From assembly GCF_030813915.1 (NCBI RefSeq), contig NZ_JAUSUJ010000001.1, forward strand, positions 186,001 to 250,000: DNA of 64,000 nt, given 5' to 3'. Of this stretch, positions 1-64,000 are shown piece after piece. The notes beneath the pieces were generated by a model. That model was not told the origin of the DNA. It saw only the letters and a program-made list of their open reading frames with translations, and searched no databases. Positions within the stretch are counted from its first letter, which is position 1. Each line of letters starts with the position of its first letter. The DNA comes from Rhodoplanes tepidamans (lineage in GTDB: Bacteria > Pseudomonadota > Alphaproteobacteria > Rhizobiales > Xanthobacteraceae). A program made the position numbers and the translations under genes.

Positions 1-899
1 CCCGCGTGCCCGGCGTGGCGTCGTTCGATCTCGACGTGCCGGGGGGCTCGCTCGCCGCCGATCTCGCGCTCCGTCTGCAGCGCCCGGTCTTCGTGATGGA
101 TGCCCGGGGCTACGGCGGTTCGGATCGGCCGGCCGCGATGGACCATCCGGCCGCCGAGGCGCCGCCGCTGTCGCGCGGGCACGAGGTGGTGCGGGACATC
201 GACGCCGTCGCGACCGCCGTGATGGAGCGAACCGGAGCGCCGTGCGTGGCGTTGCTCGGATGGGCGACCGGCGGCATGTGGGCCGCCTGGTACGCTTCGC
301 TGTGGCCGGAGCGGGTCGGTGCGCTGGTCGTGCTCAATGCCCTCTACGGCGGATCGGCCCGGCACCCCTCCCTCGGGCCCGGCTCGCCGAGCGCGGATCC
401 GGTGCGTCCGGACCGGCTGAACCCGGCCATCGGGGCCTATCGCTGGAATCCCGCAGCGTCGCTGCTGCCGTCCTGGGACGCCACGATTCCGCTCGCCGAC
501 AAGTCGGCCTGGCGGGACGATGCGGTCGCCGCCGCTTATGTGCGGGAGGCGCTGGCGAGTGATCCACGTGCCGCCGGGCGGGATCCGCCGGCGTTCCGGG
601 CGCCGCTCGGCGCAATCGAGGACAGCTTTCTTCAGGCCGGCGGACGCCGCCTGTTCGACGCGGGATCGATCACGGCGCCCGTGCTGGTCGTCCGCTCGGA
701 GCGTGACTTTTGGAGCCGTCCGGAGGATGCGTCCGCATTCGTCCACGACGCAGTCCGCGCCCGCAGCCTGCGCGTCGTCACGCTGCCCGGGGCGACCCAC
801 TACGTGCATCTCGACCGGCCGGAGCGCGGCCGCGACGCGTTTCTGGACGAGGTCGTCGGCTTCCTGCGCGCCGTCCCGGCGGACGGGGGGCCACGATGA
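1..899 (+). CDS. alpha/beta-hydrolase fold protein, 5' end cut by window, nucleophile Ser replaced by Ala
   Basis: The reading frame is open to the window edge, so the true start lies upstream; the first GTG at position 6 falls inside the domain, just after where the oxyanion-hole HG motif should be. The fold is recognisable from the nucleophile elbow region, the acid in the segment VVRSERDFW and the histidine in PGATHYVHL near the C-terminus. The elbow reads GWATGG instead of GxSxGG, so the nucleophile serine is alanine. A canonical serine hydrolase reaction is therefore doubtful; it may be a non-hydrolytic member or a pseudoenzyme. It converges on tyrS with only 27 bases between them. The fold is well supported, the function is not known. 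Confidence 0.75.
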   Translation, partial: RVPGVASFDLDVPGGSLAADLALRLQRPVFVMDARGYGGSDRPAAMDHPAAEAPPLSRGHEVVRDIDAVATAVMERTGAPCVALLGWATGGMWAAWYASLWPERVGALVVLNALYGGSARHPSLGPGSPSADPVRPDRLNPAIGAYRWNPAASLLPSWDATIPLADKSAWRDDAVAAAYVREALASDPRAAGRDPPAFRAPLGAIEDSFLQAGGRRLFDAGSITAPVLVVRSERDFWSRPEDASAFVHDAVRARSLRVVTLPGATHYVHLDRPERGRDAFLDEVVGFLRAVPADGGPR

Positions 900-904
900 C
901 CACC

Positions 905-920
905 GCCGCCGCGAGGCGGC
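905..920. terminator. short GC hairpin between convergent genes
   Basis: GCCGCC and GGCGGC flank a GCGA tetraloop in the 27-base gap between the hydrolase gene and tyrS. There is no U-run, so it is only a possible bidirectional terminator. Confidence 0.3.
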
Positions 921-926
921 GCAGCC

Positions 927-2183
927 TCACACCGCCTTCAGCAGCACGTGCTTCTTCTTGCCGAGGGAGAGCTTGATCACGCCGTCGGCGGTCAGGTCCT
1001 TCGGGCCGAGCTGCATCTTCTCGTCGGTGACGGCGACGTCGTTGACCCGGAGGCCGCCGGCCTTGACCTGGCGGCGGGCCTCGCCGTTGGAGGCGACGAG
1101 GCCGGTCTTCTCGGCGAAGGCGACCAGCACGCCGAGGCCCTTGTCGAGCTCGGCGCGGCCGACCTCGACGGTCGGCAGGGTCGCGGCCAGCGCGCCCTCC
1201 TCGAAGGTCTTCCGCGCGGTCTCCGCGGCCTGTTCGGCGGCGGCGCGGCCGTGCACCAGGGCGGTCGCCTCGGTGGCGAGGATCTTCTTCGCCTCGTTGA
1301 TCTCGGCCCCGCCGAGCGCGGCGAGGCGGTCGATCTCGGCGAGCGGCAGCAGCGTGAACAGCTTGAGGAACGGGACGACGTCGCCGTCCTCGGTGTTGCG
1401 CCAGAACTGCCAGTAGTCGTACGGCGACAGCATCGCGCCGTCGAGCCACACGGCGCCGGCCGCGGTCTTGCCCATCTTGGCGCCCGAGGCGGTGGTGAGC
1501 AGCGGGCAGGTGAGCGCATAGAGCTGATGCGTGCCCATGCGGCGGCCGAGATCGATGCCGTTGACGATGTTGCCCCACTGGTCGGAGCCGCCCATCTGCA
1601 GGTTGCAGCCGTAGCGCCGGGCCAGCTCGACGAAGTCGTAGGACTGCAGGATCATGTAGTTGAACTCGATGAACGAGAGCTCCTGCTCGCGCTCCAGCCG
1701 CAGCCGCACCGAATCCATGGTCAGCATGCGGTTGATCGAGAAGTGGCGGCCGACCTCGCGCAGCATCTCGATGTAGTTGAGCGTCGTCAGCCATTCGGCG
1801 TTGTCGGCCATCACGGCGTCGCCGCGCCCCTCGCCGAAGGCGAGGAAGTTCGAGAACACCCGCTTGATGCTGTTCTTGTTCGCGTCGATCTGCTCGTAGG
1901 TGAGCAGCTTGCGGGTCTCGTCGCGGCCCGACGGGTCGCCGACCCGCGTCGTCCCGCCGCCCATCAGGGCGATCGGCTTGTTGCCGGTCTGCTGCAGCCA
2001 GTGCAGCATCATGATCGAGATCAGGTGGCCGACATGCAGCGACGGCGCCGTGCAGTCGTAGCCGACATAGGCGACGATCTCGTTCCGCTTCGCCAGCGCG
2101 TCCAGTCCCGCCGCGTCCGACACCTGGTGGATGAAGCCACGGCTCTCCAGGGTGCGGAGAAAATCGGACTCGTACGTGCTCAT
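927..2183 (-). CDS. tyrS: tyrosine--tRNA ligase
   Basis: Cytoplasmic class I aminoacyl-tRNA synthetase that charges tRNA-Tyr. The 418-residue length is typical of bacterial TyrRS. The HIGH-type signature is HVGH at residues 50-53. The KMSKS-type loop is KMGKT near residue 236. The conserved GSDQWGN tyrosine/ATP pocket segment precedes it. A C-terminal S4-like RNA-binding segment contains [14 protein letters not shown]. The start is the ATG at 2183 (MSTYESDF); upstream codons in frame look non-coding. It is transcribed away from the chemoreceptor gene and converges on the hydrolase. Nothing about it is unusual. Confidence 0.97.
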
Positions 2184-2634
2184 GACCCTCGTCCTCGTAG
2201 CGGGGGAGATCGGCGTCGCGGTCGCGTCGCGCCGCCACGAAAGATCGCCGGCGGCCCCGGCGGCGGACCGCTCCCGGGCGCCCGGCCGGTGCGCGCCGCC
2301 TCGGGCCGGTGATGTATCAGGTCCGGCGTCGATTTCAAATTGGCGGCGACGGCGCTTCGGCGGTGTTCGCGGTCCACCGCGTGGGTCCTTGGAGCTCACC
2401 CCGTGGTGTCGGTCTGCCGCAAATGCTCGGATTGATATTCGGCTCCGTAGTAGTACGTCTAGTAAGAATGGTCAGGGGAGACGTCGTTTCGATAGCCGAA
2501 GCATTGCGGGGCAGCGGAGGCGGCTCTCTTTAGAATTCCTTCAAATATTCTCCTTTATTTGTGAGCTGCGGCGCATTTCCTTCCACGGGCAGGCCGTGTT
2601 CACCGCGGCCGGTCGCTCGACCAGAGTTCACCAC
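2184..2634. other. 451-bp intergenic region between tyrS and a chemoreceptor gene
   Basis: The first 200 bases are GC-rich leader of tyrS. Bases from about 2430 to 2580 are clearly more AT-rich than the surroundings, as expected for a promoter of the divergent chemoreceptor gene. I found no convincing sigma-54 or CtrA site, no tRNA and no likely small gene. Confidence 0.5.
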
Positions 2635-4749
2635 ATGGCTGCTTCGTCGATGCCCGCCGTCCGCGGCGTCAAGATCACCACGATCCTGTACGGCCTGTTC
2701 GGTCTGTGCGCCGTCGTCATGGGCGGCCAGGCGACGGTCGCGCTGCGCGACTCCTGGACCAACGCGCGCACCACCGCCGAGGTGGAGGCGATCGCGGTCG
2801 CCAACCGCGCGCTGTTCGACGTCATCCAGAACACCGTGGTCGAGCGGGGCATGATGTTCATCGCCCTGCAGGCCGAGGCGCCGGCCGGCGCCAGGCTCAC
2901 CGACCAGTTCGCGACGTTTCGAGGCAAAGCGGCGCCGGCGATCGAGGCGGTGCTCGCCGCCTGCGCGCGCCTGCAGTGCGCCGACGGCGACGTGCCGGGA
3001 AGGCTGCGCCGCATGCTGGCCGACGTCGCCACGGTGCGCGCCAAGGCCGACGCGGCGATCAAGCAGCCGCTCAAGGAGCGGCCGGCCGGCCTCGCCAAGG
3101 AGTGGTTCCAGACCGCCCTGACCATGGGCGACGAGCTGGAGCGCGTCTCGGCGGCGCTCGGCCGCAAGATCCGCATGGCCGACCCGGCGGTGGCCGAGCT
3201 GGTCGGCATCAAGGAGGCCGCCTGGCTGGCGCGCGCCTCCGCCGGCCGCGAGCGGACCGTCATCCAGCAGATCATCCAGAAGCGGGCCTATCCGCCGGAG
3301 CTGCGCGATCAGCGCCAGTCGCTCGGCGGCCAGACCGACGCGGCGTGGCAGATCGTGAAGGGGCTGGCGGCGCGCTCGGGCGTGCCGGCACCGGTCGTCG
3401 CCGCGGTCGCCGACGCCCAGACGAAGCGCTTCGAGACCTACGGCAAGGCACGCGCCGACATCGAGAAGGCGTTGAGCGAAGGCCGCGACCCGCCGATCGG
3501 CAACGACGAGTATGTCCGGATCGCCAACGTGTCGCTCGACGCGCTGGTCGCCGTCTCCACCGCGGCGCTGGAGTCGATCATCGCCCACGCGGGGCAGGGG
3601 GCGGCGGCCGCCCGGACCGGGCTCCTGGTCAACGCCGGCGTGCTGGCGCTCGCCCTGCTGGTCGGCCTGACCGGCATCGTGGTGGCGTGGCGGCGGATCG
3701 GCCGGCCGCTGTCGGCGCTGACCCGCGGCATGCAGGAGCTCGCGGACGGCAATCTCGACGTGGCCCTGGCCGGCGTCGACCGGGGCGACGAGATGGGCGA
3801 GATCGCCCGCGCCGTCGAGAGCTTCAAGGTCAAGGCGGCCGAGAAGGCGCGGCGCGAGGCGGAGGCGCAGGCCGAGGCGGAGAAGATCGCGGCCGAGCGG
3901 CGGCGGCAGGAGATGCATACGCTGGCGCAGTCGTTCGAGGCCGCGGTCGGCGAGATCGTCGAGACCGTGTCGTCGGCGGCGACCGAGCTGGAGGCCTCGG
4001 CCGGCACCCTGACCCGGACGGCCGAGACGACCCAGCGGCTTTCGGCGACGGCGGCGACGACCTCGGATCAGGCCTCCGCCAATGTCCAGAGCGTCGCCTC
4101 GGCCGCCGGCCAGATGACCGCCTCGGTCGGCGAGATCAGCCGGCAGGTCCAGGATTCGACCCGCATCGCCGCGGACGCCGTGCGGCAGGCCGAGCAGACC
4201 GACCGCCGCATCGCCGAGCTGTCGCAGGCGGCGGGCCGCATCGGCGACGTCGTCAAGCTGATCACGGCCATCGCCGAGCAGACCAACCTGCTGGCGCTGA
4301 ACGCCACCATCGAGGCGGCGCGCGCCGGCGAGGCCGGCCGCGGCTTCGCCATCGTGGCCCAGGAGGTGAAGGCGCTGGCCGGCCAGACCGCCAAGGCGAC
4401 CGGCGACATCGCCACCCAGATCGGCGCCATGCAGGCGGCGACGAGCGACTCGGTCGCGGCGATCAAGGAGATCGGCGGCACCATCGGGCGCATCGCCGAG
4501 ATCGCGTCGGCGATCGCCGCCGCCGTCGAGGAGCAGGGGGCGGCGACCTCCGAGATCGCCCGCAACGCCCAGCAGGCCTCGCACGGCACCGCCGAGCTGG
4601 CCGGAACCATCGGCGAGGTCAGCCGCGGCGCCGGCGAGACCGGGGCGGCCTCGTCCCAGGTCCTCTCCTCGGCGCGCGCGCTCGCCGGCGAGAGCAACCG
4701 GCTGGAGATCGAGGTGGAGAAGTTCCTGGCGACGGTGCGGGCCGCCTGA
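2635..4749 (+). CDS. methyl-accepting chemotaxis protein
   Basis: Membrane chemoreceptor of 704 residues that signals to CheA and CheW. A first membrane segment spans about residues 14-34. An extracytoplasmic helical ligand domain follows to about residue 325, with no recognisable PAS or Cache motif. A second membrane segment lies at about 328-350, then HAMP (350-403) and an MCP signalling domain (430-690). The hairpin tip is present around residue 546 ([20 protein letters not shown]). The ATG at 2635 is used; an alternative ATG lies 15 bases later. It ends without a CheR-docking pentapeptide. It stands alone, with no che genes nearby. The ligand is unknown. Confidence 0.95.
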
Positions 4750-4761
4750 GCGGGCCGAGGT

Positions 4762-4791
4762 CCCGCCGGTCGGCCGCACGGCTCCGGCGGG
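4762..4791. terminator. hairpin between convergent chemoreceptor and hemolysin III genes
   Basis: Perfect 8-bp arms CCCGCCGG and CCGGCGGG separated by 14 bases, in the 75-base gap between convergent genes. There is no clear U-run on either strand. Confidence 0.4.
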
Positions 4792-4824
4792 TGGTGCCGG
4801 AGCGTGCCGGTTCGATGGTCCGCG

Positions 4825-5502
4825 TCAGGCCGCCTCGACGAGCGCCGCGTAGTCGACCACGGCGGCATAGTGGCACGCCGCGGCGAGCAGCACGAAGCCG
4901 TGCCAGATCGCGTTCTGGTACCGCAGGCTGCGCCAGAGATGGAAGACGACGCCGACCGAATAGAGGAGGCCGCCGGTCACCAGGAGCTGCAGGGTTCCGG
5001 GCGGCAGCGCGGAGTCCAGCGTCCGGTAGAGCGCGATGCCGCTCCAGCCGAGCAGCAGGTACACGGCATAGGAAAGGCGCTCGGCCCGTCCCGGCAGCGC
5101 GAGCTTCACGGCGATCCCGAGCCCGGCCGTCAGCCACAGGCCGGCCAGCAGGAGGCCGGCGGCGGGCTGGTCGGCGAGCGGCCACAGGATCGGCGTGTAG
5201 GTGCCGGCGATCAGCAGGTAGATGCCGGCATGGTCGAAGCGGCGGAGAAATCCCTTGGTCGCCGACGGCGGCCACATGTTGTAGGCGGCCGAGAACGCGA
5301 CCATCGCCACCAGCGACGCCGAATAGGCCACCAGAGGCTCGACGATCGGGGCGGCGAACACGTCGCGCGCCGTCCAGAGCGCGATCGCGAACGCGCCGGC
5401 GATCGCCAGACCGAGGCCGAGCGCGTGCATCACGCCGTCGGCGACGATCTCGTCGCGGTCGAAGTCCCACCTGTATCGTCTCGGTCGACTGAAGAAGGTC
5501 AC
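4825..5502 (-). CDS. hemolysin III (PAQR/YqfA) family membrane protein
   Basis: A 225-residue inner-membrane protein with seven likely hydrophobic segments. Family marks are the early DEIVADGVMHALGL segment, the FDHAGIYLLIAGTYTP segment and the C-terminal histidines in VFHLW, IWHG and CHYAA. These match the putative zinc-site pattern of the CREST superfamily, to which PAQR and alkaline ceramidases belong. Its reaction in bacteria is not established and haemolysis should not be assumed. The GTG at 5502 is chosen; an in-frame GTG at 5511 is only two bases from an AGGGG and is the alternative. The divergent neighbour is a ceramidase-type protein of the same superfamily. Confidence 0.9.
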   Translation of the reverse strand: MTFFSRPRRYRWDFDRDEIVADGVMHALGLGLAIAGAFAIALWTARDVFAAPIVEPLVAYSASLVAMVAFSAAYNMWPPSATKGFLRRFDHAGIYLLIAGTYTPILWPLADQPAAGLLLAGLWLTAGLGIAVKLALPGRAERLSYAVYLLLGWSGIALYRTLDSALPPGTLQLLVTGGLLYSVGVVFHLWRSLRYQNAIWHGFVLLAAACHYAAVVDYAALVEAA

Positions 5503-5822
5503 TGCGCGCACGTCCCCTGATCGCGCCGTCAACCGAGCAGGTTCGGCCGCGGTTCCTGTGCGGCCTGCCGGCGGCGCGGCATTCCGACACGGTGGCGTAC
5601 GGTCAGCGCCGCTGCGGGCGCGTACGCGGTCCGTGCCGCCCCGGCGGATCGCGCCGCCCGACGCCGGGAACACTCCACCGTCGTCTCGGTTTGACCGAAA
5701 GGCCGGCCCGTCGCCGCGTCACGGCGGCGACGTCACGCCGGGCCCGCATCGCGCCCCGGCGGCGCCGCCGGCGGGTCACGGTCCGGGCGGCCGGTCTCGA
5801 ACCCGACGGGAGGCCGCGCGCC
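5503..5822. other. 320-bp divergent intergenic region
   Basis: GC-rich throughout, between the divergent hemolysin III-type and ceramidase-type genes. I see no clear -35/-10 pair, operator or RNA gene. Confidence 0.4.
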
Positions 5823-6551
5823 ATGGCCTGGCAGGATGCCGTGATCCAGTATTGCGAACGGCAGGATCACGGCTTCTGGTCCGAGCCGGTGAATGCCGCC
5901 ACCAATCTCGCCTTCCTGCTGGCCGCGGCGGCGGCCTTCCGGCTGTGGCGGCGGCAGGCGCGGTCCGACGGCTTCGCGCTGGCCCTGATCGTCGTCACGG
6001 CTGCGATCGGAATCGGCAGCTTCGTCTTCCACACGGTGGCGACCCGCGGCGCCGTGCTGCTCGACGTCGTCCCGATCGCCGTGTTCATCCACGGCTACTT
6101 CTTCCTGGCGCTGCGGCGATTCTTCGGCCTCGGCCTGGTGGCGGCGGGGGCGGCGACCGGGCTGTTCGCGGCGGGCGGGCTCGCGCTCGGGCCCGATGCC
6201 GACCGGCTCCACGGCTCGCTCGCCTATCTGCCGGCCCTGGTCGCCCTGGCGGCGTTCGCCGGGCTCCTTCGGCAGCCGCGGGGCGCCGGGGCCGAGCAAC
6301 GGGACCGGCGACGGGCCGCCCGCGGGCTCGCGATCGCGGCGGGCCTGTTCCTGGTCTCGCTGGTGTTTCGGACCGTGGATCGCGAGATCTGTCCGGTGCT
6401 CCCGGTCGGGACGCACTTCCTGTGGCATCTGCTCAACGCGACGGTGCTCTGGCTCCTGCTGAGGACCGTCATCCTGGCCCGGGCGGACGCCCTCCGGCGG
6501 ACGGCGTCACGCGCCGGCGCGGCTTCGGCGGCGACGGTCCGGATCACCTGA
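5823..6551 (+). CDS. ceramidase-family (CREST superfamily) membrane hydrolase
   Basis: A 242-residue protein with about seven membrane segments. It has the ceramidase pattern: WSEPVNAATN at residues 19-28, SFVFH with Ser66 and His70, Asp81 in LLDVVP, and a late GTHFLWH at about residues 196-202. In the family, Ser, Asp and the three His form a zinc amidase site. The substrate here is unknown; bacterial members could act on ceramides or on other N-acyl lipids. The ATG at 5823 gives the complete domain; longer upstream reading frames are arginine-rich and unlikely. It is divergent from the hemolysin III-type gene. Confidence 0.85.
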   Translation: MAWQDAVIQYCERQDHGFWSEPVNAATNLAFLLAAAAAFRLWRRQARSDGFALALIVVTAAIGIGSFVFHTVATRGAVLLDVVPIAVFIHGYFFLALRRFFGLGLVAAGAATGLFAAGGLALGPDADRLHGSLAYLPALVALAAFAGLLRQPRGAGAEQRDRRRAARGLAIAAGLFLVSLVFRTVDREICPVLPVGTHFLWHLLNATVLWLLLRTVILARADALRRTASRAGAASAATVRIT

Positions 6552-6611
6552 GCGGGATAGGGATGCCACCCGAGCGGGACTTGCGGGGCGATGGCCGGCC
6601 GGCCGCGCCGG

Positions 6612-7292
6612 TCAGCCGGTGCGGCGGCCACGCGGCTCGGGCTTGGCCGTGACGGTGGCGAGGCGCTTGTCGAGATAGCCGGTGATGGCCTGCATCAGCG
6701 GCTCGATCTTCTGGTCGAAGAAGTGGTTGGCCGAGGGGATCACCTTCTGCTCGATGACGATGCCCTTCTGGGTCTTCAGCTTCTCGACCAGGGTCTGGAC
6801 GTCCTTGTAGGGCACGACGGCGTCGCGCTCGCCGTGGACGATCAGGCCGGAGGAGGGGCAGGGGGCCAGGAACGAGAAGTCGTAGAGATTGGCCGGCGGG
6901 GCGATCGAGATGAATCCCTCGATTTCCGGCCGGCGCATCAGCAGCTGCATGCCGATCCAGGCGCCGAACGAGAAGCCGGCGATCCAGCAGCTGCGCGCCT
7001 CCGGATTGATGGCCTGGGCCCAGTCGAGCGCCGAGGCGGCGTCGGACAGCTCGCCCTGGCCGTGGTCGAACGAGCCCTGGCTGCGGCCGACCCCGCGGAA
7101 GTTGAAGCGCAGCACGGAAAAGTTGCGATGCGCGAAGGCATAATACATCTGGTAGACGATCTGGTGGTTCATCGTGCCGCCGAACTGGGGGTGCGGATGC
7201 AGCACGATGGCGATCGGGGCGTTCTTCACCCGCGACGGGTGATAGCGCCCCTCGATCCGACCGGCGGATCCGTTGAAGATGACCTCAGGCAT
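6612..7292 (-). CDS. COG2945-type alpha/beta hydrolase
   Basis: Cytoplasmic hydrolase of 226 residues. It has the oxyanion region VLHPHPQFGG, a nucleophile elbow GFSFG at about residue 110, an acidic residue in HGERDAVVPY, and a catalytic His in ANHFFDQ. This family commonly stands next to iscS/suf genes in alphaproteobacteria, and it does here in divergent orientation. The substrate is unknown; esterase-like action is inferred from the intact triad. The ATG at 7292 starts at the family's usual MPEVIFNG. Confidence 0.9.
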   Translation of the reverse strand: MPEVIFNGSAGRIEGRYHPSRVKNAPIAIVLHPHPQFGGTMNHQIVYQMYYAFAHRNFSVLRFNFRGVGRSQGSFDHGQGELSDAASALDWAQAINPEARSCWIAGFSFGAWIGMQLLMRRPEIEGFISIAPPANLYDFSFLAPCPSSGLIVHGERDAVVPYKDVQTLVEKLKTQKGIVIEQKVIPSANHFFDQKIEPLMQAITGYLDKRLATVTAKPEPRGRRTG

Positions 7293-7607
7293 GCTCGTGA
7301 ACCTCGTCCTGCCCGGCGGTGCACAGGCACCACCGCCCTCCGGCCTCGTCCCCGGCGCCCTTGACGCCGCCGGCGCGACCCGCCTATCTGTCTACAACGC
7401 CTCGAATTTCCGGAATGGTCCTGGCCGTTGGACGGCTGCGAAGCCGGTCGGTGGCGCGGCGCCTTGGTCTAGCATGACCCCCGGGGCGAAAAGCAAGGAT
7501 TTCGTTGCGGGTGGCCGCTGGCCGCACGGCCTCGGGCGGGGCGCGGCCGGGCCGCGCCGGCCGGCCCGCCGGACCCGCCTCCGGACCCGGCAGATCGACG
7601 GAAACGC
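7293..7607. other. 315-bp divergent control region of the suf operon
   Basis: Lies between the hydrolase gene and iscS. On the plus strand a weak promoter is possible: TTGACG at about 7352 and TATCTG 18 bases on. An 8-bp palindrome TTCCGGAA sits at 7408-7415. I could not find a convincing IscR type 2 site, Irr box or RirA box. iscR is not in this region or in the operon. Confidence 0.35.
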
Positions 7608-8789
7608 ATGACCGAGCGCGTCTATCTCGACTGGAACGCCACCGCGCCGCTGCGGCCGGAGGCGCGCGCCGCGATGCTGGCCGCGCTCGACGCCGGCAAC
7701 CCGTCCTCGGTCCATGCCGAGGGGCGGGCGGCCCGCGCCCTGGTCGAAGACGCCCGCGAGGCGGTCGCCCGGCTGGTCGGGGCGGCGCCCCGCGACGTGA
7801 TCTTCACCTCCGGCGGCACCGAGGCCAATGTCCTCGCCCTGACCCCCGCCCTGCAGGTCGGGGCCGACACGGCGCCGCGCGACCGCCTGCTGGTGTCGGC
7901 GATCGAACACGCCTCGGTCCGGTCCGGTGGCCGGTTTCCGACCAACGCTGTCGACATTGTTCCGGTCACCCCCGACGGGCTCGTCGACCTGGCCGCCCTG
8001 GCGGCCCGGCTCGAGGCCCTGGCCGTTGAAAACACTGGGATTCGGCCGTTGGTATCGGTCATGCATGCCAACAACGAGACCGGGGTGGTGCAGCCGATCG
8101 CCGCCGCGGCGGAACTGGTTCACGCGGCCGGAGGGATCCTGCATGTCGACGCGGTTCAGAGCGCCGGGAAGATCCCGTGCGACATCGGCGCCCTGGGGGC
8201 CGATCTGATGACGCTCTCGGGCCACAAGATCGGTGGTCCCAAGGGAGTCGGTGCCGTGGTGCTGCGCTCCGCCGCGATCCATGTGTCCGATCCGCTCCTG
8301 AAGGGCGGCGGGCAGGAGCGCGGGGCCCGCGCCGGGACCGAGAACGTCGCGGCGATCGCCGGCTTCGGGGCGGCCGCGGCCGCCGCGGCCCGCGACCTCG
8401 CGGCAGCCGGCCCGGCCATGGCGACGCGGCGCGACGCCCTGGAGGCGCAGGTCGCCGCCGGTTCGCCGCAGACCTGCGTGATCGGCGGGGCGGCACCCCG
8501 CCTGCCCAACACCAGCCTGCTGGCGGCGCCGGGGCTGAAGGCCGAGACCGCCCTGATCGCCCTCGATCTCGCCGGACTGGCCGTCTCGTCCGGGGCCGCC
8601 TGCTCGTCCGGCAAGGTGGGCGCGTCGCAGGTGCTGGCCGCCATGGGGGTTCCGCCCGCCATTGCCGCCGGGGCCATTCGGGTCAGCCTCGGCCCGGCGA
8701 CGACCGAACGCGACGTCGCGGCCTTCGTCGACGCTTGGAACGGGCTCGTACGTAGACTATCTAAGGGAGGATGCGGTATTGCCGCGTGA
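7608..8789 (+). CDS. iscS: cysteine desulfurase, group I (IscS/NifS type)
   Basis: PLP enzyme of 393 residues that takes sulfur from cysteine for Fe-S assembly. The PLP lysine is Lys207 in SGHKIGGPKG. The active-site cysteine is Cys332 in the group I loop AACSSGKVGAS. It is the first gene of the suf operon, 92 bases before sufB and on the same strand, and it coexists with a group II enzyme (sufS) in the same operon. That suggests division of labour, for instance thiolation versus cluster assembly, which is inference. No iscU, hscBA or fdx is present. Confidence 0.93.
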   Translation: MTERVYLDWNATAPLRPEARAAMLAALDAGNPSSVHAEGRAARALVEDAREAVARLVGAAPRDVIFTSGGTEANVLALTPALQVGADTAPRDRLLVSAIEHASVRSGGRFPTNAVDIVPVTPDGLVDLAALAARLEALAVENTGIRPLVSVMHANNETGVVQPIAAAAELVHAAGGILHVDAVQSAGKIPCDIGALGADLMTLSGHKIGGPKGVGAVVLRSAAIHVSDPLLKGGGQERGARAGTENVAAIAGFGAAAAAAARDLAAAGPAMATRRDALEAQVAAGSPQTCVIGGAAPRLPNTSLLAAPGLKAETALIALDLAGLAVSSGAACSSGKVGASQVLAAMGVPPAIAAGAIRVSLGPATTERDVAAFVDAWNGLVRRLSKGGCGIAA

Positions 8790-8881
8790 CCCGATCCATT
8801 TCGCAGGTGATCTTCCGCAGGACGAACACCATAGGCCAACATCCAACCCGCGGTCCTTGAAACCGCAGTGGAGGGAATGAA

Positions 8882-10377
<1,496 letters not shown>

Positions 10378-10381
<4 letters not shown>

Positions 10382-10599
10382 CCGGAGAGCCGGACGATCT
10401 GGTCCTGGAGCATCTCCGGGCGATCCGTGGCCAGACGGGCAGGATGGCCGACATGATGCACACGATGAGCGTCGAGACGACCGCCATCCGTCAGCATCTG
10501 GCCGGCGTCGTGACCATCCAGGAGCACGACCACGGCGGCATCGCGGGCATCAAGGCCCGGCTCGACAGGATCGAGACACGTCTGGATCTCGTCGATTGA
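10378..10599 (+). CDS. small coiled-coil protein in the suf operon (copy 1)
   Basis: A 73-residue acidic protein, with no function I recognise. It begins with the motif [10 protein letters not shown] (residues 8-17) and ends with a heptad-like stretch, [14 protein letters not shown], predicted as coiled coil. Its ATG overlaps the sufB stop (ATGA). A second, broken copy follows sufC. Small proteins with this LVLxHLRAIR start occur in alphaproteobacteria as uncharacterised proteins. Placement between sufB and sufC suggests a link to the scaffold complex, but that is inference from position only. Confidence 0.75.
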
Positions 10600-10721
10600 G
10601 CCGCCACGCCCGCGAGCGCCCGCACAACGGCATCGCCTCGCGGGCGAGCGAGACTTCCCCCTTTGACGCGTGACGCCCGGCCGCTGCGATGCAGGGCGGG
10701 ACAACACGAGGTGAAACCGAA

Positions 10722-11480
<759 letters not shown>

Positions 11481-11492
11481 CGCCGGAGCGCG

Positions 11493-11753
11493 ATGACCGA
11501 GGAGGTCGACAGCCTCGTGCTGCAGCACCTGCGGGCGATCCGGGCTCAGCTCGACATCCAGTCCGATCGCCTGCTCGAGTCGCCTGCTCGAGCTGACTCG
11601 GCGGGTCGGCAGCCTGGAGCAGCAGATGGCGCACCTGAACGTTCAGCTCGCCAACCTCTCGGTTCGCGTCGACCGCATCGACGCCCGTCTCGACCGCGTC
11701 GAACGCCGCCTCGGCCTGATCGAAGCCCGAGCCCCCGACCGTATTCCGGATGA
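11493..11753 (+). pseudogene. second small coiled-coil gene, frameshifted by a 13-bp duplication (copy 2)
   Basis: The first 28 codons encode a relative of the small gene after sufB (MTEEVDSLVLQHLRAIRAQ). After the 13-bp tandem duplication at 11567-11592 the frame becomes arginine/proline-rich and stops at 11753. The lost half is intact in the +1 frame from about 11593 (LTRRVGSLEQQ, then RVDRIDARLDRVERRLGLIEA), a clear heptad coiled coil. That frame has no stop before sufD and runs straight into it, so the region could be misread as an N-terminal extension of SufD. It is either a recent natural frameshift or a sequencing/assembly error. Confidence 0.7.
11567..11592 (+). repeat. 13-bp tandem duplication causing a frameshift
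   Basis: TCGCCTGCTCGAG occurs twice back to back, at 11567-11579 and 11580-11592. Removing one copy restores a continuous coiled-coil reading frame. Confidence 0.9.
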
Positions 11754-11760
11754 CCAGACC

Positions 11761-13092
11761 ATGACCCGACCGACCATTGCCAAGACCGACGCCGAGCAGG
11801 CGATCGCCGCCACCTGGACCGACGTGAAGGACCGGCTGCCCGGGCCGGCGCCGCTCGCCGCCCGCCGCGAGGCCGCGTTCCGGAGGTTCGAGGCCGCCGG
11901 CCTGCCGAGCCGGCGCGTCGAGGAGTGGAAGTACACGGATCTCCGCGCCCTGATGCGCGACGCCAAGCCGCTGGCGCAGCCGCCGGGCGAGATCGGCAAG
12001 GTGCGGGCCCGCGCCGCCGGCGCCGTGCTGGCCGGAGTCGACGTCCGCCGCGTCGTGATCGCCGACGGCGTGCTGCTGAAGGAGCTGTCCGATCTCGACG
12101 GGCTGGAGCCCGGGCTCGTCGTCGGCTCGCTCGCCGACGCGCTGACCCGCGGCGACAGTGAGGTGACGAGCCGCCTCGGCGCCCAGAGCCCGGCCGAGAA
12201 GGACGTCGCCTTCGCGCTCAACACCGCCTTCATGGGCGACGGCGTCGTGATCCGGGTGTCGCCCGGCGTCAAGATCGCGCGGCCGATCCATCTCGTCTTC
12301 TGCTTCACCGGCCCGGTGCCGGCGACCGTCTTCACCCGCTCGCTCCTGAGCGTCGGGGCCGGCGCCGCCGTGACCCTGGTCGAGAGCCACGAGGGACCGG
12401 ACGGGCTCGACTACCAGGTCAACACGGCGCTGGAGATCGTCGCCGCCGACGGGGCCGAGATCGATCACGTCAAGATCGGGCTCGAAGGCGGCTCCGCCCT
12501 GCACGTCTCGACCCTGACCGCGGCGCTCGGCCGCCACGTCCAGATGCGCGACCTCACCGTCGCGCTCGGCGGTGCGGCGGTGCGCAACCAGGCGTTCGTG
12601 CGCTGCGACGGGACGGGCACGACGGTCGGGCTGCACGGCGCGACCATGCTGCGGGGCCGCCAGCACGCCGACGCGACCCTGGTGGTCGACCACGCCATCG
12701 GCGGCTGCGTCAGCCGGGAGATCTTCAAGGGCGTGCTCGACGGCGAGAGCCGCAGCGTGTTCCAGGGCAAGACCATCGTGCGGCCGGACGCGCAGAAGAC
12801 CGACGGCAAGATGGCCTCGCACGCGCTGCTCCTGTCGGAGACGGCCGAGGCCGACCACAAGCCGGAGCTCGAGATCTTCGCCGACGACGTGGTCTGCGGC
12901 CACGGCGCCACGGCCGGCGCGCTCGACGACGACCTGCTGTTCTACCTGATGGCGCGCGGCATCCCGAAGAAGGAGGCCGAGACGCTGCTGATCCAGTCCT
13001 TCGTCGGCGAGGCGATCGACACGGTGACCAACGAGGGCATCCGCGATGCCCTGACGGCCGCGGCGACGCGGTGGCTCGAGGCACGGGAGTAG
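11761..13092 (+). CDS. sufD: Fe-S cluster assembly protein SufD
   Basis: A 443-residue paralogue of SufB and partner in SufBC2D. The family core is evident from RRVEEWKYTDLRALM near residue 55, the beta-helix segment with MLRGRQHADATLVVDHA, and the C-terminal LDDDLLFYLMARGI helix. The ATG at 11761 (MTRPTIAKTDAE) is chosen because the codons before it belong to the broken coiled-coil gene. A GC-only start region gives no strong ribosome binding site, which is consistent with coupling to upstream translation. Confidence 0.93.
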   Translation: MTRPTIAKTDAEQAIAATWTDVKDRLPGPAPLAARREAAFRRFEAAGLPSRRVEEWKYTDLRALMRDAKPLAQPPGEIGKVRARAAGAVLAGVDVRRVVIADGVLLKELSDLDGLEPGLVVGSLADALTRGDSEVTSRLGAQSPAEKDVAFALNTAFMGDGVVIRVSPGVKIARPIHLVFCFTGPVPATVFTRSLLSVGAGAAVTLVESHEGPDGLDYQVNTALEIVAADGAEIDHVKIGLEGGSALHVSTLTAALGRHVQMRDLTVALGGAAVRNQAFVRCDGTGTTVGLHGATMLRGRQHADATLVVDHAIGGCVSREIFKGVLDGESRSVFQGKTIVRPDAQKTDGKMASHALLLSETAEADHKPELEIFADDVVCGHGATAGALDDDLLFYLMARGIPKKEAETLLIQSFVGEAIDTVTNEGIRDALTAAATRWLEARE

Positions 13093-13131
13093 CACGAGGC
13101 GCGGCGCCCCCCAGCCGCGCGTGCGCATCAC

Positions 13132-14376
13132 ATGACCCATCCGGCGGTAAAGAACGGCTCCTACGACGTCGCGCGCATCCGCGAGGACTTTCCGGCCCTG
13201 TCGCTGCAGGTGTACGGCAAGCCGCTCGTCTATCTCGACAACGCCGCCTCGGCCCAGAAGCCGACGGCGGTGCTCGACCGGCTGACGCACGCCTACACGC
13301 ACGAATACGCCAACGTGCATCGCGGGCTGCACTACCTCGCCAACGCCGCGACCGAAGCGTACGAAGGCGCGCGCGAGAAGGTGCGGGCCTTCGTCAACGC
13401 GGCGCGGGCCGAGGAGATCGTGTTCACCCGCAACGCCACCGAGGCGGTCAACCTGGTGGCGCAGACCTTCGGCCGCGACCGCATCGGACCGGGCGACGAG
13501 ATCGTGCTCTCGATCCTGGAGCACCATTCCAACATCGTGCCGTGGAACTTCCTGCGCGAGCGCCAGGGGGCGGTGATCAAGTGGGCGCCGGTCGACGACG
13601 AGGGCAACTTCCTGATCGACGCGTTCGAGAAGCTGCTGACCGATCGCACCCGGATGGTCGCCATCACCCAGATGTCGAACGGTCTCGGCACCACGGTGCC
13701 GGTCAAGGAGGTGGTGCGGATCGCGCACGCCCGCGGCATCCCGGTGCTGGTCGACGGCGCCCAGGGGCTCGTCCATCTCGACGTCGACGTCCAGGACATC
13801 GGCTGCGACTTCTACGTGATGACGGGCCACAAGCTTTACGGCCCGAGCGGCATCGGCGCGCTCTACGCCCGCTACGACATTCTCGAGAAGATGCCGCCCT
13901 TCCTGGGCGGCGGCGAGATGATCCGCGAGGTGTTCGAGGACCGCGTCACCTACGGCGACCCGCCGCACCGCTTCGAGGCCGGCACGCCGGCGATCGTCCA
14001 GGCCATCGGCTTCGGGGCGGCCATCGACTACGTCACCTCGATCGGCCGCGACCGCATCCGGGCGCACGAGGAGACGCTGCTGCGCTACGCCCACGACCGG
14101 CTCGGCGAGATCAACTCGCTGCGCATCATCGGCACGGCGAAGGAGAAGGGGGCCATCGTCTCGTTCGAGATGAAGGGCGCCCACCCGCACGACATCGCCA
14201 CCATCATCGACCGCTCGGGTATCGCGGTGCGGGCCGGCACCCACTGCGTGATGCCGCTGCTGGCCCGCTTCGGGGTCACGGCCACTTGCAGAGCCAGCTT
14301 CGGGCTTTACAACACGGTGGAAGAGGTCGACCGTCTGGCCGAAGCCCTGATCAAGGCCCAGGATATGTTCGCATGA
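13132..14376 (+). CDS. sufS: cysteine desulfurase, group II (SufS)
   Basis: PLP enzyme of 414 residues feeding sulfur to SufBCD. The PLP lysine is in MTGHKLYGPSG at about residue 233. The active-site cysteine is Cys372 in AGTHCVMPLL, the short-loop group II arrangement, with Thr where GHHC is more common. SufS normally needs SufE or SufU as a sulfur acceptor; neither is in the window. The stop overlaps the sufT start (ATGA). Confidence 0.95.
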   Translation: MTHPAVKNGSYDVARIREDFPALSLQVYGKPLVYLDNAASAQKPTAVLDRLTHAYTHEYANVHRGLHYLANAATEAYEGAREKVRAFVNAARAEEIVFTRNATEAVNLVAQTFGRDRIGPGDEIVLSILEHHSNIVPWNFLRERQGAVIKWAPVDDEGNFLIDAFEKLLTDRTRMVAITQMSNGLGTTVPVKEVVRIAHARGIPVLVDGAQGLVHLDVDVQDIGCDFYVMTGHKLYGPSGIGALYARYDILEKMPPFLGGGEMIREVFEDRVTYGDPPHRFEAGTPAIVQAIGFGAAIDYVTSIGRDRIRAHEETLLRYAHDRLGEINSLRIIGTAKEKGAIVSFEMKGAHPHDIATIIDRSGIAVRAGTHCVMPLLARFGVTATCRASFGLYNTVEEVDRLAEALIKAQDMFA

Positions 14377-14762
14377 CCGACGACACCAACCCCGCCGACG
14401 CGCCCGCGAACGCCACCCTGGCGGTACCGGCCGGCTCGGCCCTGCCGCCCGACGAGATCCGCCGACTGACCGACGACATCGTCGCGGCGCTGAAGACCGT
14501 CTACGATCCGGAGATCCCGGCCGACATCTACGAGCTCGGCCTGATCTACAAGATCGAGATCAACGACGATCGCTCCGTGTCGGTCGACATGACGCTGACG
14601 ACGCCGAACTGCCCGTCGGCCCAGGAGCTTCCCACCATGGTGGAGAACGCGGTCGCGAGCGTCGCCGGGGTCGGCCCGGTGGACGTCGAGATCGTCTGGG
14701 AGCCGCCGTGGGACCCGAGCCGGATGTCCGACGAGGCCCGGGTCGTCCTCAACATGTGGTAG
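14373..14762 (+). CDS. sufT: SufT-type DUF59 (MIP18) Fe-S maturation factor
   Basis: A 129-residue cytoplasmic protein with the DUF59 motif DPEIPADIYELGLIY at 45-59 and the conserved Cys80 in TTPNCPSAQ. SufT proteins assist Fe-S protein maturation. It overlaps sufS by four bases. The first 25 residues are an Ala/Pro-rich tail before the domain. It is followed by a strong hairpin before sufA. Confidence 0.93.
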   Translation: MTDDTNPADAPANATLAVPAGSALPPDEIRRLTDDIVAALKTVYDPEIPADIYELGLIYKIEINDDRSVSVDMTLTTPNCPSAQELPTMVENAVASVAGVGPVDVEIVWEPPWDPSRMSDEARVVLNMW

Positions 14763-14795
14763 TGCCCGGTCCGGGCGGTCCCCCGGCCGCCCGGC

Positions 14796-14815
14796 GCCGG
14801 CCCGTGCGGGCCGGC
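14796..14815 (+). other. hairpin between sufT and sufA
   Basis: Nine-base perfect arms GCCGGCCCG and CGGGCCGGC flank TG in the 70-base gap between sufT and sufA. There is no U-run. It could stabilise a processed 3' end or partly reduce sufA expression. Confidence 0.45.
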
Positions 14816-14832
14816 CGCGAAGGAGACGAGAG

Positions 14833-15204
14833 ATGGCGAGTGCGCGTCCGAGACCGCAGGTGATCCGGCTGACCGACGCCGCCGCGGCGCGGCTCAAGCA
14901 GATCATGGCGAAGGCCGAGAAGCCGATCGCCGGCGTGCGCATCGGCGTCAAGAACGGCGGCTGCGCCGGCATGTCCTACACGATGGAATACGCCGAGGCG
15001 GTGACCCCGTCCGACGAGGTGATCGAGGACAAGGGCGTGCGGGTGCTGGTCGACCCCAAGGCCGTGCTGTTCCTGCTCGGCACCGAGATGGACTTCAGGA
15101 CCGAGAAGCTGTCGGCCGGGTTCGTGTTCACCAACCCCAACCAGGTCTCGGCCTGCGGCTGCGGCGAGTCGGTGCAGATCAAGCCGGCCGAGGTCGAGGC
15201 CTAG
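14833..15204 (+). CDS. sufA: A-type Fe-S carrier SufA/IscA
   Basis: A 123-residue HesB/IscA-family protein that carries clusters from the scaffold to apoproteins. The three ligand cysteines are Cys44 in GGCAGMSY, and Cys108 and Cys110 in ACGCGES. AAGGAGA lies before the ATG at 14833. It is the last gene of the suf operon and converges on the diguanylate cyclase gene. Confidence 0.96.
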   Translation: MASARPRPQVIRLTDAAAARLKQIMAKAEKPIAGVRIGVKNGGCAGMSYTMEYAEAVTPSDEVIEDKGVRVLVDPKAVLFLLGTEMDFRTEKLSAGFVFTNPNQVSACGCGESVQIKPAEVEA

Positions 15205-15237
15205 GCGCGCGGCGGCGGCGGTCCGCCGTCCGTCCGC

Positions 15238-16305
<1,068 letters not shown>

Positions 16306-16557
16306 CCGCGTACTCCGAGGGCGAAGGAGAACGACGGTCTGGCGGGCATCGGCGCCTCCGACCGGTCTGTGGAGAGGCTAAGCCGGGCGGCTAAATATGC
16401 CGTAAACGGAAAGCGAGGAACGAACCTCCGCGGCGGGTCTTCGGTACGTCACCGGACCGCCGCGGCGATGGCGACGACGGTTTTCCGGCCCTAACTAACA
16501 CGTTGAGGCTAGCTCTTGGCGCCGGCGCGTCGGCGCGTCGGGACCTAAGGCGCGTGC

Positions 16558-18042
<1,485 letters not shown>

Positions 18043-18147
18043 GGACCCTCGAAGGTAAACGCCCGCAGTTCCCAGCCGTGCCGGTCAGCTCCTCGACGAC
18101 GGATATGCGGGATGGGCGGTCGAACATACGGCGAACCGACGGAGGAC

Positions 18148-18175
18148 AACATAGGGGGACGGGTTGCAAAGTCAA
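18148..18175 (-). promoter_or_regulatory. sigma-70 type promoter of the RNA helicase
   Basis: On the minus strand TTGACT (18175-18170) and TATGTT (18153-18148) are separated by 16 bases. This gives a leader of about 100 bases before the helicase ATG at 18042. The region is AT-richer than its flanks. Confidence 0.5.
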
Positions 18176-18473
18176 TGCTTCGCGCTGCAATGAGTTAAGT
18201 AAACGCCGAAAACTCCTGTCGTTTCTTCGTCACACTCGGGATTCTCCCGACCCCGGCGGCGGCGCCGCCGGTCGCCCCGGCGACCCCGCCCGGACCGTCC
18301 GCTCCCCCGTCCGCTCGCCCGTCCGGGCGTCCGGCCCGCCGTCGCGCCACCCGGCCGGCCGGCGCCGGCGGGGCGGGAATGTTCCAGCGTTTCCCGATGC
18401 CCGGTCTTCTCCGCGACCCCTCCGGCCTCCTAGAGGGGATTGCAGACAAACAAGAATCATCGGGAGGACGACA
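18176..18473. other. 298-bp GC-rich leader region upstream of pobA
   Basis: Contains palindromic and repeated GC-rich stretches (GGCGGCGCCGCC around 18252, then repeated CGTCCG units around 18297-18335). GGGAGGA precedes the pobA ATG. No regulator gene such as pobR is present and I see no clear promoter. Confidence 0.4.
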
Positions 18474-19640
18474 ATGCGCACCAAGGTCGCGATCGTCGGC
18501 GCCGGGCCGGCCGGGCTGATGCTCTCGCTGCTCCTGCGGCGGGAGGGGATCGACTCCGTCGTGCTGGAAGCCCGCAGCCGAGCCTATGTCGAGCAGCGGG
18601 TCCGGGCGGGGCTGCTGGAGCAGTGGGCCCGCGACCTGCTGATCGAGATCGGGGCAGGCGAGCGGCTGCAGCGCGAGGGCCTGGTCCACGACGGCATCCG
18701 GCTGGCCTGCGACGGCAGGCTGCATTCCATCGACTTCCGCCAGCTGGTCGGCCGGATCGTCACCATCTACGACCAGAAGGAGGTGGTGAAGGACCTGATC
18801 GCGCTCCTGCTCTCGCGCGGCGGCGAGATCCTGTTCGAGGCGGCGGCGACCGCGCTCGAGGGCCTCGACACGGCGACGCCGGTCGTCCATTTCCACCACG
18901 GCGGCGAGGCGAGGTCGCTCGCCTGCGACTTCGTCGCCGGCTGCGACGGCTTCCACGGCATCTCGCGGCCGGCCATCCCGGACGGCGTGCTCACCGTCTA
19001 CGAGCGCGGCTATCCGTTCGGCTGGCTCGGCATCCTCTCGGAGTCGCCGCCGCCCTCCGACGAGCTGATCTACGCCTTTCACGAGCGCGGCTTCGCGCTG
19101 TTCTCGATGCGCTCGCCGACGCTGTCGCGGCTCTATCTGCAGTGCGAGCCCGACGAGGATCTCGGACGCTGGCCGGACCAGCGGGTGTTCGACGAGCTGG
19201 AGGCCCGGCTCGGCGGGGCGTGCCCGCTGGCGCGCGGGCCCGTGCTGCAGAAGGGCGTCACGCCGATGCGCAGCGTCGTCGTCGAGCCGATGCAGCACGG
19301 CCGCCTGTTCCTCGCCGGCGACTCCGCCCACATCCAGCCGCCGACCGGCGCCAAGGGCATGAATCTCGCCTTCGCCGACGTCGTGTACCTGTCGCGGGCG
19401 CTCGTCGCTTACGAGCGCGACGGGCGCACCGACGGGCTCGAGGCCTATTCGCGCACCTGCCTCGATCGCGTCTGGAAGGCGCAGCGCTTCTCCTGGTTCA
19501 TGACCCAGCTCCTGCACCGCTTCCCCGACGAGACGGCATTCGACCGCCGCCGCCAGCGAGCCGACATCGGCTACGTGGCCGGCTCGGTCGCCGCCGCCAC
19601 GGCGCTCGCCGAGAACTATTCGGGCCTGCCGCTCGCATGA
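18474..19640 (+). CDS. pobA: 4-hydroxybenzoate 3-monooxygenase
   Basis: FAD enzyme of 388 residues that hydroxylates 4-hydroxybenzoate to protocatechuate with NADPH and oxygen. It has the FAD motif GAGPAGL at 10-16, the DG motif in AGCDGFHGISR, and LFLAGDSAHIQPPTGAKG for the flavin ribityl site. Residues equivalent to the Pseudomonas substrate contacts are kept: Tyr200, Ser211, Arg213 and the C-terminal Tyr382. The start ATG at 18474 follows GGGAGGA. It stands alone, with no pca genes nearby, so protocatechuate must be degraded by genes elsewhere. Confidence 0.95.
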   Translation: MRTKVAIVGAGPAGLMLSLLLRREGIDSVVLEARSRAYVEQRVRAGLLEQWARDLLIEIGAGERLQREGLVHDGIRLACDGRLHSIDFRQLVGRIVTIYDQKEVVKDLIALLLSRGGEILFEAAATALEGLDTATPVVHFHHGGEARSLACDFVAGCDGFHGISRPAIPDGVLTVYERGYPFGWLGILSESPPPSDELIYAFHERGFALFSMRSPTLSRLYLQCEPDEDLGRWPDQRVFDELEARLGGACPLARGPVLQKGVTPMRSVVVEPMQHGRLFLAGDSAHIQPPTGAKGMNLAFADVVYLSRALVAYERDGRTDGLEAYSRTCLDRVWKAQRFSWFMTQLLHRFPDETAFDRRRQRADIGYVAGSVAAATALAENYSGLPLA

Positions 19641-19657
19641 GGCGGAGCGATGCCGCG

Positions 19658-19686
19658 CGCCGCGACGACGCGGCGTCGCGACTTTT
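19658..19686 (+). terminator. terminator after pobA
   Basis: CGCCGCG-ACGA-CGCGGCG (19658-19675) or an overlapping GCGACG/CGTCGC stem, followed after a few bases by TTTT at 19683-19686. Confidence 0.55.
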
Positions 19687-19774
19687 CATAAAATCAGATG
19701 AGAATTGGAGGGCGCGACCGAGGGCTTCCGTAACCGGTTTCCGCTAGCCTTTTCGGGTGTGGAGTACCCTGGAC

Positions 19775-20662
19775 ATGATCACCATCCCGCGCATCCGGCG
19801 GCTCGACATCGCCGTCCTGATCGGGCTGCTCGGCCTCGCCTTGTGGGCACCGCCGGTGCGATCCGAGTCGTTCTCGGAGAAGCTGACCCGTCAGCTCCAC
19901 AACAACGCCATGCGGGAGAGCCAGAAGGCGCTCGACCGCAACCTCATGGTCGACGAGGAGTCGATCCGGGCCTCGCTGCCCGCCGGCGCCGACCGCCGGA
20001 TGGTGCTGCGGACCCGCGCCTCGCTCTACGAGAAGGTCGCCGACTTTCCCCGCGCCGAGGCCGACTTCGCCGAGCTCCTGACGCTGACCCGGAACGATCC
20101 GTCGGTGTATCTCGACCGCGGCTATTTCTACATGCGGCGCCAGCGCTGGGCCGACGCGCTCGCCGACTTCACGGCGGGCGCCCGCATCGAGCCCCGCAAG
20201 ACCGCCTATCCCTACGCGATCGGCCGCGTGCACGCGGCCATGGGCGAATACGAGCGCGCCATCCAGAGCTACAACGAGGCGATCCGCATGGACTGGCAGG
20301 ACGGGCGCTCGCTGCTCGCCCGCGCCGAGGCGAAGATCAATCTGGAGCGCTGGGCCGACGCCAAGATCGACTACGACCGCGCGCTCCGCTCGGCCCTGCG
20401 GGCGCCGACCGACCGCTTCTTCGCCTTCCTCGGGCGCGGCTACGCGGCGCTGTCGACCGAGGACTGGGAGGCCGCGGTGGCCGATTTCGACCAGGCCCTG
20501 TCGATCGACGAGAAGGCGTTCAGCGCCATCGTGTGGCGCGCCTACGCCAACGAGCGGCGCGGCCGCGTCGATCTCGCCATCGAGGACTACGAGCGGGCCG
20601 TCGCCTACGACCCGGCCGACGCCGCCACCCGCACCAGCCTGCAGCGCCTGCGCTCGAAGTGA
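19775..20662 (+). CDS. exported tetratricopeptide-repeat protein
   Basis: A 295-residue protein with an N-terminal hydrophobic signal (about residues 10-30, ending near RSES), so probably periplasmic. At least five TPR units run from about residue 75 to the end, with typical cores such as SVYLDRGYFYMRRQRWADAL and AFSAIVWRAYANERRG. The ATG at 19775 has GGAG ten bases upstream; a GTG six codons earlier is the alternative. There is no enzymatic domain. A role in protein-protein contacts in the envelope is inferred. Confidence 0.85.
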   Translation: MITIPRIRRLDIAVLIGLLGLALWAPPVRSESFSEKLTRQLHNNAMRESQKALDRNLMVDEESIRASLPAGADRRMVLRTRASLYEKVADFPRAEADFAELLTLTRNDPSVYLDRGYFYMRRQRWADALADFTAGARIEPRKTAYPYAIGRVHAAMGEYERAIQSYNEAIRMDWQDGRSLLARAEAKINLERWADAKIDYDRALRSALRAPTDRFFAFLGRGYAALSTEDWEAAVADFDQALSIDEKAFSAIVWRAYANERRGRVDLAIEDYERAVAYDPADAATRTSLQRLRSK

Positions 20663-20693
20663 TCAGGTGATGCAGGAGGTCGCGGCCTGCTTT

Positions 20694-20852
20694 CCCTCTC
20701 CCCTCGCGGGTCGCGCGCTCGCGCGACAAGAGGGGGGATCGCCGCGTGGCGGCGAGACGGGTGAGGGGGCCCTCCGCTTGCTCGGCGCTCGTGGCGCGCG
20801 CCCTCAACCGCCCTCGCTGCGCGGGGGCACCCTCTCCCGCGAGGGGAGAGGG
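20694..20852. repeat. 159-bp palindromic intergenic element
   Basis: The ends are perfect 17-bp inverted repeats (CCCTCTCCCCTCGCGGG at 20694 and its complement at 20836). The interior holds further short stems. It fills the gap between the convergent TPR and UDP-xylose synthase genes. It resembles REP or MITE-like elements and encodes nothing. It probably also ends both transcripts. Confidence 0.6.
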
Positions 20853-20877
20853 GGAGAGCCGGGCGGTCGCCCCCGTC

Positions 20878-21822
<945 letters not shown>

Positions 21823-21910
21823 GAAACCGCCTCCGCGGGGGCGCCCGTCGAATCCAGGCTGCTTGTGGCAGGAGCGGGCCGCGACAACAAGAGGGGCGGC
21901 CGGGCAGCGG

Positions 21911-23413
21911 TCAGGATCCGGCCGCAGGGCGGCCCGGGGCGGCATCGGCGGCGCGGTTCGCCGGCGGCGTGTGCAGCAGGGCGTGCAACGGCCGCCGGAA
22001 CGCCGCGATGGCGGTGCCGGCCGCGGCCGCGATGGCGGCGATCATCAGGAAGAACGCCGTCTTGTCCATGCCGCTCCACAGGCTGCCGAGCGCGCCGCCG
22101 AGGAGATTGCCGGTGAAGCTGGTGCCGAGCCACACCGCCATCAGCAGCGACACGTGGCGCAGCGGCGCCACCGCCGACACCAGCGAGAAGCCGACCGGCG
22201 ACAGATAGAGCTCGCCCAGCGTGAGCGCGACGAAATAGCCGAGCACCCACAGCCAGCTCGTCTGGCCGGTCTGGCCGCCCCCGCCGGCCTGGAGCGCGGC
22301 GGCTGCCATGATCAGGTTGGCGAGCGCGACGCCGAAGCAGCCGAGCGCCATCTTGGCGACCGTCGAGGGCTCGCGGCCGCGCCGGCTCTGCCACGCCCAC
22401 AGCTCGACGATCACCGGCGTGAAGGCGAAGATCAGGAACGGGTTGACGGCCAAGAACCAGGTCGTCGGGATCTCGACCGTGAGGCCGAGCAGCGACACGG
22501 TCCGGTCGGTGTGGTCGTCGATCCACAGCATGAGGGTGTTGCCGTCCTGCTCGTAGGTCGCCCAGAACAGGGTCACGGGGACGCACAGCAGCAGGATCGC
22601 CAGGACGGCGCGGCGCTCGTGCCGGACGAGGCCGCTCGTCTCCGGCCGGGCCTGGGCTTCGGCCCAGGCGCGGGTCGCGGCGTCGGGCGGCAGGGTCGCG
22701 CCACCGGCGAGATAGAGGACGAGGCCGGCCAGCATGCCGACCCCGGCGGCCCCGAAGCCCCAGTGCCAGCCGACCTGCTCGCCGAGCGTCCCGCACACCA
22801 GCGGCGCCAGGAAGGCCCCGATGTTGATGCCGACGTAGAAGATCGAGTAGGCGCGGTCGCGGCGCGGATCGTCGGCGCCGTAGAGGCCGCCCACCTGGGT
22901 CACGATGTTCGGCTTGAAGGCGCCGTTGCCGAGGATCAGCGTCAGGAGGGCGGGGAACAGCAGCGTCTCGAACGCCATCATGAAGTGGCCGGCCGCCATC
23001 AGGGCGGCGCCGAGCACGACGGTGCGGCGCTGGCCGAGCACCCGGTCGGCCAGGAGCCCGCCGAGGAGCGGCGTCAGATAGACGAGGCCGGTGTAGAAGC
23101 CGTAGACCCACGAGGCGAAGGGCTGCGGGCCGAGCGGGCCGGTCACCAGCTCCAGCGCGCCGCGCAGCTCGGCCCAGCCGAGCACCCGCTCGGCGCGCTC
23201 CGGCTCCGACAGGTACTTGACCATGTAGAGGACCAGGAGGGCGCGCATCCCGTAATAGGAGAAGCGCTCCCACATCTCGGTCCCGAACAGCACGACGAGC
23301 CCGCGCGGATGGCCGAACAGCTCGGCCCGGGGCGGCGGGGCGGACGTGGTTTCCGGGCCGGCCGGGGGAACGGCGGCCGCGGGCGCGGGCGAGGTGCTGT
23401 GCGGTGGCGACAT
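21911..23413 (-). CDS. proton-dependent oligopeptide transporter (POT/PTR2 family)
   Basis: Inner-membrane MFS transporter of 500 residues that couples di/tripeptide import to protons. The hallmark ExxER motif is present in [16 protein letters not shown] at about residues 45-60, and the PTR2 signature region GNGAFKPNI follows. It has around 12-14 membrane segments and a cytoplasmic Pro/Ala-rich start of about 30 residues. It is monocistronic, 88 bases from the UXS gene on the same strand. Confidence 0.93.
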
Positions 23414-23527
23414 CGACTATTCTGTGCGCCGGGCCGGCACCGGGCGTCGCGCGGGAGTTGTCGGCCACTCTAGAGCATGTCCGGGCAGGGTGAAAACCGC
23501 GCCGGACGAGACGGAGCGGGGACGGCC

Positions 23528-24049
23528 ATGGCGGACACCGGGGAGGTGCCGACGGACGGCGCGGACAAGGCGGGCGTGATCGCGCCGCCGCCCCTGATCG
23601 CCGCCGTGACGCTGGCGATCGCGGCCGGGCTCGAGCAGGCGTGGCCGAGCGGCGGTGCCGCCCTGCTGGGGCTCGGGCCGCGCCTCGTCGCGGCGGCCGT
23701 CCTGGCGGCGGCCGGGCTCGTCCTGGCGGTGGCGGGCGAGCGCCGGTTCTTGCGGGCCGGCACCGACCCGCTGCCGTGGCGGCCGGCCACCGCGCTCGTC
23801 ACCGACGGCATCTACCGCTACGTGCGAAATCCGATGTATGTCGGCCTCGGACTGCTGATGCTCGGGCTGGCGGTCGGCTTCGGCTCGCTGTGGCTTCTCG
23901 GGCTGATGCTGCCGACCGGCCTCGTCCTTCATTACGGCGTCGTGCTCCGGGAAGAGAGGTATCTGGAGCGCAAGTTCGGGGACCGCTACCGGGATTTTCG
24001 CGCCCGGGTGCCGCGATATGGCTGGCCGCCGTCGCGGTCGCCGGGATAG
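23528..24049 (+). CDS. isoprenylcysteine carboxyl methyltransferase-like membrane protein
   Basis: A 173-residue membrane protein with four or five hydrophobic segments. It ends with the ICMT/PEMT pattern: GIYRYVRNPMYVGL, then REERYLERKFGDRYRDFRARVPRYG. These residues bind S-adenosylmethionine in the family. Bacterial members methylate unknown small or lipid substrates. The ATG at 23528 is preferred because GGAG/GGGG lies upstream; an ATG at 23477 would add 17 polar residues. It is divergent from the peptide transporter. Confidence 0.8.
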   Translation: MADTGEVPTDGADKAGVIAPPPLIAAVTLAIAAGLEQAWPSGGAALLGLGPRLVAAAVLAAAGLVLAVAGERRFLRAGTDPLPWRPATALVTDGIYRYVRNPMYVGLGLLMLGLAVGFGSLWLLGLMLPTGLVLHYGVVLREERYLERKFGDRYRDFRARVPRYGWPPSRSPG

Positions 24050-24253
24050 ACCTGTGCGGGACCAACCTGTGCGGGATGGATCCGGGCGGGGGTGGAACCG
24101 GGAATGAGATCGACGGTCGCGAGGCGGGACCGACTCGGGCATTCTGCCGGGATGTTCGCGTCGGGATCGCAGTCTCGCGTCGATTTCGCGGAACGGTTGC
24201 GGTAACGTTCTGCGCGGCGGCTCGGGATTCCGGCCGCGGGAGCGAAGGGGGCG

Positions 24254-26170
24254 ATGGCTTTCGGGGCGAACTTCAACGGCCGGCGGGTGCTGGTGATCGC
24301 GCACGATCTGGTCGCGACGGCCGCCGCCCTGGTCGTCAGCTTCTACATGCGGTTCGAGGAGGAGGGGCTGGCTGCCCGGCTCGACGGCCTGCTGCTCGTC
24401 GTTCCGGTGTTCGTCGTCTACGCCACCTGCGTCTACTGGTACTTCGACCTCTATCGCTCGAAGTGGCGCTTCGCCTCGCTGTTCGACCTCGCCAACATCG
24501 TGCGGGCCTCGGCCGTGCTCACCGTGTCGCTGCTGGTGGTCGACTACATCCTGCTGGCGCCGAACCTCTACGGGCACTTCTTCTTCGGCAAGATCACCAT
24601 CGTCCTGTATTTCGTCCTGCAGGTGTTCTTCCTCGGCGGCTCGCGCCTCGCCTACCGGTACTTCCGCTTCACCCGGACGCGGCGGCGGACCGTGCGCCAG
24701 GAGGCGGCGCCGATCCTGATCCTCGGCCGCGCCGCCGACGCCGAGGTGCTGCTGCGGGCGATCGAGAGCGGCGCGGTGCGCAACAGCTGGCCGGTCGGCA
24801 TCCTGTCGCCGTCGCCGGCCGACCAGGGCCAGACGCTGCGCGGCGTCTCGGTGCTCGGCCGCTTCTCCGACCTGCAGCGCGCCTATGTCGACCTCACGGC
24901 GCGCGGCATCGACGTGCGGCGCCTGGTGCTCACCGCTTCGGCCTTCGCGCCCGACACCGGCGTCGAGGACGCCCTGATGGTGGCGCGCCAGCTCGGCCTG
25001 CCGACCGGCCGGCTGTCCTCGCTGGAGGAGGGCGGCAACGTGCTGCGCCTCGCGCCGGTGGCGGTCGAGGACCTGCTGCTGCGGCCGAGCGTGGCGATCG
25101 ACTACGGCCGGCTGCGCGAGTTCGTGCGCGGCTGCAGCGTCGCCGTGACGGGCGGCGGCGGCTCGATCGGGGCCGAGATCTGCGACCGCGTGGTGACGTT
25201 CGGGGCGGCGCGGCTGCTGGTCATCGAGAACTCCGAGCCGGCGCTCCACGCCGTGATGGAGACGCTGAGCGCCAAGAACACCGACTGCGTCATCGAGGGC
25301 CGCATCGCCGACGTGCGCGACCGCCGCCGTCTCGACGTCGTGTTCGGCCATTTCGAGCCCGAGCTGGTGTTCCACGCCGCCGCCCTCAAGCACGTGCCGC
25401 TGCTCGAGCGCGACTGGGGCGAGGCGATCAAGACCAACGTGTTCGGCTCGATCAACGTCGCCGAGGCGGCGCTGCGCGCCGGCGCCCGCGGCATGGTGAT
25501 GATCTCGACCGACAAGGCGATCGAGCCGGTGTCGATGCTGGGCGCCACCAAGCGGTTCGCCGAGATGTACTGCCAGGCGCTCGACGCCGAGCTGGCGCGG
25601 CTGCGGGTCGAGGGCGGCCCGGCGCCGATGCGGCTGATCGCGGTGCGGTTCGGCAACGTGCTCGCCTCCAACGGCTCGGTGATCCCCAAGTTCAAGGCGC
25701 AGATCGAGGCGGGCGGGCCCGTCACCGTGACGCATCCGGACATGGTCCGCTTCTTCATGACCATCCGCGAGGCCTGCGACTTGGTGCTCACCGCGGCGAG
25801 CCACGCGCTCGGGCCGTCGGTGTCCGACGTCTCGGTCTACGTCCTCAACATGGGGCAGGCCGTGAAGATCCTCGACCTCGCCGAGCGGATGATCCGGCTG
25901 AGCGGCCTCGAGCCCGGCCGCGACGTGCAGATCGTCTACTCCGGCATCCGCCCCGGCGAGCGGCTGAACGAGATCCTGTTCGCCCGCGAGGAGCCGACCG
26001 TCGACATCGGCGTGCCGGGCGTGGTGGCGTCGCGGCCGGTGTTCGCCTCGCTCGACCAGATGCGCGCGCGCTTCGTCGCGCTCGAGCAGGCGCTCGCCTA
26101 TGGCGAGCGCGAGGGCGTCCTCCACGTGCTGCGTGACGCCGTGCCGGATTTCCGCGGTCAGGCGGCGTAG
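24254..26170 (+). CDS. polysaccharide biosynthesis NDP-sugar 4,6-dehydratase/epimerase (CapD/WbpM/FlaA1 type)
   Basis: A 638-residue protein. The first 160 residues hold four membrane segments and are followed by a nucleotide-binding-like domain (160-290). The SDR domain begins with TGGGGSIG at about 299. Relatives convert UDP-GlcNAc to 4-keto-6-deoxy sugars for O-antigen or glycans. The catalytic region reads ISTDKAIEPVSMLGATKR. Lys433 is present, but the residue four places before it, Tyr or Met in characterised enzymes, is Leu429. It converges on the epimerase/glycosyltransferase pair. Confidence 0.92.
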   Translation: MAFGANFNGRRVLVIAHDLVATAAALVVSFYMRFEEEGLAARLDGLLLVVPVFVVYATCVYWYFDLYRSKWRFASLFDLANIVRASAVLTVSLLVVDYILLAPNLYGHFFFGKITIVLYFVLQVFFLGGSRLAYRYFRFTRTRRRTVRQEAAPILILGRAADAEVLLRAIESGAVRNSWPVGILSPSPADQGQTLRGVSVLGRFSDLQRAYVDLTARGIDVRRLVLTASAFAPDTGVEDALMVARQLGLPTGRLSSLEEGGNVLRLAPVAVEDLLLRPSVAIDYGRLREFVRGCSVAVTGGGGSIGAEICDRVVTFGAARLLVIENSEPALHAVMETLSAKNTDCVIEGRIADVRDRRRLDVVFGHFEPELVFHAAALKHVPLLERDWGEAIKTNVFGSINVAEAALRAGARGMVMISTDKAIEPVSMLGATKRFAEMYCQALDAELARLRVEGGPAPMRLIAVRFGNVLASNGSVIPKFKAQIEAGGPVTVTHPDMVRFFMTIREACDLVLTAASHALGPSVSDVSVYVLNMGQAVKILDLAERMIRLSGLEPGRDVQIVYSGIRPGERLNEILFAREEPTVDIGVPGVVASRPVFASLDQMRARFVALEQALAYGEREGVLHVLRDAVPDFRGQAA

Positions 26171-26221
26171 ACCGGCCTCGATGGTGCGCGCCGACACGGC
26201 GCGCGGCCGGCCGACGGCGGA

Positions 26222-27148
26222 TCAGTCGAACCCGGCCCGCACGGTCGCCCGCAGGCCGCCGCGGGTCTCCACGGGCGGCCGCCAGCCGGCGGCGAGCAGC
26301 TTGCCGGGGTCGACCACCAGCTCGCCGCCGATGCGGTCCCACAGCACGCTGCGCTCGCTCGACCGCAGCAGGATCTCGAACGGCGCCGGCGTCCCGGCCG
26401 GCGGCGACCGCTGCGCCGCCTCGCGCAGGATGGTGATCATCTCGGCGAGCGTGATCGGGTCCGGATCGGCCACCAGATAGGTCTCGCCCAGCGTCGACGG
26501 GGTGTTCAGGCAGAACACGATGGCGTCGACCAGGTTCTCGATCGCCAGGAACGAGCGGCGGTTGGAGAAGGCGGCGGTGGGCAGCGGCCAGGGCGACGCC
26601 GAGATGCGCATCAGCAGCGCCATGTTGCCCTTGACGTGCGGGCCGTAGAGCAGCGCCGGCCGCAGGATGGTGAACGGGATGCGGGAGCCCCGCACCTCCG
26701 CCTCGGCGGCGAGCTTGGCGCGGTCGTGCGCCGTCACCGGGTGCGGCGCGTCGGTCTCGTGCACCGGGTGCTCGACCGCGGCGCCCGCCTGCGCCCCGAC
26801 CGAGGACAGATACACGAAGCGCTGGATCGAACGGCCCGCGCAGGCGCGGGCGAGCTCGCCGGTGGCGGCCCGGATGGCGCGGTCGTAGACCGTGTCCTCG
26901 ACGCCGCTGCGATACGGCAGCCCGGCGAGGTGGACGATCTCGTCGATGCCGGCGAGCAGCGGCCCCCAGTCGCAGGGCTCGGCGAGGTCCGGCATCGGCA
27001 CCGGCTCGATGCGGTCGCTGCGCGGGAGGTCGGCGGGATTGCGGGCGGCCGCCCGCACCAGGCGGTCGGAGGCGGCGAGGGCCGGCAGGAGGGCGCGGCC
27101 GACGAAGCCGGTCGCCCCGGTGACGAGGACGCGGCGGGTCGTGGTCAC
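26222..27148 (-). CDS. NAD-dependent epimerase/dehydratase (SDR)
   Basis: Extended/atypical SDR of 308 residues with TGATGFVGRAL at 9-19. The SSVGAQAG segment provides the Ser, while the usual YxxxK reads HDRAK (the Tyr is His), so catalysis may be altered. FTILRPALLYGPHVKGN is as in UDP-glucose 4-epimerase-like proteins. The GTG start overlaps the stop of the sugar-phosphate transferase gene (GTGA), so the two are translationally coupled, which points to a shared lipid-linked glycan pathway. Confidence 0.88.
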   Translation of the reverse strand: MTTTRRVLVTGATGFVGRALLPALAASDRLVRAAARNPADLPRSDRIEPVPMPDLAEPCDWGPLLAGIDEIVHLAGLPYRSGVEDTVYDRAIRAATGELARACAGRSIQRFVYLSSVGAQAGAAVEHPVHETDAPHPVTAHDRAKLAAEAEVRGSRIPFTILRPALLYGPHVKGNMALLMRISASPWPLPTAAFSNRRSFLAIENLVDAIVFCLNTPSTLGETYLVADPDPITLAEMITILREAAQRSPPAGTPAPFEILLRSSERSVLWDRIGGELVVDPGKLLAAGWRPPVETRGGLRATVRAGFD

Positions 27149-28224
27149 GGCGAGCCTCGCGACGAGAGGCGGCCGGTCCGGGGGCGGCCGAGATCGGCGA
27201 GCAGCAGGGCGACGGCCGCGCCGCCGGCGGTCGCCGCGGCGGTCGCGACGGCGGCGCCGGGCCGCACCACGGTCCACACGGCGAGCCCGGCGAGGACCAG
27301 GTTGGTCAGCGCGACGCGGCCGACCACCTGCGGCACCGCCAGTCCGTTCGCGACGGCACGCTGGTAGAAGTGGGTCCGGTGCGCCTCCCACACCCGCTCG
27401 CCGCGCAGGAGCCGCCGCCCGAGCGTCAGGGTCGCGTCCGCCACGTAGTACAGCGGCAGCAGCAGGGCGGCGGCGAGATGGCCGCGCGCCGCCGTCAGCA
27501 CCAGGAGCCAGCCGGTGACGAGGCCGAGCGGCAGGCTGCCGACGTCGCCGAGGAAGAGGCGCGCCACCGGCCGGTTGAACGGCGCGAAGCCGAGCAGCGC
27601 ACCGAGCAGCGCCAGCGCCACGACGCCGCCCTCGAACGGCAGGGCGCCGAGCGCGGCGAGCCCGGCGAGCGCCGCCGTCATCGGCACCATCTGGGCGACC
27701 GTCATCCAGTCGAGCCCGTCCATGAAGTTCACCAGGTTGACGAACCACAGGAGCCCGAGGCCGAGAAGGACGCTCTCGACCACCTCGGGCAGCGCCGGCA
27801 CGATCCGCAGGTCGCCCGGCAGGGCGGCGACCACGACCCCCACCGCCAGGGCCTGCAGGACGAGCCGCGGCCCGGGCGGCAGCGGGCGGACATCGTCGAC
27901 GAAGCCGGTGACGGCGAGCACCGCCACGCCGGCCGCCACCGCCGCCGCCTGCAGGCCGGCCGGCGCCCCGGCGGGATCGACGGCGGCGGTCGCCGCCAGC
28001 GCCGCGACGGCGCCCGCCGCCACGGCGATGCCGCCACCCTGCGGGGTCGGCACGGTGTGGGAGGAGCGCGCGGTCGGCCGCGCCAGCGCGATGCGGCGCA
28101 GCAGCGGCGACAGCGCGACGATCAGCGCCACCGTCACGGCGAGCGCTCCGACCATGGCCGGGAGGCCGGTCTCCAGCAGGAGCCGCCATCGCTCGACGTC
28201 CGGGCCCTCGACATTCGTACTCAT
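27145..28224 (-). CDS. WecA/MraY-type polyprenyl-phosphate sugar-1-phosphate transferase
   Basis: A 359-residue membrane protein with about 10-11 segments. It has the family loops NFMDGLDWMT, GDVGSLPLG and HRTHFYQRAV. Such enzymes attach a sugar-1-phosphate (often GlcNAc) to undecaprenyl phosphate and begin O-antigen or exopolysaccharide synthesis. It is the first gene of a two-gene operon with the downstream SDR. Confidence 0.92.
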   Translation of the reverse strand: MSTNVEGPDVERWRLLLETGLPAMVGALAVTVALIVALSPLLRRIALARPTARSSHTVPTPQGGGIAVAAGAVAALAATAAVDPAGAPAGLQAAAVAAGVAVLAVTGFVDDVRPLPPGPRLVLQALAVGVVVAALPGDLRIVPALPEVVESVLLGLGLLWFVNLVNFMDGLDWMTVAQMVPMTAALAGLAALGALPFEGGVVALALLGALLGFAPFNRPVARLFLGDVGSLPLGLVTGWLLVLTAARGHLAAALLLPLYYVADATLTLGRRLLRGERVWEAHRTHFYQRAVANGLAVPQVVGRVALTNLVLAGLAVWTVVRPGAAVATAAATAGGAAVALLLADLGRPRTGRLSSRGSP

Positions 28225-28381
28225 GTGGATCCGCTGGCGCGCCGCCGGCGCCGGTCCCCGCGCCGCTCCGGTGTCGTCCTCCGGGGTGGGCGAGTCGCGG
28301 GATCTGCCGGCCTTTACGACGAGTTAACCACAACCCGCGCGGCCCCGGTAGCGGCTGTGGCGCCGGCCGCGGAAAGGAGAA

Positions 28382-28415
28382 CGCGGCCTCCGGCGGGGAG
28401 AAGCCGGAGGCCGCG
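28382..28415. terminator. strong terminator hairpin after flgH
   Basis: Perfect 13-bp arms (CGCGGCCTCCGGC and its complement) around an 8-base loop. Reading in the flgH direction it is followed by TTCTCCTTTCC. It ends the flgFGAH operon. Confidence 0.7.
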
Positions 28416-28421
28416 CCGAGC

Positions 28422-28441
28422 GCCGTTCCGGCCGGAACGGC
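28422..28441. repeat. 20-bp perfect palindrome after flgH
   Basis: GCCGTTCCGG and its exact complement, directly next to the 13-bp terminator hairpin and before a third GC-rich stem (about 28453-28478). It may add to termination. Confidence 0.5.
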
Positions 28442-28490
28442 GGGGAGCTCGTGGACGGCGGCGCCTGCGGCGCCGTCGCGGTGCGGGACG

Positions 28491-29252
28491 TCAGAACGGC
28501 AGGATGATGTCGAACAGCTGCTGCCCGTAGCGCGGCTGCTGCACGTCGGTGATCTGGCCGCGGCCGCCATAGGCGATGCGGGCCTCGGCGATCTTGGTCG
28601 AATCGATGGTGTTGTCGCTCTGGATGTCCTCGGGCCGGACGATGCCGGCGACGATCAGTTCGCGCACCTCGAAGTTGACCCGGATCTCCTGGCGGCCCTC
28701 GACCACCAGGTTGCCGTTGGGCAGCACCTGGGTCACCACGGCGGCGACCGTGGTGGACAGCGTCTCCTTGCGGTCGATCGTGCCCTTGCCGTCGGTGGAA
28801 GCCGACGAATCGCTGGTCAGGATGCGGCCCGGCAGCGGCGCCTTGGCGGTGTTGAACGTGTTGGTGCCGATGAAGTCGGTGACGCCGGAGTCCTCGCTGC
28901 TGGAGCGGCTGCGGCTCGTCTCGTTCTCGTACTTGGCCTTGTCGGTGATGTTGACCGTGACGGTCAGGAGGTCACCGACCTGGTGGGCGCGCTGGTCCTT
29001 GAAGAAGGCCCGCGAGCCGTTCCGCCATAGCGAGTTGGGGTTGTAGACGGCCGGCTGCGGCATCGGCATCGGCATCTGCACCGGCTTGTAGCCGGGGGTG
29101 GCGGTCGGGTTCTCGATGGCGCTGAGCTTCGGCGTCTCGCCGATATTGGCGAGACGGTCGATCGCCGAGCAGCCGCCCGCGAGGGTCGCTCCGAGCAGCA
29201 CCGCGACGGTGGCGGCGCGCCGCGGCAGCGAGGGGTGGATGATCCTGGTCAT
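28491..29252 (-). CDS. flgH: flagellar L-ring protein FlgH
   Basis: Outer-membrane lipoprotein of 253 residues forming the L ring around the flagellar rod. The signal peptide ends in the lipobox LAGGC, with Cys28 as the lipidated residue. The family core includes SLWRNGSRAFFKDQRAHQVGDLLTV in the middle and FEVRELIVAGIVRPEDI near the end. It is the last gene of flgFGAH and starts six bases after the flgA stop. Confidence 0.97.
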   Translation of the reverse strand: MTRIIHPSLPRRAATVAVLLGATLAGGCSAIDRLANIGETPKLSAIENPTATPGYKPVQMPMPMPQPAVYNPNSLWRNGSRAFFKDQRAHQVGDLLTVTVNITDKAKYENETSRSRSSSEDSGVTDFIGTNTFNTAKAPLPGRILTSDSSASTDGKGTIDRKETLSTTVAAVVTQVLPNGNLVVEGRQEIRVNFEVRELIVAGIVRPEDIQSDNTIDSTKIAEARIAYGGRGQITDVQQPRYGQQLFDIILPF

Positions 29253-29258
29253 GACTCC

Positions 29259-30356
29259 TCACTCGCCGCTCTTCGGCGCGCTTCGGGCAGGGGCGGACGG
29301 CGGCAGGGCCGCGGCGGCGACGACGCGCGGCGTCGCCGAGACGAGGCGGATCTGGCCGGGGCCGGAGACGACGCCCTGCACGGTCCGCTTGGACTGCAGG
29401 TTGACGGCCGTGACCGTGTCGCCCTCGGCGCCGGCCTCCAGGGCCTTGCCGCGGGTGGTCAGGAACAGGCCGGGGGCCTCGAAGATCAGCGTGACGGTGT
29501 CGTCGCGCTTCACCAGGTCGGGCTTCATCAGGTCGTGGCGGCGGATCGGTTGGCCCGACCGCAGCTGCTGGCGGACGGCGAGCCCGGCGACGCGCTCGCC
29601 GGGAGCGGCCGCGTCGGTCGGCACCTCGGCCCGCGGCCGTCGCTCGACGATCACGTCGGTGGCCTTGATCACGTCGCCGCGCTGCAGGCTGCGGGCGGCG
29701 ACCACGGTCTCGACCATCTCGACCAGCGTGCCGGTGAAGCGCAGCGGCACCCGTCGCGCCGCCTGGCTGCCCGGCACCTCGAACGTGATGTCGAACCGGG
29801 TGGTGCGCGGGTCGTAGCTCGACCGCGCCACCACCAGCTCGCCGCTCGAGCTGGCCTCCACCGCGAAGGCGCGGACGTCGCGCTCGATCGTCAGCGACAG
29901 GCTGGCGGCCTCGCCGAGCCCGTACTGGCCCGAATAGGCCTGCAGGATGCGGTTCTGGATCTCGGCCGAGGAGAAGACGCGGCCGGCCCGGGTCACCTCG
30001 ACCTCGGCGATGTCGCCGAGGTCGACGCGGAACATCCGGTAGGGCCGCAGCGCCTCCATGATCTGAGAGGTGGAGACCGTGCCGGTGGTGCCGATGTCGG
30101 GCGCCCGGAAGACCGGGACGCCGGCCAGCGGCCCGGCGTTCTCCAGGAGGTCGCCGATCCGCACCAGCGGCTCCTTGACCGTGATGGTGCGCTTGAGCGT
30201 CGGGATGGAGCGGATCTCCATCAGCATGGATTCGACGGCGGCGGCCGGCGGCGGCGCGAGCGGGGCCGCGGCGGCGGCCGGCGAAGCTGCGAGCGGGGCC
30301 GCGACGGCGGCGGCGAGCAGGGGGGCTGCGATGGTGGCGGCGAAGCGGCGGGTCAT
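29259..30356 (-). CDS. flgA: flagellar P-ring assembly chaperone FlgA
   Basis: Periplasmic chaperone of 365 residues for FlgI assembly. It has an Ala-rich signal peptide (about 1-35), an N-terminal region and a C-terminal SAF-type domain with LQRGDVIKATDVIVERRP and GEPIRRHDL-like GQPIRRHDL. The ATG at 30356 follows AGGA eight bases upstream; a GTG at 30371 overlapping the flgG stop is the alternative. It is longer than enteric FlgA (about 220) because of the N-terminal extension common in alphaproteobacteria. Confidence 0.93.
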   Translation of the reverse strand: MTRRFAATIAAPLLAAAVAAPLAASPAAAAAPLAPPPAAAVESMLMEIRSIPTLKRTITVKEPLVRIGDLLENAGPLAGVPVFRAPDIGTTGTVSTSQIMEALRPYRMFRVDLGDIAEVEVTRAGRVFSSAEIQNRILQAYSGQYGLGEAASLSLTIERDVRAFAVEASSSGELVVARSSYDPRTTRFDITFEVPGSQAARRVPLRFTGTLVEMVETVVAARSLQRGDVIKATDVIVERRPRAEVPTDAAAPGERVAGLAVRQQLRSGQPIRRHDLMKPDLVKRDDTVTLIFEAPGLFLTTRGKALEAGAEGDTVTAVNLQSKRTVQGVVSGPGQIRLVSATPRVVAAAALPPSAPARSAPKSGE

Positions 30357-30367
30357 GGTCCCGGTCC

Positions 30368-31159
30368 TCACGAGCGCATCATGTTGGTGCCGGTCTGCAG
30401 CATCGAGTCGGTCGCCGAGATCACCTTGGCGTTCATCTCGTAGGCGCGCTGCGCGGCGATCAGGTCGGAAATCTCGGTCACCACCTCGACATTGGCCTGC
30501 TCGAGATACTTCTGCAGGATGTCGCCGTAGCCGTCGTTGGTGGCGGTGCCGTCGAGCGGGGTGCCGGAGGCGGTCGTCTCGGTGAACAGGTTGTCGCCGA
30601 TCGGCTGCAGGCCGGCCTTGTTGATGAACCGGGTCAGGGTCAGGGTGCCGACCACCTGGGCCGTGGTGTTGCCGGGAACCGTCACCGAGACCTGGCCCTG
30701 CGTGTTGATGGTGATGGCCGACGCGTTGGTCGGGATGGTGATGCCGGGCTGCACCAGGTAGCCCTGCGCCGTCACCATGCGGCCCTGCGAGTCCTTCTCG
30801 AAGGAGCCGTCCCGCGTGTAGGCGTAGGTGCCGTCGGGGAGCTGGATCTTGAAGAAGCCCTCGCCCCGGACCGCGACGTCGAGGTCGCCGTCGGTGTTGG
30901 ACAGCGTGCCCTGGGTCATGATGCGCGGCGTGCCGACGGTGCGCACGCCGGAGCCGAGATCGATGCCGACCGGCAGGATGTTGCCCTGGTCCGAGGTCTG
31001 GGTGCCGATCCGGCGGACGTGCTCGTAGAGCAGGTCCTGGAACTCCGCGCGCTGCCGCTTGTAGCCGGTCGTGCGCATGTTCGCGATGTTGTTCGAGATG
31101 ACCTGGACGTTGAGCTCCTGGGCGGCCATGCCGGTCGCGGCGGTGTGCAGTGCTCGCAT
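30368..31159 (-). CDS. flgG: flagellar distal rod protein FlgG
   Basis: Axial protein of 263 residues exported by the flagellar type III system. The N-terminus has the rod signature ATGMAAQELNVQVISNNIAN. The C-terminus is TEISDLIAAQRAYEMNAKVI. The central part includes a YAYTRDGSFEKDSQG motif. Length is typical (260-262). It follows flgF by 22 bases. Confidence 0.98.
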   Translation of the reverse strand: MRALHTAATGMAAQELNVQVISNNIANMRTTGYKRQRAEFQDLLYEHVRRIGTQTSDQGNILPVGIDLGSGVRTVGTPRIMTQGTLSNTDGDLDVAVRGEGFFKIQLPDGTYAYTRDGSFEKDSQGRMVTAQGYLVQPGITIPTNASAITINTQGQVSVTVPGNTTAQVVGTLTLTRFINKAGLQPIGDNLFTETTASGTPLDGTATNDGYGDILQKYLEQANVEVVTEISDLIAAQRAYEMNAKVISATDSMLQTGTNMMRS

Positions 31160-31181
31160 GGTGGTGTCTCCTCAGGAGGGC

Positions 31182-31952
31182 TCAGCTCGGGACTTCGGCG
31201 AGACGCTCGATCGCCGACTTGCGCATGTCGTTGTGCTGCGACAGCAGGTTCGCGATCGTGGTGTAGGTGCGCGAGACCTCGATCAGCCGCGTCATCTCGA
31301 TGACGCTGTTGACGTTCGACTTCTCCACCGCGCCCTGGACGACCTTCACGTCGGCGCCGGCGGCCTGCAGCCCGGCCCCGTCGGGCGCCGAGTACATGTT
31401 GTTGCCCTCCTTCTGGAGGAGCTGCGGATTGGCGAAGGAGACGAGCCGGAGCCGGCTGCGCTGCGAGTCGTAGAGCTTCTCGGCGCCCTGCAGCACCGTG
31501 ATCCGGCCGTCCGGCGTGATCGACACGTTGCGGTCGAGCGTCTGGAGGACGATCGGGCCGCCGTCGCCCATCACGGGCGAGCCGTCCAGGGTGACGAGCT
31601 GGCCCTGGGCGTTGATCTGCAGCGAGCCGGAGCGGGTGTAGCGCTCGCCGTCCGGCGTCTGCACCACCAGGAAGGCGTTGCCGTCGATCGCCACGTCGAG
31701 GGGATTGCCGGTCTGCTGGATGCCGCCCTGGCCGTAGTCGCGCCAGCTGCCGCCCTCCTCGACGAAGCGGACCGCCCGGTCCGGGTTGTCGAAGCGGTTC
31801 TCGCGCGCGAGCGGGGCCAGATGCTCCTGGAACCTCACGCGGTCGGCCTTGAAGCCTGTCGTGTTCACGTTGGCGATGTTGTTCGCGATCGAATCGAGCT
31901 CGCGGCGCAACGCCATCTGGGACGACAGCCCGATCAGGACTGCGTTCGGCAT
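31182..31952 (-). CDS. flgF: flagellar proximal rod protein FlgF
   Basis: Axial rod protein of 256 residues. It has the N-terminal SSQMALRRELDSIANNIANV and the C-terminal MTRLIEVSRTYTTIANLL helices of the rod family. The ATG at 31952 has GGGGAGA upstream; an in-frame ATG at 31967 lies within that ribosome site and is rejected. It is the first gene of flgFGAH and is preceded by a sigma-54 promoter about 100 bases upstream. Confidence 0.96.
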   Translation of the reverse strand: MPNAVLIGLSSQMALRRELDSIANNIANVNTTGFKADRVRFQEHLAPLARENRFDNPDRAVRFVEEGGSWRDYGQGGIQQTGNPLDVAIDGNAFLVVQTPDGERYTRSGSLQINAQGQLVTLDGSPVMGDGGPIVLQTLDRNVSITPDGRITVLQGAEKLYDSQRSRLRLVSFANPQLLQKEGNNMYSAPDGAGLQAAGADVKVVQGAVEKSNVNSVIEMTRLIEVSRTYTTIANLLSQHNDMRKSAIERLAEVPS

Positions 31953-32050
31953 CGGATCTCTCCCCATGTTCCGGGGCGACGCTTCTCCCGAGCGGCGCTC
32001 CGGCCTCCTGTGACGGCGGCTCTCCCAAGCCGTCGCCACGGCGGCTTCGA

Positions 32051-32066
32051 AGCAGTCCCCGTGCCA
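32051..32066 (-). promoter_or_regulatory. sigma-54 promoter of flgFGAH
   Basis: On the minus strand TGGCACGGGGACTGCT matches the consensus TGGCACG-N4-TTGCW with one change (CTGC). The -24 GG (32065-32064) and -12 GC (32053-32052) are exactly ten bases apart. Transcription would start near 32040, giving an 88-base leader to flgF. Confidence 0.75.
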
Positions 32067-32102
32067 GAGCGAAAAACATTTACGGATCAACGATGTCGTT
32101 GG

Positions 32103-32117
32103 TTAAGGGAGGGTTCA
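32103..32117. promoter_or_regulatory. CtrA-like site in the flgF-fliL control region
   Basis: TTAA-N7-TTCA, one base from the TTAA-N7-TTAA CtrA consensus, lying between the sigma-54 promoter and fliL. Confidence 0.4.
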
Positions 32118-32194
32118 CGGCCGGCAAGATGCGCCCGCCGGCCCCGGTCACCCGGCAAAAAGTGCCGTACAGGGGTGGTCTTGGAAAGTTTCCG

Positions 32195-32202
32195 TTAACC
32201 AT
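32195..32202 (+). promoter_or_regulatory. CtrA-type half-site before fliL
   Basis: TTAACCAT, the alternative CtrA motif, 106 bases before the fliL ATG in an AT-rich patch (TTTCCGTTAACCATTTGG). In Caulobacter fliLM is a CtrA-controlled class II operon. Confidence 0.5.
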
Positions 32203-32307
32203 TTGGCCACTACTGTGTTCCCGCGGCCGGAACCGCGAGAACCCGACCGAAACGGGCAGTGGGTTCGGACCGCGGCGAACGAGCCAGAGGCGATCAGGGG
32301 CACTGTC

Positions 32308-32817
32308 ATGGCGGGCAAGAATCAGGACGCCGAGGCGACCGCGCCGGAAGACGGCGAGAAGCCGGCCAAGAAGGGGCTTCCGATCAAGCTGATCGCGATC
32401 GCCGGTGGCGCCGTGCTGCTGCTCGGGGGCGGCGGCTTCGCGGCCTGGACGATGCTCGCCGGCGGCGGCGACCATGCTGAGCAGGCGCAGGCCGCACCGG
32501 CGGCCAAGCCGGCCGTGTTCTTCGACGTGCCGGACGTGCTCGTCAACCTCTCGGGTGCCAACAACGAGCGCACCCAGTACCTCAAGGTGAAGGTGGTGCT
32601 CGAGCTCTCCGACGCGAAGCTCAAGGAGCAGCTCACTCCGCTGATGCCGCGCCTGATGGACATGTTCCAGACCTATCTGCGCGAGCTCCGCCCGACCGAT
32701 CTCGACGGCTCCGCCGGCCTCTACCGGCTGAAGGAGGAGCTGACCCGCCGGGTCAACGCCTCGATCGCCCCCAACCGGGTGAACGCGGTGCTGTTCAAGG
32801 AAATCGTCGTCCAGTGA
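32308..32817 (+). CDS. fliL: flagellar basal-body protein FliL
   Basis: Single-span inner-membrane protein of 169 residues that associates with the stator. A charged cytoplasmic start is followed by one membrane segment (about 27-50, IAIAGGAVLLLGGGG), then a periplasmic domain with FDVPDVLVNL and the C-terminal VNAVLFKEIVVQ. AGGGG precedes the ATG at 32308. It heads the fliL-fliM-DUF6468-motE operon and is 18 bases from fliM. Confidence 0.95.
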   Translation: MAGKNQDAEATAPEDGEKPAKKGLPIKLIAIAGGAVLLLGGGGFAAWTMLAGGGDHAEQAQAAPAAKPAVFFDVPDVLVNLSGANNERTQYLKVKVVLELSDAKLKEQLTPLMPRLMDMFQTYLRELRPTDLDGSAGLYRLKEELTRRVNASIAPNRVNAVLFKEIVVQ

Positions 32818-32835
32818 CGCGCCGGGATACGTGTC

Positions 32836-34044
32836 ATGCCGCCTGACCAGACCGTCGACCAGGACGCCCTAGCCGCACAGTGGGGTCTCGCGCTCGAAGC
32901 CGAGTCCACGGCGCCGCCCGGCGAGAACGCCGCGCCCAAGGAGGGCGAGGTCGACGAGCAGATGGCGGCCCAGTGGGCCGCGATCATCGACGAGACCAAC
33001 GAGGGCGGTTCCGGCAAGGCGAGCGCCGAGCGCACGCTGGGCCAGGAGGAGATCGACGCGCTCCTCGGCTACAGCTTCGCCGACCTGACCCTCAACGATT
33101 CGTCGGGCATCCGGGCGATCATCGATTCGGCGATGGTCTCCTACGAGCGCCTGCCGATGCTCGAGATCGTCTTCGACCGGCTCGTCCGGCTGATGACGAC
33201 CAGCCTGCGCAACTTCACCTCCGACAACGTCGAGGTGTCGCTCGACCAGATCACCTCGGTGCGCTTCGGCGACTACCTCAACTCGATCCCGCTGCCGGCG
33301 ATCCTGGCGGTCTTCAAGGCGGAGGAGTGGGAGAACTTCGGCCTGTTCACGGTGTCGTCGAGCCTGATCTACTCGATGATCGACGTGCTGCTCGGCGGCC
33401 GCCGCGGGCAGTCGTCGGTGCGGGTCGAGGGACGGCCCTACACGACCATCGAGACAGACCTCGTCAAGCGCATGATCGAGGTGATCCTGGCCGACGCCGA
33501 GCTCGCGTTCAAGCCGCTGTCGCCGGTGAAGTTCAACATCGACCGCTTCGAGACCAACCCGCGCTTCGCGGCGATCTCGCGGCCCGCCAACGCCGCCATC
33601 CTGGTGCGCCTGCGCATCGACATGGAGGACCGCGGCGGCACCGTCGAGCTGCTGCTGCCCTACGCGACCATCGAGCCGATCCGCGACGTCCTCCTGCAGA
33701 TGTTCGTCGGCGACAAGCTCGGCCGCGACCCGATCTGGGAAGGGCATCTCGCCACCGAGATCGGCCAGGCCGAGATCGCCGTCGACGCCGTGCTCTACGA
33801 GGCCTACCTGCCGCTGCGGCGGCTGATGGAGCTCGACGTCGGCGACACGCTGCCGCTCGACCTGCGGCCCGAGACCCTCGTCTCGGTCCGCTGCGGCAAC
33901 GTCATCCTCACCGAGGCACGCATGGGCCGGGTCGGCGACCGGGTCGCGGTGCGGGTCGCCAAACCACTGAGACGGCCGAAGACGACCTACGCGATGTTCG
34001 AGTCGGCCGGGGAATCGTCCAAGCGCTTGGAGGCGTCGTCGTGA
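32836..34044 (+). CDS. fliM: flagellar motor switch protein FliM, extended N-terminus
   Basis: C-ring switch protein of 402 residues. The CheY-binding motif LGQEEIDALL, normally at the very N-terminus, starts at residue 68. It is preceded by an acidic, Ala-rich extension with two related segments, DQDALAAQW (8-16) and DEQMAAQW (40-47). The middle CheC-like domain and the C-terminal SpoA domain (ELDVGDTLPLDLRPE, then VAVRVAKPL) are intact. The stop overlaps the next gene (GTGA). Confidence 0.96.
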   Translation: MPPDQTVDQDALAAQWGLALEAESTAPPGENAAPKEGEVDEQMAAQWAAIIDETNEGGSGKASAERTLGQEEIDALLGYSFADLTLNDSSGIRAIIDSAMVSYERLPMLEIVFDRLVRLMTTSLRNFTSDNVEVSLDQITSVRFGDYLNSIPLPAILAVFKAEEWENFGLFTVSSSLIYSMIDVLLGGRRGQSSVRVEGRPYTTIETDLVKRMIEVILADAELAFKPLSPVKFNIDRFETNPRFAAISRPANAAILVRLRIDMEDRGGTVELLLPYATIEPIRDVLLQMFVGDKLGRDPIWEGHLATEIGQAEIAVDAVLYEAYLPLRRLMELDVGDTLPLDLRPETLVSVRCGNVILTEARMGRVGDRVAVRVAKPLRRPKTTYAMFESAGESSKRLEASS

Positions 34045-34505
34045 CACACTGGATCGGATTCGTGGTCGAGGGTCTGGTCTCGGTCCTCTTGGTCCTCACC
34101 GTCGTCTACTGCACCATGCTCAACAAGCAGCTGCGCCGGCTGAAGGCCGACGAGCACGCCCTCAAGGCCACCATCGCCGAGCTGATCACGGCGACCGAGA
34201 TCGCCGAGCGGGCGATCGCCGGCCTGAAGGTGACGGTGCGCGACGTCGACCAGAACATCGGCGACCGCCTGCGCACCGCCGAGCGCTTCGCCGCCGACAT
34301 CAGCCGCCAGATCGAGGCCGGCAATCTCGTCCTCGACCGGCTCACCCGGGTGGTGCTGGCCGGCCGGCCGCTGACCGATCCGGACGCCGCCGCCGAGCCG
34401 GCCGCGCCGGCCGCCGCGGCGCCGGCCGACAGCAAGGCCGTGCTCGCCGCGGCCCAGGCCTTCGCCCAGCGCACCCGCGCCCGTGCCCGGGGGCTGGCGG
34501 CATGA
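34041..34505 (+). CDS. DUF6468 family membrane-anchored protein
   Basis: A 154-residue protein with one N-terminal membrane segment (about 7-28) and then a long charged helical region to about 105 (coiled coil), ending Ala-rich. DUF6468 proteins accompany fliM and motE in alphaproteobacterial flagellar operons; their function is not established. It is coupled to fliM by GTGA and to motE by ATGA, so the three are translated together. A role near the stator or C ring is inferred from position. Confidence 0.85.
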   Translation: MTHWIGFVVEGLVSVLLVLTVVYCTMLNKQLRRLKADEHALKATIAELITATEIAERAIAGLKVTVRDVDQNIGDRLRTAERFAADISRQIEAGNLVLDRLTRVVLAGRPLTDPDAAAEPAAPAAAAPADSKAVLAAAQAFAQRTRARARGLAA

Positions 34506-35329
34506 GCCTGATCCGCGAATTGCGGCTCATTCCGGTCGTGCTGTTCGCGGCCGTCTGCCTGCTCGCCCTGAAGATCCTCGGCTTCGTGATGGACGGCGGA
34601 ATCCCGACCGGCGGCTTCGAGCCGCCGGTGTCGCGCGGCGGTCCCGCCGGCCCGTCCGGCCGCCAGCTCGCCAGCGCCGACCCGGCCGCCGGGGGCTCGT
34701 GGGCGAAGCAGATGTTCAACTTCCCCGACGTGACCGGCTCGGTGCCCGACAAGCCGACCGGCTCCGCCCCGTCCAAGCCGAAAGAGGAAAAGAAGGACGA
34801 GAAGCCGAAGCCCGCCGATCCGGAGCCGAGCCCGGGCGGCCTCGTGGTACCGATCCTGCAGCCGCCGATCCCGCCGGGCGAGCGCGCCATGCTGGAACGG
34901 CTGCAGGAGCGCCGGCAGGAGCTCGAGGCGCGGGCCCGCGAGCTCGAGGTGCGCGAGAGCATGCTGCGCTCGGCCGAGAAGCAGCTCGAGCTGCGCATCA
35001 ACGAGCTCAAGGAGCTGGAGGAGCGGATCAAGGTCGCCACCCAGCAGAAGGACGAGGCGGAGGCGCAGCGCTTCAAGAGCCTGGTCACCATGTACGAGAA
35101 CATGCGGGCCAAGGACGCGGCGAAGATCTTCGACCGGCTGGAGATGAAGGTGCTGCTCGACGTCGCCACCCAGATCAATCCGCGCCGGATGTCGGACATC
35201 ATGGCGCTGATGCAGCCCGAGGCGGCCGAGAAGCTGACCGTCGAGCTCGCCCACCGCGCCTCGGCCTCGGTGCGCACCCCGTCGCCGAGCGAGCTGCCCA
35301 AGATCGAAGGGCGGACGCGCACGCAGTGA
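34502..35329 (+). CDS. motE: MotE-type flagellar motility chaperone
   Basis: A 275-residue protein: one membrane segment (about 10-30), a Pro/Lys-rich linker (60-120), a coiled coil (130-195, RRQELEARARELEVRESMLR) and a C-terminal MgtE-N-like domain (200-265, with MYENMRAKDAAKIFDRL and MSDIMALM). MotE in rhizobia is a periplasmic chaperone for MotC and stabilises the motor. Family assignment comes from domain order and operon position. It is the last gene of the fliL operon. Confidence 0.85.
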   Translation: MSLIRELRLIPVVLFAAVCLLALKILGFVMDGGIPTGGFEPPVSRGGPAGPSGRQLASADPAAGGSWAKQMFNFPDVTGSVPDKPTGSAPSKPKEEKKDEKPKPADPEPSPGGLVVPILQPPIPPGERAMLERLQERRQELEARARELEVRESMLRSAEKQLELRINELKELEERIKVATQQKDEAEAQRFKSLVTMYENMRAKDAAKIFDRLEMKVLLDVATQINPRRMSDIMALMQPEAAEKLTVELAHRASASVRTPSPSELPKIEGRTRTQ

Positions 35330-35332
35330 CGC

Positions 35333-35359
35333 CCGGGCGGCGGCGCCGACGCCGCCCGG
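35333..35359. terminator. bidirectional terminator between motE and lysR-type gene
   Basis: Perfect 10-bp arms CCGGGCGGCG and CGCCGCCCGG around a 7-base loop, in the 39-base gap between convergent genes. Confidence 0.6.
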
Positions 35360-35368
35360 CCGCGCCGC

Positions 35369-36265
35369 TCAGGCTGCCTTCGCCGCCGCCCGCAGATGCT
35401 CGACCAGGGCGCGGGCGGGCGGCGTCAGCCCCGCCAGCCGGCGCACGCCGACGACCAGGCGGCGCTCGCTCCACGGATCGGCGAGCCGCACCGGCACGAT
35501 CGCCATGCTGCGGCGGCAGCGGGCCGCGGCGACGTCCGGCACCACCGCCACGCCGATCCCCGCCTCGACCATCCGGCACACCGCGTCGAAGCCCTGCACG
35601 GCGATCCGCACCGCCAGGCGCCGGCCCGCCCGCGCCGCGTGGCCGGCGAGATGGCGCTGCAGCGCGCTGTCGCCGGCGAGCGCGACGAACGGCTCGGCGG
35701 CGGCCTCGGCGAAGGCGATGCGCCGGATGCGCGCCAGCCGGTGGCGGCGCGCCACCACCAGCACCAGCCGGTCGACCGCGAAGGGAAACCGCTCCAGCGC
35801 GCCGAGATCGACGCTGTCGGCGGCGAGCCCGATCTCGGCCCGCCCGGCCATCACGTCGCCGACGATCTCCGGGCTCGGCCGCTCCGCCACGTCGAGCGCG
35901 ACGGCCGGGTTGCGCGCCAGCCACGGCGCCAGCACGGGCGGCAGCATCTCGGCGAGCGCGACCGTGTTGCTGACCAGCCGGACCCGGCCGGCGAGGCCGC
36001 GCGCATGGGCGGCGAGGTCGCCCTTCAGGCTCGCCACCTGGGCCAGCACCAGCCGGGCGTGGCCGAGCAGCGCCTCGCCGGCGGCGGTCGGCTGCACGCC
36101 GCGGCGGCCGCGCTCCAGCAGCGCGGTACCGAGCGTCTGCTCGAGCGCCCGCACCCGCGCGCTCGCCGAGGCGAGCGCCAGATGGACCGCGGCGGCGCCG
36201 GCCGTGATGCTGCCCCGCTCGGCGACCGCGACGAACAGGCGGAGATCGGTGAGATCGAGCGACAT
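35369..36265 (-). CDS. LysR-family transcriptional regulator
   Basis: A 298-residue regulator. The N-terminal winged HTH (about 3-60) reads LRLFVAVAERGSITAGAAAVHLALASASARVRALEQTLG in style, slightly unusual for its Ala-rich recognition helix. The effector domain follows from about 90. It is divergent from a TauE-type permease gene, which it probably controls. The effector is unknown. Confidence 0.93.
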   Translation of the reverse strand: MSLDLTDLRLFVAVAERGSITAGAAAVHLALASASARVRALEQTLGTALLERGRRGVQPTAAGEALLGHARLVLAQVASLKGDLAAHARGLAGRVRLVSNTVALAEMLPPVLAPWLARNPAVALDVAERPSPEIVGDVMAGRAEIGLAADSVDLGALERFPFAVDRLVLVVARRHRLARIRRIAFAEAAAEPFVALAGDSALQRHLAGHAARAGRRLAVRIAVQGFDAVCRMVEAGIGVAVVPDVAAARCRRSMAIVPVRLADPWSERRLVVGVRRLAGLTPPARALVEHLRAAAKAA

Positions 36266-36337
36266 GCGGATCCTCGGGGGCCGATGGCTGCGGACGGGCT
36301 GCGACGGGCGGGCAGGGGGCGCCCGACCGGGCGGACG

Positions 36338-36362
36338 CTGCCTTCGGCCCTGCCGAAGGCAG
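36338..36362. promoter_or_regulatory. inverted repeat in the lysR-tauE divergent region
   Basis: Perfect 11-bp arms CTGCCTTCGGC and GCCGAAGGCAG with three bases between, 52 bases before the permease ATG. It could be an operator or an RNA hairpin; it does not have the T-N11-A LysR form. Confidence 0.35.
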
Positions 36363-36414
36363 GCTCCGGAACATCCAGATTGTGGCGCGGCCGCCGCGCG
36401 ATCAAGCTCTGCGC

Positions 36415-37155
36415 ATGGAGATCACGGTTCTCGCGGTCGGCGCCGCCACCTTCCTGCTCGCCGGGTTCGTCAAGGGCACGATCGGCCTCGGCCTGCCGAC
36501 CGTCGCCATGGGGCTGCTCGGCCTGGTGATGCCGCCGGCGGCCGCCGCGGCCGTGCTGGTGGTGCCGTCGCTGGTCACCAATGCCTGGCAGATGCTCGCA
36601 GGCGGCGCGCTGGCGCCGCTGCTGCGGCGGCTGTGGCCGATGCTGCTCGGGGTGGTCGCCGGCACGCTCGCCGGATCGCGCACCGTCGGGCTGGCCGGCC
36701 CGTGGGCGGCGGCGGGGCTCGGGGCGGCGCTCGCCGCCTACGGCCTCGTCGGCCTCGCGCGGCTGCGGCTGCCGCGCCCGACGGCGGCGCAGGAGGCGTG
36801 GCTCGCACCGCTGGTCGGCGTCGCCACCGGGCTCGTCACGGCGGCGACCGGGGTGTTCGTGCTGCCGGCGGTGCCGTGGCTGCAGGCCCTCGGGCTCGGC
36901 AAGGACGATCTCGTCCAGGCGCTCGGCCTGTCCTTCACGGTGTCGACCGTGGCGCTCGGCGCCGGGCTGCTGCTGGAGCGCCTCTACGATCCCGGGCTGG
37001 CGCTCCTGTCGCTCGCGGCGCTGGGGCCGGCCGCCGTCGGCATGGCGATCGGGCAGGCGGTGCGGGCCCGCGTCAGCGAGCCGGTGTTCCGCACCGCGTT
37101 CCTCGCCGGGCTGGCGCTGCTCGGCCTGTGGCTGATGCTGCGCACGCTATCGTGA
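36415..37155 (+). CDS. TauE/SafE-family membrane permease
   Basis: A 246-residue protein with about eight membrane segments. The N-terminal FLLAGFVKGTIGLGLPTVAMGLL matches the first TSUP repeat, and GLVTAATGVFVLPAVPWLQALGL the second. Members export or import sulfonates and related organic anions. The ATG at 36415 is used. It is divergent from the LysR gene; the substrate is unknown. Confidence 0.88.
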   Translation: MEITVLAVGAATFLLAGFVKGTIGLGLPTVAMGLLGLVMPPAAAAAVLVVPSLVTNAWQMLAGGALAPLLRRLWPMLLGVVAGTLAGSRTVGLAGPWAAAGLGAALAAYGLVGLARLRLPRPTAAQEAWLAPLVGVATGLVTAATGVFVLPAVPWLQALGLGKDDLVQALGLSFTVSTVALGAGLLLERLYDPGLALLSLAALGPAAVGMAIGQAVRARVSEPVFRTAFLAGLALLGLWLMLRTLS

Positions 37156-37223
37156 ACGAGAGCGGCTGTCGCCGACACCAACGGAATGCTTCCTTTAGGT
37201 GGTCTGCAACAGGGGATGGCTCC

Positions 37224-37610
37224 ATGACGTTCGGCGAAGCGATCGCGTCCGGGTTCCGCAACTATGTCGGCTTCGAGGGACGTGCCTCGCGGTCGGAGTA
37301 CTGGTACTGGGTGCTGTTCGTCATCCTGGTCAGCCTCGCCACCGGCATCGTCGACTACATGCTGTTCGGCCCCGGCGGCATCTCGCCGATCAACGCGCTC
37401 GCCTCGCTGGCGCTGTTCCTGCCGGGCCTCGCGGTCGGCATCCGCCGCCTGCACGACATCGACCGCACCGGCTGGTGGATGCTGCTGGTCATCACCGTGA
37501 TCGGTGCACTCGTGCTGCTCGTCTTCGCCTGCCTGCGCGGCACGCCGGGCCCTAACCGCTTCGGTCCCGACCCGCTGGCGCAAGACGAGCCGTTCGCCCG
37601 GGCGTACTGA
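37224..37610 (+). CDS. DUF805 family small membrane protein
   Basis: A 128-residue protein with three or four hydrophobic segments. It shows the DUF805 pattern: NYVGFEGRASRSEYWYWVLF near the N-terminus, VGIRRLHDIDRTGWWML and a closing RGTPGPNRFGPDP. AGGGG precedes the ATG. The function is unknown. It stands alone and converges on the ABC operon. Confidence 0.88.
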   Translation: MTFGEAIASGFRNYVGFEGRASRSEYWYWVLFVILVSLATGIVDYMLFGPGGISPINALASLALFLPGLAVGIRRLHDIDRTGWWMLLVITVIGALVLLVFACLRGTPGPNRFGPDPLAQDEPFARAY

Positions 37611-37634
37611 TCCCGGGCGCTGCACTGCGGCCGG

Positions 37635-38426
37635 CTATCCCTGCCTGAGGCCGGCCCGGACCTCGGCCTCGATCAGGGTCCAGATATGATCGACGAGCCC
37701 GGAAAACTCCGGGCTGCGCTTCACATGGAGGTCGCGCGGTCGCGGCAGGTCGACGCGGATCTCCTCGCGCACCGTGCCGGGCCGCGCCGAGAATACGATC
37801 ACGCGGTCGGACAGGAACACCGCCTCGTCGATCTGGTGGGTGATCAGCAGCACGGTCTTCCTCGTCTCCTGCCAGATCGACAGGAGCTCGGCCTGCATGA
37901 TCTCGCGGGTCTGCGCGTCGAGCGCCGCGAAGGGCTCGTCGAGCAGCAGGATCTTCGGGTTGACGGCGAGCGCGCGGGCGACGTTGACGCGCTGGCGCAT
38001 GCCGCCCGAGAGTTGGTGCGGGTAGTGGTGCTCGAACCCGTGCAGGCCGGCGACGTCGATGAAGCGCTGCGCGGTCCTGTGCGCGTCGGCCTTCGGCACG
38101 CGGGCGAGGGTGAGCCCGTAGGCGACGTTGTCGATCACGGTCTTCCACGGCAGCAGCGAATCCTGCTGGAAGACCACGGCGCGGTCGGGACCGGGACGGT
38201 CGACCGGCCGGCCGTCGACCAGGACGCGTCCGCCGGACGGGGTGATCAGCCCGTCGATGATGCGCAGCAGTGTAGACTTGCCGCTGCCGCTCGCCCCGAC
38301 GATGGAGACGAACTCGCCTTCGGCGACCTCCATGTCGATGTTGCGCAGCGCCTCGATCGACGGCTTGTCGCGGCGCTTGAAGACTTTGTCGATCGCCTCG
38401 ATCTTCAGACGGACCGCGGTGCTCAT
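37635..38426 (-). CDS. ABC importer ATPase (SsuB/TauB/NrtD type)
   Basis: A 263-residue nucleotide-binding subunit. It has Walker A GASGSGKST at about 46-54, the Q-loop in VFQQDSLLPWK, signature LSGGMRQRVNVARAL and Walker B LLLDEPFAALD. Its ATG overlaps the permease stop by four bases. It is the last gene of the cobW-type/amidohydrolase/permease/ATPase operon. The matching binding protein is most likely the one at 43012-43989, across the IclR gene. Confidence 0.93.
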   Translation of the reverse strand: MSTAVRLKIEAIDKVFKRRDKPSIEALRNIDMEVAEGEFVSIVGASGSGKSTLLRIIDGLITPSGGRVLVDGRPVDRPGPDRAVVFQQDSLLPWKTVIDNVAYGLTLARVPKADAHRTAQRFIDVAGLHGFEHHYPHQLSGGMRQRVNVARALAVNPKILLLDEPFAALDAQTREIMQAELLSIWQETRKTVLLITHQIDEAVFLSDRVIVFSARPGTVREEIRVDLPRPRDLHVKRSPEFSGLVDHIWTLIEAEVRAGLRQG

Positions 38427-39205
38427 TCTTGCCTCCAGGGGGCGAGCCGGCGCTCGAGGGCGGCGAACAGGACGCTGCCGATCAGGCCCATGGCGCCCAG
38501 CATGATGACGTAGCCGAGCACCCGGGCGGTGTCGAAGGTCTGGCTGGCCGCCAGGATGGCGAAGCCGAAGCCGGCGAAGGAGCCGAAGAACTCCGCCACC
38601 ACGATGCCGACCAGGGCGCGCGCCCAGGCGACCCGGATGCCGCTGACGATGAACGGCAGGGCGTAGGGGAACGTCACCGTGGTGAAGATCTGCAGGCGGG
38701 TGGCGTTGAACGAGCGCGCCGCCTCGACGAGCTGCCGGTCGGTGGCGCGCAGGCCGGCCTCGGTGGTCACCACCACGGGGAACACCGCGACCATGATGAC
38801 CAGCACGAACTTCGAGGCGAAGCCGAGCCCGAGCCAGGAGATGAACAGCGGCGCCAGCGCGATGATCGGCACCGAGTTGAGAGCGCCGAGCACCGGACCG
38901 GCGGTGAGCGACAGGGCCTGGCTCGACGCCAGCGCGAGACCCACCGCGATGCCGATCGCGACGGACACGACGAAGGAGGTGGTCACCGCCGTGACGGTCG
39001 CCACGGCGTTGGTCCACATGGCGCCGGTCTCGACCTCCTTGACCAGCGCGACGGCGACCTCGGCGGGCGGCACCAGCAGCAGGCGGTTGGTGACCACCAT
39101 GGACACGAGCTGCCAGACGACCAGCACGGCGACGGTGGAGACCGCCACGCGGGTGAGGCCGGCCGTCCGTGTGTCCTGCTCGAGCAATTCGTAGAGTCGT
39201 CGCAC
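38423..39205 (-). CDS. ABC importer permease (SsuC/TauC type)
   Basis: A 260-residue inner-membrane subunit with about six segments and the EAA loop EAARSFNATRLQIFTTVTFPYALP. The GTG at 39205 is ten bases after AGGAG. A GTG at 39223 overlapping the amidohydrolase stop (GTGA) is the alternative. It belongs to the NMT1/nitrate/sulfonate importer class. Confidence 0.9.
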   Translation of the reverse strand: MRRLYELLEQDTRTAGLTRVAVSTVAVLVVWQLVSMVVTNRLLLVPPAEVAVALVKEVETGAMWTNAVATVTAVTTSFVVSVAIGIAVGLALASSQALSLTAGPVLGALNSVPIIALAPLFISWLGLGFASKFVLVIMVAVFPVVVTTEAGLRATDRQLVEAARSFNATRLQIFTTVTFPYALPFIVSGIRVAWARALVGIVVAEFFGSFAGFGFAILAASQTFDTARVLGYVIMLGAMGLIGSVLFAALERRLAPWRQE

Positions 39206-39219
39206 GGGCGCGCTGCTCC

Positions 39220-40602
39220 TCACTGATAGCGGGCGCGGGCCTGCCTGCCCCAGCCCTTCTCGCCCACCACCTTGCCGTCGACGAAGACGGTGCGGCCGCG
39301 CACCAGGGTGCGCACCGGCTTCGCCTTGAAGCGCCGGCCCGCATAGGGCGACCAGCCGGTGAGGCTCAGCACGTCGGCGTCCTTGATCTCGTACTCTCTG
39401 TCGAGATCGATCAGGACGAGGTCGGCGTCGTAGCCGGGCATCACGTCGCCCTTGCGCTCGAGCCCGAACAGCTTCGCCGGCTTCGTCGACATCGCCTCGA
39501 CGGCGCGCTCGATCGGGAACTTGCCCTCCAGAGCGGCGGTGAGGAACATGCTGACGTAGAACTGGGTCGACGGCGTGCCGGTGTGCGCCTTCCAGCCGTC
39601 GATCCAGCCGATCTCCTTCTCCTCGCGGGTGTGCGGGGCGTGATCGGTGGCGACGATGTCGATGGTGCCGTCGGTGAGGCCTTCCCACAGGCTGGGCACG
39701 TTCTTCTCCGGTACCCAGTAGGAGAGCGCGTAGGAGCCGAGCCGCTGGATGGCGCCCCAGTCGCAGCCAAGGAACAGGGCCCACGGGTTGATCTCGCACG
39801 TCACCTTCTGGCCCTCGGCCTTGGCGCGGCGGATCAGGTCGACGCTGCCCGAGGTCTGGGTGTGCAGGATGTGCAGCCGGCAACCCGACGCCTTCTGCAG
39901 CCGCAGCAGCGTGGCGATCGCCGTCTCCCAGATCACCCCGTCATGCGCCGCGTAGGCCTTGGCGTAGGCGAGCGCGTCGCGCTGCTGGCGCTCCCAGAAG
40001 TCCTTTTCGATGACGTCCATGAGGGCCTGATCATGGGGATGGACCATCAGCGGTATGTTCACCTCGGCGCAGTGCTTCATGATCTCGAGGATCTTGCCGT
40101 GGTCGTGCACGCCGATGCCGGGCATGTGCGGGTAGGAGCGGCCGGTGTCGACCACCATGAAGATCTTGAAGGCCGCGATGCCCTGCTCGGCCATGCGCGG
40201 AACCTCTTCGGCGACGGTCGGCGCCGGGTTGAAGTTCCAGTCGACGATCGCGTCGCGCTCGTAGATCGCGAACTGCTTCTTCAGGAGGTCGAGGCTGTTG
40301 GGCGGCGGATTGACGTTCGGCATGGCCACCGAGGTGGTGACGCCGCCGGCTGCGCATTGCAGGGTCGAGGTGTAGATCGTGTCCTTGTACTCGAAGCCCG
40401 GCTCGCTGCCCTCGCGGTGGTGCGAGTGCATGTCGATCACGCCCGGGATGACGGCGAGACCGGAGGCGTCGATCACCTCGGCGGCGGCCGGCTCCTGGCC
40501 CGGCTCGAACAGCCCGGCGATCCGGCCGCCCTCGATGCCGATCGATGTGCGGCCCTTGCCTGTCGCGGTGATCAGCAGGCCGTTCTTGATGACGCAGTCC
40601 AT
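39220..40602 (-). CDS. dihydroorotase/hydantoinase-type cyclic amidohydrolase
   Basis: A 460-residue binuclear metal amidohydrolase. All ligands are visible: DMHSH at 57-61, the carboxylated Lys146 in AAFKIFMV, His188 in MVHPHD, His247 in HILHTQ and Asp320 in ATDHAPH. The closest groups are dihydroorotases and hydantoinases/allantoinases, which open cyclic amides or ureides. It is probably not the biosynthetic PyrC, because it is embedded between a COG0523 GTPase and an ABC importer and lacks pyrimidine genes. The true substrate is unknown. Confidence 0.88.
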   Translation of the reverse strand: MDCVIKNGLLITATGKGRTSIGIEGGRIAGLFEPGQEPAAAEVIDASGLAVIPGVIDMHSHHREGSEPGFEYKDTIYTSTLQCAAGGVTTSVAMPNVNPPPNSLDLLKKQFAIYERDAIVDWNFNPAPTVAEEVPRMAEQGIAAFKIFMVVDTGRSYPHMPGIGVHDHGKILEIMKHCAEVNIPLMVHPHDQALMDVIEKDFWERQQRDALAYAKAYAAHDGVIWETAIATLLRLQKASGCRLHILHTQTSGSVDLIRRAKAEGQKVTCEINPWALFLGCDWGAIQRLGSYALSYWVPEKNVPSLWEGLTDGTIDIVATDHAPHTREEKEIGWIDGWKAHTGTPSTQFYVSMFLTAALEGKFPIERAVEAMSTKPAKLFGLERKGDVMPGYDADLVLIDLDREYEIKDADVLSLTGWSPYAGRRFKAKPVRTLVRGRTVFVDGKVVGEKGWGRQARARYQ

Positions 40603-40621
40603 GACGGGCTCCGGGTGCGGG

Positions 40622-41734
40622 TCAGTTCGAGGAGGGAAGGGCGGAGGCCGGGCGGCGCTGCCGCACCGTGTCCAGGACCTCGGCCACGAAGTCGCGCGAG
40701 AGGGCGCGGGTGATGAAGACGATCTGGGACCGACGATCGGCGGTCGGCCATTCGGGCAGCACGGCGGGGGGATGGAACAGGTGCTGCACGGCCTGCAGCA
40801 CCACCGGGCGTCGCTGGCCGGCGATGTTGAGGATGCCCTTCACCCGCAGGAGGTCGGCGCCGTGCGCCATCACCAGCGCGTCGAGCCATGCGGCGACGTG
40901 CTCCCAGTCCAGCGGCTCGTCGTAGGCGAGACAGAACGAGCCGATCGCCGCGTCGTGGCGGTTGACGTCGTGGTGATGGTGACGGTGGCCGTGCCGGGCG
41001 TGCCCGTGCCCGGCTTGGTCATCGTCCCCGTCGGCGTCGTCGCCCCCATAGGCCTCGGCGTTGAGCCAGGCGAGCACGTTGGTGCCCTTGGTGGCGGGGT
41101 CGTAGATGTCGGTCGCGGCGAGCTCGCTCGGCAGCGGCATGTGGTCGGGCCGCGACACGTGCAGGCGGGCGCCGGGATTGAGGCCGTGCACCCGCGCCGC
41201 CAGCGTCTCCACGACGCCCGGACCGGCGGCGAGGTCGGTCTTGGTGATCACCACCTCGTCGGCGACGGCGGCCTGCTTCAGCGCCTCGGAATGACGGTCG
41301 AGGGTGGCGAGCCCGTTCACGGCGTCGACCGTGGCGACCACCTGGGCGAGGCGATAGCGCCGCGCCACCGGCATGGTCATCAGCGCCTGGATCACCGGCG
41401 CCGGATCGGCGAGCCCGGTGGTCTCGATGACGATGCGGTCGAACGCCCGCACCGCGCCGGCGGCGCGCTTCTCGGTCAGCTCGCGCAGCGTGTCGACGAG
41501 ATCGCCGCGTACCGTGCAGCACAGGCAGCCGGTGGAGAGCTCGATGGTGTTGTCGCTGCTCGCCGCGATCAGCGCGTGGTCGATGCCGACCTCGCCGAAC
41601 TCGTTGACGATGACGGCGGCGCCCGCGAGGTCGGTGGTGCGCAGCCAAGCGTTCAGGAGAGTCGTCTTGCCGCTGCCGAGGAAGCCGGTGAGCAGCATGA
41701 CGGGCAGGCGGTCGTCGGTCGGTGCGGCGGTCAT
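40622..41734 (-). CDS. COG0523 (CobW-type) metallochaperone GTPase
   Basis: A 370-residue G3E GTPase. Walker A GFLGSGKTT is at 17-25, the metal motif CLCC at 70-73, and the NEFGEVGID switch precedes it. A histidine-rich loop (about 240-262, HGHARHGHRHHHH) can bind zinc or other metals, and a CobW C-terminal domain follows. It is the first gene of the operon with the metal-dependent amidohydrolase, so metal delivery to that enzyme is a reasonable inference. COG0523 and dihydroorotase paralogues are known partners in zinc-limitation regulons. Confidence 0.92.
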   Translation of the reverse strand: MTAAPTDDRLPVMLLTGFLGSGKTTLLNAWLRTTDLAGAAVIVNEFGEVGIDHALIAASSDNTIELSTGCLCCTVRGDLVDTLRELTEKRAAGAVRAFDRIVIETTGLADPAPVIQALMTMPVARRYRLAQVVATVDAVNGLATLDRHSEALKQAAVADEVVITKTDLAAGPGVVETLAARVHGLNPGARLHVSRPDHMPLPSELAATDIYDPATKGTNVLAWLNAEAYGGDDADGDDDQAGHGHARHGHRHHHHDVNRHDAAIGSFCLAYDEPLDWEHVAAWLDALVMAHGADLLRVKGILNIAGQRRPVVLQAVQHLFHPPAVLPEWPTADRRSQIVFITRALSRDFVAEVLDTVRQRRPASALPSSN

Positions 41735-41787
41735 CGGGCGTTCACCCGACGGGCCCGGCCAGAGGTGAGGCAAGCTTGAGAGCGCAT

Positions 41788-41801
41788 ATTGTCAGAATAT
41801 G
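41788..41801 (-). promoter_or_regulatory. shared 14-bp motif at the cobW-type operon promoter
   Basis: On the minus strand CATATTCTGACAAT, overlapping the -10. On the plus strand it forms part of the inverted repeat CATATT-N5-AATATG (41785-41801). The same motif, with T for C, occurs upstream of the binding-protein gene at 42918-42931. It is a candidate IclR-regulator site. Confidence 0.6.
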
Positions 41802-41821
41802 GCAAAAAGCATGTTTGTCAA
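41794..41821 (-). promoter_or_regulatory. sigma-70 type promoter of the cobW-type/amidohydrolase operon
   Basis: Minus strand TTGACA (41821-41816), 16 bases, TATTCT (41799-41794). The start would be about 50 bases before the ATG at 41734. Confidence 0.6.
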
Positions 41822-42010
41822 ACTGTGTCGTAATGCAGACGTGCCTGGCTGTGGATGCCCGCCCTGCACGGGAGCCCGCGGGGAGCGGCGGCGGGCCGAT
41901 GCGGTGCGAAACCCGCGGGCGCCGGCCGGCACGCGCACGCGGTCGGCCCGGCGCGCGCCGGCCCGTCGGTGAGGGTGGAATGCGGGATGCGTGCCGCCCG
42001 GCTCGCCGGT

Positions 42011-42847
42011 TCAGCCGACCCGCCGGCGATCCCCGGGCAGAGCTGCGGCGGGCGGCGCGTCGGCCGGCCCCGGACCATTCGTTGCCGGCGCGGCGGCGGC
42101 GCCGTCGTCGTCGGCGGCGAGGGCGGACGAGATCGACGCGGCGACGCCGGTCACCAGCGTGGACAGCCGCTGCAGCGCCTCGCCGGTCGCCGGCGCGACC
42201 ACCAGGCTGAGGCTGGCGACGATCTGGTCGCCGCGCAGGATCGGTGCCGCGATGCCCATGCGGTTCTGGCCGATCTCCGATTCGGTCACCGCCACGCCGG
42301 CCTTGCGGACGTCGCGCAGCATGGCGCGGAACTGCCGCCAGGTCTCGATGCCGGAGGTGCGGATGGCTTCCTCATTGCGCAGGTAGATGCCGCGCAGCAC
42401 CCGGTCGGGCAGGTGAGAGAGCATGATCTTGGCCGGCGCGCCGCGGAACGGCGACATCGCGACGCCGCGCTCGTAGCTCGCTATCGGGTTGGCCGCCTCC
42501 GCCTCGACGCCGTGAACGCACATCACGCAGTCGCGGAACCGCCGGCACAGCAGCGCGGCGGCCGGCCGGCCGGCCCCGTCGAGCAGCGCCAGCATGCCGG
42601 GCGAGGCGATCCGGATCAGCGGATCGCTCTGCCGGATGATGCGGTCGAAGCGGATGAACGCCGGCCCGAGCACGTAGGTGGCGCCGGGGCCGGGATCGAG
42701 GAAGCCGTTCCGGGTCAGCTCGGCGACGGTCCGGTACGAGGTCCGCACCGAGACCCCGAGCTCCCGCGCGATCGCCTCGACGGTCCAGGCCGCGTCGCCA
42801 CCGTCGAACAGGTGAAGGACCGAGAGAATGTGGCTGGGTCTGCTCAT
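42011..42847 (-). CDS. IclR-family transcriptional regulator
   Basis: A 278-residue regulator with a winged HTH at about 15-60 (WTVEAIARELGVSVRTSYR) and an IclR effector domain (80-250) with KIMLSHLPDRVLRGIY. The tail is Ala/Pro-rich. It is divergent from the binding-protein operon and adjacent to the cobW-type operon. Both have the motif CATATTyTGACAAT at their promoters. It most likely controls both and itself. Confidence 0.93.
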   Translation of the reverse strand: MSRPSHILSVLHLFDGGDAAWTVEAIARELGVSVRTSYRTVAELTRNGFLDPGPGATYVLGPAFIRFDRIIRQSDPLIRIASPGMLALLDGAGRPAAALLCRRFRDCVMCVHGVEAEAANPIASYERGVAMSPFRGAPAKIMLSHLPDRVLRGIYLRNEEAIRTSGIETWRQFRAMLRDVRKAGVAVTESEIGQNRMGIAAPILRGDQIVASLSLVVAPATGEALQRLSTLVTGVAASISSALAADDDGAAAAPATNGPGPADAPPAAALPGDRRRVG

Positions 42848-42911
42848 GCGGAATGCTCAGGAAACCTGCAGGTGACGATCAAACTTCAAGCATAAGCGCG
42901 TCAACTATGCA

Positions 42912-42932
42912 AATTGACATATTTTGACAATT
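42912..42932. promoter_or_regulatory. inverted repeat operator between iclR-type gene and binding-protein gene
   Basis: AATTG-N11-CAATT, perfect arms, overlapping the -35 of the binding-protein operon. It encloses the shared motif CATATTTTGACAAT (42918-42931). Confidence 0.6.
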
Positions 42933-42941
42933 AGCGATATT
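42914..42941 (+). promoter_or_regulatory. sigma-70 type promoter of the binding-protein/PrpD/ODH operon
   Basis: TTGACA (42914-42919), 16 bases, GATATT (42936-42941). The start is about 60 bases before the ATG at 43012. The patch is far more AT-rich than the flanks. Confidence 0.55.
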
Positions 42942-43011
42942 GCATCGATGTGACATTCTGGTTCAGTCGATGTTTCGCTGCGGACCCCTCCGCTGTCAGA
43001 AGGAGAGCGAC

Positions 43012-43989
43012 ATGAAGCGGCTTGTTCAGGTGATGGCAGTGGCCGTGGTGGCGGGCCTCGCGTCCGGGCCGGGCCCGGCCCGGGCCCAGGCGCCGGCCAA
43101 GACCGAGGTTCGGCTCGCCGTGCTGGCGCCGAGCTCGCTCCTGTGGCTGCACGCGATCGCCAAGACCGAGGGCTTTTACGCGGAGCGCAACATCGACATC
43201 AAGGAGCTGGTCGCCGCCGGTAGTCCGGCGCTGCTGCAGGCGGTGTCGAGCGGCAGCGTCGAGGCCGGCATCGCGGTCGCCGATCTCGCCATCCGGGCGA
43301 TCGACAAGGACGCGCCGATCGTCATCGCCGGGGCGGTGCTGCACAAGTCGGTCCTCCGCCTCGTCGGCGGCAAGGGCGTGACCAAGATCTCCGACATGGC
43401 CGGCAAGCCGGTGACGGCCGGCGGCGTCAGCGGCGGCACCGCCAACCTGCTCCGCTACCTCGTCAAGCGGGCCGGGGTCGACGACAGGTCGCTCAGGCTG
43501 GTCGCCATGGCGAACTCCAAGGACCGCATCGTCGCGATGGACAACGGCCAGGTCCAGGGCGCCCTGCTGATCGCCCCGTTCGACACCATGGCACAGCGCA
43601 ACGGCATGAAGGTGCTCGACGACTACACCGATCCGTATCTCCAGACGCCGCTGATCCTCAACAAGGACTGGGCCGCCAAGAACCGCCTGGCCGCCGAGGG
43701 GGTGACCCAGGCCCTGCAGAAGGCGGCGAACTGGATCTACGCGCCCGCCAACAAGCAGCGCGCGATCGACATCCTGGCGACCTATACCAACGTCGCCAAG
43801 GACGTCTGCGCCGAGTCCTACGCCTTCGTCGTCGAGCAGCAGAAGGCCATCGCGCCCGACCTCGACGTCTCGGCGGCGAGCCTGACGAACCTGATCCTCA
43901 TCGACAACGCCGTGTCCGACAACCCGTCCTCGTCGCGCGAGTTCGTGCTGTCCCGCTACTACGATCCGAGCTTCCGCAAGTCCCGCTGA
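43012..43989 (+). CDS. ABC importer solute-binding protein (NMT1/SsuA-like)
   Basis: A 325-residue periplasmic protein with a signal peptide of about 25 residues ending ARA/Q. The NMT1-like fold is evident from the AKTEGFYAERNIDIKELVAAG segment. AAGGAGAG precedes the ATG at 43012. No permease or ATPase follows. Those of the operon at 37635-39205 are the likely partners, given the shared promoter motif. The ligand is unknown. Confidence 0.92.
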   Translation: MKRLVQVMAVAVVAGLASGPGPARAQAPAKTEVRLAVLAPSSLLWLHAIAKTEGFYAERNIDIKELVAAGSPALLQAVSSGSVEAGIAVADLAIRAIDKDAPIVIAGAVLHKSVLRLVGGKGVTKISDMAGKPVTAGGVSGGTANLLRYLVKRAGVDDRSLRLVAMANSKDRIVAMDNGQVQGALLIAPFDTMAQRNGMKVLDDYTDPYLQTPLILNKDWAAKNRLAAEGVTQALQKAANWIYAPANKQRAIDILATYTNVAKDVCAESYAFVVEQQKAIAPDLDVSAASLTNLILIDNAVSDNPSSSREFVLSRYYDPSFRKSR

Positions 43990-44070
43990 AGGCTCCGCGC
44001 CGCGGAGCGTCCCTTCGCGGCGCGGCCATCCTCCGGGACGCCCGCCGTGCCGCCGCCGGTGTACCGTTCG

Positions 44071-45495
44071 ATGACCACGACCCTGTCGTCCTCCCGGATG
44101 CGGCCCCTCGTCGCCGAACGTCTCGGCGCCTTCGTGTCCGGCGTGCCGGCCCGCGACATCCCGGCCGCCGCGATCGCGACGGCGCGCCGCGGCATCGTCG
44201 ACGCGATCGGTGTCGCTTTTGCCGGCACCCGCATGCCCGTCCATGCGGCGGTTCGCAGCGTTCTGGCGCGGGAGGCGGCTCCGGGGCCGTGCACCGTGAT
44301 CGGCGGCGGCCGGCTCGCCGCGACGGCGGCCGCGCATCTCAACGCAGTCGGCGCGCATTCGCTCGATTTCGACGCCAACTACAGCGTCGGCATGCTGTTC
44401 GGCCCGGCCGTTCTGAGCCCGGTCCTGCTCGCGGCGGCGGAGGAGCGCGGCGCCGCCGGCGCCGACGTGCTCGCCGCCTTCGCGATCGGCACGGAGATCG
44501 CCCAGATCGTCGCCCGAAGCCTGTCCGGCGTGCCCTACAGCAAGGCGGTCGACGGGCTCTATGGCCGCGGCTGGTTCAACAGCGCCGTGCTCGGGCCGAT
44601 CAGCGCCGCCGCGGCGGCCGCGCGGTTGATGCGGCTCGACGCCCGGCGCGCCGCCGATGCGATCGCGATCGCGGCCGTCCAGGCCGGCGGCCTGCGCATC
44701 GCGGTCGGCTCCGACATGAAGCCGGCCCTGTGCGGCCGCGCCGCCGAGACCGGGCTCCGGGCGGCACTGATGGCCGAGGCCGGCGTCGAGGCACCGGCCG
44801 ACGCCTTCGAGGGATCGCGCGGCCTCGTCCAGGTGGTCGGTGGCGGCGCCTGGGACGAGGCCGTGCTGGACGTCCTCGGCGCCTTCGCGGATCCCGGCAT
44901 CTCGTTCAAGCTGCATCCGGCCTGCTCGTCCGTGCAGGCGGCCGTCGAAGCCGTCGGCCGGTTGATGGCGACCGAGGCCTTCGCGGCCCGCGACGTCGTC
45001 CGCGTGGTCTGCGAGGTGACGCCGCACATCGCCGCGAACCTCGCCTTCCCGCGGCCCGAGAACGTGACCCAGGCGCAATTCTCGATGCCGTTCGCGGTCG
45101 CCTGCCGGCTGCTCCACGGTCGGCTCGGCGCCGACATGCTGACCATGGACGTGGTGCGGGATCGCGCCGTGCGGACCATCATGGACAAGGTCGAGATGCG
45201 CCGCTCGGCCGATTTCGACAGCGCCGAGATGCGGGCCCGCGCGCCCGAGGCGACCCGGGTGATCGTGACGCTCGCCGACGGACGCAGCGTCTCCCACCTG
45301 CAGCTCTCGGCGACCGGCAAGCCGGAGAACCCGATGCCGGACGCCGACCTCGACGGCAAGTTCCTCGACAACGTCTCGCCGTTTCTCGGGGCCGACGGAG
45401 CCGGCCGGCTCCTCGCCGCCCTGCGCGCGCTCGACACGCTCGCCGACATGCGCGACGTGTTCGGGCCGCCTCACGGCCCGGAGGCGGGCCGATGA
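44071..45495 (+). CDS. MmgE/PrpD family protein
   Basis: A 474-residue member of the 2-methylcitrate dehydratase/aconitate decarboxylase superfamily. Family marks are RRGIVDAIGVAFAG near the N-terminus, HSLDFDAN at about 95, GISFKLHPACSSVQAAVEA and the closing small alpha+beta domain. Many members away from prp genes have unknown substrates, as here: no prpB or prpC is present. The ATG at 44071 is chosen; a GTG at 44047 is possible. The stop overlaps the next gene (ATGA). Confidence 0.88.
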   Translation: MTTTLSSSRMRPLVAERLGAFVSGVPARDIPAAAIATARRGIVDAIGVAFAGTRMPVHAAVRSVLAREAAPGPCTVIGGGRLAATAAAHLNAVGAHSLDFDANYSVGMLFGPAVLSPVLLAAAEERGAAGADVLAAFAIGTEIAQIVARSLSGVPYSKAVDGLYGRGWFNSAVLGPISAAAAAARLMRLDARRAADAIAIAAVQAGGLRIAVGSDMKPALCGRAAETGLRAALMAEAGVEAPADAFEGSRGLVQVVGGGAWDEAVLDVLGAFADPGISFKLHPACSSVQAAVEAVGRLMATEAFAARDVVRVVCEVTPHIAANLAFPRPENVTQAQFSMPFAVACRLLHGRLGADMLTMDVVRDRAVRTIMDKVEMRRSADFDSAEMRARAPEATRVIVTLADGRSVSHLQLSATGKPENPMPDADLDGKFLDNVSPFLGADGAGRLLAALRALDTLADMRDVFGPPHGPEAGR

Positions 45496-46571
45496 GGGTC
45501 GGGATTCTCGGCGCCGGCGCCATCGCCTTCGCCTCGGCGTCGGTGCTCGCCGCTGCCGGCCACCAGGCGACCCTGTGGTCGCCGTCGGGCCGCAGCACGG
45601 CGTCATTCGGGCCGCGAGCCCGGATCGTCGCCAAGGGCGCGATCACCGGGGCGTGCGAGGTGACGATCGCCGCGACGGCCGCCCAGGCGGTCGCGGGCGC
45701 CGACGCCGTGCTGATCGCGGTCGACGCTGGCGGCCACGTCGCGGTCATGGAGGCGGCGGCGCCGCATCTCGTCTCTGGCCAGGTCGTGATGGTCAGCGCC
45801 GCACATTCGCTCGGCGCCCTCGTGCTGTCGAAGCTCGCGGCGGCACGCGGCACGAGGCCCGTGATCGTATCGTGGAGCACCTCGATCGGCACCGCCAGCA
45901 AGACCGCCGTCGGCGAGGTCGACATGCGCTCGGTCCGGCCGCGCATCCAGGCCTCGGTGATGCCTTACGGCGAGACCGCGGCGGCGCTCGGGCTGTGCGC
46001 GGCGCTGTTCGGCGACCGCTTCGAGGCGCGCGCCGATGCGATCGAGATCGGCCTGCTGGCCAACGCCAACCCGGTCTTCCACGTGCCGGCCATGCTGCTC
46101 AACGTCGCCCGCATCGAGCACGGCGAGACGTGGGCGCCCTATGCGCAGACCACGGTGGCGGTCGGCCGGCTGATGGAGGCGCTCGACCGCGAGCGCATCG
46201 CGCTGGGGGCCGCGCTCGGCGCGACCATCCACAGCGTCAACGAGCACTTCCACCGCTCGTTCGAGATCCCGCTCGGCACGATGGCGGAGATGAACGCCAC
46301 GCTCGCGGCCAGGGGGCGGGGCCCCAGGGGGCCGACCTCGACGGCGCATCGATTCCTGGCGCAGGACATTCCCTACGGCCTCGTCTTCGCCGCCGCGCTC
46401 GCCCGCCGGGCGGGCGTTCCGGCACCGGTCCACGAGGCGACCATCACGCTCGCCGACGCCGCGCTCGGCCGCGACCACCGGGCCGAGAACGCGATCCTGT
46501 CGTGCCTGCGGCTCGAGGATCGGCCGTGGTCCGAGATCGTGCGTCTCGCGACCGAGGGCTGGCTCGGCTAG
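45492..46571 (+). CDS. octopine/nopaline (opine) dehydrogenase-family enzyme
   Basis: A 359-residue two-domain NAD(P) enzyme. The Rossmann motif GILGAGAIAFASA is at 4-16. The C-terminal all-helical domain has the family's LLANANPVFHVPAML, in which the His is the likely proton donor, and HRFLAQDIPYGLVF. Opine dehydrogenases join or split an amino acid and a 2-oxoacid through a secondary amine. Translation is coupled to the PrpD gene. In this setting oxidation of an imported N-containing acid is plausible but unproven. Confidence 0.85.
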   Translation: MRVGILGAGAIAFASASVLAAAGHQATLWSPSGRSTASFGPRARIVAKGAITGACEVTIAATAAQAVAGADAVLIAVDAGGHVAVMEAAAPHLVSGQVVMVSAAHSLGALVLSKLAAARGTRPVIVSWSTSIGTASKTAVGEVDMRSVRPRIQASVMPYGETAAALGLCAALFGDRFEARADAIEIGLLANANPVFHVPAMLLNVARIEHGETWAPYAQTTVAVGRLMEALDRERIALGAALGATIHSVNEHFHRSFEIPLGTMAEMNATLAARGRGPRGPTSTAHRFLAQDIPYGLVFAAALARRAGVPAPVHEATITLADAALGRDHRAENAILSCLRLEDRPWSEIVRLATEGWLG

Positions 46572-46628
46572 GCGAGACGCCCCACACCGGCAGGCGCGGC
46601 TGAACCCGCCACCGCGTCTGGCCGCGGC

Positions 46629-46659
46629 CGACCCTCCTCCCGCTCGCGGGGGAGGGTCG
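46629..46659. terminator. terminator hairpin between opine-type dehydrogenase and ubiD genes
   Basis: A 14-bp stem with one bulge (CGACCCTCC/CCCGC pairing with GCGGG/GGAGGGTCG). It closes both convergent transcripts and resembles the CCCTCTCCC repeat family at 20694. Confidence 0.6.
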
Positions 46660-46753
46660 GAAAGCGGGGGTGGGATGCCTCGACCGGGCCGGGGCGGTCG
46701 CCCGACGGGCCGCCTGCCGCCCGGCGCCCTGCCCACCCTCGGCCCTTCCAACA

Positions 46754-46816
46754 CCTGCCGGCGGCTCCTGACGGCCTGCCGGCGGCTTCTACCGGCCTGC
46801 CGGCGGCTTGGCCGCG
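46754..46816. repeat. 21-bp tandem repeat across the ubiD 3' end
   Basis: Three units beginning CCTGCCGGCGGCT at 46754, 46775 and 46796; the third diverges after 13 bases. The second unit contains the ubiD stop codon (46789-46791), so slippage has altered the C-terminus or the 3' flank. Confidence 0.8.
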
Positions 46817-48387
46817 AAGGCGGAGCCGCGCACGCACATGCGGCCGGTCCGGTCCTGCCACAGCCGTTCGGTCGTGTGCAGGTGTCCCAGCGCGCGGGCG
46901 ACGGTCTGGAAGTTGTAGCCCGCGAACGCCTCGGCGATGTCGGTGTAGTACATCGGCTCGGCCGCGATCTTCTCCAGGATGGCGTCGGCGAGCCGCGCCA
47001 CCTCGTTGTCGCCGCCCGTCTCGCCTTCCGGGTCGGTCTTGCCGGCGACGTAGTCGTCGATCTTCGCCGTGTCGGCATAGGCGTAGGTGATGCGCTCGTA
47101 GGCCTCGCGCTGGGCGTATTCCGGGATGGTGGCGTCGATGCCCATCTTGGCGCCGGTGGGCACCACGCCGGGCGGCATCGGCAGCAGGCTCGGATCGAGC
47201 GGCTTGGCCCGCGCGTTCGAGATGATCATCACGTCGCGGTCGGCCTGCACGCGGGTGGCGATCGCCCACTCGACCTCGGCGGGATCGAACACGTCGATGT
47301 CGTCGTCGACCACGACCACGTGCTTGAGGTCCATCACCGAGAGCGCCGCGAGCAGCGCGTTCTTGCCCTCGCCGGCCTGCTTCCTGATGGAGATCACGGC
47401 GTGCCAGAAGGCGCAGCCGCCGAGCGTGACGTTGATGTCCTTGACCGTGACGCCGGCGGTCTTGAGCGCCTGGCGCAGCGCCGCGTAGCGGGTCGGCGCG
47501 GCGAGCCAGGTGTTCTCCCACGGCATGTGCAGCGAGTAGTAGACGGCGTCGCGGCGCATCGCGACGGCCTTGATGCGCACCAGCGGATTCCAGTGCAGCC
47601 CGCCCATCAGCCGGGTGAACTCGCCGAAGCGGCCCTCCGGCCAGGTCCATCCGGTCGGCAGGATCTCGGCCTCGAGCACGATCTCGGCGTCGGCGATGTA
47701 GGGCACGTCGATGGTCTCGCAGGGCGCGAGCGCGACCGGCGCGCCGCGCAGGCCGCCGGCGATCCCCATCTCGTCGACGCCGAGCGGGGCGCGGAAGCCG
47801 GAGCCGGTGATCTCGTAGGGGTGGGTGCCGATGCTGATCGAAATCGGGCAGGGGCGGCCCGCTTTGTATGCACGGTCCGCGAACAGCCGCATGTTGTTCG
47901 GGGTGACGATGTCGATGCCGGTGAGGTTCTTCTCTTTGACGATGAACCGGTAGATGCCGCTGTTGAAGCCGAGCTCCGGGTCCCTGGCGATCACCACGCC
48001 GGCCGTGATCATCGGGCCGCCGTCGTAGATCGACGACATCGGAATGGGCAGCTTGAACAGGTCGACCTCGTCGCCCCGCATCACCACCTCGCGGGTGGGC
48101 GAGGTGTCGACCCGCACCGGCGGGATCGGCGCGGCGGTGGCGCGGCGGAGCCTCTCCTCGATCTCGCCGTAGCTTCCGGCGTGCATCGACATCATGGCCC
48201 GCTTCTGCGTGCGGATGATGCCCGAGACGACGGGTGTGCGGTATCCGATCACGTCGTGGAAGAACAGCGCCTTGTCCGACTGGTCGACCAGGGTGGCGAT
48301 GTGGCGGATGTCCACGGGCTGGCGAAGGTCGACGAGCTCGCCGGCCTCGCGCAGCCGGTCGAGGAACTGTCGGAACGTCTCTTGCAT
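46789..48387 (-). CDS. UbiD-family prenylated-FMN decarboxylase
   Basis: A 532-residue enzyme that reversibly decarboxylates aromatic, heteroaromatic or alpha,beta-unsaturated acids using prFMN. The UbiD core is intact: FNSGIYRFIVKEKN, GTHPYEITGSGFRAPLG, and the acidic pair of the catalytic triad in AEIVLEAEILP and EGRFGEF at about 230-250. The C-terminal multimerisation region is present. It is not an obvious ubiquinone-pathway UbiD, being next to degradative genes. The flavin prenyltransferase UbiX is not in the window. The substrate is unknown. Confidence 0.9.
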   Translation of the reverse strand: MQETFRQFLDRLREAGELVDLRQPVDIRHIATLVDQSDKALFFHDVIGYRTPVVSGIIRTQKRAMMSMHAGSYGEIEERLRRATAAPIPPVRVDTSPTREVVMRGDEVDLFKLPIPMSSIYDGGPMITAGVVIARDPELGFNSGIYRFIVKEKNLTGIDIVTPNNMRLFADRAYKAGRPCPISISIGTHPYEITGSGFRAPLGVDEMGIAGGLRGAPVALAPCETIDVPYIADAEIVLEAEILPTGWTWPEGRFGEFTRLMGGLHWNPLVRIKAVAMRRDAVYYSLHMPWENTWLAAPTRYAALRQALKTAGVTVKDINVTLGGCAFWHAVISIRKQAGEGKNALLAALSVMDLKHVVVVDDDIDVFDPAEVEWAIATRVQADRDVMIISNARAKPLDPSLLPMPPGVVPTGAKMGIDATIPEYAQREAYERITYAYADTAKIDDYVAGKTDPEGETGGDNEVARLADAILEKIAAEPMYYTDIAEAFAGYNFQTVARALGHLHTTERLWQDRTGRMCVRGSAFAAKPPAGR

Positions 48388-48433
48388 ACCGGACTCCGGG
48401 ATTTTTTCGGGGGGCGGACGCCACCTGGTGTCG

Positions 48434-48454
48434 ACGATCGCGGGCCGCGATCGT
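48434..48454. promoter_or_regulatory. 21-bp palindrome in the ubiD-reductase divergent region
   Basis: ACGATCGCGG-G-CCGCGATCGT, exact arms, with a further ACGATCG at 48462-48468. It lies in the ubiD leader, 47 bases before its ATG. It is a candidate operator; no regulator gene is adjacent. Confidence 0.5.
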
Positions 48455-48528
48455 ACAACGAACGATCGGGCGACGGCGCACCCTCCGAAGCCAGATCCGT
48501 GCCGCCCGCCCTGCGTGCGACACCACTT

Positions 48529-48556
48529 TGCATATCAGGCTGCCTGGGTTAATCAA
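48529..48556 (-). promoter_or_regulatory. possible sigma-70 promoter of ubiD
   Basis: Minus strand TTGATT (48556-48551), 16 bases, TATGCA (48534-48529). The leader would be about 135 bases and include the 21-bp palindrome. Confidence 0.4.
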
Positions 48557-48643
48557 GAGGCCCGGAAGGCCCCGTACGACGGCCCGTGTCCGGGCGAGCG
48601 AGACCCGGCGAACGGGATTTTGGACGAAGAGGAGACGAAGGCT

Positions 48644-49660
48644 TTGAGCGCGACGATGCGAGCTCTGGTGCTGCGGCGGCACGGCACTCTCGACGATCTG
48701 GACTACGTGACCGACCATCCGCGGCCGACCGTCACGGAGGGGCACGTCGTCATCCGCGTGCGCGCCTCCTCGTTCAATTACCACGACGTCTTCACGGTTC
48801 GCGGCATGCCGGGCATCAAGGTGCCGCTGCCGGTGGTGATCGGCCTCGACATGGCGGGCGAGATCGCCGAGGTCGGCGCCGGCGTGACCGGCTGGAAGCC
48901 GGGCGACCGCGTGCTGGTCAATCCGCTCAACAGGAAGAAGGGCCTGATGGGCGAGATGCTCGACGGCGGCATGGCGGAGTACTGCCTCGTCGCGGCCGAC
49001 CAGCTCATCGCCATGCCGGCCGACGTGACCTTCGAGCAGGCGGCGGCGCTGCCGGTCGCCTACGGCACCGCGCACCGCATGCTGATCACCCACGACACCG
49101 TCAAGGCCGGCGACAAGGTGGTCGTGCTCGGCGCCTCCGGCGGCGTCGGCACCGGCTGCGTCATCCTGGCCAAGATGCTGGGCGCCGAGGTGATCGCCTG
49201 CGCGTCGAGCGAGAGCAAGCTCAAGCGCCTCTCCGAGATGGGCGCCGACCACGTGATCGACTACACCAAGACCGACTTCTCCAAGTGGGCGGTCGAGCGC
49301 TACGGCAAGCCGCAGCGCCGCACCTACGAGGGCGGCGTCGACGTGGTGATCAACTTCACCGGCGGCGACACCTGGGCGCCGTCGCTCAAATGCGTCAAGC
49401 GCGGCGGCAAGATCCTGGTCTGCGGCGCCACCGCCGGCCACGATCCCAAGGAGGATCTCCGCTACATCTGGAGCTTCGAGCTGCAGATCCTCGGCTCGAA
49501 CAGCTTCTACGACGACAACCTGGCGGCCCTGATGGAGCTGATCGCGGCGAAGAAGCTCGCGCCCGTGATCGACACGGTCCTGCCGCTCGACCAGGCCCGC
49601 GAGGGCCTGCGCCTGATCCAGGACCGCGAGGTGATCGGCAAGGTCGTCGTCACGCCGTGA
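48644..49660 (+). CDS. zinc-independent MDR-family oxidoreductase (quinone reductase/alcohol dehydrogenase-like)
   Basis: A 338-residue MDR protein: GroES-like N-domain, then a Rossmann domain with LGASGGVGTG at about 160-169. The catalytic-zinc Cys/His (replaced in SFNYHDV and GLDMAGE) and the structural-zinc cysteines are missing, so it is more likely an NADPH enone/quinone reductase than a zinc alcohol dehydrogenase. The TTG at 48644 is chosen because GAGGAG lies eight bases upstream; the ATG at 48656 would be 20 bases away from it. It is divergent from ubiD. Confidence 0.87.
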   Translation: MSATMRALVLRRHGTLDDLDYVTDHPRPTVTEGHVVIRVRASSFNYHDVFTVRGMPGIKVPLPVVIGLDMAGEIAEVGAGVTGWKPGDRVLVNPLNRKKGLMGEMLDGGMAEYCLVAADQLIAMPADVTFEQAAALPVAYGTAHRMLITHDTVKAGDKVVVLGASGGVGTGCVILAKMLGAEVIACASSESKLKRLSEMGADHVIDYTKTDFSKWAVERYGKPQRRTYEGGVDVVINFTGGDTWAPSLKCVKRGGKILVCGATAGHDPKEDLRYIWSFELQILGSNSFYDDNLAALMELIAAKKLAPVIDTVLPLDQAREGLRLIQDREVIGKVVVTP

Positions 49661-49707
49661 TCGCTTCGGAACTCCGGGAGGTTTGCCACGATCGTCCCGG
49701 CGCCCGA

Positions 49708-49876
49708 CCCCCCTCCCGGTCCCTCCCCCACAAGGGGGGAGGGACCGCAGGAGCCGTAACCGCTCGAATGTCGAGCAGATGAATTCGACGAAAGGTCCTG
49801 CGCCCGATGGTCCAAGCGTCTGCCCCGATCTCCGCCTGCTCCGTCCCCCTTGTGGGGGAAGGGTGGGGAGGGGGGC
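49708..49876. repeat. inverted-repeat element of about 170 bp
   Basis: The ends are imperfect inverted copies of about 30 bp sharing CCCCCACAAGGGGG, and the first half (49718-49746) is itself a 12-bp hairpin. It has no coding capacity. It separates the reductase gene from the thioesterase gene and probably weakens read-through. Confidence 0.55.
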
Positions 49877-49921
49877 AGCGTCCCGGCAGGGCGGCGCGGA
49901 GGCCTCACCGACAGGACATCC

Positions 49922-50347
49922 ATGAGCCAAGACCTCACCGCAGACCAAGTCGACGCGATGATCACCCAGGGGCCGTACCACCAGTGGCTCGGCCTCAAGG
50001 TGACGGCGCTCGGCGAGGACACGATCGAGATCCGCGCCACCTGGCGCGAGGAGTGGAAGGTGCATCCGGAGCGGCCCTACACGCACGGCGGCATCCTGGC
50101 GACGCTGCTCGACCTCGCCGCCGACTGGGCGCTGGTCAGGCGCACCGGCCGCGGCGTGCCGACCATCGACATGCGGGTGGACTACCACTCCGCCGCGATG
50201 CCGGGCGACCTGATCGTCAAGGGCCGCGTGGTCAAGCCGGGCAGCCAGTTCTCGACCGCCGAGGCGCAGGTGTTCGATCTCCAGGGCAAGCTCCTGGCGA
50301 GCGGCCGCGCCACCTACTTCACGGGCGCGGTGGCGCCGAAGAAGTGA
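49922..50347 (+). CDS. PaaI-type hotdog thioesterase
   Basis: A 141-residue hotdog-fold protein that hydrolyses acyl- or aryl-CoA thioesters. The family signature THGGILATLLDLAADWA is at about 55-71 with the catalytic Asp within it, and VDYHSAAMPGDLIVKG follows. It lies on the same strand as the reductase and the CoA ligase gene, between two repeat elements. A role in releasing free acids or recovering CoA is inferred. Confidence 0.9.
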   Translation: MSQDLTADQVDAMITQGPYHQWLGLKVTALGEDTIEIRATWREEWKVHPERPYTHGGILATLLDLAADWALVRRTGRGVPTIDMRVDYHSAAMPGDLIVKGRVVKPGSQFSTAEAQVFDLQGKLLASGRATYFTGAVAPKK

Positions 50348-50360
50348 CATCGGTGAATCT

Positions 50361-50501
50361 CCGTCACCCTGAGGTGCCCGGCCGCAGGCCGGGCCTCGAA
50401 GGGCGACGGCCCGGGAGCTGCCGAGACGCCGGGGCCGCATCCTTCGAGGCTCGCGCCGGCGTCGCAAAGCGCCGCCGGACCCTCGCACTTCAGGATGACG
50501 G
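50361..50501. repeat. 141-bp REP-like palindromic element
   Basis: Imperfect 17-bp inverted ends (CCGTCACCCTGAGGTGC and GCACTTCAGGATGACGG) with an internal CCTCGAAGG/CCTTCGAGG pair. This type of element is common in rhizobial genomes. It starts 13 bases after the thioesterase stop. Confidence 0.7.
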
Positions 50502-50597
50502 ATCGAGCTCCGGGGCAGGTGGTGACCGATCCCGTCGTGATCCCATCGTGTGGCGGTGACGCCCGCGCAGTTCTTCGAGGAGGGCGTCCCGAACAGG

Positions 50598-50629
50598 CGT
50601 GGATGGCCGGGACGAGCCCGGCCATGACG
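50598..50629. repeat. 32-bp palindromic repeat, copy 1
   Basis: The core is ATGGCCGGG-N5-CCCGGCCAT. Its exact reverse complement, all 32 bases, occurs at 52197-52228, so the ligase gene lies between inverted copies. Confidence 0.8.
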
Positions 50630-50653
50630 GCGGAGGGGCGAGTGGCCGGCATC

Positions 50654-52189
50654 ATGATTTCGCAAACATACGATCCCAAGAACCTCGGTGACCTGATCGA
50701 CCGTCGTCAGGACTCCCAAAAGCTCGCCGTGATCGATCTCGGCGGCGAGGAGGTGCCGCGCGAGGTCACCTACGCGGCGCTCGACGCCGCGGCGAACGGC
50801 GTCGCCCGCGCCTTGTCGGCGCGCGGGTTTTCACGCGGCGATCGGGTGGCCATCCTCGCCGCGAACCGGTCCGAGTATCTCGCCGCCTATTTCGGGATCA
50901 TGCGGGCCGGGCTGGTCGCGGTGCCGGTCAACTTCAAGTTCCCGCGCGGCACCATCGACTTCATCCTGAAGGACTGCGGCGCCCGCCTGGTGTTCTGCGA
51001 TCCGGCGCGGCGCGACGACTGCCCGGCGGATCTGCCGGTCGTCTGCTTCGGCGCGCACGGGGCCGAGAGCTTCGACGACTTCCTCGATCCGGGGCCGTTC
51101 GACGCCGTCGTGCCGGCGGACCGCGAGCCGGCCATGTTCCTCTACACCTCGGGCTCGACCGGCACGCCGAAGGGTGTCGTGCTGTCGCACCAGAGCCATC
51201 TGTGGGTGGTGAAGACGAGGCTCGCCGGCGCTCCCGGCATGGCGGCGCATCGCTTCCTGATCGCGGCGCCGCTCTACCACATGAACGCGCTGGCGCTGGC
51301 CAAGCTCGCCTGCGCGGCGCACGCCACCGTGATCCTGCTGCCGCAGTTCACGGCCGCCGCCTATGTCGAGGCGATCGACCGCTACAAGGCGACGTGGCTC
51401 ACCGCGGTGCCGCCCATGATGGCGATGATGCTGCGCGAGCGCGAGCTGCTCGCCCGCACCGATCTCTCCAGCGTCGAATTGGTGCGCATGGGCTCGGCGC
51501 CGGTCAGCGCAAGCCTGATGGCGGGCATCAAGGCGCTGCTGCCGCACGCCGTGATCACCAACGCCTACGGCACCACGGAAGGCGGCCCGGTGGTGTTCGG
51601 TCCGCATCCGCAGGGGCTGAAGCAGCCGGACACGTCGGTCGGCCATCCGCACCCGCAGGTCGCGGTGCGCCTCGTCGACGGCGACGACCGCGACGCGGTC
51701 GAGGGTGCGCTGGAGATGAAGTCGCCGGCGATCATGAACGGCTATCACAACCGTCCGGATCTGCCGCCGCCGATCACGGCCGACGGCTTCTACAAGACCG
51801 GCGACGTGTTTCGCCGCGACGAAAACGGCTTCTACACCTTCGTCGGGCGCACCGACGACATGTTCGTCTCGGGCGGCGAGAACATCTTCCCGGGCGACGT
51901 CGAGCGCATGCTGGAGCGCCACCCCGACGTGGCACAGGCCGCCGTGGTGCCGGTCGACGACGAGATCAAGGGCCAGAAGCCGGTCGCCTTCGTGATCCCG
52001 CGCGCCGGCAGCACGCCGGACCCGGAGGACATCAAGCGCTTCGCGCTCGCCCACGCGCCGGCCTACCAGCACCCGCGCTTCGTCTGGTTCATCGACCGGC
52101 TGCCGCTCGCCTCGACCAACAAGATCGACCGCGGCGCGCTGCACCGCGACGCCGAGGCGCGGCTGGCGCAGGACCGCAAGGGCGGATGA
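50654..52189 (+). CDS. acyl-CoA ligase (AMP-binding family)
   Basis: A 511-residue adenylate-forming enzyme that activates a carboxylic acid to its CoA ester. The P-loop-like motif YTSGSTGTPKG is at about 158-168, NAYGTTEGGP at about 302, YKTGDVFRRDENG with the ATP-ribose Asp at about 381, and the C-terminal Lys in ASTNKIDRGAL. The substrate class cannot be told from sequence. The ATG at 50654 starts at MISQTYDPKN. It is bracketed by identical inverted 32-bp repeats. Confidence 0.92.
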   Translation: MISQTYDPKNLGDLIDRRQDSQKLAVIDLGGEEVPREVTYAALDAAANGVARALSARGFSRGDRVAILAANRSEYLAAYFGIMRAGLVAVPVNFKFPRGTIDFILKDCGARLVFCDPARRDDCPADLPVVCFGAHGAESFDDFLDPGPFDAVVPADREPAMFLYTSGSTGTPKGVVLSHQSHLWVVKTRLAGAPGMAAHRFLIAAPLYHMNALALAKLACAAHATVILLPQFTAAAYVEAIDRYKATWLTAVPPMMAMMLRERELLARTDLSSVELVRMGSAPVSASLMAGIKALLPHAVITNAYGTTEGGPVVFGPHPQGLKQPDTSVGHPHPQVAVRLVDGDDRDAVEGALEMKSPAIMNGYHNRPDLPPPITADGFYKTGDVFRRDENGFYTFVGRTDDMFVSGGENIFPGDVERMLERHPDVAQAAVVPVDDEIKGQKPVAFVIPRAGSTPDPEDIKRFALAHAPAYQHPRFVWFIDRLPLASTNKIDRGALHRDAEARLAQDRKGG

Positions 52190-52196
52190 CCGATCG

Positions 52197-52228
52197 CGTC
52201 ATGGCCGGGCTCGTCCCGGCCATCCACG
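52197..52228. repeat. 32-bp palindromic repeat, copy 2 (inverted)
   Basis: Exact reverse complement of 50598-50629. It starts eight bases after the ligase stop and may also act as a transcript-end hairpin. Confidence 0.8.
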
Positions 52229-52254
52229 ATCGTTCCTGCGGCCGGGACCAAAGA

Positions 52255-52286
52255 CGTGGATGCCCGCGACGCGCGCGGGCATGACG
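52255..52286. repeat. diverged relative of the 32-bp palindrome
   Basis: The same outer ends (CGTGGATG... ATGACG) but a GCCCGC/GCGGGC core. With the copy at 52197 it forms a two-unit, head-to-head cluster between the convergent ligase and binding-protein genes. Confidence 0.65.
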
Positions 52287-52323
52287 ACCCCCGTTACGGG
52301 GCACGCTCAAGAGCGGCGTCTGG

Positions 52324-53313
52324 CTACTGCGTCTTCAGCCCGGACGACATCACCACCGGGGTCCAGCGCTTCTCCTCGGCGCCGATGAACTCCGCCGTCT
52401 CGCGGCGGCCGACGCCGAGCACCGGCTCGAATCCGGCCTTCACCAGCTTGGCGCGGAAGTCCGCATCGTCCAGGCTCTTGCGTGTCACCTCGGCGAGCTT
52501 GTCGAGGACCGGGTCCGGGGTGCCGGCCGGGGCGAACACGCCGAGCGCCAGCTTGGCGATCAGCTCGGGATAGCCGGCCTCCGCCGTGGTCGGCAGCTCG
52601 GGGGCGATGTCGAGCCGCTTCTCGGTCGCCACCGCCAGGATGCGCACCTTGCCGGCGCGGTGGAGCGAGATCATCTGGTCGGTGATGTTGGCGGCGAACA
52701 TCGGCAGCTGGCCGGAGATCAGATCCGTGTAGCCGCCGGCCGCCCCCTTGTAGGGCACGTGCACGATGTCGGGCGCGCCGGCCAGCGACTTGAACAGCTC
52801 GCCGGCGAGATTGGCCATGGTGCCGGCGCCCGCCGAGCCGTAGGACAGCTTGCCCGGATTGGCCTTGGCGTAGGCGGCGAGCTCCTTCAGGTCCTTGGCC
52901 GGCACCGAGGGATGCACGATGATCGACGCCACCGAGATCGCCATGGTGGCGACCGGGGCGAAGTCCGACGCCGTGTAGTTGGCCGCCTTGGGCGACAGCA
53001 CCGGGTGCAGCACGAGGTCGCTGGTCGACCCGAGCAGCAGCGTGTAGCCGTCGGCCGGGCTGCGGGCGACGGTCGCGGTGCCGATGATGCCGCCGCCGCC
53101 GCCGATGTTGTCGACCACGATGGAGCCGAGCGGCTCCTTCACCCATTCGGCCCAGTGGCGCGCCACGATGTCGAGGACGCCGCCGGCGCTGCGCGGCACC
53201 ACCAGGCGGATCGGCCGGTCCGGCCATTGGCCCTGGGCGAAGCCGGGACCTGTCGCGAGGGCGGCTCCGGCCAGAGAGCCAAGGGCGAGCGTCAGCACGT
53301 CACGTCGTCGCAT
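52324..53313 (-). CDS. Bug-type (TctC) solute-binding protein, orphan
   Basis: A 329-residue periplasmic protein of the tripartite tricarboxylate transporter family. The signal begins MRRRDVLTLALG, a twin-arginine-like start ending near GFAQ. The Bug core is clear: WPDRPIRLVVPRSAGG, VHVPYKGAAGGYTDLISGQ and KLAEVTRKSLDDADF. The membrane partners TctA/TctB are absent from the window. Such orphans are common, and bind small carboxylates or amides. The ATG at 53313 follows GGGAGA. Confidence 0.92.
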   Translation of the reverse strand: MRRRDVLTLALGSLAGAALATGPGFAQGQWPDRPIRLVVPRSAGGVLDIVARHWAEWVKEPLGSIVVDNIGGGGGIIGTATVARSPADGYTLLLGSTSDLVLHPVLSPKAANYTASDFAPVATMAISVASIIVHPSVPAKDLKELAAYAKANPGKLSYGSAGAGTMANLAGELFKSLAGAPDIVHVPYKGAAGGYTDLISGQLPMFAANITDQMISLHRAGKVRILAVATEKRLDIAPELPTTAEAGYPELIAKLALGVFAPAGTPDPVLDKLAEVTRKSLDDADFRAKLVKAGFEPVLGVGRRETAEFIGAEEKRWTPVVMSSGLKTQ

Positions 53314-53421
53314 CGTCGTCTCCCGTCGCGGCACGGCCGGGGGCCGCCGCGCTGCACCACCTCGACCCGTGTCGGACGGGCCGCACGTCGTTCCCGGGTG
53401 TTTCCGGCCGGGGGTCTTGTC

Positions 53422-53485
53422 CGGGCGGCCCGAGCCGCCCGTCGCCCTGCAAGAACTCTGCCGCCGGCCCGGTCCGGGCCGGCGG
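53422..53485. terminator. two hairpins after the ABC permease gene
   Basis: CGGGCGGC-N4-GCCGCCCG (53422-53441) and CCGCCGGCCCGG-T-CCGGGCCGGCGG (53461-53485). On the minus strand the second is followed by AGAGTTCTTG. Together they end the ATPase-binding protein-permease operon. Confidence 0.6.
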
Positions 53486-53505
53486 TGGAAGGTCGCGTGC
53501 GCCGG

Positions 53506-54300
53506 TCAGGTCCGCACGTCGCGCCGCCAGCGGAACAGGTGCCGCTCCAGCGGCGCCAGGAGCCCGATCTCGATCACCACCATCATGGCGATCTGGGCGA
53601 TCGTCCAGGCGAACACCTGGTCGGTCTGGATCAGGTCGGAGGCCTGGCGCAGACGATAGCCGACGCCGCTCGAGGCGCCCAGCGTCTCGGCGACCAGGCT
53701 GACGCGCCAGCCGAACCCGAAGGCGAGCCGGGCGCCGGAGAAGAAATACGGCAGGATCGACGGCACGTAGATCTTCAGCAGGGTCTTGAAGCGCGAGAAG
53801 CGCAGCGTGTGCGCCAGCTCGACATAGTCGGCGTTGACCGCCTGGGTGCCCTGCCACACGTTGGTGATGATCAGCGGCAGTGCCGTCATCAGCACCACGA
53901 AGATGGGCGTCAGCGGCGACAGGCCGAACCACAGGATGGCGAAGATCGCCCAGATCGCCGACGACACCGTGTTCATCACCGGCAGAACCGGCTCGAAGAA
54001 GCTGCCGAGCGCCCGGTTCGAGCCGAGCAGGATGCCGCCCGGCACCCCGATCACCACGGCGACGGCGAAGCCGGCGAGCACGCGCCACAGCGTGGTGAAC
54101 AGGTTGGTGAAGAGGTCGCCGCTCTCGGCGAGCTGCGCCAGCCGCTGGGCGACGCGGGCCGGGCTCGGCAGCACGTAGGGCGGCAGGGCGAGCGACGCCG
54201 CCCACCACGCCACGATCAGCAGGAGGAGCAGGGCGGACCGCCGGGCGGCCAGCGTGGCGCGCCCGGGAGTCCTGATCGTCGTCTCGGCCGGAGCTCTCAC
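53506..54300 (-). CDS. ABC importer permease (SsuC/TauC type), second system
   Basis: A 264-residue permease with six or so segments and the EAA loop ELAHTLRFSRFKTLLKIYVPSILP. The GTG start overlaps the stop of the binding protein (GTGA). It is the last gene of the second ABC operon. Confidence 0.92.
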   Translation of the reverse strand: MRAPAETTIRTPGRATLAARRSALLLLLIVAWWAASLALPPYVLPSPARVAQRLAQLAESGDLFTNLFTTLWRVLAGFAVAVVIGVPGGILLGSNRALGSFFEPVLPVMNTVSSAIWAIFAILWFGLSPLTPIFVVLMTALPLIITNVWQGTQAVNADYVELAHTLRFSRFKTLLKIYVPSILPYFFSGARLAFGFGWRVSLVAETLGASSGVGYRLRQASDLIQTDQVFAWTIAQIAMMVVIEIGLLAPLERHLFRWRRDVRT

Positions 54301-55277
54301 TTCTTGGCCTGCTCGTAGTAGGTCGGCACGAACAGCGAATCCGGCACCGGCTTCTCCAGCGTGCCGGAGGCGCGGAACACCTCCGCCTCGGCCTTCAGGT
54401 TGGCGATGTCGTCGGGACCGAGCGAGGCGACGTAGAACTGATCCCACAGGCGGGCGTAGGAGGTGGCGTCACGGGCGTCGAGATTGGCGCTCTTGCTGAG
54501 GATCTCGGAGGCCTTCGCGGTCTCGGCGCTGCCGAACCGGGTCGCCGCGATCAGCGCCGTGACGAACTTGGTCACCGCCTGCGGGCTCTGGCGGGCGAAG
54601 TCCTTGTGGACGAGGGCGACGCCGAGAATCGGCGGAGCCGAGCCCTTGGTCATCGTCTTCCATTCCTCGACGACGCTGCCGAGCCGCTTCAGCTTCATGT
54701 CGGGGACCGAGGCGATGGTCACGGCGCGCAGCGCGGCCGCGTCGATGTCGCCCTGGGAGAGGAACTGCAGGAGACGTCCCTCGTTACCCGCCACCGCCGT
54801 GTAGTCGCTGCGCTTGAGGCCGTGGTTCTTCTCCAGCACCGAGGTCGAGATGGCGTACATGGCGCTGCCGGCCGGCGACATGCCGACCTTCTTGCCCTTG
54901 AGCTCCTCGAGCGACTTGATGGGCGAGCCGTCCTTGGTGACGAAGGTCGCCTCGGCGATCTGGTTCACCAGCACCAGCTCGATCGGTGCGCCCTCGCCGC
55001 CGAGCGTGAAGGCGCCGGTGGCCGGCGCCCCGAACGCGGCGTCGATCGAATGGGTCAGCAGCGCCTTGGTCGGGCCGTTGACGTCGCTGAACTTGATGTA
55101 TTCGGGGGCCAGGCCCTGGGCCTCCAGGAACTTGCCGACCTCGAGCACGGCGCCGAAGCCGACGCTGAAGCCGCTGCTCCAGTAGCCGATCTTGATCTTC
55201 TCCTGGGCCGAGGCGGAGACGGGGGTGAGGGTGACGGCCGCGGCGGCCAGGAGGGCGGCGAGCTTTCGCACGGACAT
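54297..55277 (-). CDS. ABC importer solute-binding protein, second system
   Basis: A 326-residue periplasmic protein with a signal peptide ending SASAQ at about 25. It has the NMT1/SsuA-like fold: IGYWSSGFSVGFGAVLEVGKF, then GSPIKSLEELKGKKVGM. The ligand may be an organosulfonate, nitrile or aromatic acid; I cannot tell. The gene lies between its ATPase and permease genes. Confidence 0.9.
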   Translation of the reverse strand: MSVRKLAALLAAAAVTLTPVSASAQEKIKIGYWSSGFSVGFGAVLEVGKFLEAQGLAPEYIKFSDVNGPTKALLTHSIDAAFGAPATGAFTLGGEGAPIELVLVNQIAEATFVTKDGSPIKSLEELKGKKVGMSPAGSAMYAISTSVLEKNHGLKRSDYTAVAGNEGRLLQFLSQGDIDAAALRAVTIASVPDMKLKRLGSVVEEWKTMTKGSAPPILGVALVHKDFARQSPQAVTKFVTALIAATRFGSAETAKASEILSKSANLDARDATSYARLWDQFYVASLGPDDIANLKAEAEVFRASGTLEKPVPDSLFVPTYYEQAKK

Positions 55278-55315
55278 GGTGTCTCCAATGGGGCGGGGGA
55301 CGGGGGCGGGACGGA

Positions 55316-56134
55316 TCAGATCACCCAGTCGGCCGACATGCCCGCGATCGCGGCACGCAGCTCCGCGACGAGGCTCAGGGCGTCCGGGGTGCCGAGGCGG
55401 GGGTGCGGCAGCTCGACGGCGAGCTCGGTGTGCACGCGGCCGGGCCGCGGCGAGAACATCACGATGTGGTCGGCCAGGATCACGGCCTCCTCCACGTCGT
55501 GGGTGACGAACACGATCGACATGCCGCGCTCGCGGTGGATGCGCAGCAACTCTGTATGCATAGTGGTGCGCGTTTGGGCATCGAGCCGCGAGAACGGCTC
55601 GTCCATGAGCAGAATGTCCGGCTCGGTGACGAGGCTGCGGGCGAGCGCCACGCGGCTGCGCATGCCGCCCGAGAGCTGGTGCGGATAGGCGCTGGCGAAA
55701 TCGCCGAGCCCGACCAGCGACAGCTGCGCCTGCGAGCGCTCGCGCTTCTCGCGCCTGCCGATCGACCCGGTTTCGAGCGCCAGCCCGACATTGTCGATCG
55801 CGGTGCGCCAGGGCAGCAGCCGGTCGTCCTGGAACATGTAGCCGAGGCGCGACCAGTCGACCGTGCCGGTCGTCTCGTGGCCGAGCACCAGCACGCGGCC
55901 CTGGTCCGGCGCGAGCAGGCCCGCCGCCATGTTGAGCAGCGTCGACTTGCCGGAGCCCGACGGTCCGAGGATCGAGACGACGGAGCCGGCCGGGACGTCG
56001 AAGCTGACGTCGCGCAGAACCTCCAGCGCGCCGCCGTCGCCGCGCGGGAACTGCTTCGAGACGTGGCGGAAGGCCAGCGCCTGTCGCTGATCGGGGTGCG
56101 CGACGTGCGCGGCCGGTGGAGTCATGGCATCCAT
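55316..56134 (-). CDS. ABC importer ATPase, second system
   Basis: A 272-residue nucleotide-binding subunit with GPSGSGKST, LSGGMRSRVALARSL and LLMDEPFSRLD. The start is an ATG at 56134; the ATG at 56125 is an alternative and neither has a good ribosome site. It heads the operon and is divergent from the VOC gene. Confidence 0.92.
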   Translation of the reverse strand: MDAMTPPAAHVAHPDQRQALAFRHVSKQFPRGDGGALEVLRDVSFDVPAGSVVSILGPSGSGKSTLLNMAAGLLAPDQGRVLVLGHETTGTVDWSRLGYMFQDDRLLPWRTAIDNVGLALETGSIGRREKRERSQAQLSLVGLGDFASAYPHQLSGGMRSRVALARSLVTEPDILLMDEPFSRLDAQTRTTMHTELLRIHRERGMSIVFVTHDVEEAVILADHIVMFSPRPGRVHTELAVELPHPRLGTPDALSLVAELRAAIAGMSADWVI

Positions 56135-56228
56135 GAGGGGAGCGGGGGTCAAACGTCGTCCATTCTCGACCGGTTGCGGGCCGATTTCCAGAGCAAGTTC
56201 CATGCCGATCACGAGGAGATGACGAGGG

Positions 56229-56246
56229 CCGCCGGTGCACCGGCGG
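56229..56246. promoter_or_regulatory. 18-bp perfect palindrome in the ABC-VOC divergent region
   Basis: CCGCCGGTG followed by its exact complement CACCGGCGG, about midway between the divergent starts. An AT-rich TATATAA lies at 56281-56287. It is a candidate operator, with no regulator gene next to it. Confidence 0.35.
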
Positions 56247-56366
56247 GCCGCCCGGGGGAGTCGACGGCGGCAGTGCCTCGTATATAAGGCGGGGCGTCGC
56301 GGCGCGGCACCAACCGGGGCGCGAGGCGGCGAAATAGCGACAGGGTGACCGGGAGCTCGGGCCTTC

Positions 56367-57278
56367 ATGGAAGAAAGCGTGCGTCAGCTTCCCGCCGGGG
56401 AGCAGATTTTTCTGGACCATATCGGGCACTTCGCGGCGGATCGCGGCGATGCCGGCGAGGCGCTCGCGCGGGCCGGGTTCGCGCCGACGCCGCCGTCCGT
56501 GCAGGTCAATCCCGGGCCCGACGGCAGCATGGCACCGGCCGGAACCGGCAACGTCACGGCGATGTTCTCACGCGGCTACGTCGAGGTGCTGTTCAAGACC
56601 GCCGACACGCCGCTCGGCCGCCAGCTCGATGCCGCGCTCGCCCGCTATCGCGGCGTGCATCTGATCGCCTTCGCGGTGGCCGACGCGGCGCGGCACCACG
56701 CGCGGCTCGCGGCGAGCGGCATGCCGATGCAGCCGCTCGTCGCCATGCAGCGGCCGGTCGAGACCGCCGAGGGGCCCGACGTCGCCGCCTTCACGGTCGC
56801 CCGGCTGTCGCCGGGCGTCATGCCGGAGGGCCGCATCCAGATGCTCACCCATCGCACCGAGCACACCGTGTGGCAGCCGCGCTGGCTGACGCAGCCGAAC
56901 GGCGTCACGGCGCTGCTCGACGCCGTGGTGGCAGTCGGCGACACCGCCGAGGCGGCGGCGCGGTTTTCGCGGTTCCTCGACCGGCCGGTGACCGACACCG
57001 CGGCGGGTCCGGTGATCGGCCTCGATCGCGGCCGCGTCCAGCTCGCCACGCCGGACACGTTCCGTGACCTGATCGGCCTGGTGCCGCCCGGGCTGCCGTT
57101 CATCGGCGCGTACGCCCTGGTGGTGGCGTCGCTCGATGCGCTGAGGGCTCGGCTCGACAGTGCCGGCCTGCCGTTCACGGTGCGGGACGGCGCCGTGATC
57201 GCGCCGTTCCCGGATGCGCTGGGGCAGGGGGCCTGGGTGTTCGTCGAGGACGCGGCGGCGCTGCCCTGGCGACGCTGA
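56367..57278 (+). CDS. VOC/glyoxalase-like domain protein
   Basis: A 303-residue protein of the glyoxalase-like PF13468 type. It opens with IFLDHIGHFAADRG at 14-27, and a second half-domain runs from about 170 (TVWQPRWLTQPNGVTALLDAVVAV). Metal ligands are likely the early His and acidic residues, but the activity is unknown. It is divergent from the second ABC operon. Confidence 0.8.
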   Translation: MEESVRQLPAGEQIFLDHIGHFAADRGDAGEALARAGFAPTPPSVQVNPGPDGSMAPAGTGNVTAMFSRGYVEVLFKTADTPLGRQLDAALARYRGVHLIAFAVADAARHHARLAASGMPMQPLVAMQRPVETAEGPDVAAFTVARLSPGVMPEGRIQMLTHRTEHTVWQPRWLTQPNGVTALLDAVVAVGDTAEAAARFSRFLDRPVTDTAAGPVIGLDRGRVQLATPDTFRDLIGLVPPGLPFIGAYALVVASLDALRARLDSAGLPFTVRDGAVIAPFPDALGQGAWVFVEDAAALPWRR

Positions 57279-57333
57279 GCCGTCGGCGTCGCCGGCATTC
57301 TCACCTGCGAGGCGGCGCTGCGGCCGCTTCGGC

Positions 57334-57537
57334 TCAGCGGCGGTCCGGGTTGCGGCCGACGTTGCGGACCGGGTGCCCGCGCATCTCCTCGCCCTCGTCG
57401 CTGTCGTCGCGGCCGGTCGCCAGCGCGGGCCGGAACGAGGTGCCCGACGATCCCATGCTGCCCATCGCCATGGCGCCGATGCTGGGGATGACGATCAGCA
57501 GCAGGGCGAGGATGATTCCAAAATTCTCGGTGATCAT
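57334..57537 (-). CDS. small single-span membrane protein
   Basis: A 67-residue protein: a hydrophobic segment at about 6-26 (FGIILALLLIVIPSIGAMAM), then a polar, charged tail. I recognise no family. It has a strong GGAGG six bases before the ATG, and a sigma-54-like promoter about 60 bases further upstream. Both argue that it is a real gene. It sits beside the CtrA-box TPR gene and near fliP and fliO, so a flagellar link is possible. Confidence 0.6.
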   Translation of the reverse strand: MITENFGIILALLLIVIPSIGAMAMGSMGSSGTSFRPALATGRDDSDEGEEMRGHPVRNVGRNPDRR

Positions 57538-57610
57538 GATGTTCCTCCGGGTTGTCGTCGGAACAACCGTCCGCCGCCTTTCCCGTTCCGCACGAGTCGC
57601 GCCGGTTCGC

Positions 57611-57625
57611 GCAAAGGTCGTGCCT
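57611..57625 (-). promoter_or_regulatory. sigma-54-like promoter before the small membrane protein
   Basis: Minus strand AGGCACGACCTTTGC: GG (57624-57623), ten bases, GC (57612-57611). It differs from TGGCACG-N4-TTGC only in the first base. A second TGGCACG lies a few bases upstream (57638-57632) without a matching -12. Confidence 0.55.
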
Positions 57626-57671
57626 GCCCGCCGTGCCAGGGCGAGTGCCTTTCGAAATCAAATGCATAGCG

Positions 57672-57686
57672 TTAAGCGCCCGTTAA
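57672..57686 (+). promoter_or_regulatory. CtrA box before the large TPR gene
   Basis: TTAA-N7-TTAA, exact spacing, 65 bases before the ATG at 57751. Confidence 0.6.
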
Positions 57687-57750
57687 ACGGGGGCGGGCTA
57701 GGGTGGTGTCATCCCGAGTGCAGTCGTAGCGCGTTCGCGCGGGACCCGTC

Positions 57751-60700
57751 ATGCCGTTGTTCTCAGTTGCGTTGCGCACCGCGTTCCGTTTCGTCGACCG
57801 GGAGGACGGCGCCGCCGGCCTCGGCCGCATCGGTGCGCGGCTCGCCAGCCTCGTCGCCGCCGCCGCCGTGATGGCGGCGCTGCTCGGCGCCGCCGCCGCC
57901 CAGCAGCAGCAGCCCGTGCGGGCGGAGCTCTCGGTCTCCACGGCCGAAGGCTATGCCCGCCTCGTCTTCCACTTCGCCGACGACGTGGAAAGCGAAGTGC
58001 GGATGGCGAACGGCATCGTCATTCTCGGCTTCCGCAAGCCCGTCGCCGTCTCGGTCGATCGCCTGCCCAGCATGGCGAGCGGCTGGATCGGTGCGGCGCG
58101 TCGCGATCCCGATGGCCGCGGCGTGCGCATCGCGCTGGCGCGTCCCGTCAAGCTCAACACGCTGACGGCCGGCGAGCGGCTCTATGTCGATCTCCTGCCC
58201 GAGACCTGGAAGGGACAGCCGCCCGGGCTGCCGCAGGAGGTGGTGGAGGAACTCGCGCGCCGCGCCCGCGAGGCCGAGCGCAAGATCAAGAAGCAGCAGC
58301 AGCTGGTCCGTCAGAAGCAGATGCCGCTCACCCGGGTGCGCGTCTCGCATCAGCCGACCTTCTCGCGCTACGTGTTCGATCTGCCCGACCTGATCCCGGT
58401 CGCCACCTCGCGTGAGAAGGACGCCCTCGTCCTCACCTTCGACGCACCGCTCAAGTTCGATCTCGCCGACGCCAAGGGATCCATGCCGCCGATGGTGGGC
58501 GGCGTCGATGCCGAGATCCAGGACCAGTCGACGACGGTGCGGTTCGGTTTCATCGGCAATGTCGACGTCCGCACCTTCCGCGAGGACGAGAGCTTCGTGG
58601 TCGATGTCGGCGTGGTCGAGGCGGCGCGGCGGCGCAGCGAGACCGACCCGGCCGGCCGTGCCGCCGAGCTCGCCGCCATCCTGGCCGAGAGCCGCGACCG
58701 CCGTCGCGGCAGCGGCCTCGGCCTCGAGGCGCCACAGACGACGCCCGCCCAGACGGCTCCGGCCCAGACGGCCCCGGCTCCGGGCCCGGCGGCGGCTCCG
58801 GCCGCCCGCGCGCCGGCCCCCGCACCGTCGCCCGCGCCGGCCCCTGCGCCCGCACCCGCGGTCACGGTCGAATCGCCGCGTCCGCCCCTGTCGCCCGCCG
58901 CCCTCACGCCGCCGCTGCCCGGTACGCCGCAGCCTACGGCGCGCCCGATCGCGCCGGCAGCCGCGGCAGCTCCGGTGCCGCCACCGGCGGCGCCCGCACG
59001 GGCTGCTCCGGCCCCGGCCGCCACGGCCCCTGCCGCGGCGATCCCGCCCGCCGATCTCTCCGACGTGCCGGCCCGGCCGGCCCTGGCGGCCGTTCTCCCG
59101 GCCCCGTCCGCCGCGCCGGCTCCCGCTCCCGCCGCAGTCGCACCGGGGCCCGCTCCCGCGCCGCTGCGCGAGGCGACCGCTCCCGCCCGGCCCGAGCCGC
59201 GTGCCGCCGACCTGCAGGACGGCGGCGCGGAGCCCGCCGCGCCCGTCATCGTGGCGCCCGCCGCCTCGGCCGATCCGACCGGCGCCGTGCAGATGCAGGT
59301 CGGCCGCCAGGCCGACAACCTGATCCTCAGCTTCCCGTTCTCGATCGCCACCCCGCTCGCGGTGTTCAACCGCGCCGATGCGCTGTGGGCGGTCTTCGAC
59401 ACGCGCGCCAAGATCGACGTCGCGGCGCTCGGCCGCGACCGCAGCGGCACCGTGCAGAGCGCGACGCTGATTCCGCTGCGCGACGGCCAGGCGCTCCGCC
59501 TCAAGCTCGAGCGGCCGCGGCTCGCCACGGCGCGGATCGACGGCTCGACCGTGACGATCGTCATCGGCGACCAGGTGATGGAGGCGCCGCGGCCGCTGGC
59601 GCTGGTGCGCAACCCGGCGAGCCAGAGCCGCATCACGGCGGCGGTGCCTTTCGACGATCCGCGCGTCGTCCACCGCATCCCCGACCCGGAAGCCGGCGAC
59701 ACGCTGGTCGTCGTCACCGGCCTCGGCCCGCCGCGCGGCTTCATGCAGCCGCAGGACTATGTCGAGTTCGGCGTGCTGCCGTCGGCGCACGGTGTCGTGC
59801 TGCAGCCGATCGCCGACGACCTGACGGTCGAGCTGGGCGCCGACCGGATCGTGGTCGGGCGTCCCGGCGGCCTCGCCGTGTCGGCGAGCGACATGGTCGG
59901 GCGCCGTGCCGGCCTGTTCCGGCCGGCCGTGTTCGATCCGCAGCTGTGGGGGTTCGACCGCGAGGCCGATTTCGAGACCCGCCATCGCGCCCTGATGGCC
60001 GCCGCCGCCGAGGCGCTGGAGACGCGCCGCACGGGTGCTCGCATGGACCTCGCCCGGTTCTATCTGGCCCGCGAGATGTACGCCGAGGCCAAGGGCGTCA
60101 TCGAGGTGGCGCTCGCCGAGGAGCGTCCCGGCGCCGACGATCCGGCCGGCCTCCTGATGCACGCGCTCGCCAACATCATGCTGGGCCGCATTCCGGAGGC
60201 CCTCAAGGACCTCTCGCATCCGATCGTCGCGGGCCATCCGGACGCCCAGATCTGGCGCGGCTTCGCGGTCGCCAGGCAGGGCAACTGGGCCGAGGCGAAC
60301 GAGAAGCTGAGGACCGTCGAATCCGCCGTGTCGACGCTGCCGATCCAGCTGCAGCGGCTGATCCTCAAGGAGGCGGTGCGGGCCGCTCTCGAGGTGAAGA
60401 ACTACGCCGTCGCCCAGAACCTGCTGCACGCCTTCGAGACGCTCGGCGTCGACAAGGACATGGAGCCCGCCATCGCCGTGCTGGCCGGCCAGGTGGCCGA
60501 GGGCATGGGCCGCAGCGGCGACGCGCTCGCCGACTACCGGCTCGCCGTCTCGGCCGGGGGCAGCGGGCCGAACGCCGCCCAGGCGCGGCTGCGCGAGACC
60601 GTGCTGCGCTATCACCTCGGCGACCTGAAGCGCGCCGAGGTGATCGCCGACCTCGAGGAGCTGACCACGATCTGGCGCGGCGACGAGACCGAGATCGAGG

Positions 60701-61761
60701 CGCTGCAGCTCCTGGCCCGGCTCTACACCCAGGAATCACGCTATCGCGACGCCTTCCACGTGATGCGCACCGCGCTGATGGCACATCCGAACTCGGAGCT
60801 CACCCGGCGCATCCAGGAGGAGGCGGCGGCGACCTTCGACACGCTGTTCCTGGCCGGCAAGGGCGACGCGATGCCGGCCGTCGACGCGCTCGGCCTGTTC
60901 TACGACTTCCGCGAGCTCACCCCGATCGGACGCCGCGGCGACGAGATGATCCGTCGGCTCGCCGACCGCCTGGTCTCGGTCGACCTGCTCGACCAGGCGG
61001 CCGAGCTGCTGCAGCACCAGGTGGATCACCGCCTGCAGGGCGCGGCGCGGGCCCAGGTCGCGACCAAGCTCGCCATCGTCTATCTGATGAACCGCAAGCC
61101 GGACCGGGCGCTCGCCACCCTGCGCGCCACCCAGACCACGAATCTCGCCACCGAGCTGCGCAACCAGCGCCTGCTGATCGAGGGGCGGGCCCTCTCCGAC
61201 ATCGGCCGGCCCGACCTCGCGCTCGAGGTGATCGGCAATCTCGACGGGCGCGAGGCGGTGCGGCTGCGCGGCGACATCCTGTGGTCGGCCAAGCGCTGGC
61301 AGGCCGCCGCCGAGCAGATCGAGATGATGTACGGCGAGCGCTGGCGCGACTGGCAGCCGCTCAGCGAGCCGGAGCGGGCCGACCTCCTGCGCGCCGCGAT
61401 CGGCTACGCGATCGCCGACGACACGCTCGGGCTCGGCCGCTTCCGCGACAAGTACGTGGCCAAGATGGCCGACGGTCCGGATCGCCGCGCCTTCGAGGTG
61501 GCGACCGCGCCGCGCGCCGCCAACGCGCCGGAGTTCGCCGCGGTCTCCCGCATGGTGGCGGCGACCGACACGCTCGACAGCTTCCTGCGCGAGTTGCGGG
61601 TCCGTTATCCGGAGACCGGCTCCTTCGGCGGCCAGGACGTGGCGCCGCCGCCGCCGGACGGCCCCGCCGCCGCGCCCGGGACGCAGAGCCGGGCGCCGCT
61701 CGCCGACCCCGACCCGACCGCCTCGATCCGCTCCCGCAAGGTCACGGTGGTGCGGCGGTAA
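57751..61761 (+). CDS. large exported tetratricopeptide-repeat protein near flagellar genes
   Basis: A 1336-residue protein. A hydrophobic stretch at about 30-50 (LASLVAAAAVMAALLGAAAA) is a signal or anchor. An N-terminal beta-rich domain (55-300) contains a short coiled region at about 165-195. A Pro/Ala-rich linker spans about 325-505. A second beta-rich domain runs to about 740, and TPR-like helical repeats fill the rest to about 1260. I do not recognise a characterised homologue. Length, linker and repeats suggest an envelope scaffold. The CtrA box upstream and fliP downstream suggest cell-cycle or motility control. Confidence 0.8.
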   Translation: MPLFSVALRTAFRFVDREDGAAGLGRIGARLASLVAAAAVMAALLGAAAAQQQQPVRAELSVSTAEGYARLVFHFADDVESEVRMANGIVILGFRKPVAVSVDRLPSMASGWIGAARRDPDGRGVRIALARPVKLNTLTAGERLYVDLLPETWKGQPPGLPQEVVEELARRAREAERKIKKQQQLVRQKQMPLTRVRVSHQPTFSRYVFDLPDLIPVATSREKDALVLTFDAPLKFDLADAKGSMPPMVGGVDAEIQDQSTTVRFGFIGNVDVRTFREDESFVVDVGVVEAARRRSETDPAGRAAELAAILAESRDRRRGSGLGLEAPQTTPAQTAPAQTAPAPGPAAAPAARAPAPAPSPAPAPAPAPAVTVESPRPPLSPAALTPPLPGTPQPTARPIAPAAAAAPVPPPAAPARAAPAPAATAPAAAIPPADLSDVPARPALAAVLPAPSAAPAPAPAAVAPGPAPAPLREATAPARPEPRAADLQDGGAEPAAPVIVAPAASADPTGAVQMQVGRQADNLILSFPFSIATPLAVFNRADALWAVFDTRAKIDVAALGRDRSGTVQSATLIPLRDGQALRLKLERPRLATARIDGSTVTIVIGDQVMEAPRPLALVRNPASQSRITAAVPFDDPRVVHRIPDPEAGDTLVVVTGLGPPRGFMQPQDYVEFGVLPSAHGVVLQPIADDLTVELGADRIVVGRPGGLAVSASDMVGRRAGLFRPAVFDPQLWGFDREADFETRHRALMAAAAEALETRRTGARMDLARFYLAREMYAEAKGVIEVALAEERPGADDPAGLLMHALANIMLGRIPEALKDLSHPIVAGHPDAQIWRGFAVARQGNWAEANEKLRTVESAVSTLPIQLQRLILKEAVRAALEVKNYAVAQNLLHAFETLGVDKDMEPAIAVLAGQVAEGMGRSGDALADYRLAVSAGGSGPNAAQARLRETVLRYHLGDLKRAEVIADLEELTTIWRGDETEIEALQLLARLYTQESRYRDAFHVMRTALMAHPNSELTRRIQEEAAATFDTLFLAGKGDAMPAVDALGLFYDFRELTPIGRRGDEMIRRLADRLVSVDLLDQAAELLQHQVDHRLQGAARAQVATKLAIVYLMNRKPDRALATLRATQTTNLATELRNQRLLIEGRALSDIGRPDLALEVIGNLDGREAVRLRGDILWSAKRWQAAAEQIEMMYGERWRDWQPLSEPERADLLRAAIGYAIADDTLGLGRFRDKYVAKMADGPDRRAFEVATAPRAANAPEFAAVSRMVAATDTLDSFLRELRVRYPETGSFGGQDVAPPPPDGPAAAPGTQSRAPLADPDPTASIRSRKVTVVRR

Positions 61762-61795
61762 AGGAGGCGGCACGCCCGTACGGGCCTCGTGTCCC

Positions 61796-61820
61796 GGTCG
61801 CGGTGCACCGCGCCGCGACC
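61796..61820. terminator. hairpin between the TPR gene and fliP
   Basis: GGTCGCGG and CCGCGACC around nine bases, in the gap between convergent genes. A 12-bp palindrome GCCCGTACGGGC precedes it at 61774-61785. Confidence 0.45.
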
Positions 61821-61898
61821 CTGGCCCCGGGCGGCCGGACGAGGCGTCTCAGGCCGTTGCCAGGCACCCGGCCGGGAGACGGGTCGCCCCGCGACTCC

Positions 61899-62711
61899 CT
61901 AGCTGCCGTAGCTCTGCACCAGGCTACCGGCGACCAGGTTCCAGCCGTCCACCAGCACGAAGAAGATCAGCTTGAACGGCAGCGAGATGGTCGCGGGCGG
62001 CAGCATCATCATGCCCATCGACATCAGCACCGAGGCGACCACGAGGTCGATGATCAGGAACGGCAGGAACAGCAGGAAGCCGATCTCGAAGGCGCGTTTG
62101 AGCTCGGAGATCATGAAGGCCGGCACCAGGATGCGCAGCGACAGATCCTCCGGAGCTGCCGGCCGCGCCTCCCGCGCCATGTCGAGGAACAGCTTGAGGT
62201 CCTTGTCCCGCACGTTCTTGAGCATGAAGGCCCGGAACGGCTCGCTCGACCGCTCGAAGGCCTGCTCGACCGTGATCTCGTTGTTGACCAGCGGCCGGAT
62301 GCCGATGTCGTAGGCCCGCTCGAAGGCCGGCCCCATCACGAAGGCGGTGAGGAACAGGGCGAGCGAGATGATCACGGTGTTGGGCGGTGCCGTCGCGGTG
62401 CCGAGCGCGGTGCGCAGCAGCGACAGGACGACGACGATCCGGGTGAAGGACGTCACCATCACCAGGATCGACGGCGCCAGCGACAGCACCGTGATCAGTG
62501 CGATGAGCTGGATCACCCGCTCGGTCAGCCCGGCGCCCTGGCCGAGATTGAGGCTGATGTCCTGGGCGGCCGCCGGGCCGGCCAGCATCATGCCCCCCAG
62601 CAGCACAGCCCCCAGCAGCGTACCGGCCAGCAGCGTACCCGTCAGCAGCATGCCGGCCGGCGGCGCACAGGCGCGCAGCCTCGTGGTGGCCGTCCCCACT
62701 CCGGCCGCCAT
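61899..62711 (-). CDS. fliP: flagellar type III export protein FliP
   Basis: Core export-gate membrane protein of 250-284 residues depending on the start. The mature part is typical: ERVIQLIALITVLSLAPSIL, VTSFTRIVVVLSLLRTALGT, VLMSMGMMMLPPATISLPFK and LVDGWNLVAGSL. A signal peptide ends at GPAAAQ. Three starts are possible: GTG 62753 overlapping the fliO stop, ATG 62711, or ATG 62651, which gives the usual length of 250. None has a good ribosome site. The signal region carries short DNA repeats (CAGCAGCGTACC). Confidence 0.95.
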   Translation of the reverse strand: MAAGVGTATTRLRACAPPAGMLLTGTLLAGTLLGAVLLGGMMLAGPAAAQDISLNLGQGAGLTERVIQLIALITVLSLAPSILVMVTSFTRIVVVLSLLRTALGTATAPPNTVIISLALFLTAFVMGPAFERAYDIGIRPLVNNEITVEQAFERSSEPFRAFMLKNVRDKDLKLFLDMAREARPAAPEDLSLRILVPAFMISELKRAFEIGFLLFLPFLIIDLVVASVLMSMGMMMLPPATISLPFKLIFFVLVDGWNLVAGSLVQSYGS

Positions 62712-62749
62712 CGTCGCGAGACGAACGCGGCGGCCGCCCCCGACCGATG

Positions 62750-64000
62750 TCACGGCTTGCCGGGCGCGCGGCCGAGCAGATTCGCCATTTCCTCTTCGAG
62801 GCTCTCGTAGGCGGTCTTGCCGGAAGGCTTGCTGTCTTGCGGTTGGGGGGCGGGAGGCGCGGCATGCGCCTGGGCCGGCTCTTCGCCGGCCGGCGGGGGC
62901 ACCGGCTCGGCGGCGGTCTCGGCCTGCGGAGCGGGCGGCGGGGGCGGCTCGCTCATCGGCGGACGGGCCGGCGAGGTGCCGCGGAGCAGCGAGCTGCGCG
63001 GCTCGAGCGGCGACCGCAGCGACGGACGCGGACGAGCGGCGGGGGGCGCCGCGGGAGGCGGGCTCGGAACGGCCTCGGCCGCCGGCTCGGAGGGGCGCTC
63101 GCTGCCGCCGGAGCGCCGCAGCGCGGCTTCCAGCTGCTCCGCCATGGCGGCGAGCTGGCGGTCGCCGCCGTGATCGTTCTCGCCCGCCGGGGCGGCCGGC
63201 GGAGCGGCAGGCGGGGCCGGCGGTGCACGCCGCGGCTCGAGCGGGCGGCGAAGCTCGCCGACCGGCCGGCGGGCGTCGGCCGGCCGGTGCTCGGCGGGCC
63301 GGTGCTCCGGCGTTCGCGGCTCGGGCATCCGGGGCTCGGGCATCCGGGGCTCGGCGGCGCGGGGCTCCGGCATGCGCGGCTCCGGCATCCAGGGCTCCTG
63401 GGCCCGCATGTCCGGCATGCGGGGCTCGGGAGGCCGCATCTCGGGCATGCGGGGCTCCGACATGCGCGGCTCGGCCATGCGGGGATCGACGATCGGCGGT
63501 GGCGCGCTGCGGCCGAGCTCGGCCGCCAGCCCGGCGAGCCGATCGACGGTCTGCGGCCGCGGCGCCGGCTCGGCCTGCGGCTGCAGCGGCAGATCCTCGG
63601 CGATCGGCTGGATCATGGCGCGCTCGCCGCCGCGGCCGGCCCGGAACGCCGGCTCCGGCGCCAGCGGGGCGGCCGGCGCCCACAGGCCGTTCTCGGCCGC
63701 CGGGCGGCCGGGCTGTTCCATCCGGGGCGTTGGGACGTCGCGCATCGGCGCGGCCGGCTGGCCGCGGACGATGTTGGCCTCGACCACCACGTCGGTGGGG
63801 CCGCCCAGCATGATCAGATGCTCGACATTGTCGCGCCGCACCAGCACCAGCCGGCGCCGGCTGTCCACGGCGGTCGCCTCGATCACGCCGAGTCGGGCCT
63901 GGCGGCCGCGGGCCGAGGCCGAGCCGAGCCCGCCCGAGCCGAACCGCCGCACCAGCCACGCGACCCCGCCGATCAGCGCCAGCACGATGACGAAGGCGAT
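62750..64000 (-). CDS. fliO: flagellar biosynthesis protein FliO, 5' end beyond window, with pentapeptide repeats
   Basis: At least 411 residues are visible. The N-terminal membrane segment (LALIGGVAWLVRRF) is followed by the FliO domain (GVIEATAVDSRRRLVLVRRD, then EHLIMLGGPTDVVVE). A very long Pro/Arg-rich tail of about 330 residues follows. It includes about twelve copies of a five-residue repeat of the PRMxE kind (near 63296-63480). The frame is open at the window end, so the start lies outside. It is followed directly by fliP with a GTGA overlap. Confidence 0.85.
   Translation of the reverse strand: MAFVIVLALIGGVAWLVRRFGSGGLGSASARGRQARLGVIEATAVDSRRRLVLVRRDNVEHLIMLGGPTDVVVEANIVRGQPAAPMRDVPTPRMEQPGRPAAENGLWAPAAPLAPEPAFRAGRGGERAMIQPIAEDLPLQPQAEPAPRPQTVDRLAGLAAELGRSAPPPIVDPRMAEPRMSEPRMPEMRPPEPRMPDMRAQEPWMPEPRMPEPRAAEPRMPEPRMPEPRTPEHRPAEHRPADARRPVGELRRPLEPRRAPPAPPAAPPAAPAGENDHGGDRQLAAMAEQLEAALRRSGGSERPSEPAAEAVPSPPPAAPPAARPRPSLRSPLEPRSSLLRGTSPARPPMSEPPPPPAPQAETAAEPVPPPAGEEPAQAHAAPPAPQPQDSKPSGKTAYESLEEEMANLLGRAPGKP

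What the first reader, a model, noticed from the sequence alone, without database searches (positions are those of the whole stretch)
37635..46571. A split but apparently co-regulated uptake and catabolism system around an IclR regulator
One operon (minus strand) has a COG0523 GTPase, a binuclear-metal cyclic amidohydrolase, and an ABC permease and ATPase but no binding protein. The other (plus strand, across the iclR-type gene) has a binding protein of the same importer class, a MmgE/PrpD protein and an opine-dehydrogenase-type enzyme but no permease or ATPase. The two halves complete one another and share a promoter motif. I know of no described pathway with this set. A cyclic amide, imide or imino acid would fit the enzymes, which is inference.
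Basis: partly seen in the sequence, partly recalled or inferred. Interest (0 to 1): 0.78.

Follow-up and report, generated by a model that had tools for sequence, protein, structure and literature searches.

The report
Rearranged IclR-controlled ring-opening catabolic regulon
A bacterium carries a small, rearranged set of genes that appear to import a ring-shaped nitrogen compound and break it down under one genetic switch; the gene set and the shared switch site are well supported by comparison, but the compound itself is unknown.

Summary
Window 37635-46571 has two divergent transcription units: (-) COG0523 GTPase, dihydroorotase-like amidohydrolase (AHase), ABC permease, ATPase; (+) NMT1-type binding protein, MmgE/PrpD protein, opine-dehydrogenase-type enzyme (ODH). 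An IclR gene (-) lies between.

Relatives show one system: in 4 of 36 named AHase loci all seven genes plus IclR form one divergent cluster, and in 17 more the binding protein heads a COG0523-AHase-permease-ATPase operon. The "split" is local: AU tests make the window a mosaic, with COG0523 and permease of Rhodoplanes type but IclR and binding protein of the MmgE/ODH-bearing lineage.

The shared motif is a 17-bp palindrome, TTGNCA-N5-TGNCAA, found exactly 4 times in 6.86 Mb, 2 of them the promoters here. A relative keeps IclR, MmgE and ODH at a second locus with the same operator.

Likely function (inferred): uptake and hydrolytic opening of a carboxylated cyclic amide; AHase keeps dihydroorotase's carboxylate-binding Arg/Asn/His in 23 of 23 aligned orthologues. 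The MmgE/PrpD protein lacks both active-site histidines (6 of 6). Substrate unidentified. New variant of a known kind.

The parts
37635..38426 (-). ABC importer ATPase (SsuB/TauB/NrtD-like)
   Evidence: ABC_tran 115.9 bits; start ATG 38426; follows the permease in 22 of 36 named relatives
38423..39223 (-). ABC importer permease (SsuC/TauC-like), GTG start
   Evidence: BPD_transp_1 101.2 bits; TauC/SsuC/SaoP models below their cut-offs; rejects the MmgE/ODH-bearing lineage in the AU test
39220..40602 (-). Dihydroorotase/hydantoinase/allantoinase-like amidohydrolase (AHase)
   Evidence: Amidohydro_1 80.9 bits; best PDB match L-hydantoinase 1gkr, 216 bits; H59, H61, K146, H188, H244, H247, D320 (metal-ligand type, by alignment) and R63, N96, H324 invariant in 23 of 23 aligned orthologues
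40622..41734 (-). COG0523 (G3E) GTPase with P-loop, GCLCC motif and His-rich loop
   Evidence: cobW 162.4 and CobW_C 81.4 bits; sequence; beside AHase in 33 of 36 named loci
41789..41805 (.). Operator before cobW (TTGCCATATTCTGACAA on the minus strand), overlapping the -10 box
   Evidence: resembles the R. serenus (L034) operon promoter, 22 of 37 non-operator bases
41794..41821 (-). Promoter-like TTGACA-16-TATTCT for the cobW operon
   Evidence: 2 such sites in 10.5 kb
42011..42847 (-). IclR-type regulator
   Evidence: IclR_C 33.0 bits against cut-off 24; groups with the MmgE/ODH-bearing lineage
42914..42930 (.). Operator TTGACATATTTTGACAA in the iclR / binding-protein intergenic region
42914..42941 (+). 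Promoter-like TTGACA-16-GATATT for the binding-protein operon
43012..43989 (+). NMT1/THI5-type periplasmic binding protein with signal peptide-like N-terminus
   Evidence: NMT1 63.1 bits; model pLDDT 89.0; among the best Foldseek matches 4nmy, 3ix1, 3qsl, 6ssy at 16-18% identity
44047..45495 (+). MmgE/PrpD-family protein; start uncertain (GTG 44047 or a downstream ATG)
   Evidence: MmgE_PrpD_N 163.4 and _C 113.6 bits; active-site His equivalents are F118 and F177 in 6 of 6
45492..46571 (+). Opine-dehydrogenase-type NAD(P) enzyme (ODH), overlaps the previous gene by 4 bases
   Evidence: Octopine_DH 116.7 bits; PDB 1bg6 100.5 bits; N193, H197, W214, D292 invariant in 8 of 8

Best explanation
One IclR-controlled catabolic regulon for a small carboxylated cyclic amide (lactam, imide, dihydropyrimidine- or hydantoin-like ring), in a locally rearranged form. 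The NMT1-type binding protein (plus strand) delivers the compound to the permease/ATPase (minus strand). The cytoplasmic dihydroorotase-like AHase opens the ring at a two-metal centre; the COG0523 GTPase supplies or guards that metal. Where present, the MmgE/PrpD protein and the opine-type dehydrogenase process the ring-opened, N-substituted amino acid, the dehydrogenase by oxidative C-N cleavage. IclR represses both promoters at TTGNCA-N5-TGNCAA until the compound or a product binds it. In this genome a resident Rhodoplanes COG0523-AHase-permease-ATPase operon lost its own binding protein and IclR, and now works with an IclR/binding-protein/MmgE/ODH segment of another lineage. Supported by computation: gene content, one system, shared operator-like site, mosaic origin. 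Inferred: that IclR binds there and represses, metal delivery, carboxylated substrate, order of steps, reactions of MmgE and ODH. Not known: the substrate.
For: One cluster with all seven genes plus divergent IclR in L042, L049, L054, L055; NMT1 binding protein directly upstream of COG0523-AHase in 23 of 36. Operator: 4 exact sites per 6.86 Mb, 2 of them here; up to 1 mismatch in 12 of 33 first-gene regions against a mean of 0.43 (largest 3) in shuffles (the pattern was drawn by eye from some of these regions). ODH orthologues occur in 3 of 60 relatives, all within the 8 AHase carriers (0.0016 by counting including the window, 0.012 without it; relatedness not corrected). Mosaic: AU tests reject a clade with Rhodoplanes for the window's IclR (1e-70) and binding protein (0.0015), and a clade with the MmgE/ODH-bearing loci for permease (0.0004) and COG0523 (2e-8). 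AHase keeps the Arg/Asn/His that hold the alpha-carboxylate in dihydroorotase (PMC12809426, passages) in 23 of 23. ODH keeps a His-Asp pair and a Trp (family features in PMC10787698, passages).
Against: No ligand, expression or enzyme data. The carboxylate triad is not specific: 5 of the 6 paralogues in the 29-row alignment keep it. MmgE-ODH is absent beside AHase in 32 of 36 named loci, so it is not needed for the core function. The MmgE protein lacks the bases proposed for iminodisuccinate epimerase and cis-aconitate decarboxylase, so no known reaction of that family can be assigned. L039 and L041 have no COG0523 or IclR match within the stretch held. The exact operator is missing from the core locus of 4 of 7 relatives searched genome-wide, and 3 of the 7 have no exact site at all; in the 33 regions only 6 are exact and 27 differ, 9 of them having TTCGCA-N5-TGCGAA instead. 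Besides MmgE (4 loci) and ODH (5), the ORF families recurring in 4 or more loci that I listed sit on the core genes or on other strands and frames, and no carbamoylase or half-amidase, which a hydantoin or imide pathway would need, was seen among what I scanned; 3-locus families were not all scanned. The genome holds other weakly similar NMT1-type binding proteins and ATPases, so exclusive pairing is not proven.
Confidence: 0.6

Rival explanations
1. The two operons are separate systems for different compounds that only happen to be neighbours.
For: MmgE-ODH is absent beside AHase in 32 of 36 named loci; trees show different histories for the two halves; other NMT1-type binding proteins and ATPases exist in the genome.
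Against: Neither half has a whole importer of its own here; single-cluster versions exist; shared rare operator; second locus of G004 with the same operator.
Confidence: 0.07
2. The substrate is a neutral hydantoin or ureide (hydantoinase or allantoin-type pathway), with the racemase-like, MmgE and ODH genes handling stereoisomers.
For: Closest solved structure is an L-hydantoinase (Foldseek rank 1); an AMDase/EutA/maleate-isomerase-like gene follows AHase in L034, L045 and L051.
Against: AHase keeps R63 and N96, absent at these positions from the L-hydantoinase and the allantoinases in the alignments; no carbamoylase seen among the genes scanned; the hydantoinase and allantoinase models listed are far below their cut-offs.
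Confidence: 0.15
3. AHase is a true dihydroorotase and the system salvages orotate or dihydroorotate.
For: Full carboxylate triad; TIGR00857 248 bits.
Against: Below the curated cut-off of 279; the genome has a separate PyrC of the other type over its cut-off (TIGR00856, 414.7 against 292.95) and three further loci over TIGR00857, the best of which lacks the triad; opine dehydrogenase and MmgE have no place in that pathway.
Confidence: 0.12
4. Opine-lactam or glycation-product (hydroimidazolone) catabolism: AHase opens the lactam or imidazolone to an N-carboxyalkyl amino acid, which the opine dehydrogenase oxidises.
For: Explains why a cyclic amidohydrolase and an opine dehydrogenase sit in one operon; ODH catalytic-type residues intact.
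Against: Only 4 of 36 named loci have the ODH orthologue in the operon; no direct evidence; the chemistry is recalled, not tested.
Confidence: 0.12

Closest known systems
Type I dihydroorotase / allantoinase / hydantoinase family (cyclic amidohydrolases)
   Same: Fold, metal-ligand residues, Lys for carbamylation, dihydroorotase R/N/H carboxylate triad
   Different: Below the cut-off of each of the 25 curated models shown of 59 matched; orthologues at 72-95% identity; catabolic-type operon with importer; conserved DTGRxYPHMPGIGVHDHG and NPWA[L/V]FLG segments
Taurine/sulfonate/nitrate-type ABC importers (TauABC, SsuABC, NMT1 binding proteins)
   Same: Binding-protein, permease and ATPase families
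   Different: 16-18% identity to the four best-ranked structures named; ligand unknown; binding protein in the opposite operon here
COG0523 metallochaperones linked to metalloenzymes (nitrile hydratase activator, Zur-linked sets; PMC2770081, passages)
   Same: CxCC, P-loop, CobW_C, metalloenzyme as neighbour; that paper also links COG0523 to a Zur-regulated dihydroorotase paralogue
   Different: IclR-type operator instead of Zur; partner keeps its metal ligands, whereas the Zur-linked PyrC paralogue lacks them. 'hydantoin' and 'amidohydrolase' occur 0 times in that main text
Iminodisuccinate epimerase / cis-aconitate decarboxylase (MmgE/PrpD)
   Same: Family by sequence
   Different: Equivalents of bsIRG1 His102 and His151 are Phe in 6 of 6; the Tyr position is Phe in 5 of 6, with a Tyr next to it
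N-(1-D-carboxyethyl)-L-norvaline / octopine dehydrogenases
   Same: Octopine_DH domain, His-Asp pair, Trp
   Different: Sits in an importer/amidohydrolase regulon; only 100 bits to 1bg6

Membership tests
Dihydroorotase (PyrC) | alpha-carboxylate triad Arg/Asn/His and metal ligands | tested here: met
   R63, N96, H324, H59, H61, K146, H188, D320 in 23 of 23; role of the triad from PMC12809426, passages
Dihydroorotase (PyrC) | curated model cut-off (TIGR00857, 279.05 bits) | tested here: not met
   248.4-248.7 bits; three other loci in the genome exceed it, and a PyrC of the other type exceeds TIGR00856
Hydantoinase / allantoinase | curated model cut-offs | tested here: not met
   allantoinase TIGR03178 247.8 of 357.85, hydantoinase TIGR02033 206.1 of 393.25
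Hydantoinase / allantoinase | activity on hydantoin or allantoin | not testable with these tools
   needs assay
COG0523 GTPase | P-loop, GCxCC, CobW_C domain | tested here: met
MmgE/PrpD family | N- and C-terminal Pfam domains over cut-off | tested here: met
   163.4 and 113.6 bits
Iminodisuccinate epimerase / cis-aconitate decarboxylase | catalytic His (H99/H103 type) and second base | tested here: not met
   F118, F177 in 6 of 6; residues from PMC7347537, passages; chain numbering taken as offset by 2
Opine dehydrogenase | Octopine_DH domain with His-Asp dyad | tested here: met
   116.7 bits; H197, D292 in 8 of 8; that these are the dyad is by alignment and recall
NMT1-type ABC importer | binding protein, permease and ATPase of one class, cognate | tested here: inconclusive
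   same class and same operon in relatives; ligand and coupling not testable
IclR-family regulator | IclR_C over cut-off and IclR HTH | tested here: met
   IclR_C 33.0 (cut-off 24); HTH_IclR 21.8, just under its 22

The most novel reading that the evidence does not exclude
An undescribed modular catabolic pathway shared patchily by Alpha- and Betaproteobacteria: a COG0523-assisted, dihydroorotase-like ring-opening enzyme on a carboxylated N-heterocycle, combined with interchangeable importers (NMT1-ABC or TctC) and interchangeable second-step modules (a MmgE/PrpD protein of new chemistry, without the usual His bases, plus an opine dehydrogenase; or an AMDase/EutA-like enzyme), all under one IclR operator that changes with its regulator.
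Probability: 0.4. Interest if true: 0.62.

Novelty: new variant of a known kind. Interest (0 to 1): 0.5.

Why it matters
It gives a defined, testable regulon: one operator, two promoters, a binding protein to screen and an amidohydrolase family that is more conserved than its operon partners. It offers a case for whether a COG0523 GTPase metallates a specific amidohydrolase, and a MmgE/PrpD subfamily whose lost active-site histidines predict new chemistry. It also shows how a split locus can arise by replacement of regulator and binding protein while the operator is kept.

Tried and rejected
Rejected: the idea that the split is an ancestral design (relatives have single operons); AHase as the genome's biosynthetic PyrC (a PyrC of the other type passes its cut-off; three loci pass TIGR00857, though the best of them lacks the triad); MmgE as an iminodisuccinate-type epimerase (bases missing). 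Considered and left as speculation: opine lactams, hydroimidazolones, ectoine-like rings.

Led nowhere: fold search of the binding-protein model gave only distant ligand classes; the AHase model (pLDDT 79.7, several active-site loops under 60) only repeated the sequence result; ODH relatives on plasmids (39.7-42.5% in the 30 of 242 records listed) sit with other ABC systems in the three places read; PMC7356986 (4-hydroxypyridine; abstract and passages) is an unrelated amidohydrolase; PMC9863593 and PMC11818841 gave no carboxylate-residue data (passages); PMC8222616 (IclR motifs; passages) has 0 mentions of COG0044, COG0523 or COG2079 in the main text. The literature statement rests on searches in an open-licence library; papers in those listings that are not named here were not opened.

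Limits: one search finds only loci that match exact peptide patterns, so 36 is a lower bound, and its four full clusters were found through AHase, not blindly. Trees used 18-22 relatives per gene, chosen by me out of the 36 loci (plus L098 for IclR); one row was dropped for a stop in the translated stretch (COG0523 of L040). The groups of the AU tests were named after seeing identities and the quick trees. The operator pattern was chosen by eye before one search was counted.
Full report
OBSERVATION. Minus strand, in order of transcription: COG0523 GTPase 41734-40622, amidohydrolase (AHase) 40602-39220, permease 39223-38423, ATPase 38426-37635; AHase/permease and permease/ATPase overlap by 4 bases each. 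Plus strand: NMT1-type binding protein 43012-43989, MmgE/PrpD protein 44047-45495, opine-dehydrogenase-type enzyme (ODH) 45492-46571. The IclR gene, 42011-42847, is on the minus strand between them. The assembly has 6,859,241 bases in 63 contigs; the window is C1:186001-250000. The closest named loci are Rhodoplanes, and the locus lies at the same place as in Rhodoplanes sp. Cfx2-03, between fliM/motE/lysR/tauE-type genes and ubiD/adh/AMP-ligase genes (L025 and L033). Names for G handles in this report come from matching contig lengths and positions.

ONE SYSTEM. A scan of genome contigs (84,980 species genomes by the tool's description) with AHase gave 36 named loci, among them Rhodoplanes, Xanthobacter, Azorhizobium, Aquabacter, Ancylobacter, Mesorhizobium, Aureimonas, Martelella and Betaproteobacteria (Ottowia, Hydrogenophaga, Parapusillimonas, Bordetella petrii, Achromobacter). 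tblastn of the window genes on them: COG0523 beside AHase in 33 of 36 (not in L039 and L041; in L068 the contig begins inside AHase); a divergent IclR in 31 of 36 (of the five without, L060, L064 and L068 are cut by contig ends and L039, L041 have another context); NMT1 binding protein in 23 of 36, in each directly upstream of COG0523; permease-ATPase in 22 of 36; MmgE and ODH together, between AHase and the permease, in 4 of 36 (L042 Aquabacter sp. P-9, L049 Ancylobacter defluvii, L054 Mesorhizobium sediminum, L055 Aureimonas fodinaquatilis). These four are the unsplit form of the window's gene set. Seventeen more have binding protein, COG0523, AHase, permease and ATPase in one operon (L034 with two genes inserted). 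Betaproteobacterial loci have IclR <-> COG0523-AHase followed by a TctC-type binding protein (L051 by Pfam; L045, L050, L052, L057 by eye); the two from uncultured Betaproteobacteria, L059 and L060, have the NMT1 protein instead. In L034, L045 and L051 an AMDase/EutA/maleate-isomerase-like gene follows AHase (L034 and L051 by family scans, L045 by similarity). R. serenus (L034) has both kinds in one operon: NMT1 protein, COG0523, AHase, AMDase-like, TctC-like, permease, ATPase.

RARITY AND CO-OCCURRENCE. AHase orthologues (82% identity or more): 8 of 60 relatives including the window's genome and, at E <= 1e-150 and apart from the window's genome, 0 of 384 genomes spread over the class. ODH orthologues (E <= 1e-95): 3 of 60 relatives, all AHase carriers, and besides the window 0 of 396 over the order. 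Counting gives 0.0016 for 3 of 3 falling among 8 of 60, and 0.012 without the window's own genome; relatedness is not corrected for. A looser class-wide search (E <= 1e-70) found ODH relatives of 44% in 4 of 384 other genomes, without the window's other genes in the 4-kb stretches held.

OPERATOR. The two intergenic regions share a 17-bp palindrome, TTGNCA-N5-TGNCAA, at 41789-41805 and 42914-42930. With up to 1 mismatch nothing else in 64 kb matches. In the whole genome there are 4 exact sites, 0 for the reversed control pattern. In 33 first-gene upstream regions (2 of the window, 31 of relatives) a match with at most 1 mismatch occurs in 12 against a mean of 0.43 (largest 3) in 200 shuffles, and with at most 2 in 26 against 4.34 (largest 9); the pattern had been drawn by eye from some of these. 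Exact are 6 of 33: both window regions, L033, L042, L049, L061. Nine others, eight betaproteobacterial loci and Pararhizobium (L045, L048, L050, L051, L053, L057, L058, L065; L056), hold an exact TTCGCA-N5-TGCGAA instead, as one would expect if the site changed with its IclR (inference). Against: of 7 relatives searched genome-wide the exact site lies in the core locus of 3 (G001, G004, G022) and not of 4; G002, G003 and G011 have no exact site anywhere, and a single hit of the reversed control pattern occurs in three genomes (G002, G014, G022). The operator overlaps the -10 box of the cobW promoter, which suggests repression. An independent check came from G004: its core operon is on contig C1, a protein search put an ODH orthologue (58%) on C51, and a separate pattern search put one of its four exact operators on C51, 1.6 kb upstream. 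The stretch reads IclR (73% to the window's) <- operator -> MmgE (60%) - ODH (58%) - TctC. So in a close relative the second module lies elsewhere in the genome under the same operator.

MOSAIC ORIGIN OF THE SPLIT. In maximum-likelihood trees the window's binding protein and IclR fall with the MmgE/ODH-bearing loci (support 100/98 and 97/91) and not with Rhodoplanes (AU p 0.0015 and 1e-70), while its COG0523 falls with Rhodoplanes (99/98) and its permease too (66/95, not strong), and both reject the MmgE/ODH-bearing group (p 2e-8 and 4e-4). AHase and ATPase trees were not built. Identities agree: AHase 95%, permease 89%, ATPase 87%, COG0523 82% to Cfx2-03, but IclR 64% and binding protein 72% to Aquabacter P-9. 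The cobW promoter of the window resembles the binding-protein promoter of R. serenus (22 of 37 non-operator bases; 7-18 of 37 for the other seven relatives compared). I infer that a resident operon lost its binding protein and regulator and kept its promoter, while an IclR/binding-protein/MmgE/ODH segment came in from another lineage.

FUNCTION. AHase is most like L-hydantoinase, dihydroorotase and allantoinase, yet below the cut-offs of the 25 curated models shown. It keeps the metal-ligand residues and also the Arg, Asn and His that bind the alpha-carboxylate in dihydroorotase (PMC12809426, passages read): R63, N96, H324 in 23 of 23 orthologues. In L-hydantoinase and the allantoinases the Arg and Asn are absent at these positions in the alignments. 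Against specificity: 5 of 6 paralogues in the 29-row alignment keep the triad too. I infer a carboxylated cyclic amide. The genome has a PyrC of the other type well over its cut-off (TIGR00856, 414.7 bits), so AHase is probably not needed for pyrimidine synthesis; three loci also pass TIGR00857, the best of which lacks the triad. AHase is more conserved than its partners (for Martelella, L062: AHase 72%, ATPase 64%, permease 57%, COG0523 49%, binding protein 47%, IclR 41%). The binding protein models well (pLDDT 89.0) and its four best-ranked distinct structures, among them a thiamine, a thiamine-precursor and a taurine binder, share 16-18% identity with it: class, not ligand. ODH keeps a His-Asp pair and a Trp (H197, D292, W214 in 8 of 8), features named for opine dehydrogenases in PMC10787698 (passages); that they are the equivalents of CENDH His202/Asp297 is recalled. 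The MmgE protein is the odd one: the two His proposed near the substrate in B. subtilis IRG1, the first of them shared with iminodisuccinate epimerase (PMC7347537, passages), align with F118 and F177, Phe in 6 of 6 (chain numbering offset by 2, my reading); the Tyr position is Tyr in the window and Phe in 5 of 6, where a Tyr stands next to it. No known reaction of that family can be assumed.

A CLUE FROM OTHER CONTEXTS. In a Devosia MAG (L039) AHase (82%) follows a TctC gene and two DUF1989 (urea-amidolyase-associated) genes, near sulfopyruvate-decarboxylase-like subunits and a CO-dehydrogenase-type molybdenum subunit. This hints at nitrogen-rich heterocycle breakdown but is one locus.

VERDICT. 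The split is explained as a local rearrangement. Substrate, and the reactions of the second module, remain unknown. Interest is moderate: a well-delimited regulon, not found described in my searches, made of known protein families, with one component of likely new chemistry. After the self-check I lowered the main confidence slightly (0.62 to 0.60) because the exact operator is missing from 4 of 7 relatives' core loci.

Noticed in passing
L039:3693-9899: Devosia MAG: AHase orthologue next to two DUF1989 genes, TctC, sulfopyruvate-decarboxylase-like subunits and a CO-dehydrogenase-type molybdenum subunit; no COG0523 or IclR match within the stretch.
   Followed up: partly
L098:7042-12175: Unlinked second locus in Rhodoplanes Cfx2-03: IclR <- operator -> MmgE-ODH-TctC.
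   Followed up: yes
L034:11377-13639: R. serenus has an AMDase/EutA-like gene and a TctC-like gene inserted between AHase and permease.
   Followed up: partly
L074:5758-9380: Paraburkholderia plasmid: a distant AHase relative (31%) near another COG0523-like gene and a GntR regulator, possibly a parallel case.
   Followed up: no
L053:1128-2252: Hydrogenophaga MAG: a more distant Octopine_DH-family gene (36% to the window's ODH) lies beyond the IclR gene of the AHase locus.
   Followed up: no
window 46789-52189: UbiD-type decarboxylase (-), zinc-type alcohol dehydrogenase, an unassigned 250-aa ORF and an AMP-binding ligase; neighbours kept wholly or in part in Rhodoplanes relatives.
   Followed up: no
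window 28491-35329: Flagellar genes (FlgH, FlgA, FlgG/F-type, FliL, FliM); 34502-35329 has no Pfam hit and a sub-cut-off FlbB match.
   Followed up: no
window 57751-61761: 1336-aa ORF with only weak TPR matches below cut-off.
   Followed up: no
L093 (G000:C25:50003-50019): A further exact operator-like site, by eye between a regulator-like ORF and a branched-chain-type permease ORF (no family scan); may be chance.
   Followed up: partly
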